64,000 bases of DNA from Halofilum ochraceum (GTDB lineage Bacteria; Pseudomonadota; Gammaproteobacteria; XJ16; Halofilaceae), in assembly GCF_001614315.2 (NCBI RefSeq), contig NZ_LVEG02000004.1, positions 372,001 to 436,000 on the forward strand, given 5' to 3'. The number at the start of each line of letters is the position of its first letter. Position 1 is the first letter of the stretch. The notes below the pieces were generated by a model, which worked only from the letters and a program-made list of their open reading frames with translations, had not been told where the DNA came from and ran no database searches. Below are positions 1 to 64,000 of the stretch, piece by piece. The position numbers and the translations under genes are program-made.

Positions 1-2178
1 TGGCCCTCGCTCGATCAGGTGTCAGGGCGTGTGCGCTTTGATGGGCCCTCGATGCGTATCGATGCCGAAGCGGCGCGCCTTTTCGGTATCCGGTCGCGGC
101 GTCTGACGGCGCGTATCCCGGATCTGGAGGAAGGTCGACTCGCCGTGAGCGCCGAGGCCGATGCCCCGATTGCCGATCTGATCCGGCTGGTCAACGAGAG
201 CCCCCTGGCGGACGAGCTGGGGCGGTTGTTCGCCGGCGCCCGGGGTGACGGCGAGGCACCGTTCAGGCTCGACCTGGAGGTGCCGCTGCGCGCGCCCGAG
301 CAGACGACCGTCGCTGGCCGTGTCGCGCTCAGCGGTGACAGCCTGGTGCAGCCCCGTTTCGATCTGGACATGCGCGATCTCGATGGCGCATTGCGTTTCA
401 CCCGGCGCGGGGTCGAGATGGACGGACTCGGCGCAACGGTGCGCGGCCAGCGTCTGACGGTGGATGCCGAGGTCGAAGAGGGCCCCGATCCGGACAACGT
501 CATCACCGCGAGCGGCATGATGGAGCCGCAGGCGCTGTTGCCGCACTTGTCCACTGTGCTTGCCGAGTATGTAACCGGCGCCGCGCCATGGCGTATCAAT
601 ATCCGCATCCCGTCGGGCGATGACGAGCCCATTATGCTGAGCGGTGATAGTGCGCTGCGCGGCACCGCCATCGATGTGCCGAGCCCACTCGGCAAGGCGC
701 CCGATCAGGATCGTCGACTCGCGTTCTCGCTGCCGCTCGAGGACGACGCGCCTCGCGTCGTGCGTCTCGAGTACGGTGACGAGCTGCGCGCACTCGTTGA
801 ACTGCTGGAGGGCAGGGACGATGGCATCGTGTGCGAGCGCGCGGCGGTGCATTTCGGCGATGGAGCGCCCCGGCTGCGTAAGGAACCCGGGCTGTATATG
901 GACGGCACGCTCAGGCGGCTCGATCTGCGCGGTTGGGCGCGCACCCTCATCGCCGAGGCGGGCGGGGGAACATCATCGTCCGCCGCGTCACGACCCGCTG
1001 GCGCCGACGGTTTCCCGGGCGCCCCCGGATTCGGAGGTGCCGACCTGGACGTGCAGGCCGCCCGCTACGACGCGTACGTGTTCTCGGATGCACGGCTGAG
1101 GACCCGACGCGAGGGCGGGGACTGGCTGGTGGAACTCGACAGCGACGAGGTGAGCGGCCAGACGCGGATCCCCGCCAATGTGGGTGCCGGTGAGCCGATC
1201 CGCGTCCGCTATGACTGGATCGATCTGGGTCTGCTTGCGCCTGAGGGCGGGGTGGAGGCGGCCGCCGCCCAGCAGACGGAGGAGGAGACCGGTTTCGATG
1301 GTGTAGACCCCGCCAGCATGCCCCCGCTCGACGTGCGCATCGATCGGCTGAAGACCCGTAATGCCCTGCTGAACGATATCACCCTCGTGACCAGTCCAAC
1401 GTCGGATGGGGTGACGATCCATCGCGTCGGATTCGATAACGAGCATCTGCGGCTCGAGGGCCAGGGGCGCTGGCGCGGTGATCCACGTTCAAGGACCTCC
1501 GTGCGTCTGCAGCTGCGCAGCGGCAACTTCGGTGCGGGGCTGAGCGGCATCGGTTACGGTGGTGCCCTGGTCGAGGGCGATGGCGAGGTGACAGCCAATC
1601 TGGACTGGAATGGCCCGCCCTGGGCGCCGACACTTGAGAATCTCGAAGGGTACGCCCAGCTCCAGCTCGAGGACGGCGTGATTCCGGAAGTGGATCCGGG
1701 CCCGGCGCGCCTGTTGGGTCTCGTTTCGCTGCGAGCGCTGCCGCAGCTGCTGTCCATGGATTTCGGCACTCTCGTTCAGCGCGGTTACGCCTTCGATACC
1801 ATCAATGGCCGCATCGATTTCGATGGTGGCAACGCGTTCAGTCGTGGCCTTGAAGTCGATGGGCCCGTCGGGAAAATGATCATTACCGGGCGGACCGGCC
1901 TGGTGGCGCGGGACTATGACCAGACGGTCGCGTTTCAGCCGGAACTGTCGAGTTCGCTGCCGGTAATCGGCGCTCTGACCGGAGGACCGGTTACCGGGCT
2001 TGCCGTCGCGCTGGTGCAGGGCGTGCTGCGCAACATCGGTGCTGATGTGGAGGAGGCCAGCGAATTCCGTTACAGCTTGACAGGCACATGGGCCGATCCC
2101 AAAGTCCAACTGGTGAACCGGGCACCCGAAAACACGAATACCTATGAGCCATCGCAACCGGGCCGCCAGGGCCGATGA
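1..2178 (+). CDS. yhdP: YhdP family protein, C-terminal part (5' end outside window)
   Basis: The reading frame is open from base 1, so the gene begins upstream of the window; about 725 codons are visible. The protein is rich in beta-strand repeats with alternating polar and hydrophobic residues, as in the AsmA-like C-terminal region of YhdP. YhdP proteins are large envelope proteins (usually above 1200 residues) that span the periplasm and take part in phospholipid transport to the outer membrane. Position supports the call: in many Gammaproteobacteria yhdP precedes a nitrilase-family amidase and tldD, as here. The stop overlaps the next start by 4 bases (ATGA), so the genes are probably cotranscribed. 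The ending, rich in Pro, Asn and Gln, looks natural. Confidence 0.85.
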   Translation, partial: WPSLDQVSGRVRFDGPSMRIDAEAARLFGIRSRRLTARIPDLEEGRLAVSAEADAPIADLIRLVNESPLADELGRLFAGARGDGEAPFRLDLEVPLRAPEQTTVAGRVALSGDSLVQPRFDLDMRDLDGALRFTRRGVEMDGLGATVRGQRLTVDAEVEEGPDPDNVITASGMMEPQALLPHLSTVLAEYVTGAAPWRINIRIPSGDDEPIMLSGDSALRGTAIDVPSPLGKAPDQDRRLAFSLPLEDDAPRVVRLEYGDELRALVELLEGRDDGIVCERAAVHFGDGAPRLRKEPGLYMDGTLRRLDLRGWARTLIAEAGGGTSSSAASRPAGADGFPGAPGFGGADLDVQAARYDAYVFSDARLRTRREGGDWLVELDSDEVSGQTRIPANVGAGEPIRVRYDWIDLGLLAPEGGVEAAAAQQTEEETGFDGVDPASMPPLDVRIDRLKTRNALLNDITLVTSPTSDGVTIHRVGFDNEHLRLEGQGRWRGDPRSRTSVRLQLRSGNFGAGLSGIGYGGALVEGDGEVTANLDWNGPPWAPTLENLEGYAQLQLEDGVIPEVDPGPARLLGLVSLRALPQLLSMDFGTLVQRGYAFDTINGRIDFDGGNAFSRGLEVDGPVGKMIITGRTGLVARDYDQTVAFQPELSSSLPVIGALTGGPVTGLAVALVQGVLRNIGADVEEASEFRYSLTGTWADPKVQLVNRAPENTNTYEPSQPGRQGR

Positions 2179-2540
2179 GGATGGCGCGCAACCTTCCGCG
2201 TATACTCTCGGGGATCGCCTTGCTCGGTGCCATGCTGTCGGTGCCGGCTACGGCGGTAGCCGATTCCTGGACCCTGGAAGCCAGCGCCTGGGCGCGACCC
2301 CGTGACGGCCGCACGGTCGTCACGATGGCGCCGTTGCCCTCGGTCGTCCGCGCCTGGTCGCGCCGCAGCAATGCCCAGCTGGTCGTTCGTTATGCGGGGG
2401 GCGAGCGCGGCGAACTGTGGGCCACCGAGCTCGGCGACTGGCTGGTCGCGCTGGGGGTTCCGGGGAGTGCAATCACGCTGACCCCCGGCGGTCGGCCGGA
2501 ACGCCTTGAACTCGAGATCACGGAGGGCGACGGGACATGA
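2175..2540 (+). CDS. Small exported protein of unknown function
   Basis: Encodes 121 residues. Residues 1-29 look like a Sec signal peptide: MRMAR charged start, a hydrophobic stretch with LLGAMLSVPA, then AVA-D as a cleavage site. The mature part (about 90 residues) has no motif I recognise; it contains RRSNAQLVVRYAGG and ends in an acidic tail. The start overlaps the yhdP stop by 4 bases and the stop overlaps the next start by 4 bases, so it belongs to the yhdP - amidase operon. A periplasmic role linked to YhdP is possible but is inference only. Confidence 0.7.
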   Translation: MRMARNLPRILSGIALLGAMLSVPATAVADSWTLEASAWARPRDGRTVVTMAPLPSVVRAWSRRSNAQLVVRYAGGERGELWATELGDWLVALGVPGSAITLTPGGRPERLELEITEGDGT

Positions 2541-3373
2541 GCGAAACGCGGATGGCCGCGATCCAGATGGCGTCCGGGTCGAACGTGCTGGCCAATCTCG
2601 ATGAGGCCGGGAATCTGATCGCCGCGGCGGCCGCCGATGGCGCCAGCGTGATCGGTCTCCCGGAGAACTTCGGCCTGATCGGCCAAACCGAGAAGGCCAA
2701 GCTGGAACACGCGGAGGCGGAAGGCAGCGGTCCGCAGCAGGACTTCCTGGCGGCAACGGCCGTGCGCCACGGGGTCTGGCTGATCGGGGGCTCGCTGCCG
2801 ATCGCGACCCCGGGTGGCGAGCGCGTGCGGCAGCGCCTGATGGTCTTCGGTCCGGACGGTGCCTGTGTCGCGCAATACGACAAGATGCACCTGTTCGATG
2901 TTGAGCTGGACAACGGCGAGACCTATCGGGAGTCCTCGGGGATCGAACCCGGCGATGCCGTTGTGACCGTCGATCTGCCGATCGGACGGCTGGGATTGAC
3001 GATCTGCTACGATCTGCGCTTCCCGGAGCTGTACCGCCAGCTGCTCGACCGGGGCGCGGAGATTTTCTTCGTGCCCAGCGCCTTCACCAAAGCGACCGGT
3101 CGGGCCCACTGGGAAGTCCTGTTGCGTGCCCGTTCGATCGAAAATCTCGCCTGGACGGTTGCGCCGGCCCAGGGCGGATACCATGTCAGTGGACGTGAGA
3201 CCTGGGGACATACGATGATCGTCGATCCCTGGGGCACGGTCGTGGCCGAACGCGCCAACGGCAATGGTTTCGTCGCCGCCGATTTCGATCGCGCGCGCCT
3301 GGAGGCCACGCGCCGCCGTTTCCCCGCGACGCGCCACCGTCGTCTCGCCAGCGGTTCGCACGAACCGCGATAA
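2537..3373 (+). CDS. Carbon-nitrogen hydrolase (nitrilase superfamily), probable deaminated-glutathione amidase
   Basis: 278 residues, the usual size for single-domain nitrilase-superfamily amidases. The Glu-Lys-Cys catalytic triad is visible: E43 in LPENFG, K116 in YDKMHLFDVE and C157 in LTICYDLRFPELYR. This branch (Nit1/YbeM-like) hydrolyses the amide of deaminated glutathione, a repair reaction in the cytoplasm; the substrate is inferred from family resemblance. The gene starts with ATGA overlap on the preceding small gene and is followed after 78 bases by tldD. The yhdP - nitrilase - tldD order is widespread in Gammaproteobacteria. Confidence 0.88.
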   Translation: MSETRMAAIQMASGSNVLANLDEAGNLIAAAAADGASVIGLPENFGLIGQTEKAKLEHAEAEGSGPQQDFLAATAVRHGVWLIGGSLPIATPGGERVRQRLMVFGPDGACVAQYDKMHLFDVELDNGETYRESSGIEPGDAVVTVDLPIGRLGLTICYDLRFPELYRQLLDRGAEIFFVPSAFTKATGRAHWEVLLRARSIENLAWTVAPAQGGYHVSGRETWGHTMIVDPWGTVVAERANGNGFVAADFDRARLEATRRRFPATRHRRLASGSHEPR

Positions 3374-3451
3374 CCCGATCGCCGGGATGGCGCCAGTGGC
3401 GCATGCCCGGCGACCAGACCACCGCATCCGTACTGTCGGATGGAGGAACCC

Positions 3452-4900
3452 ATGACCGACGCTGCACTCGATATCGCCAGCGAGCACCTGCTGGCCCCGG
3501 CCGGCCTCGAGACGAACGCGCTCGGGCGCGTCCTCGACGGCCTGCTCGGCCATGCGGTCGACGCGGCCGACCTGTACTTCCAGTCCGCACGCCAGGAATC
3601 CTGGATCCTGGAGGATGGCATCGTCCGCGAGGGCAGTTTCGATGTCGACCGCGGGGTGGGCGTGCGCGCGATGGCCGGAGAACGCACCGGCTTCGCCTAC
3701 TCCGACGAGATCGCGCTGCCGGCGCTGGAGCAGTCGGCCCGCGCCGCCCGTGCCATCGCCCGGGCCGGCCAGGACGCCGCCGTACCCGCATGGCGCGGCG
3801 GCGGTGCACTGGCGCTGTACCCGTCCGACGATCCCCTGGCGACGCTGACGGACAGCGAAAAGGTCGAGCTGCTGATGGCCTGTGACCGCGAGGCGCGGGC
3901 GGCCGATCCGGCAGTCAAGCAGGTCATCGCGAGCCTGTCGGGCAAGCACGAGGTGGTGCTGGTGGCCGCATCCGATGGGACGCTGGCGGCCGATGTGCGT
4001 CCGCTGGTGCGCCTCAACGTAAGCGTGATCGTTGAACGCGACGGCCGCCGCGAGCAGGGCATGGGCGGTGGCGGCGGCCGCCATGGCTACGACGTGTTCG
4101 TCCAGCAGGGCCGTGCGCGCGAGTACGCCCGCGAGGCGGTGCGCCAGGCGCTGGTCAACACCGAGGCCGTCGATGCCCCGGCCGGGACGATGCCGGTCGT
4201 GCTCGGGTCGGGCTGGGCCGGTGTGCTCCTGCATGAGGCGGTGGGTCATGGGCTCGAAGGCGATTTCAATCGCAAGGGCACGTCCGCGTTCGCTGGTCGT
4301 GTGGGCGAGCGTGTGGCCGCGCGCGGCTGCACCGTGGTGGACGAGGGTTCCATCGATGGTCGTCGCGGCTCGCTCAGTATCGACGACGAGGGCACCGCGA
4401 CGCAGTGCACCACATTGATCGAGGACGGCATCCTGACCGGTTACATGCAGGACAAGATGAACGCGCGCCTGATGGGGCAGCGCTCGACCGGCAACGGCCG
4501 GCGCGAGTCCTATGCCCATCTGCCGATGCCACGCATGACCAACACCTACATGCGCGCCGGCGACCGCGACCCGCAGGAGATCATCGAGTCGGTCGATCGC
4601 GGCCTCTATGCCGTCAATTTCGGCGGCGGCCAGGTCGACATCACCTCCGGTAAATTCGTTTTCTCCGTGTCCGAGGCGTACATGATTGAAAACGGTCGCG
4701 TGACAAAGCCGGTCAAGGGCGCGACCCTGATCGGCAACGGCCCGAGCGCGCTGCACCAGGTCTCGATGGTCGGCAACGACCTCGAACTCGACACCGGCAT
4801 CGGTGTGTGCGGCAAGGAAGGCCAGAGCGTCCCCGTCGGCGTCGGCCAGCCCACGCTCAAGCTTGATGCCATTACCGTGGGTGGTACGCAGAGCGGGTAA
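3452..4900 (+). CDS. tldD: Metalloprotease TldD
   Basis: 482 residues from the ATG at 3452. An in-frame ATG exists at 3440, but that codon lies in the GGAGGAA ribosome binding site that best serves 3452, so the later start is preferred. The zinc motif HEAVGH (HExxxH) is at residues 261-266, followed by GLEGDF as in TldD. TldD forms a heterodimeric cytoplasmic protease with TldE/PmbA that acts on unfolded peptides, including modified peptides such as microcin precursors and the antitoxin CcdA. Its partner pmbA is the next gene but is separated by a foldback element. In many relatives yjgA (darP) lies between them; it is absent here. Confidence 0.95.
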
Positions 4901-4910
4901 GTCAAAAGCG

Positions 4911-5230
4911 GTACCACGAATGAACACGAATGGACACGAATGGCTGCCGCAGGGCCCCGTGAGGTTACAGGAGCTTCGCTGAGGTCATGGAGGTCTTCGA
5001 GGTGGTGATGAAAACCACAGATGAACACAGATGGATACAGATAAAAGTCAAATGTGGTAGGTCACAGATCGCGAACGCGTGATTTTACTCCACTGGAGTT
5101 TTTGACCTTATCTGTGTCTATCTGTCGTTAAGGCACCAGACTTCACTGCCGACAACACTTCAGCGAAGCTCCCCGGAACCATAGAAGCCCTGCGGCAGCA
5201 TTCGTGTCCATTCGTGTTCATTCGTGGTTC
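4911..5230. repeat. Long foldback (nested inverted repeat) element between tldD and pmbA
   Basis: Outer arms are about 44 bases each: 4911-4954 (ACCACGAATGAACACGAATG then GACACGAATGGCTGCCGCAG) and 5187-5230, whose reverse complement matches almost perfectly. Inner arms also pair: GGAGCTTCGCTGA near 4970-4983 with TTCAGCGAAGCTCC near 5159-5172, and the ACACAGATGGATACAGATAA type block near 5026-5044 with its complement near 5109-5128. The core (about 5050-5105) is AT-richer than its surroundings. There is no ORF. The whole is a roughly 320-base cruciform or transcript hairpin, resembling a MITE-like dispersed repeat. It fills nearly the whole tldD-pmbA gap. Confidence 0.85.
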
Positions 5231-5277
5231 TTGATTTTTAGTCCGGTTCAGCGGCAGAGACCGCTGATGGAGAAACG

Positions 5278-6639
5278 ATGAGTTCCGTGCCCGTGCAGTC
5301 AGACCGGACCGGTGGCGATCTGCCGGCGGCGAGTGAGTTGGAGCGGCTGGTGGAGCAGGCGCTGGCGAGTGCGCAGGCCGAGGGGGCGACCGCGGCCGAG
5401 GCCGGGGCGAGCGTGGCCGATGGTCTGTCCGTGAGCGTGCGCGGCGGCGAGGTCGAGACGGTCGAGTATCAGCGCGACCGCAGTCTCGCCATCACCGTGT
5501 TCATCGGCCAGCGCACCGGCTCGGCGGCGACCAGCGACTTCCGCGACGAGGCGGTCCAGGACACGGTCGCGGCCGCCTGCCGGATCGCGCGCTTCACCGC
5601 GGAGGATCCGTACGCCGGCCTCGCCGATGCCGAACTCATGGCCCGCGAGGTGCCCGACCTCGACCTGTATCACCCCTGGGGACTCGATGCGGAAGCGGCG
5701 ATCGAGCGGGCCCTTGCCTGCGAGCATGCGGCCCGTGCCGATGAGCGCATCACCAATACCGAGGGTGCCGGCGTCAACGCCCACGCCGCCGTCTCCACGT
5801 ACGGCAACACGCATGGTTTCCTGCAGACGGTCCACGGCACCCGCCACGGTATCGATTGCGCCGTGATCGCCGGGCATGGCGACCACATGCAGCGTGATTT
5901 CTGGTACACGGTCGCGCGCGCGCCGGAGGATCTCGAGTCGCCCGAGGCGGTCGGCCGGCGGGCCGCCGAGCGCACCATCGCCCGGATCGGTGCCGACCAG
6001 ATCGCCACGACCGAGTGTCCGGTGCTGTTCGTGCCGGAGATGGCGCGTTCGATCGTCGGCCATCTGGTCGGCGCCGTGCGCGGCAGCGCGCTCTACCGGG
6101 AGGCGACGTTCCTCGCCGGACGGCGGGGCGAGCAACTGTTCCCGGAATTCGTGCGCATCCACGAACAACCGCATCTGCCGCGCGCGATGGGCTCCTGTGC
6201 GTTCGACCGCGAGGGCGTGGCGACCGCACCGCGCGATCTCGTCAGCGATGGCGTGCTGCGCGATTACGTGCTGGACAGTTACAGCGCGCGCCGGCTGGGT
6301 ATGGAGACGACCGGCAATGCGGGTGGGGTGCACAACCTCACGCTCGAGCCGGGCGATGAAGACTTCGAGCAGCTGCTCGCGCGGATGGGGACGGGGCTCG
6401 TCGTCACCGAGATGATGGGGATGGGCGTGAACATGGTAACCGGCGACTACTCACGCGGCGCCGCCGGTTACTGGGTGGAAAATGGGCGCATCGCCCAGCC
6501 CGTCCAGGAGGTCACCGTCGCCGGCACGCTGGAGCGGATGTTCGCGGGGATCGTCGCCATTGGCAGCGATCTGGATACGCGCGCCAATATCCGGACGCCG
6601 TCCGTGTTGATCGACCGCCTGACCGTCGCCGGATCCTGA
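5278..6639 (+). CDS. pmbA: Metalloprotease subunit PmbA/TldE
   Basis: 453 residues, typical for PmbA (TldE). It shares the TldD/PmbA fold (N-terminal region with SVRGGEVETVEYQRDRS; C-terminal part with TGDYSRGAAGYWVENG and a closing SVLIDRLTVAG) but lacks the HExxxH motif, as expected for the non-catalytic partner of the TldD-TldE protease. It acts in the cytoplasm with TldD. The ATG follows GGAGAAACG closely. The gene ends 6 bases before the convergent DUF3108 gene. The foldback element upstream may uncouple its transcription from tldD. Confidence 0.93.
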   Translation: MSSVPVQSDRTGGDLPAASELERLVEQALASAQAEGATAAEAGASVADGLSVSVRGGEVETVEYQRDRSLAITVFIGQRTGSAATSDFRDEAVQDTVAAACRIARFTAEDPYAGLADAELMAREVPDLDLYHPWGLDAEAAIERALACEHAARADERITNTEGAGVNAHAAVSTYGNTHGFLQTVHGTRHGIDCAVIAGHGDHMQRDFWYTVARAPEDLESPEAVGRRAAERTIARIGADQIATTECPVLFVPEMARSIVGHLVGAVRGSALYREATFLAGRRGEQLFPEFVRIHEQPHLPRAMGSCAFDREGVATAPRDLVSDGVLRDYVLDSYSARRLGMETTGNAGGVHNLTLEPGDEDFEQLLARMGTGLVVTEMMGMGVNMVTGDYSRGAAGYWVENGRIAQPVQEVTVAGTLERMFAGIVAIGSDLDTRANIRTPSVLIDRLTVAGS

Positions 6640-6645
6640 GCGGCG

Positions 6646-7404
6646 TCAGTCGGACTGGGCGGCTTCGCCTTTCAGGCCGGTGAGTTCGAGGCGGCCGGTC
6701 AGATCGCCGTTCTTGCGCTGGTCGATCCGGACCGCGACCCAGTCGAGTTCCGGCGCCAGCCACGTGATGGTCTCGCGTTTCTTGCCCCTGCGGACCCGCT
6801 CAACCCGCACGGTGTCGAAGGTGCCAAAAGGCACGCTGATCGATTCGCGCCCGGCTTGCCGGAACACGAGCGTCTCGCGTTCGCCATCGTCGTCGATCGT
6901 GGCGATACGCACATCCTGATCGCCGCGCGCGACGTGCTGGATCATGGCCAGTGTGGCCGAGAACCCGTCGAGCGTGTCCTTTTTGAGGTTGAGCGTACGT
7001 ACGCCGTCCGCGTCCCGGACCGTCGCCGCGCGCGCCGCCCAGTCGAAATCTACCCGGACATTGTCCTCTTTGTCCGGGTCGCTGTGATCATAGACCGTCG
7101 GGCGGAGCCGGCCGTTATGCGCTTCCAGCCGGGTGGACTCGATCGCCTGGCCGGAGACGAACAGGCTCGCCAGGCCACTGGCCTCGGTGATGCTGCGGTA
7201 GTGCCAGCCCCCCGTGTCGGGCTGCAGGCTGATGGCCGTGGTGCCGAGCTGGATGGAGCCGTTGGTCACGCGGTACTCCGCGTGGAAGGTCGACAGGGGC
7301 GTGGGCAGCGCGTTGCCTCCGGCCATGGTCGCGAGCGAGAGCAGCCACAGGCACGTAGCCAGCAGAAAGCGGTTGCCCGGGCGGTAGGGGGCGTCAGTCG
7401 ACAC
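6646..7404 (-). CDS. DUF3108-family exported protein
   Basis: 252 residues from the GTG at 7404, which overlaps the 3' end of purN by 11 bases. A longer frame reaching 7569 exists but only overlaps purN. Residues about 12-31 (RFLLATCLWLLSLATMAGG) form a signal peptide. The mature protein has the beta-rich layout of DUF3108 (FHAEYRVTNGSIQLGTTAIS near the start). DUF3108 proteins are periplasmic or envelope-associated with unknown biochemical role and commonly follow purN in Gammaproteobacteria. The start codon choice is moderately sure. Confidence 0.75.
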   Translation of the reverse strand: MSTDAPYRPGNRFLLATCLWLLSLATMAGGNALPTPLSTFHAEYRVTNGSIQLGTTAISLQPDTGGWHYRSITEASGLASLFVSGQAIESTRLEAHNGRLRPTVYDHSDPDKEDNVRVDFDWAARAATVRDADGVRTLNLKKDTLDGFSATLAMIQHVARGDQDVRIATIDDDGERETLVFRQAGRESISVPFGTFDTVRVERVRRGKKRETITWLAPELDWVAVRIDQRKNGDLTGRLELTGLKGEAAQSD

Positions 7405-8089
7405 GGTCGCGGGATTCCTCCGGGAGCGGTTCGTCCTCGATGTCATGTGGATCGATGATCGGGGCCGCGAGCTTGGCGCCGTCGAGGCGGGCGGTGCGGC
7501 CATCGAACGTGAGCCGGCCCTGCGCGAACCAGCGCACGGCCAGCGGAAAGATGCGGTGCTCGCGCTCAAGCACCCGCGCGGCCAGTGTTTCTTCGGTATC
7601 GCCGGCCCGGACAGGGACGCTCGCCTGCAGGACGGCGGGACCGCCGTCGAGTTCCGGGGTGACGAAGTGCACGGTGGCCCCGTGGCGCTCGACGCCGGCC
7701 TCTAGGGCCCGGCGGTGGGTGTGCAGGCCACGAAAATCGGGCAGCAGCGATGGATGGATGTTGAGCATCCGATCCCGATATCGCTCGATGAAACCATCGG
7801 TCAGAATCCGCATGAAGCCGGCCAGCACGATCAGGGCCGGCCCGTGGCGGTCGATGGTCTCCGCGAGCGCGGCGTCGAAGGCTGCCCGGTCCCCGTACGC
7901 CTTGTGATCGATGACTTGCGCGGCCACGCCGTGCGCGTCGGCGCGGTCGAGAGCGGTGACCCCGGGGCGGTTGCTGATGACGGCGCGGAAATCGACCGGG
8001 AGGTCGCCGCGCGCATGCGCCGCGAGCAGCGCCTCCAGATTGGTCCCGCGCCCGGAGACCAGAACGACGATCGGCAGTCCGCCCTTCAA
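7394..8089 (-). CDS. purN: Phosphoribosylglycinamide formyltransferase 1
   Basis: 231 residues when started at TTG 8089, which overlaps the purM stop (TTGA). A longer open frame to 8224 has no family homology in its extra part. PurN transfers a formyl group from 10-formyltetrahydrofolate to GAR in purine synthesis. Visible signatures are [15 protein letters not shown] near the start, NIHPSLLP with the catalytic Asn and His, and [13 protein letters not shown] with the catalytic Asp. A C-terminal extension of about 20 residues ([20 protein letters not shown]) is acidic. It forms an operon purM-purN-DUF3108. Confidence 0.92.
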
Positions 8090-9147
8090 GAAACGGCCCC
8101 GGTGATCACTTCGGGCTCGGATTCGTCCGATGCCTCGATCCGGCCGATGCGCCACACCGTCTCGCCCGCGCCGGCGAGCGCCGCCTCGGCCGCGGCCGCG
8201 CCCGTCTCCGGAACCACCACGCACATACCGATGCCGCAGTTGAACGTACGCAGCATCTCGCGTTCCTCGATCTCCCCGGCGTCCTGCAGCCAGTCGAACA
8301 CGGGCGGCCGCTCCCAGCTTTGCGGGTCGATGCGGGCGCAGGTCCCGGCGGGGAGTACGCGGGGGAGGTTCTCGAGCAGCCCGCCCCCCGTGATATGCGC
8401 CAGTGCATGGACCTCATGCTCGCCGAGCAGGGCCAGCAGCGAGCGGACATAGATCCGCGTCGGTGCCATCAGGGCGGCCCCGAGCGTGGTGTCACCGCAG
8501 GGCATGGCCGGATCGGCGCCGCTGCGCTCGAGTACCCGCCGGATAAGCGAATAACCGTTCGAGTGCGGACCCGACGCGGCGAGGCCGAGCACGCAGTCGC
8601 CCGGCGCGACGCGCGTTGGGTCGAGGATCCGGTCACGCTCGACCGCGCCGACGCAGAAACCGGCGAGGTCGTAGTCCCCGGCCGCGTACATGCCCGGCAT
8701 CTCCGCCGTCTCGCCGCCGATGAGTGCGCAGCCGGCCTCGCTGCAGCCGGCTGCGATACCGCGGATGACGGTCGCAGCGACTTCTTCATCGAGCTTGCCG
8801 GTGGCGTAGTAATCGAGGAAGAACTGCGGCTCGGCCCCGGTGACGATCACGTCGTTGACGCACATCGCGACCAGGTCGATGCCGATCGAGTCGTGGCGGT
8901 CGAGGTCGCGCGCGAGTCGCAGTTTGGTGCCGACGCCATCGGTGCCGGAGACGAGTACCGGCTGGCGGAAGCGGCTCATATCGAGCGCGAACAGGCCGCC
9001 GAAGCCGCCGAGTCCGCCGAGCACCTCGGGTCTTCGGGTGGCCGCCACGTCGGCGCCGATCCGGTCGACCAGACGCTCGCCGGCATCGATGTCCACGCCG
9101 GCGTCGCGGTACGTAAGAGGGCCGGGAGCTGAATCGGAGTCGGTCAT
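8086..9147 (-). CDS. purM: Phosphoribosylformylglycinamidine cyclo-ligase (AIR synthase)
   Basis: 353 residues from the ATG at 9147; a longer open frame to 9402 runs backward through the divergent promoter region and was not used. PurM closes FGAM to AIR with ATP in purine synthesis. Signatures include [13 protein letters not shown] at the start, [20 protein letters not shown] (ATP-binding region) and [12 protein letters not shown]. It is followed by purN through a TTGA overlap. The gene is divergent from the DUF2066 gene across about 67 bases. Confidence 0.95.
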
Positions 9148-9186
9148 GGGCGATGGCAACGTCTGCAGCAGCGAGCAAAAATGGTA

Positions 9187-9192
9187 TTGTAC
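9187..9192 (-). promoter_or_regulatory. Possible -10 box of purM promoter
   Basis: On the minus strand this reads TACAAT, one base from the consensus TATAAT, 40 bases upstream of the purM ATG in the short purM/DUF2066 divergent gap (9148-9214). No convincing -35 hexamer was found, so the call is weak. No clear PurR-type palindrome was seen. Confidence 0.3.
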
Positions 9193-9214
9193 CTCGCCGT
9201 TTCGGTCACCGGAT

Positions 9215-10462
9215 ATGCGCCCCGCCGCCATGCGCCTCTTTCTTTCGCTGTTACTGCTGTTCATCGCCCTGCTGCTGCCCTTCGCGAGCGCGCAGGCCGT
9301 TACCATCGAGGATCTCCACACGGCCTCCGTCGAGGTCGACGACAAGAGCGGGAAAGAGCGCACCAGGGCGTTCCGCGAGGGACTGGAGCGCGTGCTGGTC
9401 AAAATGGCCGGCAGCGCGGCCGTGCTGGATCGCGACGGTATCGACGCGTTACTGGAGAGCCCGGACGGATTCGTCCAGCGCTATCGCTACGATCCGATCG
9501 AGGATGGCGATCGGGAGGATGAAGCCGAGACCGATGAGGAGGACGAAGGCGGCCCGCAGTTCCGCCTGGTCGTCAGTTATACGGGGGGTCGCATCGAGCA
9601 GCGCCTCGAGGAGCTGGAGGTCGTCGTCTGGGGTGAGCAACGCCCCGAGGTGCTGGTGTGGCTCGCGATCGACGATGGCCGGGAGCGGCGCATACTCGCC
9701 GCGGACGGTGATTCCGCGGCCTTCAAGGCCCTGATGGAAGCCGCCAGCCGCCGTGCGCTGCCCGTGATGCTGCCGTTGATGGATACGCGCGACCGCGAGA
9801 AGGTCGATTTCGTGGATATCAGTGGTGGTTTCCTGGACACACTGGAGACGGCGTCTGAACGCTACCGCGGCGATATCCTGCTGGTGGGGCATCTGCGTCG
9901 TGGCAGCGGCGAATGGCGCGGTGACTGGACGCTCGTCGGTGCGGGCGAGCGCCGCGCCTGGGGTGGGATCGGCGACGGTGTCGGTGCCGCCGTGGCCACG
10001 GGTGTCGATGGCGCGACCGATCGCCTGGCCGCCATGCTCGCCGGCCAGGGCGGGGAGCGGACCCGGCTGAGCGCGCGGATCGAAGGTGTGGCGTCGCTCG
10101 ATGATTATGCCCGGGTCAAGGAATACATCGAGGGCCTCGTCCGCATCCGCTCGTTCGCGCTGCGCGAGGTCCGGCCCGAGGAGCTGGTGTTCGATCTGGA
10201 GGTCCGCGGTGGCGCCGGCGAGTTCGAGCGCGCCGTGGCCCTGGGCGATGTCCTGGAAAAGGTCGAACGGCGCGAGCCTGCTGATCGCGACGGTGAGTCC
10301 GACGGCGACGGGATGGACTCATGGTCGACCGGTGACGGGGAGCGTGACGGCGGTAACACGGATCCGGATCCGGACAGCGCATCGGAGGCCGGAGCCACGC
10401 CCGGCGAGGATGGCGAAGCGGATGCCCCCCGGACGCAGATCGTTTTCCGCCTGACGGACTGA
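9215..10462 (+). CDS. DUF2066-family exported protein
   Basis: 415 residues from ATG 9215 (410 from ATG 9230). The first 25 residues form a signal peptide ([19 protein letters not shown], cleavage near ASAQA). The body matches the DUF2066 layout: [20 protein letters not shown] near the N-terminus and later a [15 protein letters not shown] segment. An acidic low-complexity stretch covers about residues 350-405 (many Asp, Glu, Gly, Ser), consistent with a halophile. DUF2066 genes commonly stand between purM and hda in Gammaproteobacteria; the function is unknown. A perM-type gene sometimes found here is absent. Confidence 0.85.
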
Positions 10463-10471
10463 CAGACCCTC

Positions 10472-11191
10472 ATGGCGACCCATGCCGACCCGTTCGGTCC
10501 GCAGATGCCACTCGGCATATCGCTGGCGCCCGGCGCGACGTTCGAGGCCTTCTTTGTGGGCCCGAACCGGTTCGCCGTCGAAGTCCTGCGCGGGATGGCC
10601 GAGGGTACCGGCGAGCGCCAGGCATTCCTGGCTTCCGAGGCCGGCCTCGGCAAGAGCCATCTGCTGCAGGCGACCTGCCGGCGCGCCGGTGATGCGGGCG
10701 CGCGCTGCGCCTGGCTGCCGCTGGACGGCGAGGCCGGTGCGCATGCCGGGATCCTGGAAGGCCTGGAGGCGCTGGATCTGATCGCGCTCGACGCACTCGA
10801 CGCCGTGGTCGGAGATGCGGCGTGGGAGCGCGGTCTGTTCGGCCTGATCAACGCCGCTCGCGCCAGTGGCGCGCGACTGCTGTTCGCGGCGGGAGCGGTC
10901 CCGGCCGAACTGCCACTCGCGCTGCCCGACCTCGCCTCGCGCCTGACCTGGGGGCCCGTGCTGCAGTTGGCGCCGCTCGACGAGACGGAGAAGCGCGAGG
11001 CCCTCACCGCGCGGGCCGGGGTGCTCGGGCTGGAATTGCCTGATGCCGTGGCCGATTATCTGCTGCGCCACTTCCCGCGCGACCTCGCCGGGCAACTCGA
11101 ACGCCTGGATACCCTCGATCGCGCATCGCTGGCCAGCGGCCGCCGGTTGACCGTGCCCTTCGTGAAAGAGGTGCTGGCGCGGGCTCGCTGA
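10472..11191 (+). CDS. hda: DnaA-homolog regulatory protein Hda
   Basis: 239 residues, the usual length for Hda. Hda binds the DNA-polymerase sliding clamp and stimulates ATP hydrolysis by DnaA, preventing re-initiation. The N-terminus holds a clamp-binding type motif (FGPQMPLGISL, compare QLSLPL). The AAA+ Walker A is SEAGLGKSHLLQ at about residues 52-63; sensor and lid regions follow, including SRLTWGPVLQLAPLDE. It lies 9 bases after DUF2066. The C-terminus FVKEVLAR is typical. No helix-turn-helix DnaA domain IV is present, as expected. Confidence 0.92.
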   Translation: MATHADPFGPQMPLGISLAPGATFEAFFVGPNRFAVEVLRGMAEGTGERQAFLASEAGLGKSHLLQATCRRAGDAGARCAWLPLDGEAGAHAGILEGLEALDLIALDALDAVVGDAAWERGLFGLINAARASGARLLFAAGAVPAELPLALPDLASRLTWGPVLQLAPLDETEKREALTARAGVLGLELPDAVADYLLRHFPRDLAGQLERLDTLDRASLASGRRLTVPFVKEVLARAR

Positions 11192-11348
11192 CCGGCGTCG
11201 CTCGCGGCACAACTGCGTGAGCGCGTAGCCAAGCACGGCGTTGCACGCTGCCATGGATGGGGCTGCCGCGGGGAACCCGACATCTCGATCGAGACGGTGG
11301 GGATTCCCTCGAAGGGTCTCGACTCGACCCGTTGGGTATCGGTGGCGC

Positions 11349-11410
11349 TCAACCCGACCTACGTAACCGAGTCCACAGTTGCGTAGGTTGGGTTGACGAA
11401 GGAAACCCGA
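11349..11410. repeat. Intergenic inverted repeat of the CAACCCAACCTACG type
   Basis: TCAACCCGACCTACG (11349-11363) pairs with CGTAGGTTGGGTTGA (11382-11396) with one mismatch across an 18-base loop. It is followed by CGAAGGAAACCCGACA, which I recognise as the usual companion of this dispersed proteobacterial repeat. A partial echo, GGAACCCGACA, sits upstream at 11273-11283. The surrounding 11192-11430 region holds no gene. It lies between convergent hda and DUF2069 genes and could act as a two-way transcript terminator. Confidence 0.7.
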
Positions 11411-11430
11411 CACACGAAGCGATCCAGTGG

Positions 11431-11784
11431 CTATCCGCCGTCCGCGCGCAATTCCCGGCCGCGGCAGCGCGTGTAGCCTACCGTTGCGGTGAACAGGGTC
11501 GTGCTCGCCACTACCGTCGCCCAGCCGAGCCAGATCGGCTCCGTCCCGGCCGCGACCGCATCGACACCGAGGATGAAATAGGGGAGGGCGAGGAAGCTCG
11601 TCCATGCATGGGTATACAGGCGCCCGTGCAGAAGGCCCCGCAGCGGAAACAGCAGCGGTACGGCGGTCAGAATGAGGGCGATCGCGATCGGCATTCGCTC
11701 CGGCGGGGCAAGCCAGGTGAACCAGTTCAGCATCAGCACGAGCAGGGCGAAGTAGGCCGCCAGCGCGGCGGCCCGGTACGACAT
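11431..11784 (-). CDS. DUF2069 membrane protein
   Basis: 117 residues from ATG 11784; a TTG at 11799 overlapping the wrbA stop (TTGA) is an alternative that adds five residues. Four hydrophobic segments are visible (ALAAYFALLVLMLNWFTWL; PIAIALILTAVPLLFPL; SFLALPYFILGVDAV; LGWATVVASTTLFTATVG). DUF2069 proteins are small inner-membrane proteins of unknown function often found next to wrbA, as here. An upstream extension of the frame runs inside wrbA and was ignored. Confidence 0.75.
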   Translation of the reverse strand: MSYRAAALAAYFALLVLMLNWFTWLAPPERMPIAIALILTAVPLLFPLRGLLHGRLYTHAWTSFLALPYFILGVDAVAAGTEPIWLGWATVVASTTLFTATVGYTRCRGRELRADGG

Positions 11785-11795
11785 CGTGACCGGGC

Positions 11796-12883
<1,088 letters not shown>

Positions 12884-12936
12884 TAAGTGTTCCCGGAGCC
12901 ACGGTGAGAAGCGGTTCACACCCTGGCGTGGTCAGC

Positions 12937-12965
12937 TTGACCGGTCCCACGGGGGGTGATAGCTT
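12937..12965 (+). promoter_or_regulatory. Promoter of the LysM lipoprotein gene
   Basis: TTGACC (12937-12942), a 17-base spacer and TAGCTT (12960-12965). It is near-identical to the promoter at 12511-12539, including a TCCC then GGGG pattern in the spacer, which suggests duplication or shared control. Confidence 0.65.
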
Positions 12966-13072
12966 CAATTCAGCGCCTCGTACAATCAGGGCTCGCCCAC
13001 TGACGCCTTGAAAACAATGAACCGAGTAGCGTTCTACAAGACTTTTTCCCTGTGCCTGGAGGCAACCGGATC

Positions 13073-13705
13073 ATGAAGATTTCCGCCTATACCAAGCGCC
13101 TGAGCGTAGCAGCTCTCGTGCTCGGCCTTGCGGTCGGCTGCGCAACCGCGCCCGAGCAGGAAGCCGAAACCTGTGAAGGCATCAGTCCCGATGTGCAGGC
13201 CGCCATTGATGAGGCCAAGTCGGTCAACGCCGATGCCCGCGCGATGGGGGCGGAGTGGCGTGGAGCCCGCAAGATCATCAATCAGGCCGAAGCGGCCGGC
13301 TCCGAGTGTGACGACGACCGCGCCATGCGTCTCGCCGACGAGGCGCAGATGATGGCCAACGAGTCGATCGAGGCCTATCGCCGCATGCAGGAAGAGCAGC
13401 GGATGGCCGAAGAAGAACAGGAACCGGAACACCGCGACTACACCGTCAAGCGCGGCGACACGCTGTGGGGAATCTCCGGGCGCTCGGTGGGCTACAACGA
13501 TCCCTACCAGTGGCCGCTGATCTACAAGGCGAACGAGGACAAGATCAAGGACGCCGATCTGATCTATCCGAATCAGGAGTTCAAGATCATGGCTGATCCG
13601 AGTTCGTCTGAGGTCAACCGGGCCATCGATCACGCCAAGAACCGTGGCGAGTGGGAACTCGGTGTAACCGAAGGTTCGGATCTGCGTTACCTCAGCGGCA
13701 ACTGA
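13073..13705 (+). CDS. LysM-domain lipoprotein
   Basis: 210 residues from ATG 13073, preceded by GGAGG at a good distance; an upstream in-frame ATG at 13052 is less likely. Residues 1-23 are a lipoprotein signal with the lipobox LAVGC. Residues about 30-115 are helical and alanine/glutamate rich, similar in style to the DUF4398 protein upstream. Residues about 122-172 form a LysM peptidoglycan-binding domain (YTVKRGDTLWGISG ... IYPNQEFKI). The protein is likely anchored in the outer membrane and binds the cell wall. A strong terminator follows. Confidence 0.85.
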   Translation: MKISAYTKRLSVAALVLGLAVGCATAPEQEAETCEGISPDVQAAIDEAKSVNADARAMGAEWRGARKIINQAEAAGSECDDDRAMRLADEAQMMANESIEAYRRMQEEQRMAEEEQEPEHRDYTVKRGDTLWGISGRSVGYNDPYQWPLIYKANEDKIKDADLIYPNQEFKIMADPSSSEVNRAIDHAKNRGEWELGVTEGSDLRYLSGN

Positions 13706-13743
13706 TGGTTGCAGGCCTCGCGGCCTGCGCCGTTGAAGTCGAA

Positions 13744-13773
13744 AGCCCCGCGCGCAGCGCGGGGCTTTTTTTT
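13744..13773 (+). terminator. Rho-independent terminator after the LysM lipoprotein gene
   Basis: AGCCCCGCGC-GCA-GCGCGGGGCT forms a near-perfect GC stem directly followed by eight T residues, about 40 bases after the stop codon at 13705. Confidence 0.9.
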
Positions 13774-13790
13774 GTCCGGCGATGGGGCGC

Positions 13791-13796
13791 TATACT
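13791..13796 (+). promoter_or_regulatory. Possible -10 box for acyP
   Basis: TATACT, one base from consensus, 75 bases upstream of the acyP start and just after the terminator. No good -35 is seen (only a T-run belonging to the terminator). Confidence 0.35.
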
Positions 13797-13871
13797 TGAT
13801 CCGGTCTGGATCGGTCGCCGCGGCGGCTGGCCCACTGGCAACGATCGGTACAGATGATCCCGGAGTGATTC

Positions 13872-14144
13872 ATGAAACGCGCGATTCACTGCCTGGTGAG
13901 CGGCCACGTCCAGGGCGTCTTCTTCCGGGCGTCGGCGAGCGAACGGGCGCACGAGCTCGGCGTGTCCGGCTGGGCGCGCAATCTGCCCGATGGGCGGGTC
14001 GAGGTGCTGGCAGCCGGCGAAGATGATGCCGTCGATGCCTTCCGCGAATGGCTCGGCCATGGCCCCTCCGCTGCCCGCGTCGATCGGGTGGAGGAGACCG
14101 CGGCGAACCCCGGCGATGCCCCGCCGGAATTCGAGGTCCGCTGA
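13872..14144 (+). CDS. acyP: Acylphosphatase
   Basis: 90 residues, standard for acylphosphatase. The signature VSGHVQGVFFRAS contains the catalytic Arg (R19), and GWARNLPDGRVEV holds the catalytic Asn (N37). It hydrolyses carboxyl-phosphate bonds of acylphosphates in the cytoplasm. The ATG follows GGAG with 6 bases spacing. It stands alone between a terminator and the GspE-like gene 174 bases downstream. In that gap (14145-14318) I see no other gene. Confidence 0.93.
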   Translation: MKRAIHCLVSGHVQGVFFRASASERAHELGVSGWARNLPDGRVEVLAAGEDDAVDAFREWLGHGPSAARVDRVEETAANPGDAPPEFEVR

Positions 14145-14318
14145 TCACCACTCGCTCCGGCTCCCATCGTCGGCGCATGGCCATGTCGGTGTCGCCAGAC
14201 AGCAGCCACGCACGGCTGCGGCATGAGGCCGTGTCTCGTACAGAGCGGATCCGGTGCGCGAGCGGTGGCGCCACAGTCCGCAAAGCACGGCCGGTGAAGG
14301 GTTGGAGCGCGCTGATCC

Positions 14319-16112
14319 ATGGCTGAATCGAAACGACGGAACACCGGTCACGGCCGCCTGACGCTGGAACGCGTGATCGGGGATCTCGTCGCTGAAGGGC
14401 ATCTCACGGAAGAGAGCCGACGCCTGCTCGGCGGTCTCTACAGTGGCCGTGATCTCGGGGGGCGTCATGCAATCGAGATCATCGCCGATCGCGACTGGCC
14501 GGACGCGGCTCGTCCGGAACGCAGACTGACGCTGGAATGGCTGACCGAGTGGGTCGCCTCGCACGCGGAGCTGCCGTTCGTGCGGATCGATCCCCTTCGG
14601 GTCGACGTCAGCCGCATCACCGGCGTGATGTCCTACGCCTACGCGAAACGGTTCAATATCCTGGCGCTGGAAGTCGGCGATGACGAAGTGACCGTCGCCA
14701 CGGCCGAACCGTACGAGCGCGAGTGGGAGAAGGAACTCGAATCGATCCTGAAATGTTCGATCCGTCGCGTGATCGCCAATCCCCGCGACATCGAACGCTA
14801 TCTCCTCGAGTTCTATACGCTGTCCCGCTCGGTTGTCGGCGCGAGCCGCGAGCAGAGCGATCGCCCGGTTGGCACATCCGTACAGAACCTGGAACAACTC
14901 ACCGAACTCGGCCGCAAGGGGCAGCTCGACGCGGACGACCAGCACATCGTCAGCATCGTCGACTGGCTGCTCCAGTACGCGTTCGATCAGCGCGCCAGCG
15001 ATATCCATATCGAGCCGCGCCGCGAGCAGTGCTCGGTGCGCTTCCGGATCGATGGCGTGCTGCACTATGTCTACGAGATACCGGCGCCGCTGATGGCCGC
15101 GGTCGCGAGTCGCATCAAGATCCTCGGTCGCATGGATGTGGCGGAGAAGCGCCGTCCCCAGGACGGGCGTATCAAGACCCGCACGCCGGAGGGGCGCGAG
15201 ATCGAACTGCGGTTGTCGACGATGCCGACGGCATTCGGCGAGAAGCTGGTCCTGCGGATCTTCAACCCCGACGTGCTGGTGCAGGATATGCACGCGCTCG
15301 GGCTGTCACGGCAGGACGGCGCCGTATGGCAGGACATGATCCATCAATCCTACGGTATCGTGCTCGTCACCGGTCCAACCGGCTCCGGGAAGACGACCAC
15401 GCTCTACTCGAGCCTGAAACAACTGGCGACCGCCGACGTCAACGTGTCCACGATCGAGGACCCGATCGAGCTGGTCGAGCCGAGTTTCAACCAGATGCAG
15501 GTGCAGCACGGGATCGGCGTCGATTTCGCCAGCGGCGTCCGCACGCTGCTGCGTCAGGACCCGGACATCATCATGGTCGGCGAGATCCGCGATCGGGAAA
15601 CGGCCGAGATGGCCGCCCAGGCCGCGCTCACCGGACACCTGGTCCTGTCGACGCTGCACACGAACGATGCGCCGTCGGCGCTGACGCGTCTGGTCGAACT
15701 CGGTACGCCGCCTTATCTGATCAGCGGTACGCTGCTCGGCGTCATGGCGCAACGGCTCGTGCGCACGCTCTGTCCCCACTGTCGGGAGCCGGCGGAGCCG
15801 GATGCCGAGGAATGGAACCGGATGGTCCAGCCATTCACCTCGAAGGTCCCGGAACGGATCAACCGTCCGGTCGGGTGCCTGGAGTGCCGCAATACCGGTT
15901 TCCTCGGGCGCACCGGACTGTACGAACTGCTGCGCATCTCACCGGCCGTAAGGAACCTGGTCGGCCCCGAATGCGATACGGCGGAGATCCGGCGTCAGGG
16001 TCTGCGCGAGCAGATGCGCCCGCTGCGCCTGGCCGGCGCGCGCAAGGTGGCGGCGGGGGAGACGACCATGGCGGAGGTGATGCGCGTGACACCGTCACCC
16101 GAGGGACACTGA
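14319..16112 (+). CDS. GspE/PilB-family secretion ATPase, solitary
   Basis: 597 residues. An N-terminal T2SSE_N-like domain spans about residues 80-165 (PFVRIDPLRVDVSRITGVMS). The ATPase core carries Walker A GPTGSGKTTT near residue 352, an Asp box, Walker B DPDIIMVGEIRD near residue 413 and a His box TLHTNDAPSA. A zinc motif CPHC...CLEC lies near residues 485-525. Family members power pseudopilus or type IV pilus assembly as cytoplasmic hexamers. No other type II secretion or pilus gene is nearby, so its partner system is unknown. It is a full-length, intact gene. Confidence 0.85.
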   Translation: MAESKRRNTGHGRLTLERVIGDLVAEGHLTEESRRLLGGLYSGRDLGGRHAIEIIADRDWPDAARPERRLTLEWLTEWVASHAELPFVRIDPLRVDVSRITGVMSYAYAKRFNILALEVGDDEVTVATAEPYEREWEKELESILKCSIRRVIANPRDIERYLLEFYTLSRSVVGASREQSDRPVGTSVQNLEQLTELGRKGQLDADDQHIVSIVDWLLQYAFDQRASDIHIEPRREQCSVRFRIDGVLHYVYEIPAPLMAAVASRIKILGRMDVAEKRRPQDGRIKTRTPEGREIELRLSTMPTAFGEKLVLRIFNPDVLVQDMHALGLSRQDGAVWQDMIHQSYGIVLVTGPTGSGKTTTLYSSLKQLATADVNVSTIEDPIELVEPSFNQMQVQHGIGVDFASGVRTLLRQDPDIIMVGEIRDRETAEMAAQAALTGHLVLSTLHTNDAPSALTRLVELGTPPYLISGTLLGVMAQRLVRTLCPHCREPAEPDAEEWNRMVQPFTSKVPERINRPVGCLECRNTGFLGRTGLYELLRISPAVRNLVGPECDTAEIRRQGLREQMRPLRLAGARKVAAGETTMAEVMRVTPSPEGH

Positions 16113-16196
16113 CGGGCGGCCGCAATCGGAAAGCGACACATACCGCACCTCGGGCAGTCTCGCCTGACGGAAAAGACTCAAGGTCCGCGGTAGGGT

Positions 16197-16327
16197 GTAG
16201 GCCGGTTTTGCGCGGTCCGAGGTGATGATGCCGGCGTTGGCATCTCACCGCGCAATGCCGGCATTCCCCGGCGGCCGATGCCGGTGCACACTTGAAACGT
16301 AACCGGCGCCGGGGAAAACCGGCCTAC
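16197..16327. repeat. Foldback repeat, GTAGGCCGG type
   Basis: Outer arms GTAGGCCGGTTTT (16197-16209) and AAAACCGGCCTAC (16315-16327) match perfectly. An inner stem pairs GGTGATGATGCC with GGCATCTCACC around 16222-16250. The element lies downstream of the GspE-like gene. The same GTAGGCCGG ends occur in the elements at 25594 and 29522. No ORF is present in 16113-16520. Confidence 0.75.
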
Positions 16328-16425
16328 GCATCTGAACCGGCGGGCGGGTTGCGGTGCAACCGATGCGCGCGTCCATCTGCCGCGAACACGCGCTTACGCC
16401 CTCGCAGGCAGCCGACGTATACTTT

Positions 16426-16461
16426 TTGGCCCTTGGCCCTTGGCCCTTGGCCCTTGGCCCT
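16426..16461. repeat. Tandem 7-bp repeat, five copies of TTGGCCC
   Basis: Five perfect TTGGCCC units in a row in the gap before the small minus-strand gene. Not coding. The unit count is likely to vary by replication slippage. Confidence 0.9.
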
Positions 16462-16520
16462 GCTCAAGGGGTTACTGCATCAAGGCACGCCGGCCGTGGT
16501 GCCCGATCCCGGGCGCCTGA

Positions 16521-16847
16521 TCAGCCCTGATCGGGCGTCCAGATACCGGAGCTGCGCTGTTCGCCCGCGGACTGGCCACCGCCACTACCGGGCTGTGCCG
16601 CCTCCATTTCCTGCTGCGATTCAACATCGTCGACCACGCCGGCGGCGAATTCCTGGAGCTGCTGCAGGAATTCCTTCTTCTTGTCCGTATCCGCATTCAG
16701 CTGACCGAGCATGAAGCCGGTTACGGCCGCCAGGTACTGCGCGCAGACACCGCTGTCGGATGCGCGCGGGTCGTCCTGCTGTACCCGCTGCTGGATATCG
16801 CGGACCATCTCGACCGACAACTGGAGTTCCTGTTCGCTTTCGCTCAT
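16521..16847 (-). CDS. Small acidic protein of unknown function
   Basis: 108 residues from ATG 16847. I do not recognise the family. It is soluble and largely helical, with EQELQLSVEMVRDIQQRVQ, YLAAVTGFMLGQL, DKKKEFLQQLQEFAAGVVDD, then a Gly/Ser/Gln-rich tail. There is no signal peptide or membrane segment. The composition and frame are coherent, and no competing ORF on the other strand is better. It follows the EamA transporter gene on the same strand by 70 bases. Confidence 0.55.
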   Translation of the reverse strand: MSESEQELQLSVEMVRDIQQRVQQDDPRASDSGVCAQYLAAVTGFMLGQLNADTDKKKEFLQQLQEFAAGVVDDVESQQEMEAAQPGSGGGQSAGEQRSSGIWTPDQG

Positions 16848-16917
16848 CTTCGGGCTCTGTATTGGAATTTGGCCCGGCATTGTAGCATCCAGCCCGCGCG
16901 TAACCCGACCACCATGA

Positions 16918-17898
16918 TCACGGCGCGCGCGATTCCGTTCGCGGCGGCTCGGTTTCCGGGGGCGGCGTGGTCGTTGGCCCGGGAGGTGGCTCGGGGACCT
17001 CGGTGGCGGGCTGCGCGCCGACCCTCGGCTTACGCCCGCTCCCGGCCGTGGAGCGGTTCACGACCCAGGTCGCGAGGATCACGATGGCGCCGCCAAACAG
17101 CGTGCGGGTGGACGGTACCTCCTCGAACAGCAACAGCGTGAAGGCGACCCCGAAAACCGGCATCAGCACGTAGTACGGAATAACGTGAGCGACCGGGTAA
17201 TGCCGGTAGAGCGAGAACATGCCCACATGCGCCAGCAGAGACACGGCCAGCGCGGAGTGCAGCACGACGCCCCAGGCCACCGGGCCGGCGCTGCGGATCG
17301 CCTGCCATTGGCCCGTTTCGAAGACGACGGACAACAGCGCAAGGGGCAGGATTGCGCTCGCGGCCATCCAGCCGTTCATCACGAAGGGCGATACGCTTCG
17401 CAGCGAACGGGCGAACAGCGTGGCGGTGGCGTAACAGAACGCACTCGCGGCGATGACGCCCAGGGCCGGCAGATCCCGTGCCAGCGCCGGTTCGAACGCG
17501 ATGAGCAGGACGCCGGCGAACGCGGCGACGATGGCCCCCCAGGTCAACGGGCGCACCCGCTCGCCGAGGACCAGTCGCCCGAGCACGACCGCGAACGGGA
17601 TGCTGAGCTGGGTGCCGATGACGATGGGGGATACCGTATCGGCCATTCCCAGCGCGGTATACATCGTGGCGTAGACGCCGACACCCATGGACGCGCAGAA
17701 GCCGACCAGCGCCCAGCCCTGGCCTTTCTGCGGATGCGCGAAGCGCCACAGCGGCAACAGCGCGAGCGTGAGTACGGTGCTGCGTAGCGCCGCGAATTCG
17801 AATGGCGGGAAGTGCCCGACCCCGAGCTTGCCAACGGGATAGGCGCTGCCGAAAAGGGCCATGATGAACAGTATCGCGACGAGATGCCTGGCCTGCAT
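16918..17898 (-). CDS. EamA/DMT-family transporter
   Basis: 326 residues with about ten membrane segments in two homologous EamA halves (first half AILFIMALFGSAYPVGKLGVG; second half starting near LPALGVIAASAFCYATATLF). The C-terminal 40 residues are Pro/Thr/Glu-rich and cytoplasmic or disordered. Members of the drug/metabolite transporter superfamily export metabolites through the inner membrane; the substrate cannot be told from sequence. It is the third gene in a minus-strand run after the dehydrogenase and an unknown membrane protein. Confidence 0.85.
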   Translation of the reverse strand: MQARHLVAILFIMALFGSAYPVGKLGVGHFPPFEFAALRSTVLTLALLPLWRFAHPQKGQGWALVGFCASMGVGVYATMYTALGMADTVSPIVIGTQLSIPFAVVLGRLVLGERVRPLTWGAIVAAFAGVLLIAFEPALARDLPALGVIAASAFCYATATLFARSLRSVSPFVMNGWMAASAILPLALLSVVFETGQWQAIRSAGPVAWGVVLHSALAVSLLAHVGMFSLYRHYPVAHVIPYYVLMPVFGVAFTLLLFEEVPSTRTLFGGAIVILATWVVNRSTAGSGRKPRVGAQPATEVPEPPPGPTTTPPPETEPPRTESRAP

Positions 17899-18035
17899 AC
17901 GGAATCGTTCCCCGATCGGCGTTGCTCACAAGGGCTGTGCCGGTGACATCCGCGGTGGGGCGATGTCGCGCGCGGCCGGCCGCAGCGACGGTACCACGAT
18001 CGCGCATGATGCCCGACCCTGGCCGCTGTGCCGGG

Positions 18036-18896
18036 TCAGTATCCGGAGAGTCCAGTGGCCGTCACGACCACGGCCAGGAACACCGCGAGTTGCGGCACGA
18101 GATCCGTCAACAATTGCAGGCGTAGCCGGCGGCAGGCGGGGCCGCCTCCGGCCAGTTGCCACGGATCGACCGCAAGCTGTATGACCGTCCGGGGCAGGTC
18201 GATCAGCGTCGCCGCGCCGAGCAGGAACATCGCCGGCAGGAACGTACCGCCGTCGATCGTCGGGGACCGGGTGGCGAGCGCGACCACCAGACACGCGGCG
18301 GCGATCGCGATCTCGCGCCCCCGGACCCCGCGCCGGTTGCGCACTTCGTTCGTGAACGCCGCGCGCGAGTCATCGTCCAGCCCCCTGGCGCCCCGCCCGC
18401 GGTCGAGTGCCACCGCCGCTTCCGCCTTGCGCAGCGGCCGTCCCTGCGCCAGTACTCCCTGGACATACTCGCGTGCGACCGGATCGCGCACGTCGGCGAA
18501 CAGGGTCTCCAGCCGTTTTGTATCCAGCGGCTCGACGTCGATCCGCTGCGCCATCGCGCGGTGCTCCAGCGCGGCCCGCGCATGCTGGAAGGCGAGATGG
18601 GCGAGCGCGACCAGCAGCAGGCCGCTCAACAGCAGCACAAGCACCTCTGATGCGGTGGTTAACCGTGGAACTGTTGCGGCGCTGATGGAAAGCGCCTGTG
18701 CGATGCCGGCCGCGAGTGCCAGGGCCGTGCCGAAACGCGCAAGGCCCAGCGCCTCGTGCGCGCGCCGGAATCGGATCAGGCGGGCGTCGATCTCCGGCTG
18801 GGTCGGCGGCGGGGTGTCGAGATGCAGCGCGAAGAACTGCCGCCATGCCCCCCAGGCCAGCTCGAACCGTTCGTCATCCGGCGCGTCGTCGTTCAT
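18036..18896 (-). CDS. Membrane protein of unknown function
   Basis: 286 residues. The N-terminal 45 residues are soluble. About four membrane segments follow: two near residues 55-105 (FGTALALAAGIAQAL and VLVLLLSGLLLVALAHLAF), then a charged loop of about 90 residues, then IAIAAACLVVALAT and the C-terminal VPQLAVFLAVVVTATGL. No family is recognised. It lies 30 bases downstream of the Ldh_2 dehydrogenase gene on the same strand and may be cotranscribed. Confidence 0.6.
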   Translation of the reverse strand: MNDDAPDDERFELAWGAWRQFFALHLDTPPPTQPEIDARLIRFRRAHEALGLARFGTALALAAGIAQALSISAATVPRLTTASEVLVLLLSGLLLVALAHLAFQHARAALEHRAMAQRIDVEPLDTKRLETLFADVRDPVAREYVQGVLAQGRPLRKAEAAVALDRGRGARGLDDDSRAAFTNEVRNRRGVRGREIAIAAACLVVALATRSPTIDGGTFLPAMFLLGAATLIDLPRTVIQLAVDPWQLAGGGPACRRLRLQLLTDLVPQLAVFLAVVVTATGLSGY

Positions 18897-18926
18897 GCGT
18901 GCAGGGACCGGGCCGGGTGGTACGGA

Positions 18927-19955
18927 TCAGGCGGTGCCCGCGATGAAGGCCTGGATCTGCTCATGCAGTGACCGGGGGATCGTAACGCCCTCGGCCGCCG
19001 TGCGCTCACGCGCCTCGAAACGGCGCTGGCCGGGCAGCCGCGTCCCGTCCTGTTCGAGGATCCGCTGGAAGAGCCGTTCCGCGTGCTCGATCTGGGCCTC
19101 GCGATTGCCGTCCGTGACGCAGCGCGCGGGATCGATCGCGATCAGGAATTCGCCACCACGCGGCGCGCCGACGCCGGCCTGGTCGTATTCGCCGGCCTCG
19201 TAACTGAACAGATCGCCGATCAGCGCTCCCGCGAGCAGCTCGACCATCAGCGCGATGGAGGCCCCTTTGTGGCCTCCGAACGGCAACTGGGCTCCGGCGA
19301 GGGCGGTTTCCGGGTCGGTGGTCGGCTGACCGTCCGGCCCCACCGCCCAGCCCTCGGGGATCGGTTTACCCTCGCGCAGATGGACCTGGATCTCTCCGCG
19401 GGCGCTGGCGGCCGACGCCTGGTCGAACACGATCGGCGGCTTGCCGTTGCGCGGCCACGCGAAGGCCATGGGATTGGTGCCGTACAGCGGCTTGCTGCCG
19501 CCCGCGGGGGCCACGTAATCGATGGCGCCGGTGAATGCGAATCCGACCATGCCGGCGTCCGCCAGGCGCTCGACTTCGGGCCAGAGGGCGGAAATGTGGA
19601 ATACGTTGGTCAGACAAAGCGCGGCGATACCCTGTTCGCGCGTGCGTTCGATCAACGCATTGCAGCCCGTCTCCAGCGCGAGCGGGGCGAAACCGAGGCC
19701 GCCGTCGATACGCAGGATGGACGGAGCCAGTTCCTCCAGACGCGGTTCCGCCAGGGGGGAAACACCGCTTTCCCGCATCGCGCGGACGAAAAAGGGGATC
19801 CGGAACAGGCCATGGGAATGGCATTGATCGCGTTCGGCGGCCGTGACGGTGTCGGCGATCGCCCGCGCCTGTTCGGCTGAGCAGCCGTTCGCTTCACAGG
19901 CGCTGCGCGCGAGTTCGTGGACCTCGTCGAGGCGCAGTTGCAGGGTGTCGCTCAT
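18927..19955 (-). CDS. Ldh_2-family NAD(P)H oxidoreductase (malate/L-lactate dehydrogenase-like, possibly DpkA type)
   Basis: 342 residues from ATG 19955 (an in-frame extension to 19994 is possible). The family signature QCHSHGLFRIPFFVRAM contains the catalytic His. YGTNPMAFAWPR and PFGGHKGASIALMVELLAG are also typical. The Ldh_2 family includes malate, L-lactate and ureidoglycolate dehydrogenases and the imine reductase DpkA for delta-1-piperideine/pyrroline-2-carboxylate. I lean to the DpkA-like group by general similarity, but the substrate is not proven. Cytoplasmic. Confidence 0.8.
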   Translation of the reverse strand: MSDTLQLRLDEVHELARSACEANGCSAEQARAIADTVTAAERDQCHSHGLFRIPFFVRAMRESGVSPLAEPRLEELAPSILRIDGGLGFAPLALETGCNALIERTREQGIAALCLTNVFHISALWPEVERLADAGMVGFAFTGAIDYVAPAGGSKPLYGTNPMAFAWPRNGKPPIVFDQASAASARGEIQVHLREGKPIPEGWAVGPDGQPTTDPETALAGAQLPFGGHKGASIALMVELLAGALIGDLFSYEAGEYDQAGVGAPRGGEFLIAIDPARCVTDGNREAQIEHAERLFQRILEQDGTRLPGQRRFEARERTAAEGVTIPRSLHEQIQAFIAGTA

Positions 19956-20059
19956 GCGGTACGCTCCATCGGGTTCCTGCGGTCTGGGTGCCATGCTACG
20001 GCAAACGCACGGCGTGTCCCAGGCCCGTCAGAACCGATGCATACCACGTTTCCGGAAGA

Positions 20060-21472
20060 TCAGGGAACGCTGACCGCCGCCTGGTGTGGTATGGCTCGTA
20101 TCGGATCGTCGGCGAGTTCGTTGGCGAGCACGTGGTGGTACTCACGGATCCGCTGGACGTACCGAACCGGTTCGTGGCCGCGCGCGTACCCGTACTTCAG
20201 TGTGCGGTAATACTTCGGATCGGACAGCAGTGGCAGCATGCGTTTGATATCCCGCCAGTGCCACGGGCTGAGGCCATGGCGCCGCGCCAGTACCTGCGCA
20301 TCGTGCATGTGCGCGCGACCCACGTTGTAGGCGGCCAGCGCGAGGAAGGTCCGATCGGGCTCGGTGACTTCATCGGTGAACCGCTCTTTCATCCGGGCCA
20401 TGTATTCGGCGCCGCCGAAGATGCTCTGGCGGGGATCGAGCCGGTCGGAGACGCCCACCTCACTGGCGGTGACTTGCGTGAGCATCATGATGCCCCGAAC
20501 GCCGGTGGGGCTGCGGGCTTCTTCGCGCCAGTGCGACTCCTGGTAGGCCTGGGCCGAGAGCAGCACAAATGATAGATCGTGCTTTTTCGCCGCCTCACGG
20601 AACCATTGCCGGTAGCGCGGGAAACGCTGGTCCGTGCGGCGGATCAGGTAGCGGACATCAACGTAGTCGAAGGCCTTGAAGAAGCCGTAATACTTCTCGT
20701 GCAGGTCATCGAGGCGGCCGGCGGAGCGGTATTCGTCCAGCCAGCGGGTGACCGCGGCATCCAGCCGTTCGGCATCACGGGGCATCGCCCAGGCGAGGCG
20801 TTGCTCCCGCGACAGATTCATCGGCGTCAGCAGCTCCGGGTAATAGCGCTGGTTGATCGCCGTGATGTGCGAATCGGCGACCGTGCAGTCGATCTCGCGG
20901 TCCCAGACAGCGCGCAGCAGCGCATGGGTGCCGACGTCCGCGACGGATTGCCATTCCGGAACGGGATAGCCCTGCTCGGCGAGCGTTTCCAGTAACTCCG
21001 CGTAACTGCTGTCGGCCACGACCTGGAGCTTATCCACTTCGGACAGTCCACGCAGATTTTCCGGCTGGACGGTATCTCGCCGGCACACCACCTGTTGCGT
21101 GATCCGCTGGTAGGCGGGGCCGAAACGCAGCCACTGCTGCCGCTCCGGGGTAACAGTCAGGCCGGCCGCCGCGAGATCGCCTTCGCCGGCACGCAATGCC
21201 TCGAGAATAGCGCCTGTGGACGAATATTCGCGGTAGACGGCGTCGACGCCCAGTGAATCCGCGAACGCCTCCACGAGTTCGTATTCCGGGCCGCTGCGCT
21301 GACCGTCGCGATTGATGTAGAGGGTCGTCGGGGCGTTGCGCGTGAGGACGATCAGTTCGCCGGAATCGCGGATCTGCTGGAGCGGACGGGTGGCGGACGC
21401 GGTCGACTGCGCCGCAAGCGCCAGCAGCGCCGAACCGATACCGACCGCGATGACGCGCCTCGTTCCGTGCAT
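20060..21472 (-). CDS. mltF: Membrane-bound lytic murein transglycosylase F
   Basis: 470 residues from ATG 21472, preceded by GGGGGA. A signal region is at residues about 5-25. Residues about 30-265 resemble a periplasmic amino-acid-binding domain (SBP_bac_3; LIVLTRNAPTTLYI, AGLTVTPERQQWLRFG). Residues about 290-450 form the SLT domain with catalytic Glu in LLSAQAYQESHWREEA, followed by GVRGIMMLTQ and FLALAAYNVGRAHM. MltF cleaves peptidoglycan glycan strands at the outer membrane. The predicted protein has no clear lipobox. Confidence 0.9.
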   Translation of the reverse strand: MHGTRRVIAVGIGSALLALAAQSTASATRPLQQIRDSGELIVLTRNAPTTLYINRDGQRSGPEYELVEAFADSLGVDAVYREYSSTGAILEALRAGEGDLAAAGLTVTPERQQWLRFGPAYQRITQQVVCRRDTVQPENLRGLSEVDKLQVVADSSYAELLETLAEQGYPVPEWQSVADVGTHALLRAVWDREIDCTVADSHITAINQRYYPELLTPMNLSREQRLAWAMPRDAERLDAAVTRWLDEYRSAGRLDDLHEKYYGFFKAFDYVDVRYLIRRTDQRFPRYRQWFREAAKKHDLSFVLLSAQAYQESHWREEARSPTGVRGIMMLTQVTASEVGVSDRLDPRQSIFGGAEYMARMKERFTDEVTEPDRTFLALAAYNVGRAHMHDAQVLARRHGLSPWHWRDIKRMLPLLSDPKYYRTLKYGYARGHEPVRYVQRIREYHHVLANELADDPIRAIPHQAAVSVP

Positions 21473-21558
21473 GACGGAAACTCCCCCTGATTGATCCTTT
21501 CTGCGATCAAGGGTAGCAACGATCGAGCGCTTCGGCCTGGGTGGCGGGGCGAAGTGGA

Positions 21559-21592
21559 TTGACACCAGTTATAGGAATGCGAATAATTCGCA
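21559..21592 (+). promoter_or_regulatory. Promoter with overlapping Fur-like operator, upstream of TonB-dependent receptor
   Basis: TTGACA (21559-21564), 17-base spacer, AATAAT (21582-21587). The -10 lies inside TGCGAATAATTCGCA (21578-21592), a perfect 7-1-7 palindrome that fits the Fur consensus layout TGATAATnATTATCA. Iron repression of the receptor is likely. Very similar boxes are seen at 28683 and 32248. Confidence 0.7.
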
Positions 21593-21670
21593 ACTCGATT
21601 AGCGATATTCCGATTGTGTGCCAACGCCTGGCACCACGCCGCGAAAGAAACCAATCCGGGGGATAACAAA

Positions 21671-23812
21671 ATGCGATTCCGTCGTTCCGCGCAGGCCACT
21701 GCCGTCTGCCAGGCCATCGGTCTAATGGGGATCACGATTCTTGGGGCCGGGTCGGTCCACGCCCAGAACGGCGACAAAGGTGGCGACAATCTCGAGCCTG
21801 TGGTCGTGTCGGCGACCCGCACGGAGAAACCCGTTTCCGAGCTCGCGCGGTCGGTGACCGTCGTGGACGAGCAGCAAATCGAGGAGCAGGCGAGCCTCGA
21901 TCGCAATCTGGGCACGATCCTGGCGAAAACGGTTCCCGGCATGGGGCCGAGTACCGAGGCCAACAGCAACTTCGGCCAGTCGTTGCGTGGACGCAATTTC
22001 CTTGTCCTGATCGATGGCATCCCGCAGTCCACGCCGCTGCGCGACGGCTTCCGCGACCTCAACACCATCGCGCCGTCGTCGATCGAGCGCATCGAAGTTA
22101 TTCGAGGCGGTACCGCCGTCTACGGCTTCGGCGCGGCCGGCGGGCTTGTCAACATCATTACGAAGGAGCCCTCCGACAAGCCGGTCGCCGGCTATTCGCA
22201 GGGCGGCGCGAGCTTCTCGACCGAGGAGACCGATGACTCGGGTATCTATGAAACGGAGCACCGTGTTTCCGGTACTTCGGACCAGTGGGACTATCTGCTG
22301 TCGGGCTCGTACGTGGAGCGTAACGGCCGCTTCGATTCCGAAGGCCGCCGCATCCCGCCGAATCCACTGGGTTCTCAGGGCGGCTTCTCGGACACCGATG
22401 AATTCAGTCTGCTCGGCAAGGCCGGCTATGAATTCGACGGTGGTGATCAGCGGATCGAGGTCATGCTCAATCACTTCGAGAATGAGCAGGACTCCGACTA
22501 CACTTTTGGCGCCACCGGTTTTACGACCACCAGCGACCCGACGCCGAACAGCAGAAGGACGCCGGCCATCCGGGTCGAGGATGCGCAGCCGGGCAGTACG
22601 GCACTGGTTGATCCGGGGACCGAAAACACGACCGGTAACTTGACGTGGCTCCACCGTGATCTCGGCGGGAGCCAGGTGCGGCTGAACACATACTTCGGCG
22701 ATCAGTCGGTCGTTTTCCCGCGTTTCCCGAATTTCCCGCAGGGCGAGATCGAGTCCGAGAAATTCGGCTCACGCGTCACCGTGAATACGCCGATCACGCT
22801 GAAGGAGACGGGAGCCACGGTGATCTGGGGCGTGGATTATCTCGGCGACGAAACGCAGGCGAACCGTTTCGGTCCCGGCGCGACTTCCGACGTGCCTGAC
22901 ATGGACCAGGATGCCTTCGCGGTTTTTGGCGATCTGGAAGTTCCGATGGGTGACATCGGCCTCCTGCGCGGCGGCGTGCGGCATGAAGAGATCGAAGTCG
23001 ATGTCGGCACGGTGCAGTCGAACCAGTTCGGCAATACGGTCACGGGCGGCACGCTCGATTACAGCGAGACCCTGTTCAACCTGAGCAGCGTGTTCTACCT
23101 GAGTGAATCGTCAGAGGTTTTCGCGAGTTATTCCCAGGGCTTTTCCATCGCCGATATCGGACGCGTGATCCGCGATGCGGGTCCGTTCTCCGGCGGCGCC
23201 ACATTCAGCGCCGAGGAATTCGAATCGGACGCCGAGAAAGTCGACAACTATGAACTCGGTTACCGGTTCTTCCAGGGGCCGGTCAGCGGCTCGCTGATCG
23301 CCTTCTACAGCGAATCGGATAACGGCGCGACCTTCAACCAGAACCTGCAGATCCAGAAATTCAGCGAAACCATCCACGGGATCGAGGCGACGCTCGACTA
23401 CGCTGTCAATCGGCGTACAAACATCGGCGGCACCTTCTCATGGGCTGAGGGTGAAAGTGAGGACGAAACGGGTGCAACCCAGGATCTGCCCAATACCCGG
23501 GTCTCGCCGGAGAAGCTGACGGGTTATGTCGAATACAGTCCGAGCGGTGGCTGGGACAATCGCCTGCAGGTCCAGGCCATCGGTGATCGCGATCCGGACA
23601 CCAACCAGTTCGGTGGCGGCGAGGTCGATGGCTACACCCTGGTCGACTTCACCACCCGCTATGAGGTCGGGCCGGGGGCAGTCCGGGTGTCGCTCAGCAA
23701 CCTGCTGAATGAGGACTACTACCCGGCCGTCAATCAGGCGTTCGACTCCTCGTTCGCGTACGCAAAGGGACCAGGCCGACGGCTTGGCGTCAGTTACGCG
23801 ATGGAGTGGTAG
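21671..23812 (+). CDS. TonB-dependent siderophore receptor
   Basis: 713 residues from ATG 21671. A signal peptide ends at VHAQ near residue 32. A TonB-box-like segment (LEPVVVSATR) begins the mature protein. The plug domain follows (IDGIPQSTPLRDG, IEVIRGGTAVYGFGAAGGLVNII). The rest is a 22-strand type beta barrel ending in Trp, usual for outer-membrane proteins. It imports a ferric siderophore across the outer membrane, powered by ExbBD-TonB. The Fur-like operator upstream and fhuC/fhuF downstream suggest a hydroxamate or citrate-type ferric siderophore; the exact ligand is unknown. Confidence 0.9.
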   Translation: MRFRRSAQATAVCQAIGLMGITILGAGSVHAQNGDKGGDNLEPVVVSATRTEKPVSELARSVTVVDEQQIEEQASLDRNLGTILAKTVPGMGPSTEANSNFGQSLRGRNFLVLIDGIPQSTPLRDGFRDLNTIAPSSIERIEVIRGGTAVYGFGAAGGLVNIITKEPSDKPVAGYSQGGASFSTEETDDSGIYETEHRVSGTSDQWDYLLSGSYVERNGRFDSEGRRIPPNPLGSQGGFSDTDEFSLLGKAGYEFDGGDQRIEVMLNHFENEQDSDYTFGATGFTTTSDPTPNSRRTPAIRVEDAQPGSTALVDPGTENTTGNLTWLHRDLGGSQVRLNTYFGDQSVVFPRFPNFPQGEIESEKFGSRVTVNTPITLKETGATVIWGVDYLGDETQANRFGPGATSDVPDMDQDAFAVFGDLEVPMGDIGLLRGGVRHEEIEVDVGTVQSNQFGNTVTGGTLDYSETLFNLSSVFYLSESSEVFASYSQGFSIADIGRVIRDAGPFSGGATFSAEEFESDAEKVDNYELGYRFFQGPVSGSLIAFYSESDNGATFNQNLQIQKFSETIHGIEATLDYAVNRRTNIGGTFSWAEGESEDETGATQDLPNTRVSPEKLTGYVEYSPSGGWDNRLQVQAIGDRDPDTNQFGGGEVDGYTLVDFTTRYEVGPGAVRVSLSNLLNEDYYPAVNQAFDSSFAYAKGPGRRLGVSYAMEW

Positions 23813-23907
23813 GCGTGCCCACCGGGGGGCCGGGTAGCGCATCCGGTTTCCCCCGCCGCCCCGGTTTCGGCGACAATCGTGGCCAGTACCAGTCGGAGTG
23901 CATCGGC

Positions 23908-24699
23908 ATGCAGAGCGGCGTTGATGAAGGAGGTTTCGCGGTCACGGGGGTGGGTTTCCGGGTGCCGGAGCGGGAACTGCTCGCGGGCATTGATCTGACG
24001 CTGCGCCCGGGCCGTCTGTACGGCCTGATCGGCCATAATGGCTCCGGCAAGACCACGCTGTTGAAACTGCTGGCCCGCCAGCAGACACCCACCACCGGGT
24101 GGATCACTTTCGACGGTACGCCGCTGCAGCAGTGGTCCCAGCGGGAACTGGCGTGCCGGATCGGCTACATGGCGCAGCAGCCGCCAGAGGCGACCGGGCT
24201 GACCGTCCGCGAGTTGACCGCGCTGGGGCGCTATCCGTGGCACGGCGCCATTGGCCGCTTCACGGCGGACGATCGGGCGCACGTCGATGAGGCGTTGCGG
24301 CTGACCGAAGTGGAGGATCTTTCGGGGCGTCTGGTCGATACGCTGTCCGGCGGCGAGCGCCAGCGGGCATGGCTGGCGATGCTGGTCGCGCAGGACAGCC
24401 GCTGTATGCTTCTGGATGAGCCCATATCGGCGCTCGACGTAGCCCACCAGATGGACGTGATGGAGCGGATCCGGCACCTGTGTCTCGAACGCGGGCTCAC
24501 GGTCGTCGCCGTCCTCCATGACGTGAACATCGCCGCCCGTTTCTGCGATGAGCTCGTAGCCCTGCACGGCGGCCAGCGCGTGGTTACCGGCACACCGGCG
24601 GAGGTCGTTCAGCCGGAAACACTCGAGCGTATCTACGGCGTGCCGATGGGTGTCATGCACACGCCCGAGCACGCGCTGCCGATCAGCTACGTCGCCTAA
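23908..24699 (+). CDS. fhuC: Ferric siderophore ABC transporter ATPase, FhuC type
   Basis: 263 residues from ATG 23908, the usual FhuC length. GTG starts at 23806 and 23815 are open but would add unmatched residues. Walker A is GHNGSGKTT, the ABC signature LSGGERQRAW and Walker B CMLLDEP. The segments TVRELTALGRYPWHGAIGRF and TLERIYGVPMGVM are nearly the same as those in E. coli FhuC. It supplies ATP hydrolysis for import of ferric hydroxamate siderophores through FhuB. It follows the receptor and is followed by fhuF. Confidence 0.88.
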   Translation: MQSGVDEGGFAVTGVGFRVPERELLAGIDLTLRPGRLYGLIGHNGSGKTTLLKLLARQQTPTTGWITFDGTPLQQWSQRELACRIGYMAQQPPEATGLTVRELTALGRYPWHGAIGRFTADDRAHVDEALRLTEVEDLSGRLVDTLSGGERQRAWLAMLVAQDSRCMLLDEPISALDVAHQMDVMERIRHLCLERGLTVVAVLHDVNIAARFCDELVALHGGQRVVTGTPAEVVQPETLERIYGVPMGVMHTPEHALPISYVA

Positions 24700-24703
24700 A
24701 GCG

Positions 24704-25477
24704 ATGCGCACGCCCGCCGAAGGGGAGCGCGTCGGCAATGGTTCGCCGGAGATGCCGCTGCCCGACGCCTTGCACGCGCTGCTCCGGGAGCGCTGGCCTT
24801 TCTGCTGTGATCGGATTCTCCTTCACCCCTCCGTTGGCGATGCGGTTCCCCTGACCGGATCCGATGCCGATCGTGCGCTGTGCGACTGTTTCGAGCGCTG
24901 GTGCGGGGGAATGCAGGGCGAGGACCGGCGCGGCCTGGGGTCGCTCTGGACGCAGTGGTATGCCGTGACCGTCTGGCCGCCGCTCGTCGCGGGGATTCTC
25001 TTGCTGGGACGGGCGCCGCGGTTCGAATGCCGCGAGACGCGGCTGCTGGTGGATGAAGACGGCTGTCCGAGCGGTCTCGGCATCGCGCCCGAAGTGCAGA
25101 GTGGCGATCCGGCAACGCTGCTCGACGCGCTGACCGCTGCGCACGCGACTCCATTGATCAACGCGGTGGCCGAGGCCACTGCAACGGCGCCGCGCGTGCC
25201 GTGGAGCAACGTGGCCAACGTGCTCGGATGGATGCTGGCGGAACTCGGAACCGTCGCCGACGAGGCTACGCTGGCACCCGGTTATGAACTGTTGACCCGA
25301 CGCCACCAGCCCGACGGACGCCCCAATCCGCTGTATCTGGGCGCCAGGCGCGTGGCTGTGCCCGGACGTCCGGCCCGACGAGTGTGCTGTCTGCGTTACC
25401 GCCTGAGCGGGTTCGACTACTGTGGCGACTGTCCGATCACCTGCTCTTGTGGAACCTCTGATGATCGGGGGGCCTGA
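24704..25477 (+). CDS. fhuF: Siderophore-iron reductase FhuF
   Basis: 257 residues from ATG 24704, five bases after the fhuC stop. The C-terminus holds the unusual 2Fe-2S motif of FhuF: Cys-Cys, ten residues, Cys, two residues, Cys (VCCLRYRLSGFDYCGDCPI). FhuF reduces iron(III) bound to hydroxamate siderophores in the cytoplasm, releasing iron(II). This fits the FhuBCD-type importer around it. Two further Cys (CSC) near the end lie outside the motif. Confidence 0.88.
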   Translation: MRTPAEGERVGNGSPEMPLPDALHALLRERWPFCCDRILLHPSVGDAVPLTGSDADRALCDCFERWCGGMQGEDRRGLGSLWTQWYAVTVWPPLVAGILLLGRAPRFECRETRLLVDEDGCPSGLGIAPEVQSGDPATLLDALTAAHATPLINAVAEATATAPRVPWSNVANVLGWMLAELGTVADEATLAPGYELLTRRHQPDGRPNPLYLGARRVAVPGRPARRVCCLRYRLSGFDYCGDCPITCSCGTSDDRGA

Positions 25478-25593
25478 CCGTCGGGGTTTTGGTGATGCAC
25501 GGGTGCGCCACGCAAAGTCCGATCTGTATCGTTCCTCAACGCGATGGCTGGATTACTCCAGTGTTCCCGTCGTCGTCATTGGCAGGGATGACC

Positions 25594-25714
25594 GTAAGCC
25601 GGCTTGAGACCGAAGGGAGCCAGCCGGCGGGACAGCACCAGCCGTTGTCGGGAGGTCCCGCTGCTGACGCCGGCTGTTGCCTGCGGCAAAAGCCGGCTCA
25701 CGGCGAGCCTTCGG
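25594..25714. repeat. Foldback element, copy 1, between convergent fhuF and fhuB
   Basis: The left arm begins GTAAGCCGGCTTGAGACCGA and ends GGGAGCCAGCCGGC. The right arm reads GCCGGCTGTTGCC then GGCAAAAGCCGGCTCAC. Both arms have close matches in the element at 29522-29618, but in opposite order and strand. It fills most of the 265-base gap 25478-25743, which holds no gene. Confidence 0.75.
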
Positions 25715-25743
25715 TCACCTGCCGTTGTGAGTCCGTCCGTGGT

Positions 25744-27723
25744 TCATGAACGCCGCAGCAGCCACATAAAGTAGAGCCCGCCGATGAAGGCGGCTGCCAG
25801 CCCCGCGGGCCATTCATGCGGTACCAGAAGGGTACGTCCGGCCCAGTCGGCGGCCACCATGACGAGCACGCCGATAGCGGCCGCGCCGATGATCTGCGTG
25901 CGCACCCGGCGCAGCCCCAGCATGCGGGCCATGTGCGGCGCCATCAGACCGACGAAACTGAGCGGGCCGACCAGCAGTGTGGCGACCGCCGTTGCCAGCG
26001 CCGCGAGCGTCAGCAGGACAAGATGCGCCATGTTCACCCGTACGCCGCGCGCACCGGCCGCTTCCGCGCCCAGCCCGAGCAGTTCGAGCCAGCGGTGCAG
26101 CGCCAGCACCGTCGGCGCGAGCAGCATCACGGCCATCCCGGCGCCGATCACCAGCGGCCAGTCCACGCCATACGTCGAGCCCGAGACCCAGCTCAGCAGG
26201 CGCAGCCAGAGTGGGCTGCCACTCGCCGCGACAAGCCCGATCAACCCGTCATAGATCGCCTTGATCGCGATGCCGGCGAGCAGGATCCGCTCGGGCGCGG
26301 CACCGCCGTGGCGGGCGAACCAGAGCAGGCCGCCCGTGGTCACGACCGCGCCCGCGGTGCCCGCGGCGACCAGAGCCGGTTCGCCGGCCCCCGGTTGTGC
26401 CATCACGAGCAGGGTCACGCCGGCGAGCGCGCCCCCGCTGATGCCGAGCACTTCTGGACTCGCCATGGGGTTGCGCAGCAGGCGTTGCAGGATCGTGCCG
26501 GCCAGCGCCAGCAGCAGGCCCGCGCAGGCGGCCGCGACCACCCGCGGGGCACGCCAGGGACTCGCGTCGAGCACGGTTGCGATATCGCGCAGATGCCAGC
26601 CACTCGCGTCGCGTCCGAGCAGCAGCGCGATCACGGCGACCGCGAGGGCCACCAGCCAGAGCGCGGTGACTCGCCCGGTTGCATGCGTGCCCGGGTGGGG
26701 GACGGTGGCGGTCTGCATCGGAGCCGCGCGCGGGCGGACCTGGCGCAGCAGCCACAGCAGCAACGGTGCGCCGAGGAGCGCGGTAACGGCCCCGGTGGGC
26801 AGTAGGCCCGAGGTATACACGTCGAGCTGCTGCACGCACTGGTCGGTCACGAACAGCAGCAGCGCACCGATCGCCGGCGCGGCGAACAGGCGCTGGCCGA
26901 TCGTGCGGGCGCCGAGCTGCCGTGCCAGCGCCGGAGCGGCGAGACCGACGAACGCGATGATGCCGACGGCACTCACGATCGCCGCCGCCAGGTAGACCGC
27001 GGCCGCCAGTGCAAGCAGACGCGCACGCTGCAGGGAAAGTCCCAGCCCGCGGGCGCTGTGGTCATCCAGCGTCAGGATCGCGAGGGGCCGCGCGAGCAGC
27101 GCGAGCAGGCCCAGCACGACCAGCACGCGCGGGGCGAGGAACGTGACGCCGCTCCAGTCATGCTGGGTGAGCGCGCCGCCACCCCAGATCAGCAGCGCCT
27201 TGAGGTCGAACTCGAAAAACAGCAGCAGGCCGGCGTTGACGGCGCCGAAGTACAGGCTGACCACCAGTCCGGCCAGCACGACACTGACCGGTTCGAGTCC
27301 GCGCCGCCATGTCAGGGCCAGCACGATCCCCAGTGCGAGTGCGCCGCCGGCCACCGCGACGGCCTCCCCGAATGGCGCGAGCAGGGCGGGCGCGGTCAGC
27401 GTCAGGACGGACAGTCCGAGCTGGGACCCGGCCGCCACGCCCAGGGTCAGCGGCGATGCGATGGGATTGCGCAGCACCTGCTGCATGACCGTGCCCGCCA
27501 GCGCGAGACCGGCACCCGCGAGCAGGGACATGACCAGGCGCGGCAGCCACGCATGCAGGACCTGCACCGCGCCGATCGGCGCTGACGCCGGCGCGCGCCA
27601 GGCTTCGACGAGGGCGCCCGGGTCGCCGATACCCACGAGGTTGAAGCCGGCGAGGACGAGGGCACCGGCCAGCAGCGCAATGCCACCGGCGGGCAGGGCG
27701 CGCGGGCGTATGGCCTCAGTCAT
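25744..27723 (-). CDS. fhuB: Ferric siderophore ABC transporter permease, double-length FhuB type
   Basis: 659 residues from ATG 27723, which overlaps the fhuD stop (ATGACTGA); ATG 27729 is an alternative. It contains two fused FecCD permease halves, each with RNP[IM]ASP (VLRNPIASPLTLG and LLRNPMASPEVLG) and FVGLxAPxxAR (IAFVGLAAPALARQLG and SFVGLMAPHMARMLG). About 18-20 membrane segments are present. The double-length form is diagnostic for FhuB, which passes ferric hydroxamates through the inner membrane with FhuD and FhuC. Confidence 0.92.
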   Translation of the reverse strand: MTEAIRPRALPAGGIALLAGALVLAGFNLVGIGDPGALVEAWRAPASAPIGAVQVLHAWLPRLVMSLLAGAGLALAGTVMQQVLRNPIASPLTLGVAAGSQLGLSVLTLTAPALLAPFGEAVAVAGGALALGIVLALTWRRGLEPVSVVLAGLVVSLYFGAVNAGLLLFFEFDLKALLIWGGGALTQHDWSGVTFLAPRVLVVLGLLALLARPLAILTLDDHSARGLGLSLQRARLLALAAAVYLAAAIVSAVGIIAFVGLAAPALARQLGARTIGQRLFAAPAIGALLLFVTDQCVQQLDVYTSGLLPTGAVTALLGAPLLLWLLRQVRPRAAPMQTATVPHPGTHATGRVTALWLVALAVAVIALLLGRDASGWHLRDIATVLDASPWRAPRVVAAACAGLLLALAGTILQRLLRNPMASPEVLGISGGALAGVTLLVMAQPGAGEPALVAAGTAGAVVTTGGLLWFARHGGAAPERILLAGIAIKAIYDGLIGLVAASGSPLWLRLLSWVSGSTYGVDWPLVIGAGMAVMLLAPTVLALHRWLELLGLGAEAAGARGVRVNMAHLVLLTLAALATAVATLLVGPLSFVGLMAPHMARMLGLRRVRTQIIGAAAIGVLVMVAADWAGRTLLVPHEWPAGLAAAFIGGLYFMWLLRRS

Positions 27724-28585
27724 CGCCATCGATCGCCGCGCCGAGGTGCTCGGCGAACTGGATCGCGGCCGGCACGCCACCGTAACTCCAGATCGGCTCG
27801 AGCCGGTGGACGTTGCCTTCGCGCACCGCCGGCAGGGCCTGCCAGATGGGACTGCTCGCCATCATCCGTTGCGCCTTCTGCGGGACCGGCTCGATCACCA
27901 CGATGTGATCAGCGGCCCGGTCGAGGCGCTCGATCGGGACCAGCGAGAATCCCCAGTAACTGGCGCCGCCCTGCCAGGCGTTGTTCAATCCGGCGCGTCG
28001 CAGGACCGCGTCGAAGAGCCCGGGCGCACCAACGACCCGTACGTGGTGGGCGTCCTCGAAACCGATGACGTATACGGATTCCCCGGCATCGGTACGTTCT
28101 TTAAGGTCCGCGATCGCGCGGTCCAGATCCGCGCGCAGGCGCGGCATTGCCTGGACGCGACCCAGTCTGTCCGCGAGCCGTCCGGCGATGCGGAGACTGC
28201 TCTCGAGTGCGTTCACTTCATTGTCCGGTGCATAGATGCGCAGGGTTTCGGTAGGCGCGATCGTCGCGAGGCGTTCGCGGGCCCGGTTGTAGTACCCGGA
28301 CATGAGGATCAGGTCCGGGTCGGTGCCTGCCAGTACGTCGAGGTTCGGTTCAATGCGCCGCCCCACATCGACCGTGCGATCGGGCAGCGACGGGCGGCCA
28401 ACCCATTTGCGGTACCCGTGCATATCGGCGATGGCGACCGGCTCGACATCGAGCGCGAGCAGGGTCTGCGCGAGACCCCAGTTGAGCACGGCGATGCGTT
28501 CCGGGCGCTGCTCTGGCGAGGCGGATAGCGGGCCGGTGATCAGCAGACACACCGTCAGTGCGATCGCGGTTGTGCGCAACGCCAT
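27716..28585 (-). CDS. fhuD: Ferric siderophore periplasmic binding protein, FhuD type
   Basis: 289 residues with a signal peptide (ALRTTAIALTVCLLITGPLSA). It has the class III binding-protein layout: ERIAVLNWGLAQTLLALDVEP, then DPDLILMSGYYNRARERLA, and the C-terminal AAIQFAEHLGAAI. It carries ferric siderophore from the outer-membrane receptor to FhuB. It is transcribed away from zrgA. A Fur-like box (28683-28697) lies about 100 bases upstream. Confidence 0.88.
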   Translation of the reverse strand: MALRTTAIALTVCLLITGPLSASPEQRPERIAVLNWGLAQTLLALDVEPVAIADMHGYRKWVGRPSLPDRTVDVGRRIEPNLDVLAGTDPDLILMSGYYNRARERLATIAPTETLRIYAPDNEVNALESSLRIAGRLADRLGRVQAMPRLRADLDRAIADLKERTDAGESVYVIGFEDAHHVRVVGAPGLFDAVLRRAGLNNAWQGGASYWGFSLVPIERLDRAADHIVVIEPVPQKAQRMMASSPIWQALPAVREGNVHRLEPIWSYGGVPAAIQFAEHLGAAIDGDD

Positions 28586-28682
28586 GGGGGCCTCTGTCGT
28601 GGATCGCCTGCAGCGGTAATCGAGTGAATCACGCGGATGCCGCCACCGCTGGAGTCACCCGTCGTCGGCGGGAACGCGATGA

Positions 28683-28697
28683 TGCGGTTGATTCGCA
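28683..28697 (-). promoter_or_regulatory. Fur-like box upstream of fhuD
   Basis: On the minus strand GAATGCGAATCAACCGCA. It shares GAATGCGAAT with the box before the receptor gene (21575-21584). The plus-strand core is TGCGGTTGATTCGCA, an imperfect 7-1-7 palindrome. Confidence 0.5.
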
Positions 28698-28822
28698 TTC
28701 ACGCGCGGTCGGCACGAGAGCATAATGGCGCACCAGGATGATGTCCAACGGACATCGCCGGTCGGCCCCATGAAGGCCATCGATGGTGTTTGTCAGGCGT
28801 GCCGCACTGTATTATCCAGTTA

Positions 28823-28837
28823 TGTAATGATATAACA
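28823..28837 (+). promoter_or_regulatory. Zur-like operator upstream of zrgA
   Basis: TGTAATGATATAACA matches the gammaproteobacterial Zur pattern TGTTATAnTATAACA at all but two positions. It is in the fhuD/zrgA divergent region, about 75 bases before the zrgA ATG. Zinc repression of the ZrgA gene is the natural reading, since zrgA homologues are zinc-regulated. Confidence 0.6.
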
Positions 28838-28910
28838 GTACGGAGACGATCACCTACGATTGCGCGGCGGCCTGCTCGCAACCCTCGATCCTGCCAAAGG
28901 CAGGGACACA

Positions 28911-29501
28911 ATGAACGCCGGAGAGCGCCGTCCAATGCAAAACATCCTGCGGGCCACCATCCTGAGCGCCGCCTTCTGTGCCCTTGCCGTAAGCGGTTTC
29001 GTGTCGGCGGCTGAGACCCGGGAGCACGGTGCGCATGTGCACGGCACCGCGCGCCTCGACATCGCCTTCGTCGGCGGAGAACTGGCGCTTGATCTGTATT
29101 CCCCCGCGATGAACATCGTCGGCTTCGAGCACGAACCGGGCAACAATGCCCAACGCGAGCAGCTCGAGGATGCACTGAGCACGCTGCGCGATGCCGGGCG
29201 CGTATTCAGCGTAACGGATGCCGCCGGATGCAGGACCGTGCTCAGCCAGGCAAACCGGGTCTCCGAGCATGGACACGAAGAGCACGAAGAGCACGAAGAG
29301 CATGCGGGTAGCGAGAGCGCCCACTCGGAGATCCAGGCCCGTTACCGCTACGAGTGCAGCGCCCCCGCCGCGCTCGAGCGGATTCAGGTGAGGCTGTTCG
29401 AACTGTTCCCGGCTACCGAGAGCATCCGTGTGCAGATGCTGACGGATACCGCCCAGCGCGCCATGGTCCTGCTGCCGGACAACGCGGATGTGCCGTTTTG
29501 A
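28911..29501 (+). CDS. zrgA: ZrgA-family (DUF2796) periplasmic histidine-rich zinc protein
   Basis: 196 residues from ATG 28911 (ATG 28935, 188 residues, also fits). A signal peptide ends at FVSA near residue 31. The mature N-terminus REHGAHVHGTARLDIAF is the DUF2796 hallmark. A His/Glu-rich loop (EHGHEEHEEHEEHAG) is a likely zinc-binding segment, encoded by a 9-base tandem repeat at 29275-29300. In Vibrio this family is the first gene of a zinc-regulated transport operon. Here the other members (DUF3299 and the ABC genes) lie just downstream, but DUF3299 is on the other strand. Confidence 0.82.
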   Translation: MNAGERRPMQNILRATILSAAFCALAVSGFVSAAETREHGAHVHGTARLDIAFVGGELALDLYSPAMNIVGFEHEPGNNAQREQLEDALSTLRDAGRVFSVTDAAGCRTVLSQANRVSEHGHEEHEEHEEHAGSESAHSEIQARYRYECSAPAALERIQVRLFELFPATESIRVQMLTDTAQRAMVLLPDNADVPF

Positions 29502-29521
29502 CCAACGGACTGATCGACGCC

Positions 29522-29618
29522 GTAGGCCGGCTTTTGCCGAAGGCAACAGCCGGCATGGTTCAGACGGTTCTTCGGACGTAAATGCCGGCTGGCTCCCTCC
29601 GGTCGCAAGCCGGCCTAC
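29522..29618. repeat. Foldback element, copy 2, between convergent zrgA and DUF3299
   Basis: The left arm begins GTAGGCCGGCTTTTGCCGAA and ends GGCAACAGCCGGC. The right arm reads GCCGGCTGGCTCCC then CGGTCGCAAGCCGGCCTAC. The reverse complement of the right arm matches the left arm of the element at 25594 at about 31 of 35 positions, so the two elements are inverted relative to each other. Confidence 0.78.
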
Positions 29619-29645
29619 GTGGATGCGGCGCTGGAAATTCCGCGC

Positions 29646-30185
29646 CTACCGGAATTCGCTGATCGAGTCGGCGTCGATGGTGTAGGTTGCGAGGCCGAGT
29701 TCGTTCTCGGTGGTTTCGATTTCGAGCTCGCCGACCACGTTGTACGGGGCGTACAGGTCGGTGGGCAGGCCGCCGGAGAACGTTACGTGGACGATCTGGT
29801 TGGGCGGAGGCGGTGGCGAGTGGATGCAGGCGCCGAAATAGGGCACGAGAAAAAAGCGGAACGGGTCGCCGCGTTCGGTGTGTTCCAGGGGCACGAGGAA
29901 ACCGGGGATGCGCACGTATTCACCCTCGAGTTCGCCGCGGACCCGCGTAGAAGACAGGACTTCCGGCATCTTCACACCATCGGTGAGTTCGTCCGCGCCC
30001 GATTCGAGTTGTTCGCGGTTCAGCTCGGCCATGGTCTCCGGGAGTTTTTTCATGGCCTCAAGATCCTCTTCCGGGAGCAGGTCGAACCACTCCAGGTCCC
30101 GCGCCTCGCGCGCATGCGTCACGAGTGGAAGCGTCAGAACGATGCCAAAAATCAGGGCGGTCGCGATGCGGATCGGGCGTGCCAT
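29646..30185 (-). CDS. DUF3299-family exported protein
   Basis: 179 residues with a signal peptide (IATALIFGIVLTLPLVTHA). The DUF3299 signature is clear: VRIPGFLVPLE, FFLVPYFGACIHSPPPPPNQ and the conserved Gly near VEGELEIE-type end. DUF3299 proteins are periplasmic, of unknown biochemical role, and are linked to ZrgA and MacB-like ABC transporters in zinc-responsive clusters. It is divergent from the ABC ATPase gene by about 30 bases. Confidence 0.8.
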   Translation of the reverse strand: MARPIRIATALIFGIVLTLPLVTHAREARDLEWFDLLPEEDLEAMKKLPETMAELNREQLESGADELTDGVKMPEVLSSTRVRGELEGEYVRIPGFLVPLEHTERGDPFRFFLVPYFGACIHSPPPPPNQIVHVTFSGGLPTDLYAPYNVVGELEIETTENELGLATYTIDADSISEFR

Positions 30186-30214
30186 GGTCTGGTCCGGCGC
30201 TGGGAGATGAGTGT

Positions 30215-30937
30215 GTGAGTATGCCCCAAAGCGATGCCGTAAACAGTGCCGCGGTCACACTGCACGACCTCGGCTTTGCATGGCCGCGCGCATCAGAGCC
30301 CGTCCTCGCGATCGAGTCGTTCACCATCGAGCGGGGCCAGCGTGTTTTTCTGTGTGGCCCAAGCGGCAGCGGCAAGAGCACGCTGCTTGGCGTTATCGGC
30401 GGCGTCCTGCAACCGGGTGGCGGCGAGGTCGGCGTGCTTGGAACCGATCTCGGGCGGCTGTCACCCGCCGCGCGGGACCGCTTCCGCGCGGATCATATCG
30501 GCCTCGTGTTCCAGCAGTTCAACCTGTTGCCGTACCTCGGCGTGGTCGACAATGTCCTGCTCGCCACGCGGTTCTCGGCCCGCCGGGCAGCCGCGGTCGG
30601 GGATGATGCCGCAAGGGCCGCGCGCGAATTGCTGGCGGTTCTGGGGCTGGACGACACACGGCTGCTGCACGCGCCGGTAACGGAACTCAGCGTCGGGCAG
30701 CAGCAGCGGGTCGCGGTCGCGCGCGCGCTGCTCGGGGCGCCGGGACTGGTCATCGCGGACGAACCGACATCGGCGCTCGACAGCGATTCGCGCGCCGCAT
30801 TCATGAAACTGCTTTTCCGCGAGTGCGCCCGCACGGGGGCGACCCTGCTGTTCGTGAGTCACGATCGGGCGCTCGCCGATGGGTTCGATCGCGTGGTCGA
30901 GCTGCCCGCGCTGAACCGCGCGTCGGTGGCGGCATGA
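30215..30937 (+). CDS. ABC transporter ATPase, LolD/MacB type
   Basis: 240 residues from GTG 30215 (seven bases after GGGAGA) or 238 from ATG 30221. Walker A is CGPSGSGKSTLLG, the Q-loop FQQFNLLPYL, the signature LSVGQQQRVAVARAL and Walker B LVIADEPTSALD. This subfamily works with FtsX-type permeases in lipoprotein release, efflux or envelope-stress roles rather than in uptake. Its stop overlaps the permease start (ATGA). With zrgA and DUF3299 nearby it probably belongs to the zinc-linked transporter; direction and substrate are unproven. Confidence 0.87.
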   Translation: MSMPQSDAVNSAAVTLHDLGFAWPRASEPVLAIESFTIERGQRVFLCGPSGSGKSTLLGVIGGVLQPGGGEVGVLGTDLGRLSPAARDRFRADHIGLVFQQFNLLPYLGVVDNVLLATRFSARRAAAVGDDAARAARELLAVLGLDDTRLLHAPVTELSVGQQQRVAVARALLGAPGLVIADEPTSALDSDSRAAFMKLLFRECARTGATLLFVSHDRALADGFDRVVELPALNRASVAA

Positions 30938-32199
30938 AGGCGCTGCTCGGGATCGCGCTGCGCAGTCTCCTGAACCGGCGGCTGACGGTTGGACTGACGA
31001 TCGCGGGGCTGACGGTGAGCGTGGCGCTGCTGCTCGGGGTCGAACAGGCGCGCAAGTCCGCCCGCGAGGGCTTTACGCAGACGATCTCGGGCACGGACCT
31101 GATCGTCGGTGCGCGCAGTGGCCCGGTGCAACTGTTGCTGTATTCGGTGTTCCACATCGGCAACGCGACCAATCAGGTCTCCTGGGAGAGCTACCGCGAG
31201 ATCGCCGACAGCGGCCCGGTGGCATGGACGGTACCGATCGCGCTGGGCGACGCGCACCGCGGCTATCGGGTCATGGGCACGACCGAGGATCTGTTCCGGC
31301 ACTACCGCTACGCGCGGACGCGCCAGCTGGAGTTCGCCCGCGGCCAGGCCTTTGACGGCGTGTTCGACGCCGTCCTCGGGGTCGATGTCGCCGAGCGGCT
31401 CGGTTACGAAGTCGGGCGCGAGATCGTGGTCAGTCACGGGGTCGCCGCCCGGAGCTTTCTTGATCACGACGACAAGCCGTTCACCGTGACTGGCATTCTG
31501 CAGCGCACCGGTACACCGCTCGATCGCACTGTTCTGGTCACGCTGGAAGGGATCGAGGCGATCCACGTCGACTGGCAGTCCGGGCGGCCGCCGACGCCGG
31601 GTGAACGGATTTCGGCGGATGATGCGCTCGCGATGGAACTGCAGCCGGAGGCCATCACCGCGTTTCTCGTCGGCCTCCAGTCCCGCATCGCGACGTTCCG
31701 CCTGCAGCGGGCGATCAACGATTACCCGGATGAACCGCTGACCGCGATCCTGCCCGGCGTCGCCTTGTCGGAACTGTGGTCTGTGATCGGGACCGTCGAA
31801 CGCGTCCTGCTGGCCATTTCCGCCTGTGTGGTGCTGGCGGGCCTGATCGGTATGGTGACGACGTTGCTCACGAGCCTCAGCGAGCGGCGCCGCGAGATGG
31901 CGATCCTGCGTGCCGTGGGTGCGCGTCCCTGGCACATCTTCGTGCTGTTCATGCTCGAAGCGACGACGATTGGGGTCGCGGCAGCCGTACTCGGAAGCGT
32001 CCTCGTCTTTGGTGGCTTCTGGCTGGGGGCAGGCGTGATCGGGCAGCAGACAGGTATCCACCTGCAGCTCGTCGCGCCCAGTGTGAGCGAGGCCGTCATT
32101 CTCGGACTGGTGATCGCCGCGAGTGCGCTTGCGGGGGCCATTCCGGCCTGGCGCGCGTGGCGGACTTCGCTCGCTGACGGGCTGGCGATCCGGCTCTGA
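30934..32199 (+). CDS. FtsX/MacB-type ABC transporter permease
   Basis: 421 residues from ATG 30934, overlapping the ATPase stop. One N-terminal membrane segment (TVGLTIAGLTVSVALLLG) is followed by a periplasmic domain of about 230 residues and three C-terminal segments (LAISACVVLAGLIGMVTTLLTSL, IFVLFMLEATTIGVAAAVLGSVLVFG, AVILGLVIAASALAGAIPAW). SERRREMAILRAVGA before the second C-terminal segment is characteristic of the FtsX family. Family members act mechanically on periplasmic partners. Confidence 0.88.
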   Translation: MKALLGIALRSLLNRRLTVGLTIAGLTVSVALLLGVEQARKSAREGFTQTISGTDLIVGARSGPVQLLLYSVFHIGNATNQVSWESYREIADSGPVAWTVPIALGDAHRGYRVMGTTEDLFRHYRYARTRQLEFARGQAFDGVFDAVLGVDVAERLGYEVGREIVVSHGVAARSFLDHDDKPFTVTGILQRTGTPLDRTVLVTLEGIEAIHVDWQSGRPPTPGERISADDALAMELQPEAITAFLVGLQSRIATFRLQRAINDYPDEPLTAILPGVALSELWSVIGTVERVLLAISACVVLAGLIGMVTTLLTSLSERRREMAILRAVGARPWHIFVLFMLEATTIGVAAAVLGSVLVFGGFWLGAGVIGQQTGIHLQLVAPSVSEAVILGLVIAASALAGAIPAWRAWRTSLADGLAIRL

Positions 32200-32247
32200 G
32201 CGCCAGTCTGTGGTGGTCAACGATCTCCTTTTGTCATGCAGTATGCA

Positions 32248-32264
32248 AATGCAAATCGTTCCTG
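32248..32264 (+). promoter_or_regulatory. Possible Fur-like box upstream of exbB
   Basis: AATGCAAATCGTTCCTG, 44 bases before the exbB ATG, resembles the first half of the boxes at 21576 and 28683 (AATGCGAAT). A TTGTCA that could serve as -35 is at 32231. The second half is poor, so the call is tentative. Confidence 0.35.
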
Positions 32265-32307
32265 TTTGTGAGATCATCGCCGGTCTGAATGGGCATGGAG
32301 TGGAGCG

Positions 32308-33030
32308 ATGAATGAATCGGGTTCGGTGCTTGCCCTGCTCGAGGCCGGCGGCACCGTCATGTGGATCCTCGCCGGTCTGTCCGTGTTCGCGCTGGCGATC
32401 ATATTCAACAAATTATGGGACTTCTGGCGCGCCGGGATCTGGCGCCGCAAAGAGGTGAACCTTGCGCTGGCCGAATGGCAGGCCGGACGGGATGGCACGG
32501 CACTGCCGCCGTTGGAGCACGCCCGCGATCCGGTCGCCGACGTGCTGCGCGTGGCGCTGGCGGGGCGCATGGACGCGGGCGTGGAAGATGGTGTGGTCCG
32601 TGAGGAAGTAGCGCGACGCGGCGCGGCCTGGCTGGAATCGCTGCGGGGGGGGCTGCGCCCACTGGAACTCATCGGCACGCTGGCGCCGCTGCTCGGTCTG
32701 CTCGGTACGGTCATTGGCATGATCGACGCTTTCCGTGAACTCGAATCCGCCGGCAGCCAGGTCGATCCGTCCGTGCTCTCCGGCGGTATCTGGGTGGCTC
32801 TGCTGACCACCGCGGCGGGGTTGTCCGTGGCGATCCCGGCGGTCGCGGCGCACACGTTCCTCGAACGCCAGCTCGAGCGTCTGCATCACCGGATGCAGGA
32901 CGCGGCGACACGCGTGTTCAGCCGGGCGGTCGGTCGTATCATGGCCCCCGAAGGCGCCGACGACGCCTCGGGTCAGGAGCGTGCGGACGCCGGTCCGACC
33001 CGTCTGGCGGAGGCGGCCGGTGCGGATTGA
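32308..33030 (+). CDS. exbB: ExbB/TolQ-type proton channel
   Basis: 240 residues, three membrane segments: residues about 15-35 (TVMWILAGLSVFALAIIF), 120-145 (ELIGTLAPLLGLLGTVIGMIDAF) and 155-180 (WVALLTTAAGLSVAIPAVAA). The GTLAPLLGLLGTVIGMI and ALLTTAAGLSVAIP segments are standard ExbB/TolQ/MotA signatures. ExbB forms the inner-membrane proton channel that powers TonB. It is followed by two exbD genes and tonB in a tightly overlapping operon. Confidence 0.92.
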   Translation: MNESGSVLALLEAGGTVMWILAGLSVFALAIIFNKLWDFWRAGIWRRKEVNLALAEWQAGRDGTALPPLEHARDPVADVLRVALAGRMDAGVEDGVVREEVARRGAAWLESLRGGLRPLELIGTLAPLLGLLGTVIGMIDAFRELESAGSQVDPSVLSGGIWVALLTTAAGLSVAIPAVAAHTFLERQLERLHHRMQDAATRVFSRAVGRIMAPEGADDASGQERADAGPTRLAEAAGAD

Positions 33031-33418
33031 TGTACCCCGGCGCCGGCCGGTCGGAATCCGCCTCACACCGCTGATCGACGTCGTATTCATCCTGCTGGTG
33101 TTTTTCATGCTGGCGTCCAGCTTCATGGACTGGCGCGGGTTCCGTCTCGATCTGCCGGCAGCGGACGCCACGCCGGACCCGGACATCGACCCGATCGTTA
33201 TCCGGGTGCTGGGCGATGGCGGTTACCGGATGGGTGGCCTCGATGTCGACGCCGGGGAACTGGCGGATCGGGTGCGCGACGTCCGTGGCGGGGCGGATGA
33301 GCGGCCCGTGATCATCCAGGCGAACGCCGACGCGCCCGTCCAGGCTACCGTCCGCGCACTTGATCGGTTGCATGCCGGCGGTATCGAGGGGGCGTCACTG
33401 GCGGGAGAGTCGCGATGA
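33020..33418 (+). CDS. exbD: ExbD-family protein, copy 1
   Basis: 132 residues from GTG 33020 preceded by GGAGG; the start overlaps the exbB stop by 11 bases. The single N-terminal membrane segment LTPLIDVVFILLVFFMLASS contains the essential Asp of ExbD/TolR. The C-terminal periplasmic domain follows (ADERPVIIQANADAPVQATVRALD). It works with ExbB as the proton-motive-force transducer for TonB. Confidence 0.9.
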   Translation: MRIDVPRRRPVGIRLTPLIDVVFILLVFFMLASSFMDWRGFRLDLPAADATPDPDIDPIVIRVLGDGGYRMGGLDVDAGELADRVRDVRGGADERPVIIQANADAPVQATVRALDRLHAGGIEGASLAGESR

Positions 33419-33837
33419 TCGTGCCGCTGCCGCGCAGCAGCCGGACGTCCGAGGACAACGTCCTGCCGCTCATCAATATCGTCTTTCTGCTGTTGATCTT
33501 CTTCATGATCGCCGGGGCGCTATCCACCCGACCGCCGTTCGAACTGCAGCCGCCGCGGGCAGATGCGGCTCCATCGACCTCAGCACCGGCAACTGCCGGA
33601 ATCGCGATTGCAGCCGATGGTCGTATCGCGTTCCGGGGCGAGGAGATCGCCCTCGGGGCACTGTCCGACCGTGCCCGCGACTGGGCGGGGAGCAACGATA
33701 ACGACCGGCCACTCACGCTGCGGGTAGACGGCGGGGCCGACAGCGAGCGTCTCCTGGCGGTGATGGCGGCCCTCAAGGAAGCCGGGATTGAGCGTATCCG
33801 CATGCTGGCGGTTGGCGGCCAAGACGGGGCGGGCTGA
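33415..33837 (+). CDS. exbD: ExbD-family protein, copy 2
   Basis: 140 residues, ATGA overlap with copy 1. The membrane segment [20 protein letters not shown] has Asn at the position where canonical ExbD has the proton-conducting Asp (LIN against LID in copy 1). That difference suggests a structural or regulatory role and possibly an ExbD1-ExbD2 heterodimer. The periplasmic domain is normal. Confidence 0.88.
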
Positions 33838-34721
33838 TGCGTGGTATCCGCTGGCTGCTCGTCGGCTCGCTCGCGCTCGCGCTCCACATCGCCGTGTTCG
33901 TCGGCCTCTCCCGGGCCATGAATGACACCGGTACGCAGGCCAGGGGACGTGACGGGTTGCTGGTCGCGCTCGCGCCCGCCGGCACTGCCGCAGGCAATGC
34001 CAGGGAAACACGCCGCACCGATGCGCGGACACCACATCCGGACAGGCAGGCGGAGACGCGACAGGAAGCGGAACCCGAGCCGGAACCCAAGCCCGAACCC
34101 GAGCCGGAACCCGAGCCGGAACCCGAGCCGGAACCCGAGCCGGAACCCGAGCCGGAACCCGAGCCGGAACCCGAGCCGGAACCCGAGCCGGAACCCGAGC
34201 CGGAACCCGAGCCGGAACCCGAGCCGGAACCCGAGCCGGAACCCGAACCCGAACCCGAACCGGAACCGGAACCGGAACCGGAATCGGAATCAACGACTGC
34301 AACCGCGTCCACCAAAAAGCCGGCGGAGGATCCGGACAAGCGCGAGACCACGGCGGGCGACGCCGGATCGGGCGGGGCAGACGGTGACACCGGGTCCACT
34401 TCGGAGGGAGGTGCCGGGGGTGGGGATCCCGGCGCGCGCGCCGACTATCTCGACCGGCTGCGGGCGCATCTCGGTCGCCACAAGGAATACCCGCGCCGGG
34501 CCCGGGCGCGGCGGATCGAGGGCACGGTGACCGTGGGCTTCACCATTCATCCGGACGGGCGGATCACGGATACGCGGATCGACGAGAGTTCCGGTCAGCG
34601 GATTCTCGATCAGGCGGCCGAGCGCATGCTTGAGCGGGCGTCGCCGGCGCCGTCGTTCAACGATGACATGGATTCGTCGCCCATCACGCTGAGCGTCCCG
34701 GTCAGCTACGGGCTCCGGTAA
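33837..34721 (+). CDS. tonB: TonB energy transducer with long Pro-Glu linker
   Basis: 294 residues; the start shares one base with the exbD2 stop (TGATG). The N-terminal membrane anchor is at residues 6-26 ([20 protein letters not shown]). The periplasmic linker (about residues 78-150) is almost pure Pro-Glu repeats from a 12-base tandem repeat. The C-terminal TonB domain contains [20 protein letters not shown] and the [14 protein letters not shown] helix. TonB couples the proton motive force to the siderophore receptor. The rigid acidic linker spans the periplasm; canonical TonB linkers alternate Pro-Glu and Pro-Lys, here nearly all acidic. Confidence 0.92.
34105..34236 (+). repeat. 12-bp tandem repeat in tonB, eleven perfect copies
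   Basis: CGGAACCCGAGC is repeated eleven times exactly, each copy encoding four residues of the Pro-Glu run, with diverged copies on both sides (34081-34104 and 34237-34280). Copy number should vary between strains. Confidence 0.95.
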
Positions 34722-35033
34722 CGCTCTCGTCTCCCCCTCGGCTTGTGCGTGCTCCGGGGCGCACGGGGCGAGCCCCCCTTTACGCGAACCGACCATCAGG
34801 GCGCATTCCCGCGACCCGCAACGGATTCACGAATCGCTCCGCGGTTCCCGGCGACAGGGCCGGAATCGGTAACCCCTTTGCGTAATGTCATCCATGTAAT
34901 CAATCCGACCGCGCAAGACAGCGGATTTCCGACTATAAACAGTCCCGTGGTTCGGGGCGCCGGCTGACCCCGCGCACGTGCGGCTTGCAGGCCGACCGGT
35001 TCCCCGGCGGTCGTTGTGATGGCGCGGAGCAAT
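34722..35033. other. Intergenic region before the exopolysaccharide cluster
   Basis: No credible gene. Near the tonB end is a short GC hairpin (GGGGCGAGCCCC at 34765-34776 followed by CCTTT), a weak terminator candidate. A TATAAA at 34934-34939 could be the -10 of the exopolysaccharide operon, but no good -35 is seen. I found no ops/JUMPstart element and no clear sigma-54 site. Confidence 0.5.
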
Positions 35034-36428
35034 ATGAACAAACTGGCAAGGTATTATGGGCGGCTGTTCGACTGGTTGCCCGTGCTTGAAGGATTCCTTC
35101 TGGTCGGGGCCGTGTATCTTGCGGTCCTGATACGCGTCGGGACGGATCCGTCCGAGATCCGGACGAGCATCGGACCGGTGTGGCCCGAAGCCGTCGTTTT
35201 CAGCGCGGCCCTGCTGGTCTCGATGACCGCCGTAGGTCTGTACAACCGGCGATTGCGCGACGGGCTGGAGGGGATCGTCGTACGGATTGTCCTCGCCTTT
35301 GCCGGCGGGACGACGTTGACCGCGTTGATTTACTACGCCTTCCCGCAGATATTCCTGGGGCGTGGTGTACTCTTCATTGCCCTGGCGCTTGGGTTTCTGG
35401 CCGTCCTTATACTGCGCGCAGAGATCCTGGGTATCGCACGGTACGAAGAAGGCAAGCGCCGGGTGCTGGTCCTGGGCGCCGGTCAACGGGCGGAAGTCCT
35501 TTCCCGCCTGAGGCGCCGTACCGATCTGATCGGCCTGCGCATCGTCGGTTATGTCCGTCATGCCAATGACCGTCTTGCCGTGCCCGAGTCGGAACTGGTT
35601 GAACTCGACGCCCCGCTGTCGACCTGGGCCATCGATCACGGTATCGACGAGATCGTGGTCGGTCCGGATGAACGGCGCCAGAACCTGGATATGCACCAGT
35701 TGCTTCTGTGTCGGGCGCACGGGATGGTCGTATCCGACGTCGCCACGTTCTATGAGCGTGAAACCGGGCGTGTCAGTCTCGATATTCTCCTGCCGAGCTG
35801 GCTGGCGTTTTCGACTGGTTTCCATTCGAGCTTCATCGGTGACCGCGTCAAGCGCCTGTTCGATATCGTCGTCAGTCTCTCCCTTCTGATTCTGGCTTCG
35901 CCGCTCATTCTGCTGGCTGCGCTCGCCGTATGGATCGAATCCGGTTTTCGCGGGCCGATCCTGTACCGGCAGGCGCGTGTCGGGACGAATGACACGGTTT
36001 TCCAGGTCCTGAAGTTTCGCAGCATGCGACCCGATGCCGAAGCGGACGGTACCGCGCGCTGGGCGACCGCCGGCGACGACCGGGTTACATCGGTCGGGCG
36101 GATCCTGCGCCGGTACCGGATTGACGAGCTGCCGCAGATATTCAACGTCCTGCGCGGCGAGATGAGCTTCGTCGGCCCGCGGCCCGAGCGTCCCGAATTC
36201 GTCGACCACCTGGAGGGGATTTTTCCCCGCTATGCCGACCGCCACCGAGTCAAGCCGGGTCTGACCGGATGGGCCCAGATCCGTTATCCATACGGGGCCT
36301 CCGACCGGGATGCGTTCGAAAAGCTCCAGTACGACCTGTACTACGTCAAGAACCGGAATCTTCAGCTGGATCTGACGATCCTCCTGCAGACGGCCGAAGT
36401 CGTGCTCTGGGGAAAGGGGGCACGGTGA
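35034..36428 (+). CDS. Undecaprenyl-phosphate sugar phosphotransferase of the XrtA/PEP-CTERM-associated type
   Basis: 464 residues from ATG 35034 (35019 and 35016 are possible). The N-terminal half has about four membrane segments (EGFLLVGAVYLAVLIRVG, AVVFSAALLVSMTAVGLY, IVLAFAGGTTLTALIYYAF, VLFIALALGFLAVLIL) and a nucleotide-binding-like domain (RRVLVLGAGQRAEVL). The C-terminal bacterial sugar transferase domain starts KRLFDIVVSL and includes LYRQARVG, LKFRSM, IDELPQIFNVLRGEMSFVGP and VKPGLTGWAQI. It transfers a sugar-1-phosphate onto the lipid carrier to start repeat-unit assembly. Confidence 0.88.
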   Translation: MNKLARYYGRLFDWLPVLEGFLLVGAVYLAVLIRVGTDPSEIRTSIGPVWPEAVVFSAALLVSMTAVGLYNRRLRDGLEGIVVRIVLAFAGGTTLTALIYYAFPQIFLGRGVLFIALALGFLAVLILRAEILGIARYEEGKRRVLVLGAGQRAEVLSRLRRRTDLIGLRIVGYVRHANDRLAVPESELVELDAPLSTWAIDHGIDEIVVGPDERRQNLDMHQLLLCRAHGMVVSDVATFYERETGRVSLDILLPSWLAFSTGFHSSFIGDRVKRLFDIVVSLSLLILASPLILLAALAVWIESGFRGPILYRQARVGTNDTVFQVLKFRSMRPDAEADGTARWATAGDDRVTSVGRILRRYRIDELPQIFNVLRGEMSFVGPRPERPEFVDHLEGIFPRYADRHRVKPGLTGWAQIRYPYGASDRDAFEKLQYDLYYVKNRNLQLDLTILLQTAEVVLWGKGAR

Positions 36429-36462
36429 CGGGATATCCACGAAATCTTCGTTGCTGCCGTTG

Positions 36463-36490
36463 TTGGTGACGATTGCCTGGTCTATATAAA
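36463..36490 (+). promoter_or_regulatory. Possible internal promoter before the export lipoprotein gene
   Basis: TTGGTG (36463-36468), 16-base spacer, TATAAA (36485-36490) within TCTATATAAATA. A CCGGAC-TGCT-GTCCGG hairpin follows at about 36499-36514. It may add transcription of the downstream exopolysaccharide genes. Confidence 0.4.
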
Positions 36491-36543
36491 TACCCCGGTC
36501 CGGACTGCTGTCCGGCCGGAATCCGGGCGGGAGGAGGGAGACA

Positions 36544-37170
36544 ATGAGGTTGCGGTTACGGCGGCTTTGGCCGTCCATTCTGGCGAGCGTGCTGGTGCTG
36601 GCGGGCTGTACGTCCATGTCGACCATGCCGGACGATGATCCCAACGCGCAGTCGGCCCGGGTCGAAAATTATCGGATCGGACCGGCCGACATGGTGCAGG
36701 TCGACGTCTGGAGAAATCCCGACGTATCAGTCACGACGCCGGTGCGCCCCGACGGCATGATTTCCGTGCCGCTGGTCGGTGACGTCCGCGCGGGTGGGCG
36801 TACGCCGGAGGAACTCGCCGAGGTGGTCGAGCAGGCACTCGGTTACTACATCCGTGACACGGAAGTGACGGTCATCGTCACCGAACTGAACAGTCATGAA
36901 TATCTCTATCGAGTGCGTGTAACCGGTGCCGTGGAAACGCCCCTCTCGATGGCGTTCCGGCCCGGCATGACGGTTCTCGACCTGGTGCTGGAGGCGGGGG
37001 GAATGACCGAATTCGCATCGCCGAATCGTTCCCGTCTGTACCGCAGTGATGGCAAGGAGCGCCGCACCTACCCGGTGCGCCTCGATGACATTCTGGCCGA
37101 CGGTGATCTGACGACCAACTACACGCTCCGACCGGGCGATATCGTCGCGGTCCCGGAACGGCTATTCTGA
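36544..37170 (+). CDS. Polysaccharide export outer-membrane lipoprotein (Wza-like)
   Basis: 208 residues. A lipoprotein signal ends in the lipobox LAGC near residue 22. The Poly_export domain follows (YRIGPADMVQVDVWRNPDVS, RPDGMISVPLVGDVRAGGRTPEEL), then SLBB-like repeats (VRVTGAVETPLSMAFRPGMTVLDLVLEAGG). It ends GDIVAVPERLF, typical of the XrtA-associated export family. It forms the outer-membrane exit channel for the polymer. Shorter than E. coli Wza (about 379 residues) because it lacks extra domains. Confidence 0.9.
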   Translation: MRLRLRRLWPSILASVLVLAGCTSMSTMPDDDPNAQSARVENYRIGPADMVQVDVWRNPDVSVTTPVRPDGMISVPLVGDVRAGGRTPEELAEVVEQALGYYIRDTEVTVIVTELNSHEYLYRVRVTGAVETPLSMAFRPGMTVLDLVLEAGGMTEFASPNRSRLYRSDGKERRTYPVRLDDILADGDLTTNYTLRPGDIVAVPERLF

Positions 37171-37182
37171 GGCACGAATGCA

Positions 37183-38706
37183 ATGGGTGACGAACTCCAA
37201 CAGCAACTCCGGTTGCTCATCAAGGAAGTGTGGCGCTGGCGGATCCGCGTCAGCCTTGGTTTCGCCCTGATCGCCTTGCTGGCGACCGGCGCTGGAGCCG
37301 TGTGGCCGAAATCGTATTCCAGCTCGACGACGATCCTCGTCGAGTCCACGAACATCGTTGATGGCCTGATGGCAGGCCGCGCCGCCCGCGGAGACATCCA
37401 GAACCAGTACGAGAACGCGCGCGAGGTGATCTACAGCCGCAGCCTGTTACGAGATGTGCTCGAGGCGGGGGGCTGGATTACGCCCGAGTCGCCTCAGCGG
37501 GATGTCGCGGAGCAGATCGAAGCGATCCGCGAGCGGATCACGGTAACCAACCCGGGAGATAATCTCGTGCAGGTCGATTACCGTGACGGCGATGCCGATC
37601 AGGCGTACGAAACCGTGCGGGCAATCGCCCAGCGTTTTCTCGACGAGATGCGTGCAGGAAGAAGTCAGGAAAGCGTGGCCGCGTACGAGTTTATCGATCG
37701 TCAGGTCAAACAGTACGAGAAAAAACTGGAGCAAACCCAGGAGGAAATCCGGGCACTGCGTAAGGCCAATCCGCTGGCGCAACCCGGCTCCGATCGTGAA
37801 GTTACACAGCGCATGAATGAGCTGCGTACACAGATCGATGACCTGGACCAGGAAATCCGCGAAGCCCGGCTCAGGGAGACGACGCTGACCGAACAGCTCT
37901 CGGGGGAGGCAGAGGTATCCATGCTGTCGACCGCCCTGGACGCGCGTCGTAAGCGCATCGCCGAGTTGCAGGAAGAGCTGGATACCTTACGCCTGAGCTA
38001 CCACGAGACCTATCCGGATGTAGTGCGTATCAAAGAAAAGCTCGCCGAACTGCGCCGTGATGTTCAACAGAACCCCGATGCGGGATCCGGCGGCGGCTTG
38101 AGTTTCGGCGCCACCCGGGACAATCCGGTCTACCAGAAGCTGCAGGAAGAACTGTATACGGTACGCGGAGAAATCAATCTTCTCAGTTCGCGCAAAGGCG
38201 ATCTTGAGAGCAAGCTGGTCGAGACGATCGCGCGTTCAGGCGAGATTCAGGGCCTGCAGGCTGAGTACGAGAAACTCGCCCGCGATTACGAGGTCAACCG
38301 GGATATCTACCAGGATCTGCAGCGCCGGCGTGAGAACGCCCGCGTCTCGGTCAATCTCGACAGCGAGCAACAGGGCCTGACGCTGCGCGTCAGTGAGCCC
38401 GCGTATCGGCCGCATGACGCGTCGGGACCACGGATGCTCCATTTTGCGGTTGGCGGAATGGTGGCCGGCGCGGGGATTCCGATCGGTTTGTTGTTCGCCA
38501 TTCTGCTGGTGGATCCGCGCGTCCGCAGTGCGGAGAGGCTGACTCGCGACAGCGGGACACAGGTACTGGAAACGATCCCTCATATGGACACTGTTGGTGA
38601 CCGACGCCTTCGAAGCCTGGGTACGTTTTTCGCCGTATTGATCGGTGTGGCCGGTGTTGCCGGCGTGATTGCGGCCCTGGTGGGCCGCCAAATGGGGATC
38701 CTCTGA
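37183..38706 (+). CDS. Polysaccharide chain-length determinant (Wzz/GumC-like)
   Basis: 507 residues. Two membrane segments frame the protein: residues about 22-42 (VSLGFALIALLATGAGAVW) and near residues 480-505 (FFAVLIGVAGVAGVIAALVG), plus a third hydrophobic segment around 420-445. The middle is long coiled coil (QVKQYEKKLEQTQEEIRALR, MNELRTQIDDLDQEIREARL). It matches the XrtA-associated chain-length family and controls polymer length in the inner membrane with the neighbouring BY-kinase-like protein. Confidence 0.88.
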   Translation: MGDELQQQLRLLIKEVWRWRIRVSLGFALIALLATGAGAVWPKSYSSSTTILVESTNIVDGLMAGRAARGDIQNQYENAREVIYSRSLLRDVLEAGGWITPESPQRDVAEQIEAIRERITVTNPGDNLVQVDYRDGDADQAYETVRAIAQRFLDEMRAGRSQESVAAYEFIDRQVKQYEKKLEQTQEEIRALRKANPLAQPGSDREVTQRMNELRTQIDDLDQEIREARLRETTLTEQLSGEAEVSMLSTALDARRKRIAELQEELDTLRLSYHETYPDVVRIKEKLAELRRDVQQNPDAGSGGGLSFGATRDNPVYQKLQEELYTVRGEINLLSSRKGDLESKLVETIARSGEIQGLQAEYEKLARDYEVNRDIYQDLQRRRENARVSVNLDSEQQGLTLRVSEPAYRPHDASGPRMLHFAVGGMVAGAGIPIGLLFAILLVDPRVRSAERLTRDSGTQVLETIPHMDTVGDRRLRSLGTFFAVLIGVAGVAGVIAALVGRQMGIL

Positions 38707-38708
38707 TC

Positions 38709-39509
38709 ATGGCCAGCAAGATCGAACAGGCGCTCGAGCGAATCACCACTCAGCCCGACGGGAGTCGCTCGATACCCGGGACGCTCGAGAGCCGTGCGCG
38801 TGGTACCGCGAGTATCGCCCGTATGCGTGAGTCGCTGCCGCGGAAGCCGCAGGCGCTTACCGCGATGCGAATCATCCATCCGGCTATGACACCGAAGGTG
38901 ACCAATGCCTTTCGGCAATTGCGGACTTCGCTTCTGCGCCGCGCTGGCAGCCGAAACTTCCTGCTGCTCGTGACCGGAGTCAACGAAGACGCGGGCACCA
39001 GTTTCGTCGCCCGTAATCTGGCCGCTGCGTTCGCGCTGGAGGAGACAAAAACGGCATTGCTGGTGGATTGCAATATTGCCCATCCCCAGGCCTCTGACCT
39101 GTTCGCCGACGGCAATGAGGCGGTGCCGGGGCTCACGGATTACCTTGATGGCCATGAAACCCGGGTTGGCCGCATCATCCACGAAACCGGGGTGCCGAGG
39201 ATGCGCATTCTGCCGGTTGGCCGTTCCCGGGTGGGCGGTGCCGAGTATTTTACCGGAACCCGATTGCGTACACTGTTTCAGGAAATCCTCGGAAGGTATC
39301 CCGACCGCTATGTGATCGTGGACGCACCTCCGATCCTCGGTACAGCCGATACCCGCATCCTTGCGGATATATGTCATAGCGCAATGCTTGTCATTCCCTA
39401 CGCGGGCGTCACCGCCAGCCAGGTCGAGGCCGCTGTCGGCAGCCTTCCACCGGATCGTTTCGTGGGTAGTGTGATAAACAATGACCCACCCATGCCCTTC
39501 TCCGCGTGA
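38709..39509 (+). CDS. BY-kinase-like protein with altered P-loop
   Basis: 266 residues. Sequence and position match the tyrosine autokinase of XrtA-type clusters. The usual P-loop GEGKT(F/S) reads VTGVNEDAGTSF here: residue 97, where Lys should be, is Thr. Walker A' keeps its Asp (ALLVDCN, D120) and Walker B is present (YVIVDAPPILG). The C-terminus (INNDPPMPFSA) has no tyrosine cluster. Family members phosphorylate themselves and control the chain-length protein; this one probably cannot hydrolyse ATP normally and may act as a structural partner. Its stop overlaps the next start by 3 bases. Confidence 0.8.
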   Translation: MASKIEQALERITTQPDGSRSIPGTLESRARGTASIARMRESLPRKPQALTAMRIIHPAMTPKVTNAFRQLRTSLLRRAGSRNFLLLVTGVNEDAGTSFVARNLAAAFALEETKTALLVDCNIAHPQASDLFADGNEAVPGLTDYLDGHETRVGRIIHETGVPRMRILPVGRSRVGGAEYFTGTRLRTLFQEILGRYPDRYVIVDAPPILGTADTRILADICHSAMLVIPYAGVTASQVEAAVGSLPPDRFVGSVINNDPPMPFSA

Positions 39510-40831
39510 CTACCGGAATGAAACGGCGGCTCCTCAAGGTGATGGGCGGGATTCATAGGGCTTCCGGTTTCTCGCTTCTCGCGATACTGGCTGTTTTCCC
39601 TGCGCTCGGTTTCGCGCAGACCAATGTCGAAATCGGTTTTCGTCTCGAGAGCACCGATAACATTGGTCTTACCGAAGAGAACGAGCAATCGGATCTCGCG
39701 CGGACTCCATATATGAATTTCGACTGGAGTACGGCGAGTCGTGCGCTTACCGCGGGTATCGAGGGGAATCTGGAATATCGGGATTATCGCGATGACGCAA
39801 CTACGGATGGTACCGCCGGTGATCTCTCGGCGGTGGCCGATCTGCACCTGATTGAGGATCGTCTCGATTTTCGTTTCGAGAATCGTTTTCAACAGGTCCG
39901 AACCGAAGAGCTCGATCCACAGACCCCGGATAACATCGAGGATGTTAATACTTTTACGATGGGACCGGACCTACGCTTCGATCCGTCACCCGTCGATCAG
40001 CTGACCTTCGGCGCCCGGTATGGGAATACGTACTTCGAGCGCGGGAATGACAGTGAGCGCTGGGCCCTGGGAGCGATGTGGTCGCATCGCTTGAGTACGC
40101 TCAATGAGGTCGCGGTGAACATACAGAGGCAGGATGTCGAGTTCACCGAGTTCAGCGGGGATCCGTTGGACTATACGCTGGACGAGATCGGTATAGGTGG
40201 GACTCACCGCCTTGCTCGGGGTTCTGTTTCGCTTACGGGGGGGCAACGTCGCATAGAACAGGAGAACGGCAATTGGATTGAACGCGGATTTGCCAGGTTC
40301 GACTGGGCGTATAAGCCGACACGGCGGACCGAGTTCGATTTGACCGCTGAGACCGGGTTGACCGACACCGGAGTCCGCCTGCTTGGCCGCAACGCGCAGA
40401 CGGTAGAGTTGCCGGCCGCGGATGCGTTCGATAATGATGATATCGTAATTCTGTCGGAAGTGCAGGCGCGTCTGATCAGACGCGGAGCCAAGCTCGATGT
40501 CACTCTCGGCGGGTTGGTGGCTGAGGAAGATTTCAAGACCGGCAATCTGCAGCTGGATCGCGAGCGATTTGGCGGCAGTCTCGGTATAGAGTATCCCCTT
40601 ACGCCGGTGGATCGCGTTGAATGGTTGATCCGTGGAGAACGCACCGACTACCTGTTACTCAACCGCAGAGACGATGATTGGACGACCAGTATCCGTTTGC
40701 GTCATTTACTGGGACGTAACATGTTTGTGGAAGGCGGCTATCTATACTGGGAACGCGATTCGTCCGCGGCAGGAAGCAGTTTCGAGGAGAACCGGGTCTT
40801 CCTCGCGGCCGGTTATCGCTGGGGGGAGTGA
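39506..40831 (+). CDS. XrtA-associated outer-membrane beta-barrel protein
   Basis: 441 residues from GTG 39506 (overlapping the upstream stop) or 437 from ATG 39518. A signal peptide ends at GFAQ. The rest alternates hydrophobic and charged residues in short strands with aromatic ends (ALTAGIEGNLEYRDYRD, WTTSIRLRHLLGRNMFVEGGYLYW), a beta barrel closing in YRWGE. It fits the outer-membrane protein family found in exosortase-associated polysaccharide clusters, probably a secretion porin aid. Its GC content looks lower than that of flanking housekeeping genes. Confidence 0.78.
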   Translation: MTTGMKRRLLKVMGGIHRASGFSLLAILAVFPALGFAQTNVEIGFRLESTDNIGLTEENEQSDLARTPYMNFDWSTASRALTAGIEGNLEYRDYRDDATTDGTAGDLSAVADLHLIEDRLDFRFENRFQQVRTEELDPQTPDNIEDVNTFTMGPDLRFDPSPVDQLTFGARYGNTYFERGNDSERWALGAMWSHRLSTLNEVAVNIQRQDVEFTEFSGDPLDYTLDEIGIGGTHRLARGSVSLTGGQRRIEQENGNWIERGFARFDWAYKPTRRTEFDLTAETGLTDTGVRLLGRNAQTVELPAADAFDNDDIVILSEVQARLIRRGAKLDVTLGGLVAEEDFKTGNLQLDRERFGGSLGIEYPLTPVDRVEWLIRGERTDYLLLNRRDDDWTTSIRLRHLLGRNMFVEGGYLYWERDSSAAGSSFEENRVFLAAGYRWGE

Positions 40832-40843
40832 GGAGGTGACACC

Positions 40844-41833
40844 TTGTATCTGAACGCGTTCGGTTTCGAACGACACCCGTTTCGGGTAGCGCCGGATACT
40901 GATTTCATGTATTTCAGCCCGGGTCATGCGCGGGCCAAGGCGTATCTTGAGTACGCACTGGTGAGTGGTGATGGGTTCGTGGTCATTACGGGAGAAATCG
41001 GCGCGGGAAAGACGACGCTGTTGAACCGTTTTATTGACGATCTTGATCAGGATGTCCTGCTGGCCCGCATCGATCAGACGCAGCTATCCGAGCGTGAGTT
41101 GCTTGAAGCGATCCTTGTCGCCTTCGGCGAGGAACCGGATGAGCGTGGAAAGGTGTCTCTGATGCAGCAGTTGCGGGAGTTTCTGCTGGATCAGGCGGAG
41201 CAGGAACGGCGGGTAATCATCGCGATCGACGAGGCGCAGTGCCTTGGATACAAGGCACTGGAAGAGGTCCGCCTTCTGTCGGGCATTGAACTGCACCAGG
41301 TCAAGGTGGCCAGTCTGGTCCTGATGGGGCAGCCGGAACTCGATCGTCTGATCAGCTCGCCCGAGCTCGAGCAGCTCGCGCAGCGCGTGCGGCTGCGGTT
41401 CCATCTCGGTGCGTTATCACCCGAAGACAGCCGGAACTATCTGCTGCACCGGATCAGTATCGCGGGGTGCAGTCGTACGGATCTGTTTGCGGAAGATGCA
41501 TTCGCGGTCATCCACCGGTACGCCGGCGGCATCCCGCGTCTCATCAACTCGCTCTCCGACATGGCGCTCCTTACCGCGTATGTGGATGAGCGCGATGGAG
41601 TCGATGCCGAGGTGGTGGAAACGGCCGCCAGGGAACTCGGCTGGCTTCCGTACAGTGAGCGGGCGCATCGGGTCACGCCTCCGCGCGGCGAGGCGCCGGG
41701 TACGGAACTGCAGCACGAGATTCGCGCACTGGGCTTGTCGTTGACCGAGCAGATCCGGGGGCTTCGGGCCGATCTCGCCCGTGTGGCGGATGCACTGGTC
41801 GCGGGGCAGTCCGGGGGAGGAGGCTCACGATGA
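40844..41833 (+). CDS. ExeA-like AAA ATPase of the XrtA cluster
   Basis: 329 residues. The start is TTG 40844, placed seven bases after AGGAGG; no ATG or GTG in frame is as good. MYLNAFGFERHPFRVAPD and FYFSPGHARA-type opening are typical of the ExeA/XrtA-associated ATPase family. Walker A is ITGEIGAGKTTLL and Walker B VIIAIDEAQCL. The C-terminal 70 residues carry extra helices. ExeA relatives couple ATP use to peptidoglycan remodelling for envelope machines; here the job is presumably in assembly of the export complex. Confidence 0.86.
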   Translation: MYLNAFGFERHPFRVAPDTDFMYFSPGHARAKAYLEYALVSGDGFVVITGEIGAGKTTLLNRFIDDLDQDVLLARIDQTQLSERELLEAILVAFGEEPDERGKVSLMQQLREFLLDQAEQERRVIIAIDEAQCLGYKALEEVRLLSGIELHQVKVASLVLMGQPELDRLISSPELEQLAQRVRLRFHLGALSPEDSRNYLLHRISIAGCSRTDLFAEDAFAVIHRYAGGIPRLINSLSDMALLTAYVDERDGVDAEVVETAARELGWLPYSERAHRVTPPRGEAPGTELQHEIRALGLSLTEQIRGLRADLARVADALVAGQSGGGGSR

Positions 41834-42717
41834 CGCGGACCGTTGTCAACGCGCTGACCGTCGATGTCGAAGACTGGTTCCAGGTTTCCGCGCTCGCCGA
41901 CAGCATCGCTCGCGAGGATTGGCCAAGAATGGAATCGCGTGTGGAGCGCAATACCGAACGTCTGCTGGCTCTGTTCGATCGGGCTGGCGTGCGCGGTACC
42001 TTCTTCGTGCTCGGCTGGATCGCGGAGCGCTACCCTGGGCTCGTCCGGGCGATTGCTGCCGCGGGCCACGAGGTCGCAAGTCATGGTTACAGTCATCGCC
42101 TGATCTATGAACAGACGCAGGCGGATTTCCGTGAGGAAACCCGGCGAGGCAAGGCGATACTGGAAGACCAGGTACAGGAGCCGGTGTATGGCTACCGGGC
42201 CGCGAGCTATTCGATCACCCGGGCATCGATGTGGGCACTCGATGAGATTGCCGAGGCCGGTTTCACCTGGGATTCAAGCATCTTTCCCGTGCATCATGAC
42301 CGTTACGGTATCGCTGGATTCGAACGCTGGCCTCACCGCCTGCGAACGCCAGCGGGTTTCGATCTGATCGAATTCCCGCTGACGACCTGGCGCGTCGCCG
42401 GAGTCGATCTGCCGATTGCCGGCGGTGGGTATTTCCGCCTTTATCCGTATCGCCTTACCCGGACCGGACTGGCCAGCGTCAACCGGCGCGATGGTCAAGC
42501 CTTTGTTTTCTATCTGCACCCTTGGGAAGTCGATCCCCAACAGCCGCGCGTGAGAACATCGTTGCTGTCCCGATTCCGTCATTACAACAACCTCCATCGC
42601 TGCATGGAACGCCTTGAGTGGCTGCTGCGCGATTTCTCGTTCGCACCGGTCGGTGAGGTGTTGGCCACTGCACGGCTTGATGCCGCGGCGGTACCGCCGG
42701 AGGCCGCCCATGCCTGA
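41830..42717 (+). CDS. XrtA-associated polysaccharide deacetylase
   Basis: 295 residues, ATGA overlap with the ATPase gene. NodB-type deacetylase motifs: VDVEDWF (catalytic Asp pair), SHGYSHRLIYE (zinc-binding His), GYRAASYSI (motif 3) and a C-terminal FYLHPWEVD. A DUF3473-like C-terminal part follows. It removes acetyl groups from the polymer or its lipid-linked precursor. The protein has no signal peptide, as usual for this subfamily, so the side of the membrane where it acts is uncertain. Confidence 0.88.
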   Translation: MTRTVVNALTVDVEDWFQVSALADSIAREDWPRMESRVERNTERLLALFDRAGVRGTFFVLGWIAERYPGLVRAIAAAGHEVASHGYSHRLIYEQTQADFREETRRGKAILEDQVQEPVYGYRAASYSITRASMWALDEIAEAGFTWDSSIFPVHHDRYGIAGFERWPHRLRTPAGFDLIEFPLTTWRVAGVDLPIAGGGYFRLYPYRLTRTGLASVNRRDGQAFVFYLHPWEVDPQQPRVRTSLLSRFRHYNNLHRCMERLEWLLRDFSFAPVGEVLATARLDAAAVPPEAAHA

Positions 42718-42822
42718 TCGCACGAAGAGCGTACTCCGCGTCGAGTCGGCCAGCGCGCCCGTGCCGGGACGTATTGCCCGGAATCCGGGAGTATCCGCTC
42801 GATCGTACCCGCGAGGCCTGGC

Positions 42823-43881
42823 ATGAGCGCTGCAGTGGATATGGTTCAGGGGTTCCGGATCGAAGCCGCCGGCCCGAATGATCTGCGCGCCTGGGATGCC
42901 TACGTGCAGGGTCACGAGCATGGCTCGGCGTATCATCTTGATGCCTGGCGCCGGGTTGTGGCAGTGGCCTTCGGGCATTCGGGGGATCGCTGGGTGGCCC
43001 GTGATAGCACCGATTCGATCCGCGGTGTACTCGCGGTCGACTACCTCAAGAGTCGCCTGTTCGGTCATTACGGCGTGTCTGTCCCCTTCGGTAACTATGG
43101 CGGTGCCCTCGCGGACGACGGCCCCGTCGCGGAAGCGCTGATGGATGTGGCGGGAGCTCGTGCGGTCGAACTCGGACTCGATCATATCGAGTTCCGTGAT
43201 GCGGAGCCACGCGCCGAACGTTGGCCCGTTCGTGATACCAAGGTCATCATGCGGAGGCCGTTGCCGGCCGCGACCGAGACACTCTGGTCGGAGCTCGGAT
43301 CGAAGCTGCGTGCGCAGGTGAGACGGCCCATGCGCGAGGACGTAACGGTGGAGTACGGCGGTGAAGAACTGGTGGCGGATTTCTACGCCGTCTTCTCACG
43401 CAATATGCGGGACCTCGGAACGCCCGTGTACGGACGCGATTTCTTCCGTGCCGTATTGGCGCTGTGTGAACAGACCTGGCTGGTGGTCGTGCGCCATGGT
43501 GACGTGCCGGTGGCGGCCGCGTTTCTGCTGGGTTTTCGAACGCGACTGGAGATTCCCTGGGCGTCCTCGTTGCGCTCGGCGAATCCGCTCGGCGTGAATA
43601 TGCTCCTTTACTGGCGCTGCCTGGAATTCGCAGTCGAGCATGGTTTCACCGAATTCGATTTCGGACGTTCCAGCATCGACAGCGGGACGCACCGCTTCAA
43701 GCGTCAGTGGGGGGCGCTGGAGGTTCCGTGCTATTGGCATTACTGGCTCCCAGAGGGCGGCGTTATACCAGCGCTCAATCCCGACAATCCAAAGTACCGA
43801 ATGGCGATCCGCCTCTGGCGTCATCTCCCGTTGGCAGTCGCGAATCGCTTTGGCCCGGGGATCGTGCGAAATCTCCCATGA
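42823..43881 (+). CDS. FemAB-like GNAT-fold protein of the XrtA cluster
   Basis: 352 residues. FemAB-type layout: YHLDAWRRVVAVAFGH near the N-terminus, the double GNAT fold and the C-terminal EFDFGRSSIDSGTHRFKRQWG that is typical of the XrtA-associated FemAB family. Relatives transfer aminoacyl groups from tRNA; the acceptor in polysaccharide clusters is unknown. The 105-base gap before it (42718-42822) has no gene. It overlaps the next gene by 4 bases. Confidence 0.84.
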   Translation: MSAAVDMVQGFRIEAAGPNDLRAWDAYVQGHEHGSAYHLDAWRRVVAVAFGHSGDRWVARDSTDSIRGVLAVDYLKSRLFGHYGVSVPFGNYGGALADDGPVAEALMDVAGARAVELGLDHIEFRDAEPRAERWPVRDTKVIMRRPLPAATETLWSELGSKLRAQVRRPMREDVTVEYGGEELVADFYAVFSRNMRDLGTPVYGRDFFRAVLALCEQTWLVVVRHGDVPVAAAFLLGFRTRLEIPWASSLRSANPLGVNMLLYWRCLEFAVEHGFTEFDFGRSSIDSGTHRFKRQWGALEVPCYWHYWLPEGGVIPALNPDNPKYRMAIRLWRHLPLAVANRFGPGIVRNLP

Positions 43882-45083
43882 AGACAACCACGGCTGATCC
43901 CGTCCCGGTGATGCCACAGCCAGCCACTGTAAGCGGCGAACGCTGGATCGTATTTTTCGGCGAGGACTGGGCCGGTCACCACAGTACGGGAAAGTACCTG
44001 GCGTCGGGTCTGTCCGAGCGCCATCAGGTGATCTGGGTTGACTCGTTGGGTTTACGGGCGCCCGGATTGCAGATCAGGGATCTGCGGCGTATCGGCAGAA
44101 AACTCTGGTTGTTTCTCCGCTCTCTTGGGAAGAAATCGAAGACCGATGCAGCGCATGAGCGTCGACCGATAGTCGTAAGCCCGCTCGCGATTCCCTGGCT
44201 GAAGTATGCATGGGTCCGATCGCTTAACCGCTGGTTCGTGGGAGGTTACCTGCGCCGGGTGGCACGCCGGAATGGTGTCGTTCGCCCCTTGGTGATAACC
44301 GCATGTCCTGCCACGGTCGATGTGGTGGATGTTCTGAATCCAACACACGTAATCTATTACTGTGCGGATGAGCACTCGGCGTTGCCGGGCATGGATGCGC
44401 CGTTGGTCCGGCGCCTGGAGATGGAATTGCTTGAGCGGGTTGATGCGGTTTTTGCCGTATCCCGTGAGCTTGTTTCGGCGAAAGAGAGACTGCATTCGAC
44501 TGTCCATTACTTCCCGCATGGTGTCGCATGGGCGTCATTCAGGCCGGCAGCGGTCGAGAAGTTGTGTCTGCCGGAAGAGTTTGCGGATGTTCCGGAACCC
44601 CGTGTGGGCTATATCGGTCTTGTCGGTGAGCATCTGGACTTCGACCTGATGTATCAACTGATGTTCTCGATGCCAGAGGTATCGTTTGTAGTAATCGGGC
44701 CCGTTGAGGATGGGGTAACGCCGCCGGATTTGCCGAACGTTCATTACATCGGCGCACGGCCTTTTGGAATGCTGGCGACATATCTGGCCCATATCGATAT
44801 TGGCCTGTTGCCATGGAAGAGGAATGAGCGGAACCGTTTCGCGAACCCCACGAAGGTTCGCGAATATCTCGCCGCCGGGTGCCCGGTTGTTTCCACACCC
44901 CATCCGGAGTTGCCTGAGCGGTCGCCGTTCGTGGCAAGTGCAGATACGGCGCTTGAGTTCGCGGTGGCGATACGGCACACGTTGTCCAATCGCCCTGACC
45001 GCGACGCCGTGTCGCAGTCCGTCTCGGGGGAGGACTGGTCTGTTCGGGTCCGCGAACTCGAGACCCTGGTAGCCCAGGTATGA
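43878..45083 (+). CDS. Glycosyltransferase, GT4-like
   Basis: 401 residues from ATG 43878 (ATGA overlap). GT-B fold: N-terminal WIVFFGEDWAGHHSTGKYLASG and C-terminal donor-binding part with IDIGLLPWKRNERNRFANPTK and VREYLAAGCPVVSTPHPEL. The segment VIYYCADEHSALPG is seen in sugar transferases of exosortase-type and teichuronic clusters. It adds a sugar to the lipid-linked repeat unit at the cytoplasmic face. Donor and acceptor cannot be named. GC is somewhat lower than average. Confidence 0.8.
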   Translation: MKTTTADPVPVMPQPATVSGERWIVFFGEDWAGHHSTGKYLASGLSERHQVIWVDSLGLRAPGLQIRDLRRIGRKLWLFLRSLGKKSKTDAAHERRPIVVSPLAIPWLKYAWVRSLNRWFVGGYLRRVARRNGVVRPLVITACPATVDVVDVLNPTHVIYYCADEHSALPGMDAPLVRRLEMELLERVDAVFAVSRELVSAKERLHSTVHYFPHGVAWASFRPAAVEKLCLPEEFADVPEPRVGYIGLVGEHLDFDLMYQLMFSMPEVSFVVIGPVEDGVTPPDLPNVHYIGARPFGMLATYLAHIDIGLLPWKRNERNRFANPTKVREYLAAGCPVVSTPHPELPERSPFVASADTALEFAVAIRHTLSNRPDRDAVSQSVSGEDWSVRVRELETLVAQV

Positions 45084-46594
45084 CTGCGCGCACCACGGCC
45101 GCCCCTGAGCCCGATGCAGGATCTCCCCCGCCGGTCGGGCTCACCGGAATGATCGGACATTCGGCCGTCTACTGGGGCGGCGTGATGGTGTCAAAACTGA
45201 TCGGTTTCCTGTTGATTCCGATCTATACGCACCATCTGACACCCGCGGATTATGGAACTCTGGAACTGGTCGCCCTGACCACGGATGTCATGGCGTTGAT
45301 CATCGGTGGACGGCTCGTGGCGGCGATGTTCCGCTTTTATCATGCCGCAGCGGATGCCGCGGAACGCCGTCAGGTCCTGGCGACCTCGTTGACGGCGATG
45401 CTTATCGTCGGGCTGTTATTCTTCATCGTTGCGTCTTTTTTTACCGGTGATATTGCCCGGTTGCTGTTTGGCTCCTCGGAACACGCAACGCTATTGCAGA
45501 TCGTTTTCTTCACGACTGCGCTGGAACTGGTTCAGCAGATCGCGATGAGTGAACTCAGAATCCACGAGCGCAGTCGCCTGTTTGTCGCGATTACGTGGAT
45601 CCATCTGCTATTGATGCTGGTTGGAAGCATCCTTTTCCTCGTCGTTTTTGACTGGGGCGTGTTCGGTGTCCTGTTGGCGGCCGCGATCGCGACGGGGGTC
45701 GTCGGGCCAATCGTGATTGTCTCGGTTGCACGCCGAACCGGACTGGGGCTGCACCCGGTCCTGCTGCAGCGGATGGTCGTTTACAGTCTACCGTTGATAC
45801 CGGCAGCTCTGTTTCTGTTCGTACTGCACTTTGCCGATCGCTACATCCTGAATATGTTCGTTTCACTGGAGGCGGTTGGACTCTATGCCCTTGCCTACAA
45901 ATTCGGGTTCCTGATCAGCGCGGTGATCGCCCATCCGTTCTCGCTCATATGGGGAAATCGGATGCATGTGCTGTATCGGGAGACCGGCCGCGACCGGATG
46001 TATAACCAGGTCCTGTCGGCATATGGGATTGTGCTGGTCGGTGCCGGTGTGGGCCTGTCACTGTTCATCGACGAGGTGCTGGCGTTGATTTCGCCGCCCG
46101 TCTACCACGCGGCCGCATCGCTGGTACCGATCATCGCCGCTGGGTATGTGCTTGCCGCCATGAACCAGCTCTCGATGGGGCCGCTCTATGCCGAAAGCCG
46201 GACCGGCTGGGTCGCGCTCGCCACCGCCGCTGGCGCCGGCGTCAACGTGGTCGTCAACTTCCTGCTTGTACCGTTTTACGGCGCGACCGGCGCGGCGGTG
46301 GCGACGCTTATCGCTTTCACGGCAATGGCTGGGGTGACGCAATATCTGGCGGCACGGGCGTCGACATTACGCTGGGATTATCACCGCGCGTTCGCGCCGT
46401 TGGCGGTGGGTGTAGTGATTGTCGTGATCGGACGAAGCAGCGATCATGGCAGTATCGTTATGGCGATCGGCTTCAAACTCTTGCTGCTGCTGGTGGTGTA
46501 TCCGCTGGCGTTGCTCCTCGTGCGTGCCGTTCCGGTGGCCGATCTTGCGGAGTTCTGGCGGTGGCTTCGGCGCTCGGCGGTGTCCGCGACATGA
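45080..46594 (+). CDS. wzx: Wzx-type polysaccharide flippase
   Basis: 504 residues with about 12-14 membrane segments, ATGA overlap at both ends. The N-terminal SAVYWGGVMVSKLIGFLLIP and THHLTPADYGTLELV are the standard opening of the polysaccharide transporter (MOP) family. It flips the lipid-linked repeat unit across the inner membrane before polymerisation by the Wzy-like protein two genes downstream. Confidence 0.88.
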   Translation: MTARTTAAPEPDAGSPPPVGLTGMIGHSAVYWGGVMVSKLIGFLLIPIYTHHLTPADYGTLELVALTTDVMALIIGGRLVAAMFRFYHAAADAAERRQVLATSLTAMLIVGLLFFIVASFFTGDIARLLFGSSEHATLLQIVFFTTALELVQQIAMSELRIHERSRLFVAITWIHLLLMLVGSILFLVVFDWGVFGVLLAAAIATGVVGPIVIVSVARRTGLGLHPVLLQRMVVYSLPLIPAALFLFVLHFADRYILNMFVSLEAVGLYALAYKFGFLISAVIAHPFSLIWGNRMHVLYRETGRDRMYNQVLSAYGIVLVGAGVGLSLFIDEVLALISPPVYHAAASLVPIIAAGYVLAAMNQLSMGPLYAESRTGWVALATAAGAGVNVVVNFLLVPFYGATGAAVATLIAFTAMAGVTQYLAARASTLRWDYHRAFAPLAVGVVIVVIGRSSDHGSIVMAIGFKLLLLLVVYPLALLLVRAVPVADLAEFWRWLRRSAVSAT

Positions 46595-47775
46595 GGCGCG
46601 ATGGCGTGTTGACCCAGAACCTTGTCTTCGGGATGTTCTATCGTATGCCGCCGGTCGCGTGCCCGATGGGGTGGTCGGCGCTCTTACGGTCCCTGGGCGG
46701 GCGCATCCGGGCCGACGAGGCCTACGGTTTCTCCACTGGACAGGGAGCCCTCCGGTGGGCGTTTGGCGTCCTTGCCCAGGCCTCGCCGGAGCGGTCCACC
46801 GTGATCCTGCCCGCCTGGACGTGCTGGTCCGTCGCGGCGGCCGTGGAGTACGCCGGTCTGCGTATCGCGCTGGTGGATCTCGATCCGGCCACCCTCGACT
46901 TCGAGCCCGCCGCGCTTGCGGAGCGCGTGGGGCCGGACACGCTGGCGATCGTTTCGACCCATCTGCTCGGCCGTCGCCCCGATCTTACGAGCCATGCGCG
47001 CCTTGCCGCGGCGGCCGGCGCCTGGCTGGTAGAGGACGCCGCCCAGGCTCAGGATCCGCGCGCCGGACCTGCCCCCGGCGTGGCGGTGCGCATGACCAGC
47101 ACCGCTCGCGGAAAGCCTCTGAGCACATCCGGTGGTGGCTGGCTCCAGGTTGGTCTGGCGGGACCGGTAGGCGCTTTCGCGCGTGCATGGCCGAATGTGC
47201 CACCCGCGGCGCGAGGCGGAGAAGCGATCCGCGCGGCGAAGGCGGTACTCGTCGATGGCCTCCTGCATCCACGCGCGTTCTGGCTGCCGGCACGCCTGCC
47301 GTTTCTCGGCATCGGTCGTACCCGCTGGCCCGATCGCATTGAGGTGCGAGCAGCTTCGCGGCAGCAGCAGCGTCTGTATCCCGTGCTTGCCGCCGGCATG
47401 GATCGTCTGCTGGCCGGACGTCGCATCGCGGCCCTGGCCTATGCGGACGCGCTTGCCGGCCTGCCCGGACCGCAACCCGGTGGCTGCGATATCCCCGACT
47501 ACGCCCCGCACCGATACCCTGTCATGCTGACCGTGCCGTGGCTCGACGCGGCGCCCAGGGTGCGCGCGCGCGCTGCACAGGCCGGCGTCTGTGGGCTGTA
47601 CCCGCGCGCGCTTTCGGAACTGGAACAGGTCCGTGCGTTGCGCGTCGACGGTGACGCCCCGATGCCCGGGGCCGAACGGATTGCACGCCACCTCGTGACC
47701 CTGCCGACCCATGCCGGCGTCGGGCCGCGCGAGCGTGAACGTGCGTTGGCCTCAATAGGTGAATTCAGCCCGTGA
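46591..47775 (+). CDS. DegT/DnrJ/EryC1-type PLP aminotransferase-like protein
   Basis: 394 residues from ATG 46591 (ATGA overlap). The fold type I pattern is visible: FSTGQGALRWAFG, VILPAWTCWSVAAAVEYAG, ALVDLDP, LVEDAAQAQ (PLP-ring Asp) and the Lys region STARGKPLSTSGGGW. Family members make amino sugars such as 4-amino-4,6-dideoxy sugars for polysaccharides. The region around the Lys differs from the classic KxLTTGEGG, so activity needs proof. GC is high compared with its upstream neighbour. Confidence 0.72.
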   Translation: MRRDGVLTQNLVFGMFYRMPPVACPMGWSALLRSLGGRIRADEAYGFSTGQGALRWAFGVLAQASPERSTVILPAWTCWSVAAAVEYAGLRIALVDLDPATLDFEPAALAERVGPDTLAIVSTHLLGRRPDLTSHARLAAAAGAWLVEDAAQAQDPRAGPAPGVAVRMTSTARGKPLSTSGGGWLQVGLAGPVGAFARAWPNVPPAARGGEAIRAAKAVLVDGLLHPRAFWLPARLPFLGIGRTRWPDRIEVRAASRQQQRLYPVLAAGMDRLLAGRRIAALAYADALAGLPGPQPGGCDIPDYAPHRYPVMLTVPWLDAAPRVRARAAQAGVCGLYPRALSELEQVRALRVDGDAPMPGAERIARHLVTLPTHAGVGPRERERALASIGEFSP

Positions 47776-49178
47776 AACCCGTGGATCGTGAACCCCTGCA
47801 TCCAGCCGTCTGGCCCGGCGCCCTGCTGATACTGATCGGCGTTGGACGGCTGCCCGAACTGGTTCCGTTTCTCGCCTCCATGCATCTTGGCAAGATCGCC
47901 GTGATCTGGGCCGCGGCCGCAATCGCGTTGGGTCCGCGCGAGGTGGGCAACCCCCGGGTTTTCGACCAGCGTCTGGCGAAACTGCTGGCCGTGTGGTTCG
48001 TGTTCGCGGCCGTCAGCGTGCTCTGGTCCGTGTGGCGCAGTTACAGCCTGGGCTTCCTGTTGGGTGGCCTGCTCATCAACATGATCCTGTTCTTTATCAT
48101 CGCGAGGACCCTTGCGAACACCCGTACGCTGCGTTTCTACGTCGCGGTCCTGCTGATCGCCACCGGCCTGCTCAGCGTCAATGCCGTACTCGCCGCGGCC
48201 AGTGCCGAGACTACGCGCATCTCCGTAAGCGCCGCCTACGATCCGAACGATCTTGCGATGGTGCTTGTCATGCTGCTGCCTCTGGCGGTGGCCGTGCTGT
48301 TTGCGATCAATGGCGTTGGGCGTGTCGTCCTGCTCCTGCTTTGCGGGAGCATGCTCGTCGGGATACTGCTCACCGGCTCGCGCGGCGGTTTTCTTGGCCT
48401 GATCGTGGTCGGGGGATATCTGTTCTTTGCCCGCCTGCCGCGGTCGGATGGTGGCCTCGGTGCGCGCTTCTCACCGGGGAAACTCGCTGCGGCGGCTTTG
48501 GGCGTTACCGTTCTGCTGGTGTCGGTGCCGGCGACCGTCTGGGACCGCATTGGCACCATGGGCGCGCTCGAGGCGGACTACAACCTGACCGAATCGAGCG
48601 GGCGGGTCGCGATCTGGGGGCGCGGCCTGGACGCCATGGCCGCGCGGCCGTGGGGGTACGGGATCAAGGCATTCGAAGCGGTCGAGGGTAGGCAGGGCGG
48701 TCGTTACAAGGCGGCGCACAACCTCTGGATCGAGCTCGGCGTCGAGCTGGGCGTGCAGGGGTGGGTAGTGATGATCCTTATCCTGGCGACTGCGTTCGGC
48801 ATCGCGCGCCAGGTCCGGCTGCAGCCACCACGGGCACCGCCCGATCACTGGGCGTTGCCGGTGGCATTGGGCCTGCGCGGTGCGCTGCTCGGTTATCTGG
48901 TGACCGGCTTCTTCCTCTCGGCTGCCTACGCGGGCGTGCTCTTCGCGGTGCTTGGCGTGTTCGCCGGGTTGCAGAGCCTTGTGCTTGCCCCTTCCTCTCG
49001 GGCGGAGCCGCACATCGAAGACGAACCGGGATCGCGCGCGATAGCCCGGACCAAAGGTGGACCGCGGCAGCCACGCCCACAGGCGCCGGTCGGCGGCTGG
49101 CGGCCGATCTCGGGTCGACGCGGGCGTAGCTCTGCTACCGCCACCGCGCGGCAGTCGCGGGTGCGCCATGAAAAATGA
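47772..49178 (+). CDS. O-antigen ligase/polymerase-type membrane protein (Wzy-like)
   Basis: 468 residues with about 10-12 membrane segments, ATGA overlap. The Wzy_C/O-antigen ligase signature is visible: LLTGSRGGFLGLIVV, a large periplasmic loop with GRVAIWGRGLDAM and a GIKAFE...AHNLWIELGVELG stretch. The C-terminal 70 residues are Arg/Pro-rich and cytoplasmic. It probably polymerises repeat units flipped by the MOP-type flippase. Ligase versus polymerase cannot be separated from sequence; the cluster context favours polymerase. Confidence 0.82.
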   Translation: MKPVDREPLHPAVWPGALLILIGVGRLPELVPFLASMHLGKIAVIWAAAAIALGPREVGNPRVFDQRLAKLLAVWFVFAAVSVLWSVWRSYSLGFLLGGLLINMILFFIIARTLANTRTLRFYVAVLLIATGLLSVNAVLAAASAETTRISVSAAYDPNDLAMVLVMLLPLAVAVLFAINGVGRVVLLLLCGSMLVGILLTGSRGGFLGLIVVGGYLFFARLPRSDGGLGARFSPGKLAAAALGVTVLLVSVPATVWDRIGTMGALEADYNLTESSGRVAIWGRGLDAMAARPWGYGIKAFEAVEGRQGGRYKAAHNLWIELGVELGVQGWVVMILILATAFGIARQVRLQPPRAPPDHWALPVALGLRGALLGYLVTGFFLSAAYAGVLFAVLGVFAGLQSLVLAPSSRAEPHIEDEPGSRAIARTKGGPRQPRPQAPVGGWRPISGRRGRSSATATARQSRVRHEK

Positions 49179-50487
49179 ACCGCACGCGTTTGGCGAAGCC
49201 GTGGCGCCGATTGATCCCGCTGGATCCGGGGCGCCGGCGCGGCGCGTTCTCATGCTCTGCTACTATTTCCCGCCGCTGCAGACGGCGGCGGTAGCACGCA
49301 GCGTGGGATTCGCTCGGCACCTGCCGGCTCATGGCTGGCGCCCGACCGTGCTGACGGTGGGGGAATCGTATGACTCCTGGGGCGTAGCGGGGCGAGGCGC
49401 ACCGATACCCGACGGTATTGCCATCGAGCGCTGCCCGGAATTCAACCTTGACCGTCCAGTGGCGCTCGCCGATGGCGCCCTCTCGCGTATTGCCGGCTGG
49501 CTGCGTGGCCGGCCGGTGGCCGGGCACTGGTGCCGCGAACTGTTGACCGTGCCTGACCCCCAGATCGGTTGGCGGGCGCGGCGAAGGGGAGCGGAACTCG
49601 CTATTGCACATGACTGCGTCTACGTCAGCTGCTCGCCGTTTTCCGGTGTGCCGATTGCGCTGGACATTCGCCGCCGCAGCGGTCGGCCACTGATTATCGA
49701 TTTCCGCGACGCCTGGAGCCTGAACCCGCACGCCGCGTGGACCTCGTCGTTGTACAAGCGGCGAATCGAGCGCCTGGAGCGGCGCGCCATCACCGAGGCC
49801 GAGCGGATTATCCTGAATACGCCCGGCGCGTTGCGGCTCTATCAGCGCGCGTACCCGGAATACGCGGATCGTTTCGTCTGCATCCCCAACGGCTACGATG
49901 CACTGCACACGGCCTACCCGCGTACGGCCGGCGACCCCTTTACGATCATGCATGTCGGCACACTGTATGGCGCGCGCAGCCCCGAGCGCGTTCTGCAGGC
50001 GCTGGCAGCTCTTGATCTGCCGGACACACGCTTCGTTCAGGTGGGGCCGAGTCATCCAGCGCTTGAGAAATGGCGCGACCGGGTTGCGATCGAAGTAACC
50101 GGCCAACTCGCACCCGAAGAGGCACTGAAACGGATGCGTTCGGCCTCGGTGCTGTACCTGCGCCAGGGGTTCGAGGAGGGCGTCCGGGATTATGTCGCCA
50201 TTGCCGCCAAGACCTATGAATACCTGGCGACGGGACTGCCCGTACTGGCCGAGTGTCCGCCCGGCGACAACGCCGAAATCGTCAGCCGCCATGCACCGGG
50301 CGCGCGGGTGGTCACCGAACCGGATGACAACGCCGTCAACGCGGCGCTCGAGGCCCTCTGGCGGGAGCGCGATGTTCGAGTCCCGGAGGTCGATCCGGCC
50401 TTTGTGCGCGACTTCGATCGCGGGTATCTGACAGGCCGTCTTGGCGATGTCCTTGCGGCCGCCTGTGGTCATGCGGTCACCCGATGA
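49168..50487 (+). CDS. Glycosyltransferase, GT4-like
   Basis: 439 residues from ATG 49168 (11-base overlap with the preceding gene). The N-terminal ARRVLMLCYYFPPLQTAAVAR and GFARHLPAHGWRPTVLTV are typical of GT4 enzymes of this group. DFRDAWSLNPH and the donor-site region KTYEYLATGLPVLAECP follow. It is a retaining glycosyltransferase acting in the cytoplasm on lipid-linked oligosaccharide. Donor unknown. Confidence 0.84.
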   Translation: MKNEPHAFGEAVAPIDPAGSGAPARRVLMLCYYFPPLQTAAVARSVGFARHLPAHGWRPTVLTVGESYDSWGVAGRGAPIPDGIAIERCPEFNLDRPVALADGALSRIAGWLRGRPVAGHWCRELLTVPDPQIGWRARRRGAELAIAHDCVYVSCSPFSGVPIALDIRRRSGRPLIIDFRDAWSLNPHAAWTSSLYKRRIERLERRAITEAERIILNTPGALRLYQRAYPEYADRFVCIPNGYDALHTAYPRTAGDPFTIMHVGTLYGARSPERVLQALAALDLPDTRFVQVGPSHPALEKWRDRVAIEVTGQLAPEEALKRMRSASVLYLRQGFEEGVRDYVAIAAKTYEYLATGLPVLAECPPGDNAEIVSRHAPGARVVTEPDDNAVNAALEALWRERDVRVPEVDPAFVRDFDRGYLTGRLGDVLAAACGHAVTR

Positions 50488-51635
50488 GTTCACCACCGCG
50501 CCTGCTCGAAGTCCTTTTCAGTTTCGATCGCGGGGGCTCGGAGCGCATTGGTGCCGTGATCGCGAAGGCACTGGCAGCCCGTGGCTGGTGCGTGGACCTC
50601 GCGGCCACCCATGCCGCCGATGGCCCGATACGCGAGCTGCTGGCCGGTACCGGAGTCACCTGTCATGGACTCGATATCGAGCGACACGGACGTTTGGCCC
50701 GCCGCTGGGCGATCTTTCGGCTCTGTCGCCGCCTCCGCCCCGATGTCCTGCACGTCCAGCATATACCGATGTTCCTGTTGTGCTACTGGCCGGCCAGATT
50801 GGCCGGGGTGCGGCGATTCGTAGTGACCGAACACACGGATTACCAGTTGCGTACGGAACCGCGGGTCCGGCGGCGGCTGTCCCGCTGTGCACATCGCGCG
50901 GAACGGATCACCGTGATCCACCACGGGCTGGCACGCTATTTCATCGAGGACCTTGGTATCGCTGCCGAACGCGTTCGGGTGATCGTCAACGGCATCGATA
51001 GCGAGTATTTCGCCCCGGCTGCGCCTGATTCGAGGTTGCGGTCCATTATGGGAGCGGACGCGGATTCGGTTCTGGTCGGCTGTGTAGCGCGGCTGCACCC
51101 GGACAAGGACCACGTGACCCTGTTGCGGGCCTTTGCAGGAATGATCGAAACCCATCCGGACAGCCGCGCTCAGCTCGCGCTGGTCGGTGATGGCAGCGAG
51201 CGTCTGGCAATCGAAACGCTTATCCGCGACCTTGGTCTGGATGACCGGGTACGCCTGCTTGGCGACCGCAATGATATTGCTCAGCTGATGCCGCAATTCG
51301 ATCTGCTCGTGCTGGCATCGCGGACGGAAGGACTGCCGATGGTGCTGCTTGAGGCGATGGCTTGCGGGGTACCCTGCGTTGCGACCGCCGTCGGTGGTAT
51401 ACCCGATCTGCTGGCCGAGGGCGGCGGCGAACTCGTCGAACCGGGGGATGTGTCCGGATTGTCCGCCGCGCTTGCGCGCATCTGCGCTGATCAGCGTCTG
51501 CGTGGCCACCTGGGTGGCGTTGCGCGCGAACGCGTGCTGACTGGATATCGCGACCGCGACATGGTTGATGCGTACGCCGAGACGTTGGCGCCGGAATCGG
51601 GTGGCGTGCCCTTGGGCAGGGCGGTGCGACAGTAG
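50484..51635 (+). CDS. Glycosyltransferase, GT4 family
   Basis: 383 residues, ATGA overlap. Full set of GT4 signatures: FDRGGSERIGAVIAKAL, VIVNGIDSEYFAP, VARLHPDKDHVTLLRAF and SRTEGLPMVLLEAMACGVP with the conserved Glu pair. Acts in the cytoplasm on the growing repeat unit. This is the last gene of the tightly overlapping run that starts at 41830. Confidence 0.88.
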   Translation: MSSPPRLLEVLFSFDRGGSERIGAVIAKALAARGWCVDLAATHAADGPIRELLAGTGVTCHGLDIERHGRLARRWAIFRLCRRLRPDVLHVQHIPMFLLCYWPARLAGVRRFVVTEHTDYQLRTEPRVRRRLSRCAHRAERITVIHHGLARYFIEDLGIAAERVRVIVNGIDSEYFAPAAPDSRLRSIMGADADSVLVGCVARLHPDKDHVTLLRAFAGMIETHPDSRAQLALVGDGSERLAIETLIRDLGLDDRVRLLGDRNDIAQLMPQFDLLVLASRTEGLPMVLLEAMACGVPCVATAVGGIPDLLAEGGGELVEPGDVSGLSAALARICADQRLRGHLGGVARERVLTGYRDRDMVDAYAETLAPESGGVPLGRAVRQ

Positions 51636-51760
51636 CCGGCCACGAGCCCGTTTACCTCGGCTGCTATTGCTTATCACGCCAGACGTGCTATTAGACAGAC
51701 AGAATGGCAGACCCCGCGGGAATGACACATGCCCGATAATGGGGCATAAGGATGCCGGTG

Positions 51761-51835
51761 CCGTGCGGGCCGGGCCGCAGGGAATAGTTGAACCGGGGCC
51801 GTGCGGACCGGGCTGCAGGGAACAGTTGAAGTCGA
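51761..51835 (+). repeat. Imperfect 38-bp direct repeat before the acetyltransferase gene
   Basis: Unit 1 starts at 51761 (CCGTGCGGGCCGGGCCGCAG) and unit 2 at 51799 (CCGTGCGGACCGGGCTGCAG), each followed by GGAA(T/C)AGTTGAA. The units are 38 bases apart in the 217-base gap 51636-51852, which has no gene. A role in regulation is possible. Confidence 0.7.
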
Positions 51836-51852
51836 AGGAAGGGGGAGTCCTG

Positions 51853-52482
51853 ATGCGATCGTTGCTGCGCAGCGCCCTGTATGCCGTCGCCTGGATGATC
51901 GCGGCGCCGGTCAGTCTGCCGATCCGCCTGCTCGGCCCTCTGGATCGCAGGGATGAGTGGTTCTGTTTTGGGTCCCAGCTGTTCGCGCTGATGCCGGGGT
52001 TGCCGGGTGTGTATCTCCGTCGCGCCTATTACGACACGGTACTGCCCGGCGGCGCCCCCAACCTGTACACCGGCTTCGGTACGACCTTCGCGCAGCGCGA
52101 CATCACTATCGGGCGCGATGTGTACATCGGCAGTCACTGCAATATCGGCCTTTCCGAGATCGGTGATGATGTGCTGATCGGTAGCCATGTCGATGTGATC
52201 AGTGGCCCACGCGTGCACTACATCGACCGCCTCGACATCCCCATTCGCGAGCAGGGCGGCGAACTCGAGAAGACGATCATCGGTCCCTGCTCGTGGCTCG
52301 CCAACGGGGCGATCGTGATGGCTTCCGTGGGGGAGGGTGCAGTGATCGGCGCCGGCGCGGTCGTGGTGCGACCCTGTCAGTCACTCGGTGTTTATGTCGG
52401 TAACCCCGCCCGTCTGGTGCGCGAACGGGGCGAGCCGCCGATTTCCCGTACGGTGGAGCAGCGCGGGCGCGCCGTAGCCTGA
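51853..52482 (+). CDS. Hexapeptide-repeat O-acetyltransferase
   Basis: 209 residues from ATG 51853 after GGGGGAG. A hydrophobic N-terminal segment (YAVAWMIAAPVSLPIRLLG) is followed by a left-handed beta-helix of hexapeptide repeats (ITIGRDVYIGSHCNIGLSEI, VLIGSHVDVIS, IGPCSWLANGAIVMASV, VIGAGAVVVRPC). A catalytic His is likely in SHCNIG or the PRVHYID loop. It transfers acetyl from acetyl-CoA to a sugar of the polymer, the counterpart of the deacetylase at 41830. Confidence 0.83.
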   Translation: MRSLLRSALYAVAWMIAAPVSLPIRLLGPLDRRDEWFCFGSQLFALMPGLPGVYLRRAYYDTVLPGGAPNLYTGFGTTFAQRDITIGRDVYIGSHCNIGLSEIGDDVLIGSHVDVISGPRVHYIDRLDIPIREQGGELEKTIIGPCSWLANGAIVMASVGEGAVIGAGAVVVRPCQSLGVYVGNPARLVRERGEPPISRTVEQRGRAVA

Positions 52483-52504
52483 TTTGATGTAGCGGCGGCC
52501 CCTG

Positions 52505-54442
52505 TCAGGTCGCACTCGCCAAAGGGATCGCCGTCGTATCAGTCGCCATGGGCATCGCTTCCAGGCCCCGGAGGCTGCCGTCCAACATCAACAGCGCCCA
52601 TAACAGGGTCGAGTGATCGGCCTCCCTGGCCATATGGGCGCGCACGAGCTCGGCAACGCCCTCTGCCTGGATCAGCCCCGATCCGAGCAGGACTTCGCTC
52701 TCCGCCAGCGCCTCCGCGCGCGTGCGCAGAGCGCCGCGGAACCAGTCGGCCAACGGGATCGATAACCCCATCTTGCGCCGGTAGAGGATTTCCTTCGGCA
52801 GGCGCCGCTCAGCCGCCTTTTTGAGCACGTACTTGCCCTCGCCGCGGTGCAGCTTGAGTGATGCGGGCAGGGTGGCGGCCCACTCCAGCAGCTTGTGGTC
52901 CAGCAATGGAACCCGCACTTCCAGCGAGTTGGCCATGCTCGCGCGGTCGACCTTGGTCAGGATGTCACCCGGCAGGTACAGCTGGAAGTCGATGAATTGC
53001 GCCAGTGCCAGCGGATCGTCCGTGTCCGCGCGCCGGGCGTGGTCGGCGACCACGGTATCGGCCCGATAGCCGGCCAATTCACGTTTCAGTGCAGGCGAAA
53101 ACAGGGTGTCGCGCTGGCGCGCCGTCGTGATCATCGTACTTGCCGCGTAACCGGCGTGACCGCCGTCCGCGATCCGTTGCCACCCCCGCGCCCAGCTTGC
53201 GCGCCGGCCCGACCCATCGGCGTCGCCGATGGCGTTCGCGATGGCACCGAACACGGGCCCGCGCAGCGGCGCGGGCAGCCACCGGCGTACCCGTTCACGG
53301 GCGGCATGGCCCGCATACCAGCCGTAACCGGCGAAGGCCTCATCACCGCCGTCGCCGGAAAGCGCCACGGTCACCGAGCGGCGCGCAATCTCGCACAGTC
53401 GTGTCGTCGGCAGCGCCGAGGAGTCGGCGAAAGGTTCATCATATAGGCTGGGCAGACGATCGATCCGGTCGAGATCGTCGATGTCCACGGATTCGACCCG
53501 GTGTTCGGCGCCGATGAGATCCGCGACCTGTTGCGCGTGCGCCGATTCGTCGAATGCCGGGTCACCGAAACGGATCGAGCAGGTATGCACCGGTTGCTCG
53601 CTGTGCCGGGCCATCGCCGCCACGACGCTTGACGAGTCGACTCCGCCGGACAGAAAGGCCCCCAGGGGCACGTCCGCAATCATGTGCGCGCCCACGCTTG
53701 CGTCGAGCCGTTCCTGGAGCATGTTGACGGCCGTGGTCTCGGCACTCGGCCCATTGTCGCTGAAATGCAGATCCCAGTAGCGTCGCGGTTCCCCGCGACC
53801 GTCCGGTCCAAGCAACAGGGTATGGCCCGGGGGCAGCTTGCGCGCATCGCGCAACAGTGTGCGCGGGTCCGGAATGAACCCGAAAGCGAGATAGTCTTCG
53901 AAAGCGCGCGGATCAAGATCGCGCGTCATCTCGGGATGCGCGAGCAGCGCCTTGAGCTCGGAGCCGAACACCATTCGGCCCGAGGGCAATCGGGCGTAAT
54001 GCAGGGGTTTGATACCGACCCGGTCACGGGCGAGAAAGAGTACCTGTTGTCGGCGGTCCCACAGGGCGAAGGCGAACATCCCCTGCAATCGCTGCACGCA
54101 CGCCGGACCCCATTCTTCCCACCCGTGCACCAGTACCTCGGTGTCGCTGTCAGTGGCGAACACATGGCCGCGCGCGGTCAACTCGCGTGTGAGTTCACGG
54201 TAGTTGTAGATCTCACCGTTGAACACGACGACGACCGAACCGTCCTCATTGAATAACGGCTGATGCCCCCGGTCGACATCAATGATCGCCAGACGCCGAT
54301 GACCCAGACCGATCCCCGAATCGAGGAACAGGCCCTCGCCGTCTGGCCCGCGATGCACGAGTGCATCGTTCATGCGTTGCAAATCCATCCGTGCCGGTCT
54401 CGCGCCGGTTACCGGGTCCAGAATACCGACGATGCCGCACAT
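52505..54442 (-). CDS. Asparagine synthase-like amidotransferase of the XrtA cluster
   Basis: 645 residues. The N-terminal class II glutaminase domain has the nucleophile Cys2 (MCGIVGILDP). The C-terminal synthetase domain has FLSGGVDSSSVVAAMA (pyrophosphate loop), DGGDEAFAGYG and KVDRASMANSLEVRVPLLD. It resembles amidotransferase 1 of exosortase-associated clusters, which may amidate uronic acids or the polymer. It is transcribed against the polysaccharide operon and convergent with the acetyltransferase gene; the gap between them is 22 bases. Confidence 0.86.
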   Translation of the reverse strand: MCGIVGILDPVTGARPARMDLQRMNDALVHRGPDGEGLFLDSGIGLGHRRLAIIDVDRGHQPLFNEDGSVVVVFNGEIYNYRELTRELTARGHVFATDSDTEVLVHGWEEWGPACVQRLQGMFAFALWDRRQQVLFLARDRVGIKPLHYARLPSGRMVFGSELKALLAHPEMTRDLDPRAFEDYLAFGFIPDPRTLLRDARKLPPGHTLLLGPDGRGEPRRYWDLHFSDNGPSAETTAVNMLQERLDASVGAHMIADVPLGAFLSGGVDSSSVVAAMARHSEQPVHTCSIRFGDPAFDESAHAQQVADLIGAEHRVESVDIDDLDRIDRLPSLYDEPFADSSALPTTRLCEIARRSVTVALSGDGGDEAFAGYGWYAGHAARERVRRWLPAPLRGPVFGAIANAIGDADGSGRRASWARGWQRIADGGHAGYAASTMITTARQRDTLFSPALKRELAGYRADTVVADHARRADTDDPLALAQFIDFQLYLPGDILTKVDRASMANSLEVRVPLLDHKLLEWAATLPASLKLHRGEGKYVLKKAAERRLPKEILYRRKMGLSIPLADWFRGALRTRAEALAESEVLLGSGLIQAEGVAELVRAHMAREADHSTLLWALLMLDGSLRGLEAMPMATDTTAIPLASAT

Positions 54443-54781
54443 GCCTCACTCCCCAACGCCGTCGTTGTGTGGCCCGTCGGGCCCACGGGACAACGGGCGA
54501 TCTACCGGAATGTAGATCACGGTGGGCGTCCGTGCCATGCGTGGCCGTGTTGGAATCTGGCAGTGGAAATCGGTGAGGCGTGGGCTATGCTTAGTCCGAC
54601 CGAGCCTGATGCGGCGGATTCGTGACTTCGGTCTGCGCAGGATTCGTGGCTGCGGTTGGTCGTGCCGGCTTTGACGCCACCAGGCCCGGCCTTCAGGCGG
54701 CGCATGCAGTCTGCAGCCGCTGGATGATCGAAGCCCTCGAAAGGGTGCGATCGCTGCTGGACATGACAACGGCGGGGTGCC
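54443..54781. other. Intergenic region, divergent
   Basis: It separates the amidotransferase (-) and the PRTase-HAD gene (+). No credible gene is seen; the ORFs here are short and lack family features. A short direct repeat (GGATTCGTG near 54618-54625 and again near 54641-54649) is present. No clear -10/-35 pair was found. Confidence 0.4.
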
Positions 54782-55786
54782 ATGGAATACCGGAGTATTG
54801 CCGAACTCAACGATCGAGTCGTGGACTGGATCGGTGTATTACCGCGGGATCTTGATCTGATCGTAGGGATCCCGCGCAGTGGCATGCTGCCGGCGAACCT
54901 GCTCGCGCTGCATCTCCATTTGCCGTTCACCGATGTGGAGGGCTTGTGTTCCGGGCGGATCATGGCCTCCGGCCAGCGCGGCGTACCGTACCCGGATCCA
55001 GAACGGCCACTCAATGTGCTGGTCGTGGATGACAGTGTCTGTTCCGGCATATCCATGGACCGCGTGCGTGCTACGGTGACCAACGCCGGCTTACCGCACC
55101 GGATTCGTTACGGCGCCGTGTTCGTGACCCCGGAGGCGGTCCGTGAGGGCAAGGTCGAACTGTTCGCCGAGGCGGTACCGATGCCACGGGCGTTCGAGTG
55201 GAATATCCTTCATACACGGCAACTGGACCGGTTCTGTATCGATTTCGACACGGTGATCCTTGGAGGTCCGGCGGATACCGGAGCAGATTCCACTGTCGGC
55301 GACAACGCCTTCCGGGCGTACGTCGAACCCTGGTTTCTGCCACGGCACCGGGTCGGCTGGCTTGTGACCCGCCAACCCGATACAAGGCGTGAGGAAGCCT
55401 TGGCCTGGCTTGCACGGCAGGGCGTCGAGTGCGAGGAATTGATCATGCCGATGGGGCCGAGGGACCTCCGGTCCCCAGTGGCTTTCAAGGCGCGCATCTA
55501 CCGTGAGACCGGCGCAGAGCTGTTCATTGAGGGTGATCCGGATCATGCTTCGGCGATCGCCGAGCAGACCGGTAAGCCGGTGTTCTGTTTCGCGACCCGC
55601 GCGATGATCTATCCGGGTGACTTCCCGAGGTACCGGCATATTCCGGTGCGCGCGCCACACCGTATCGAACTGGCGTTCAAATGGCTTGTCAGGCTGCCGC
55701 TGCGGGTCGTTAATCGGCTCTACCGTCGGTTCGCAAGAGAGCCTGATTGTGCCACGACCGTTGATCCGAAAAGACCGGCGAACTGA
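54782..55786 (+). CDS. Phosphoribosyltransferase fused to a HAD-like phosphatase domain
   Basis: 334 residues. Residues 1-140 form a type I PRTase fold: IVGIPRSGMLPANLLA and the PRPP loop VLVVDDSVCSGISM at residues 79-92. Residues 150-290 look like a HAD hydrolase: FCIDFD (D154, D156 as motif I), VGWLVTRQ (T196, motif II), K236 in VAFKARIY (motif III) and FIEGDPD (E250, D252, motif IV). Residues 295-320 are basic and amphipathic. Known work on ribofuranose in bacterial polysaccharides describes transfer of phosphoribose from PRPP followed by dephosphorylation; this fused pair in a polysaccharide locus fits that route, but the link is inference. Confidence 0.75.
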   Translation: MEYRSIAELNDRVVDWIGVLPRDLDLIVGIPRSGMLPANLLALHLHLPFTDVEGLCSGRIMASGQRGVPYPDPERPLNVLVVDDSVCSGISMDRVRATVTNAGLPHRIRYGAVFVTPEAVREGKVELFAEAVPMPRAFEWNILHTRQLDRFCIDFDTVILGGPADTGADSTVGDNAFRAYVEPWFLPRHRVGWLVTRQPDTRREEALAWLARQGVECEELIMPMGPRDLRSPVAFKARIYRETGAELFIEGDPDHASAIAEQTGKPVFCFATRAMIYPGDFPRYRHIPVRAPHRIELAFKWLVRLPLRVVNRLYRRFAREPDCATTVDPKRPAN

Positions 55787-56064
55787 GCCTCGCCGGCAGT
55801 CGGTTGTTGCCGTAAAGCAGACGACGCCCGGCTTGTGCGTATTGAATTGCCGGTCTGAATCAGTAGACCGACATGCGGTATCGAGGTGCTGATCTGACGA
55901 AGCGCGGAAGTCGCTGATGCCGAGCGCCCGAGCCCGCGCTTCTGCCACAGCTCACGGTCCGGGAGCAGGTCCGCGAACGCGCCGGATCCATTGAACCGGG
56001 CGCGGTGTCCCCGCGTCGGGCAAACCCCTCCAACCGGCTGGCGCGGGCCGTTGGTCGTCGCCGA
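55787..56064. other. Intergenic region between convergent genes
   Basis: No gene. A small inverted repeat GGTCT-N8-AGACC is at about 55852-55869. No T-run follows it. Confidence 0.4.
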
Positions 56065-57084
56065 TCATGCCTGCAACTCGTCCTCATGTTGCAGCTGCCT
56101 GCGGAGTCGATCGAAACGCCGGTACCAGTCGGCTCGCAGGTTCTCTGCAGTGCCGCTGACCTTGCCTTTCAACTCCTCGCGCCGCTCCAGCACCTCGTTG
56201 ACGCCCTTGCGAATACTCGCCGCATTTGGAGCGACGTACACCATCGTTTTGCCAAAGTAAGACCGCAATGCATGGGTATCGGAAAGAATCAGTGGCTTAC
56301 CGAGCGAGAGAGCTTCGTAGGCGCCGCAGGTAAGGACGTTTTCCCCTGTGGTCAGCACCATGACGGCGTCGACATTGTCCATAAGGTCGACGTAGTCCTG
56401 TTCGTTGATAAAACCGGTTAGCACGATACCCTGCGAGCCCAGCTCTTCGACCCGGTAGGCCCATGGCGTGCCTCGATAGTCACCCGTGAAGTAGGCCGTG
56501 ACATCAGTCGAGATGGCGAACGCCTCCACCAATTCCTCGATGGGTTCATCGTCCGCGTAGCTGGTGATGCACATTATGGTGCGCCCGCGCGGCTCACCGA
56601 GGCAGTCTGGGCGGCGCCGCGGCCGCGACGGTTGCAGTTGCGGAATCCGGTCCTGCAGGACGTATGCATGCCCGCCCCAATCGTGAACGACTTCCGCGAG
56701 GCCTTTGTTGGTCACGATCGTCAGATCGGCGTTGCGAACCGTCCAGCGACTGAGGGCATGGTACAGCCGCCACCTGATAGCAGGGGACGATAGTGTCTCG
56801 AGCATGAAGTTGGAATGCCGGTCGACGACCAGCGTGTAGCCCATCACCTTGCGCAGCATGCACAGAAGGCCAGTCAGTGCGATCGACGGGTTCTGACAGA
56901 AAACAAGGCGACTGCGTCTGCGCAGAATAAAAACCGCCGTGCGGGCGCTGAGCAACAGGTACCGCACCAGCGTCGGTGCTTCTCTTTCGAAACATGCATA
57001 CTCCGCATCGAAGGCATCCGCGAGTTCGCGGGATCGACGATGATTCTCCCAGGTGATCCAGTGAGCGTTCGCATTGTTGGACAT
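56065..57084 (-). CDS. Glycosyltransferase, GT-B fold
   Basis: 339 residues from ATG 57084; a longer frame to 57234 overlaps manC. The N-terminal part (WITWENHRRSRELADAFDAE, LVFCQNPSIALTGLLCMLRK, TLVVDRHSNFML) and C-terminal part (VLTGFINEQDYVDLMDNVDAVMVLTTGENVLTCGAYEALSLGKPLILSD) give the GT-B outline with the Glu-containing donor site. It is 49 bases downstream of the point where manC ends on the same strand, overlapping none of it in this start choice. Cytoplasmic sugar transfer; GDP-mannose from ManC is a plausible donor. Confidence 0.75.
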   Translation of the reverse strand: MSNNANAHWITWENHRRSRELADAFDAEYACFEREAPTLVRYLLLSARTAVFILRRRSRLVFCQNPSIALTGLLCMLRKVMGYTLVVDRHSNFMLETLSSPAIRWRLYHALSRWTVRNADLTIVTNKGLAEVVHDWGGHAYVLQDRIPQLQPSRPRRRPDCLGEPRGRTIMCITSYADDEPIEELVEAFAISTDVTAYFTGDYRGTPWAYRVEELGSQGIVLTGFINEQDYVDLMDNVDAVMVLTTGENVLTCGAYEALSLGKPLILSDTHALRSYFGKTMVYVAPNAASIRKGVNEVLERREELKGKVSGTAENLRADWYRRFDRLRRQLQHEDELQA

Positions 57085-57133
57085 TGTTGATATTCCCTGT
57101 CTGCATTCTGGCATTGGCCCGCACGATGTAGCG

Positions 57134-58594
57134 TCAGTCGCGTTCCACGCCCGCCGTCTCCTCGGAAATCGAGGCTGTCTCCATGGATGCGACCCGTCCA
57201 TACCAGTCATTAAACCGTACGATATCGTCCTCACCGAGATAGGATCCGGATTGGACTTCGATCAATTCCAGCGGTATATGACCCGGATTCTCCAGCGCGT
57301 GGATTTGCCCCAGAGGAATGAATGTCGATTGGTTTTCGGACACTAGGCAGACATCGTCACCGCTCGTCACACGAGCGGTGCCCCGTACGACCACCCAGTG
57401 TTCGGCACGGTGGTGGTGCATCTGCAGTGATAATCGCGCACCCGGGCGCACGATTATGCGCTTCACCTGGAAGCGATCGCCGCGGTCGACGCAGTCGTAA
57501 CTGCCCCAGGGTCTGATAACCTGGCGATGGTCCACGTGCTCCGTGCGGCCATCGGCTTGAAGCCGGTCAACGATCTTGCGGATGTCCTGGGCTCGTTCTT
57601 TGTGGGCTATCAGCACGGCGTCGCAGGTCTCGATGACCACCAAATCCTCGACACCGAGCGTCGCCACGAGCCGATGATCCGAGTGGATGAGCGAATCACG
57701 GGTATCAAGCGCAATTACGTCGCCATTGCACACGTTGCCCGCCGCATCTCGCTCTGATACCCCCGCGAGTGCTGACCATGAACCGATGTCACTCCAGCCG
57801 GCATCCAGCGGCACCATCGCTGCTCGTCCGGTTTTCTCCATGACCGCGTGATCGATCGAGATCGCACGACAACGCGTGAACGGTTCACGTGCCACGCGCA
57901 GGAAATCCAGGTCCCGTGCCCCCGATGCTAGCGCCTCGCGGCACAGTGACAGGATCGTCGGCTCACTCGCGCCCAGCTCATCGATATAGGACGAGGCGCG
58001 GAAAAGGAACATTCCACTGTTCCAGTAATGCACGCCGCTACCAAGGTAACGCTCGGCGGCTTCCCGCTGCGGCTTTTCGATAAACTGCTTGATGATGTAA
58101 CCGGCGTCGCCTACCGGCACGCCACGCTCGATATAGCCGTAGCCGGTTTCCGGTTCGGTGGGTGACACGCCGAACGTGACCAGATAGCCCGCCTCCGCGA
58201 GGGCTCGCGCTGCGGCCACCTGGGCATGAAACGTCGATGTGTCCTGGATGACGTGATCGGCGGATAGCACCAGCAGCAGAGGATCCTCACCATTTGCAGT
58301 CGCATGCAACGCAGCCAGGGCAATCGCGGGTGCGGTATTTCGTGCCAGTGGCTCGAGCAGGATTGCAGCCGCGGTGGCATCGATCTCACGCAGTTGTTCC
58401 GCGATCATGAAGCGATGCTGCTCGTTGCAGAGCACGATCGGCGGCCTGCTGGTCAGGCCTTCGAGTCGCGTGAGCGTTGCCTGAAGCATCGTTTCTTTGC
58501 CGACGAGCGGCAGAAACTGCTTGGGCTTGAGCTGGCGCGAAAGAGGCCAGAGCCGAGCGCCGTTTCCGCCAGCGAGAATAACTGGAAGTACCAT
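57134..58594 (-). CDS. manC: Mannose-1-phosphate guanylyltransferase / mannose-6-phosphate isomerase
   Basis: 486 residues from ATG 58594 (GGGAG upstream); a frame to 58657 adds unrelated residues. Nucleotidyltransferase motif VILAGGNGARLWPLSRQLKPKQF and the FIEKP active-site segment are clear. The C-terminal cupin isomerase domain has RPWGSYDCVDRGDRFQVKRI and HHHRAEHWVVVRGTARV. The enzyme makes GDP-mannose for mannose-containing exopolysaccharide. It precedes the GT gene on the minus strand. Confidence 0.92.
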   Translation of the reverse strand: MVLPVILAGGNGARLWPLSRQLKPKQFLPLVGKETMLQATLTRLEGLTSRPPIVLCNEQHRFMIAEQLREIDATAAAILLEPLARNTAPAIALAALHATANGEDPLLLVLSADHVIQDTSTFHAQVAAARALAEAGYLVTFGVSPTEPETGYGYIERGVPVGDAGYIIKQFIEKPQREAAERYLGSGVHYWNSGMFLFRASSYIDELGASEPTILSLCREALASGARDLDFLRVAREPFTRCRAISIDHAVMEKTGRAAMVPLDAGWSDIGSWSALAGVSERDAAGNVCNGDVIALDTRDSLIHSDHRLVATLGVEDLVVIETCDAVLIAHKERAQDIRKIVDRLQADGRTEHVDHRQVIRPWGSYDCVDRGDRFQVKRIIVRPGARLSLQMHHHRAEHWVVVRGTARVTSGDDVCLVSENQSTFIPLGQIHALENPGHIPLELIEVQSGSYLGEDDIVRFNDWYGRVASMETASISEETAGVERD

Positions 58595-59668
58595 CAGAGC
58601 ACTCTCCCTTTTTCCGGCACCCTGCCGCGGTCGGTGCCACGCGCATGCGGGGCGCATGCCGCTGGACGGTGGGCCCGGAACGGGGGTGATGAACGTGTCG
58701 CCTGGAGTCGATATGGCGCGGTGTTCGGGCGAAACGGTGGATTATTGTGTCGCGGTGAGCATGTACCGCGAGTGATGGACCTGAAGAAATGACAGGAGGT
58801 CGTTCCGGAACGGGTAAAAGCCGAGTCCCGCTCCACTAGAGCTCCTGGTTCGAAGTCGGCAGCCGGGCGCTTGAGGCCCCGGCATCGAAACTCTCCCATC
58901 CCGCACGCTCCCTCTCGTGACATCCCCATCAGTACGGGGGCACTCAACAGGGGCGTTGCCGCGAGCCTGCCCGCGGGTCGGCGGCCCCTCAATGGAGCGT
59001 AGTTTCATTTCAGCGCGTGGGTGCAACTTTTTGCGCGCAATTCCAAAAGAATTCGAATCCACGCGCTTACTGGGTGAAGGGTTATTCCATGCGGCCGGTT
59101 TCCTGTCCGCCGCGATCGTCACGCAGCGTGGGCCGCCGGGTCCCCGGGCGTACCCGCGGACAAGCCATAACAGGCGAGGAAGCGGGCGGTGGTGACGGGA
59201 AGTCGGAGGCACCCAGGGTAATGAAGAGCCCCGCAACGCGGGTCGAGCGAAAGCGTGCCGGCCGGAGATATCGCGCGGGGGCGACACGGCCCTGCATAGA
59301 GAGTAGTGATGTCCGTGACCACGAGCGGCAACGGAGAACACGAACTTCGGTCTGACCGGCGGCAAGGAACCGGCTTACTCCCCGAGTCGAATGGCACTTG
59401 CGATGAAGTAAGTGCTATTCAAGGTACACCCCTGATCTCTCTAGAATCGACTTTGTCCAATGTTCCGTGGGCTCCGACCATCGGCGGCGTTCGATGCCGC
59501 GGGCAAGATGGCTACGCTTGAACGAGTGTTCAATTCGCAATATCTTGCGATCATCGGGCAGTACTTGCCGCAGGGCGCAACGTGAGAGGCGCGCTGCGGG
59601 ATTGCCGCAGCGATCGGCCGTTCCTCGCACGCAACCGAGGCTACCCGGGCAAGAGAGCGAAGACTCCG
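58595..59668. other. About 1 kb without a credible gene, possible structured RNA or intron relic
   Basis: Short ORFs exist in every frame but none has family features or a good ribosome binding site. From about 59070 to 59420 the sequence is rich in small GC hairpins and GNRA-like turns: CCCGC-AAC-GCGGG at 59230-59242, GC-GAAA-GC at 59247-59254, and GCACTT-N10-AAGTGC at 59394-59415. The style resembles 5' domains of group II introns, but I cannot identify a domain V or reverse transcriptase. See findings. Confidence 0.35.
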
Positions 59669-61261
59669 ATGGACTATGATGCAGTGGTGATCGGTGCCGG
59701 CCACAACGGCCTGACCTGCGCTTGCTATCTGGCTCGGGCCGGGCTGTATGTCCGCGTGCTCGAGAGTCACGACATCGTTGGCGGTGCGGCCGTGACCGAG
59801 GAATTCCATCCCGGCTTTCGCAATTCCACTGCCAGCTACACGGTCAGCCTGCTCAGCCCACGCGTGATCGAGGAGCTGCATCTGCACGAGCACGGGCTGC
59901 GGATCCTCGAGCGGCCCGTGGGCAATTTCCTGCCACTGGCGGACGGCGACTGTCTCTTGGCGGGTGGCGAGGCCGACACCGAGGCGCAATTCGCGCGGTT
60001 CTCCGAACGCGATGCGCGCAATCTCGTCGGCTACGAGGCCATGCTCAATCGCGTGGCGCGCGTGCTGCGCGAGATCACGACCATGACGCCGCCCAACGCC
60101 GGGGGCGGGCTGGCCGACCTGTGGCAGGCGCTGCGCCTCGCGCGGCGTCTGAACAAGCTCGACCTCGCCGCGCAGCGCGATGTGGTAGACCTGTTCACAC
60201 GCTCGGCCGCGGAGATCCTCGACCAGTGGTTCGAGTCGGAGCCGGTCAAGGCGTTATTCGGCTTCGATGCCGTGATCGGCAATTTCGCCTCCCCCTATAC
60301 CCCCGGTTCGGCGTATGTGCTGCTGCACCATGTCTTCGGCGAGGTGAACGGCAAGCCAGGGGCCTGGGGCCATGCGGTCGGCGGCATGGGCGCGATCACG
60401 CAGGCGCTGGCGCGCGAGGCCGAATCGCTCGGCGTCGAGATTACGACCAAGGCCCGCGTGACCCGGGTCCTCGCGCGCGATGGCACCGCCAGCGGGGTCG
60501 AGCTCGCGAACGGCGAGACCGTCACCGCCCGGCGCGTGGTCGCCAACGTCACGCCGCATCATCTGTTCCAAGATCTGGTCGACGAAGTGGAACTGCCGGA
60601 GGATTTCCGCGCGCGGGTCCAGCGCAGTCAGTACGGCTCGGCCACGCTGCGCATGAACGTCGCGTTGTCCGAACTGCCCCGCTTCACCGCACGACCGGAA
60701 CCCGGGCCGCACCTGTCCGCCGGGATCGTGATCGCGCCCTCGCTCGATTACATGGATCGCGCCTGGCTGGATGCGCGTGAACACGGGATCTCGCGCGAGC
60801 CGGTGGTCGAGATGCTCATCCCCTCGACCCTCGACGACAGCCTGGCGCCCCCCGGCCGGCATGTCGCCAGCCTGTTCTGCCAGCACTTCAGCCCGGAGCC
60901 GCCGGGCGGCGAGAGCTGGGACGAGCTGCGCACGCAGGCCGCGCAAACCGCGATCGACGCCGTCGAGCGCCAGGCGCCCGGTTTCCGCGCGAGCATCGTG
61001 GGCGAACAGGTGTTCACGCCACTGGATCTGGAGCGGCGCTTCGGCCTCACCCGCGGCGACATCTTCCACGGGCGCCTGAGCCTCGATCAGTTGTTCTCGG
61101 CGCGCCCGGTACTCGGCCACGGCGATTACCGCATGCCGCTGAGCGGCCTGTACCTCTGCGGCGCCGGCGCGCATCCGGGCGGCGGTGTGACCGGCCTGCC
61201 GGGGCGCAATGCGGCGCGCGAGATCCTCAAGGATGCCGGGCGCCGTCCGCGGCCGCACTGA
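59669..61261 (+). CDS. FAD-dependent oxidoreductase, phytoene-desaturase-like (PYROXD2 type)
   Basis: 530 residues from ATG 59669 (the open frame begins at 59582 but the dinucleotide-binding motif starts right after this ATG). DAVVIGAGHNGLTCACYLARAG is the Rossmann FAD motif, followed by VLESHDIVGGAAVTEEF. The C-terminal FAD motif is SGLYLCGAGAHPGGGVTGLPG. The family oxidises or isomerises hydrophobic substrates; carotenoid genes are absent nearby, so a carotenoid role is not supported. The substrate is unknown. Confidence 0.85.
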   Translation: MDYDAVVIGAGHNGLTCACYLARAGLYVRVLESHDIVGGAAVTEEFHPGFRNSTASYTVSLLSPRVIEELHLHEHGLRILERPVGNFLPLADGDCLLAGGEADTEAQFARFSERDARNLVGYEAMLNRVARVLREITTMTPPNAGGGLADLWQALRLARRLNKLDLAAQRDVVDLFTRSAAEILDQWFESEPVKALFGFDAVIGNFASPYTPGSAYVLLHHVFGEVNGKPGAWGHAVGGMGAITQALAREAESLGVEITTKARVTRVLARDGTASGVELANGETVTARRVVANVTPHHLFQDLVDEVELPEDFRARVQRSQYGSATLRMNVALSELPRFTARPEPGPHLSAGIVIAPSLDYMDRAWLDAREHGISREPVVEMLIPSTLDDSLAPPGRHVASLFCQHFSPEPPGGESWDELRTQAAQTAIDAVERQAPGFRASIVGEQVFTPLDLERRFGLTRGDIFHGRLSLDQLFSARPVLGHGDYRMPLSGLYLCGAGAHPGGGVTGLPGRNAAREILKDAGRRPRPH

Positions 61262-61305
61262 ATGCGCTTTGCCAGCGAAACCCACCGACGGGAGTATCGG
61301 ATTCA

Positions 61306-62073
61306 ATGACCTGCATTGCATTCACACGCAGCGTGCCGCAGTCGCTCGCGCAGGCGGAGTTGACGCATCTGGAGCGAACGCCGATCGATCCGGTTCGCGC
61401 CCGGCAGCAGCACGATCAATACCGGAGCGTGATCGAGTCGCTCGGCTGCAGTCTGCGCGAACTGCCTGCCACGCCGGAGTTGGCGGACTCGGTGTTCGTT
61501 GAGGATACCGCGGTCGTGCTCGACGAGATCGCCATCATCACGCGCCCGGGTGCCGAATCCCGTCGCCCGGAGACCGCGTCCGTGGCCGAGGCCCTCGGCC
61601 CATTCCGCTCGCTCGCGTTCATCGAAGCGCCGGGGATCATGGATGGCGGTGATGTCTTGTGCCTGGGGCAACGGATCTACATTGGCCGGACGCCGCGCAC
61701 CAACATCGAAGGCATTGAGCAGTTCCGGGCGATCGTCGAGCCGCTGGGCTACGCCGTGTACAGCTTGCCCGTCACCGGCTGCCTGCATCTCAAGTCCGCC
61801 GTCACGGCACTGGACGCCGCCACGCTGTTGCTCAACCCGGAATGGATCGATCGCACCGCGTTCGCGGACTACCGCTGCATCGAGGTGGATCCACAGGAAC
61901 CATTCGCGGCCAATGCGCTGTGGATCGACGACCAGGTACTCTTGCCGGCCGCGGCGCCGCGCACGCGCGAGCGCGTCGAGCAGGCCGGCCTGCGTGTGAT
62001 CCCGGTCGATGCGGACGAACTGGCGAAGGCGGAAGGCGGTCTGACCTGCTGCAGCCTGCTCGTGCGCGATTGA
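61306..62073 (+). CDS. Dimethylarginine dimethylaminohydrolase-type hydrolase
   Basis: 255 residues, the same size as Pseudomonas DDAH. Catalytic Cys is C249 in GGLTCCSLL, catalytic His about H161 in CLHLKSAV, and the acidic residue lies in MDGGDVLCLG. VEDTAVVLDEIAIITRPG is a family segment. DDAH splits N-omega methylated arginines into citrulline and methylamines. It stands opposite a polar amino-acid ABC importer, which suggests use of arginine derivatives as nutrient. The FAD oxidoreductase ends 44 bases before it. Confidence 0.87.
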   Translation: MTCIAFTRSVPQSLAQAELTHLERTPIDPVRARQQHDQYRSVIESLGCSLRELPATPELADSVFVEDTAVVLDEIAIITRPGAESRRPETASVAEALGPFRSLAFIEAPGIMDGGDVLCLGQRIYIGRTPRTNIEGIEQFRAIVEPLGYAVYSLPVTGCLHLKSAVTALDAATLLLNPEWIDRTAFADYRCIEVDPQEPFAANALWIDDQVLLPAAAPRTRERVEQAGLRVIPVDADELAKAEGGLTCCSLLVRD

Positions 62074-62157
62074 GGTCGCCGCTGGATTCCCCGCCGCCAG
62101 CCTGTCGGGCATCCGAGCGGATTTCCCCACGCGGGCGCGTAGCCCCGGTCCCTGTCG

Positions 62158-62874
62158 CTAGCGGGCGGTTCCACCCGCTGGCCGAACACCGGGGAAATTC
62201 CGTTCGACCGCGCGCATGCCGAGCGTGAGTACCATGGTCATCGCGATGTAGATGCCGGCGATCAGCAGCAGGGGTTCGTAGACCAGGAAGGTCTCGTCGC
62301 GAACGATGTTGGCTGCCTGAAGCAGGTCCATCACGGCGATGGTGGAGACCAGCGGCACCGACTTCAGCAACAGGATGATCTCACCCGTCAGCGTGGGCAG
62401 GCAGATCTGGATGGCGTGCGGCAGCCAGATGCGGTAGAGGATCTTGAAGCGTGACATGCCGAACGCGCGCGCGGCCTCGAGTTCGCCGCGCGGGACGCTC
62501 AACATCGCGCCCCGGATGACCTCGCCCGCGTAGGCACCGACGCTCACCGTGAACGTGAGGATGCCGTAGAAGAACGGGTCGCGCAGGATCGGCCAGATCC
62601 ACATCTCGCGGATGCCCTCGATCTGCGGCAGCAGTCGCCCGACGCCGTCGTAGAAAAAGAACAACTGCAGCAGCAGCGGCGTGCCCCGTACGACCGTGGT
62701 GATGCCGCGCGCCAGCCAGGCCAGTGGGCGCGGCCCGGTGATCTGCGACAGCGCCAGCGCGATCGCCAGCGCGAAGCCGAGGATGCCGGAGACCACCAGC
62801 AGGATCATCGTATTGATGAAGCCTTCCCACAGATATTCGAGGTAAACCGGGTTGGTGAGCCAGGAGTAGTCCAT
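62158..62874 (-). CDS. Polar amino-acid ABC transporter permease, HisM type
   Basis: 238 residues with about five membrane segments (NTMILLVVSGILGFALAIALAL near the start). The permease loop EAARAFGMSRFKILYRIWLPHA is the EAA motif that contacts the ATPase. It is the second permease of the pair, 9 bases after the HisQ-type gene. The ATPase gene is not in the window. The partner DDAH gene lies convergent. Confidence 0.88.
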   Translation of the reverse strand: MDYSWLTNPVYLEYLWEGFINTMILLVVSGILGFALAIALALSQITGPRPLAWLARGITTVVRGTPLLLQLFFFYDGVGRLLPQIEGIREMWIWPILRDPFFYGILTFTVSVGAYAGEVIRGAMLSVPRGELEAARAFGMSRFKILYRIWLPHAIQICLPTLTGEIILLLKSVPLVSTIAVMDLLQAANIVRDETFLVYEPLLLIAGIYIAMTMVLTLGMRAVERNFPGVRPAGGTAR

Positions 62875-62883
62875 GGTTCCCCC

Positions 62884-63588
62884 TCAGACGCCCGGTTGCC
62901 CGCGGCGCACGCGCCGCTCGATCCGGTTGAAGAAGACGTTCGACGTCATCGTCATGAGCAGGTAGATCACCCCCGCGGCGGCGTAGAAAATGAAATAGGA
63001 GCGCGTGCTCGCCGCGGCCTGCTGGGTAGTGAAGAACAGCTCCTGGAAACCGACCACGCTGACCAGCGCCGTGTCCTTGACCAGGATGAGCCAGATGTTG
63101 GACATGCCACCGAGGGCGTTGGGCAGCATCTCCGGAAGGACGATCCTGCGGAAACGCTGGCGGCGGGTCATGCCGAAGGCGTCGGCCGCTTCGATATGGC
63201 CGCGCGGAATGGCGAGGATCGCGCCGCGGAAGATTTCGGTGAGATAGGCGCCCTCGACCACGGCGAGGACCGCGATCGCGGCGGCGAAACCGCTGATGTC
63301 ATACGTGCCCTCGACCTCGAGCCATTGCAGCAGGGCGTTCAGCGCCTGCTGGCCCGAATAGTAGAGGATGATGATCAACAGCAGTTCGGGTACGGCCCGC
63401 ACGATCGTCGTGTAGGCGGTCGCGAGGCCCTTCAGTGCGCGGCTGCCGCTGAGTTTCGCGGTCGCGCCGAGCAGGCCGAGCACCAGGCCGATCAGATAGG
63501 CGGCGATCGCCATCTGGATCGTCACGAGCGCGCCGTTGAGGATTGGGCCCGTCCACTCGAGCAGGCCGGAGCTACCGAAGGTTTCCAT
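62884..63588 (-). CDS. Polar amino-acid ABC transporter permease, HisQ type
   Basis: 234 residues. N-terminal segment GALVTIQMAIAAYLIGLVLGLLG, then TTIVRAVPELLLIIILYYSGQQAL, and the EAA loop EAADAFGMTRRQRFRRIVLPEM. It forms the transmembrane channel with the HisM-type partner for basic or polar amino acids. It lies 80 bases downstream of the binding-protein gene. Confidence 0.88.
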   Translation of the reverse strand: METFGSSGLLEWTGPILNGALVTIQMAIAAYLIGLVLGLLGATAKLSGSRALKGLATAYTTIVRAVPELLLIIILYYSGQQALNALLQWLEVEGTYDISGFAAAIAVLAVVEGAYLTEIFRGAILAIPRGHIEAADAFGMTRRQRFRRIVLPEMLPNALGGMSNIWLILVKDTALVSVVGFQELFFTTQQAAASTRSYFIFYAAAGVIYLLMTMTSNVFFNRIERRVRRGQPGV

Positions 63589-63668
63589 GGCGTGTCAGTC
63601 CATCCGCCGGTCCGTGGAAATCCCCGGCGGCGCCTGCGCGCCGCCGGGGCATGGGACCGCCGGGGCCG

Positions 63669-64000
63669 TCAGCCGCCGCAGATGTCCTGGTTGAAGTACT
63701 TCTGCGAGAGTTCGGCGCAGGTACCGTTTTCGATCACGGTGTGGATCGCCTCGCTCAGGGTCTTCTGCAGTTCGTTCTCACCCTCGCGCAGGCCGATGCC
63801 GATGCCCTCGCCGAAGGCGGGATGCTTCGGTGTCATGCCCTTGATCTCGTAGTTCTGCGCCTCTTCGCGCTCGACGAACTCGGCCATGGCGATCTGATCG
63901 GCGAGGATGACGTCGATGCGCCCGGCCATCAGGTCGCGGTTGACCTGCTCCTGCTTGTCATAGATGCGGATATCGGCGGCGATGTCGCGCAGCTCCTGGC
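63669..64000 (-). CDS. Amino-acid-binding periplasmic protein, C-terminal part (5' end outside window)
   Basis: The frame stays open to the last base of the window, so the gene is cut; about 109 codons are visible. Segments RDLMAGRIDVILADQIAMAE and FGEGIGIGLREGENELQKTL are typical of the SBP_bac_3 family (lysine/arginine/ornithine-type binding proteins). The C-terminus (GTCAELSQKYFNQDICGG) has two Cys that may form a disulfide. The protein feeds the HisQM-type permeases. Confidence 0.85.
   Translation of the reverse strand, partial: QELRDIAADIRIYDKQEQVNRDLMAGRIDVILADQIAMAEFVEREEAQNYEIKGMTPKHPAFGEGIGIGLREGENELQKTLSEAIHTVIENGTCAELSQKYFNQDICGG

Follow-up and report, generated by a model that had tools for sequence, protein, structure and literature searches.

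To our knowledge, it was an open question before 2022 which donors and transferases bring ribofuranose into polysaccharides. The closest described systems join a phosphoribosyltransferase (PRTase) to a phosphatase of the HAD type. In PMC11127046, gPRT-PRP (Kelly et al. 2022, Nat Chem Biol) is described as a dual-domain ribofuranosyltransferase that uses PRPP. CriT-CrpP of Hib Bcs3 is another PRPP-using PRTase-HAD ribofuranosyltransferase (PMC10299916), and Cj1432 of C. jejuni has been predicted to be similar to enzymes of this kind (PMC11800397).

Here we study a fused gene in a stretch of 64,000 nucleotides from Halofilum ochraceum; "the window" is this whole stretch. The gene (54782..55786, + strand) codes for a type I PRTase joined to a HAD domain, 334 aa in total, as judged from the open reading frame, the conservation in its family and an AlphaFold2 model. 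The reading frame starts with ATG, and the same M-x-Y-R-S start is found in family members. In our reading of the sequences, the gene probably belongs to a widespread family of cytoplasmic two-domain ribofuranosyltransferases, in a scheme of transfer, dephosphorylation and riburonic acid steps. The type I PRTase at the N-terminus, which would derive from an XGPRT-like enzyme, would bind PRPP and hand on its 5-phosphoribose; the acceptor would be not a purine but a hydroxyl on a glycan that is still growing and probably linked to a lipid. The C-terminal HAD phosphatase would then strip the 5-phosphate, leaving a terminal ribofuranose. Oxidation of the ribofuranose to riburonic acid would follow in Mesorhizobium and its relatives, through a linked GMC oxidoreductase and its small subunit, a step suggested by co-inheritance and by the published polymer.

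When searched alone, the window protein matches only PF00156 in Pfam, with 21.4 bits and thus under the cut-off of 26.3, and Pfam and NCBIfam together give nothing beyond this sub-threshold PRTase match. The HAD half has no Pfam match at all, and phmmer finds no firm match for the protein in the PDB. Because these single-sequence searches gave little, family profiles were needed. The AlphaFold2 model has a mean pLDDT of 84.9, and about 97 across most of the PRTase; the loop at residues 160-180 is poorly modelled, and the C-terminus forms basic helices.

The PRTase domain (residues 1-141; 54782..55204, +) has an XGPRT/HGXPRT-like fold according to both Foldseek and the family profile. It shows the core fold, the pyrophosphate loop and the DD...G 5-phosphate loop of type I PRTases. 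In HMMER alignments the family profile matches the purine PRTases 4trb, 4z1o, 7kl6 and 1vdm, and PF00156 is matched by all 57 of the 57 aligned family members. The pyrophosphate loop is GIPRSG (residues 29-34; 54866..54883, +), with R32, S33 and G34 present in 91-92 of 93 members. The PRPP loop, VLVVDDSVCSGISM (residues 79-92; 55016..55057, +), is located by alignments to purine PRTases and lies where an earlier note on this DNA had placed it. Among the 93 family ORFs D83 is found in 99%, D84 in 100% and G89 in 97%. The PRSG of the pyrophosphate loop, the vicinal DD and the glycine of the 5-phosphate loop are nearly invariant. The window copy keeps 33 of the 34 conserved PRTase columns (1/34 changed).

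While the PRPP side is kept, the purine side is replaced. In XGPRT the purine is contacted by a general-base Asp, a Lys and a stacking Trp. The first of these, in the DDxxDTG loop, is an Asp in only 3 of the 93 members and another residue in 90; in the window protein it is C87. In the YxKP strand, the Lys has given way to other residues and is not one of the seven most frequent at that column. In place of the stacking Trp the family has P135 (93/93) and R136 (87/93, 94%), followed by the invariant W140 and N141. The set of purine-contact Asp, Lys and Trp that marks a purine PRTase of the XGPRT/HGXPRT kind is thus not kept across the family. Since the elements for PRPP are kept and the purine contacts are lost, the simplest reading is that the family would be a PRPP enzyme with a non-purine acceptor. 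The window copy itself is likely to carry out PRPP-dependent transfer.

It is quite improbable that the protein is instead a salvage PRTase for purines or another nucleobase, carrying a nucleotidase domain and present in a polysaccharide cluster by chance. The replacement of the positions for the purine base, the Lys and the stacking Trp is family-wide, the genes lie among glycan genes in many phyla, and inside the exo cluster of Mesorhizobium the gene is gained and lost jointly with a GMC oxidase, even though XGPRT and HGXPRT are the best structural matches and HAD nucleotidases are common. The earlier note had held that fold matches confined to salvage enzymes with a base-binding hood would speak against a role in ribofuranose transfer. 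On this point the outcome is divided: in a Foldseek search of the window model against the PDB, 5bqo is best (E 2.6e-8) and purine PRTases fill the first 43 ranks, but the residues that contact the purine are gone.

The HAD-like domain (residues 146-272; 55217..55597, +) carries the four motifs of the HAD superfamily (DxD, T/S, K, acidic). Motif I is CIDFDTV with D154 and D156 (55235..55255, +; 97% and 99% of the 93 family ORFs), motif II is T196 (55367..55369, +; 98%), motif III is K236 (55487..55489, +; 100%) and motif IV is E250 (55529..55531, +; 100%). All these residues, and D252, are at the positions reported before. E250 and D252 had been proposed together as motif IV; E250 is the conserved acid, since the motif listing shows variation at position 252. 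The motifs of the window protein are not due to chance, as they are near-invariant across the 93 family ORFs.

Searched against PDB sequences, the family profile finds the Pnkp1 phosphatase (E 1.2e-4). The HAD domain of a canonical family member was modelled with a pLDDT of 93, and its best Foldseek matches are Pnkp1 (4xrp) and the T4 polynucleotide 3-phosphatase (5uj0, TM 0.56), with E-values from 3.6e-3 to 0.02 and probabilities of about 0.99-1. The canonical domain thus models as a phosphatase fold of the PNKP type; the substrate and context of the two known enzymes differ from those of the family.

In the window copy this domain retains all five catalytic residues, while conserved residues around them are eroded. 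Of 49 columns with at least 90% conservation 19 are changed, and the losses include G157, C160, N168, D170, G171, Y174, R198, E200, Y202 and S251. The substrate-side set of the family, DGVLC...ENDDG...SRLEKYR...ES, is not preserved here, while a paralog in the same genome differs at 3/49 columns. The idea that one polypeptide does both steps is supported as far as the architecture goes, a PRTase with a HAD phosphatase, but because of the erosion the second step, removal of the 5-phosphate by the window copy's own HAD domain, is uncertain. The domain may work slowly or on a different substrate, or the paralog, whose HAD domain is intact, may take over this step.

This paralog (G000:C8:11916-12881) has a decayed PRTase and an intact HAD domain. 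Its pyrophosphate loop reads AAPPGG and its PRPP loop NDSAWST. The decay of the two copies is reciprocal: 11/34 PRTase and 3/49 HAD columns are changed in the paralog, against 1/34 and 19/49 in the window copy. This pattern would fit a reading in which the window PRTase adds a 5-phosphoribose that is left phosphorylated, or in which the paralog finishes the reaction in trans; we regard this as possible, but rather unlikely. The paralog adjoins a Wzx flippase and an AsnB-like gene. In Rhodobacter sp. CZR27 one locus holds two family copies, a PRTase-decayed, HAD-intact one beside an intact one, and in two further loci (L013 and L046) one of the tandem copies is HAD-eroded. However, these eroded copies have lost the nucleophile (D154E), whereas the window protein keeps its five catalytic HAD residues, and the two paralogs sit on long branches and are not recent duplicates. 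The window copy and the paralog, or similar pairs, may cooperate.

Close kinship of the window copy and the paralog is unsupported; both are long branches, which the tree program warns against joining. Paired copies as a rule for the family were rejected as well: of the haloarchaeal genomes checked, most contain a single full copy alongside unrelated PRTases. The paralog lies in a small island on contig C8 (L103:11916-16534) that consists of the family gene, the Wzx flippase and the AsnB-like gene. The island is apart from other glycosyltransferases, and each of its genes is matched by one in the window cluster. On the CZR27 plasmid (L142:12722-20037) the two family copies flank a GT4 gene, and the locus also has Wzx and a GMC oxidoreductase with its small subunit. 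The decayed copy there has lost its PRPP-binding residues (GLPGGG, VVIGDTAPDG) and retains the HAD motifs.

How does the family compare with the known enzymes? With gPRT-PRP it has in common a PRPP-dependent phosphoribosyl transfer and a HAD phosphatase in one protein, the location in polysaccharide loci and the same predicted two-step chemistry. The gPRT domain is reportedly a new fold, unlike known PRTases, and by this description it is set apart from the PRTase of the family, which is a recognisable XGPRT-like type I domain. The window PRTase does not have a non-type-I fold of this kind; its matches are to purine PRTases of type I. The PDB sequence matches and the listed fold matches, from a PDB set that may not contain the reference entries, include no gPRT or PRP chain. 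Likewise, CriT-CrpP has a PRPP donor, inverting transfer to a hydroxyl, a HAD phosphatase (CrpP) and a PRTase-like core (CriT), but in CriT the DD motif is split between loops and there are helical bundles, whereas the family has a vicinal DD and a compact type I core without a polymerase domain. XGPRT and HGXPRT share with the family the fold, the pyrophosphate loop, the DD and the 5-phosphate loop, and differ from it in their purine-contact residues, which the family has replaced, and in the C-terminal HAD fusion. The family shares the logic of the known PRTase-HAD ribofuranosyltransferases, but not their PRTase fold as reported, and the principle is not new.

A different use of PRPP is found in Citrobacter ORF15, a polyprenyl phosphoribose synthase with a fused HAD domain, and in mycobacterial DPPRS, where PRPP is likewise the source of ribose for surface glycans (PMC11127046). 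Unlike the family, these enzymes have an integral membrane UbiA fold, an alpha-linked product and an extracytoplasmic route (PMC11127046). The Citrobacter route, in which a UbiA-type synthase carries a PRP domain (PMC11127046), is a precedent for the idea that the family makes a lipid-linked phosphoribose donor (polyprenyl-phosphate ribose) and is not a direct glycan transferase, and the basic C-terminal helices of the model could approach a membrane. We find this improbable. The Pfam matches of the window protein include no UbiA domain, its model is that of a soluble alpha/beta type I PRTase, and in our reading of the Mesorhizobium cluster we recognised neither a GT-C enzyme nor a MATE partner next to the family gene.

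The window gene lies in an XrtA-type polysaccharide cluster, as had been noted before. This assignment is based on five TIGR families and not on an exosortase gene. All five exceed their curated cut-offs near the window gene: the sugar transferase EpsB_2 (TIGR03013; 35016..36428, +), the chain length determinant (TIGR03007; 37183..38706, +), the polysaccharide deacetylase (TIGR03006; 41830..42717, +), the FemAB family XrtA-associated protein (TIGR03019; 42823..43881, +), all by NCBIfam, and the XrtA/PEP-CTERM system amidotransferase (TIGR03108, 878.5 bits; 52505..54442, -). A Wzx-type flippase (45080..46594, +) was read from the sequence alone. The window gene is divergent from the amidotransferase and convergent with two genes on the - strand (56065-58657), a glycosyltransferase-like gene assigned by eye, without NCBIfam match (56065..57234), and the GDP-mannose gene, a mannose-1-phosphate guanylyltransferase/isomerase (TIGR01479 by NCBIfam; 57134..58657). 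Since its neighbours are divergent on one side and convergent on the other, it is probably its own transcription unit. The window also contains a gene for a TonB-like protein with a long glutamate-proline repeat (33837-34721), downstream of a gene set of TonB-receptor/iron-transport type (21614-28585).

Whole-genome searches found relatives in two classes of Proteobacteria, in addition to the paralog in the window genome. In GTDB contigs, scanning with the family profile yielded 487 confirmed PRTase-HAD loci. The best 80 of these were retained, all of them with matches in the PRTase as well as the HAD half, and they cover at least 10 bacterial phyla and haloarchaea. The groups among these 80 are Bacteroidota, Pseudomonadota, Gemmatimonadota, Planctomycetota, Verrucomicrobiota, Acidobacteriota, Chloroflexota, Cyanobacteriota, Bacillota, Rhodothermota, KSB1, haloarchaea and Woesearchaeota. 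A search in phages gave no relative. With 487 loci in many phyla, the fusion is neither special to this XrtA-type cluster nor rare. The suggestion in the earlier note that it is a new arrangement therefore does not hold; PRPP-using PRTase-HAD ribofuranosyltransferases have also been published (PMC11127046, PMC10299916). The genes of this family are currently annotated just as "phosphoribosyltransferase family protein". We found no description of the family in the literature searched, a set to which most subscription journals do not belong, and it is apparently undescribed until now.

In general the family loci lie amid polysaccharide genes. Among 85 immediate neighbours in diverse loci, the family matches are Glycos_transf_2 (20), Glyco_trans_1_4 (19), Wzy_C (9), flippase (4) and pyruvyl transferase (4), counts that overlap between families; clustering of the neighbours agrees. 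Some relatives, in R. etli and R. beringeri, are found beside T6SS and caspase genes and not in a classic polysaccharide cluster. These relatives (L141:11817-28858 on an R. beringeri plasmid and L107:12815-30843 on a plasmid of R. etli CIAT 652) are C-terminally extended to about 430 aa. Next to them lies either a caspase-family gene or a peptidase gene, along with a large glycosyltransferase and genes of type VI secretion or a similar type. In a haloarchaeal locus (L023:10991-16924) a very long ORF follows directly downstream of the family gene, and a Dehalococcoidia contig (L022:5735-8893) has a 1053-aa ORF with the family unit at its N-terminus.

The link to ribose comes from Mesorhizobium. 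The exopolysaccharide of M. loti R7A is an octasaccharide, Glc5 Gal1 GlcA1 RibA1, where RibA is riburonic acid, and it is made by the exoQFYXUKTLAMONP cluster, common to R7A and MAFF303099 (PMC8227245). The family gene is found inside the exo cluster of Mesorhizobium species. In the genome G449, which we take to be M. japonicum MAFF303099, the order is exoF, exoY, an insert, exoU, exoK, UDP-glucose dehydrogenase, the large and small subunits of a GMC oxidoreductase, GT4, the family gene, Wzx, exoL, exoA, exoM, exoO, exoN and exoP, the exo names being given by order and likeness. The insert (G449:C1:4184192-4191685, L105) holds an ABC transporter, an AsnB-like gene, a PqqD-like small protein and an NTP_transf_5 gene, and resembles a lasso-peptide cassette. 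exoY, the five genes exoA, L, M, O and U, the one GT4 and the family gene add up to eight transferases for eight sugars. Following what is known of succinoglycan in S. meliloti, exoY would add Gal, exoA, L, M, O and U the five Glc and GT4 the GlcA; the family gene would add the ribose, as it is the only transferase left over once the others are assigned.

Of 146 Mesorhizobium genomes, 138 carry exoP and 124 carry GT4; a full family gene occurs in 94 and a GMC oxidase in 92. Both the family gene and the oxidase are present in 90 genomes, the family gene alone in 4, the oxidase alone in 2 and neither in 50. They thus coincide in 90 of the 96 genomes that have either, while the rest of the exo cluster stays. 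Within the GT4-positive genomes the numbers are 90 with both, 4 and 2 with one, and 28 with neither. Three genomes have remnants of the family gene, and in these the GMC oxidase is absent. GMC matches in G480 and G482 were counted as unlinked, as they are on contigs other than that of exoP. The Fisher p-values, 1e-31 overall and 3e-21 in the GT4-positive genomes, ignore phylogeny and overstate independence because the genomes are related. Two symbiosis mutants of M. loti, mlr5265 and mlr5266, were left out of the evidence because they could not be matched to individual genes. The combination of the family gene and the two GMC subunits is also present in Rhizobium sullae, S. fredii NXT3 and Rhodobacter CZR27.

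This joint loss, with the cluster staying in place, would be unexpected for a regulator. PRTase folds do serve as sensors in PyrR and PurR, and PRPP residues are lost in some copies, so one could think of a PyrR-like pseudo-PRTase, fused to a HAD domain, that senses PRPP or nucleotides and regulates polysaccharide synthesis. With both catalytic sets at 97-100% in most copies, we consider such a role very improbable.

Taken with the one characterised polymer and the counting of genes in order, the co-inheritance suggests that in Mesorhizobium the family gene adds Ribf and the GMC oxidase converts it to RibA. With this link, ribofuranose is the most likely product at the level of the family, and there the earlier proposal of a ribofuranose module is supported; it is weaker for the window copy, given the erosion of its HAD domain.

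More tentatively, the family may be an independently evolved class of glycan ribofuranosyltransferases, a fusion of an XGPRT-like domain retargeted from purines to sugar hydroxyls with a PNKP-like phosphatase, spread over at least 10 bacterial phyla and haloarchaea, in which some genomes, including this one, would have split paralog pairs with one active domain each, and which with the GMC oxidase would give the riburonic acid of Mesorhizobium. The Lotus receptor EPR3 senses full-length and truncated Mesorhizobium exopolysaccharide. The family gene and the GMC oxidase are candidates for making the riburonic acid end of this polymer, and having a candidate gene makes the role of riburonic acid in symbiosis testable in a model symbiont. 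If the reading is true, this would be a second widespread family for ribofuranose transfer, and ribose and riburonic acid would become predictable from the genomes of many phyla, archaea included.
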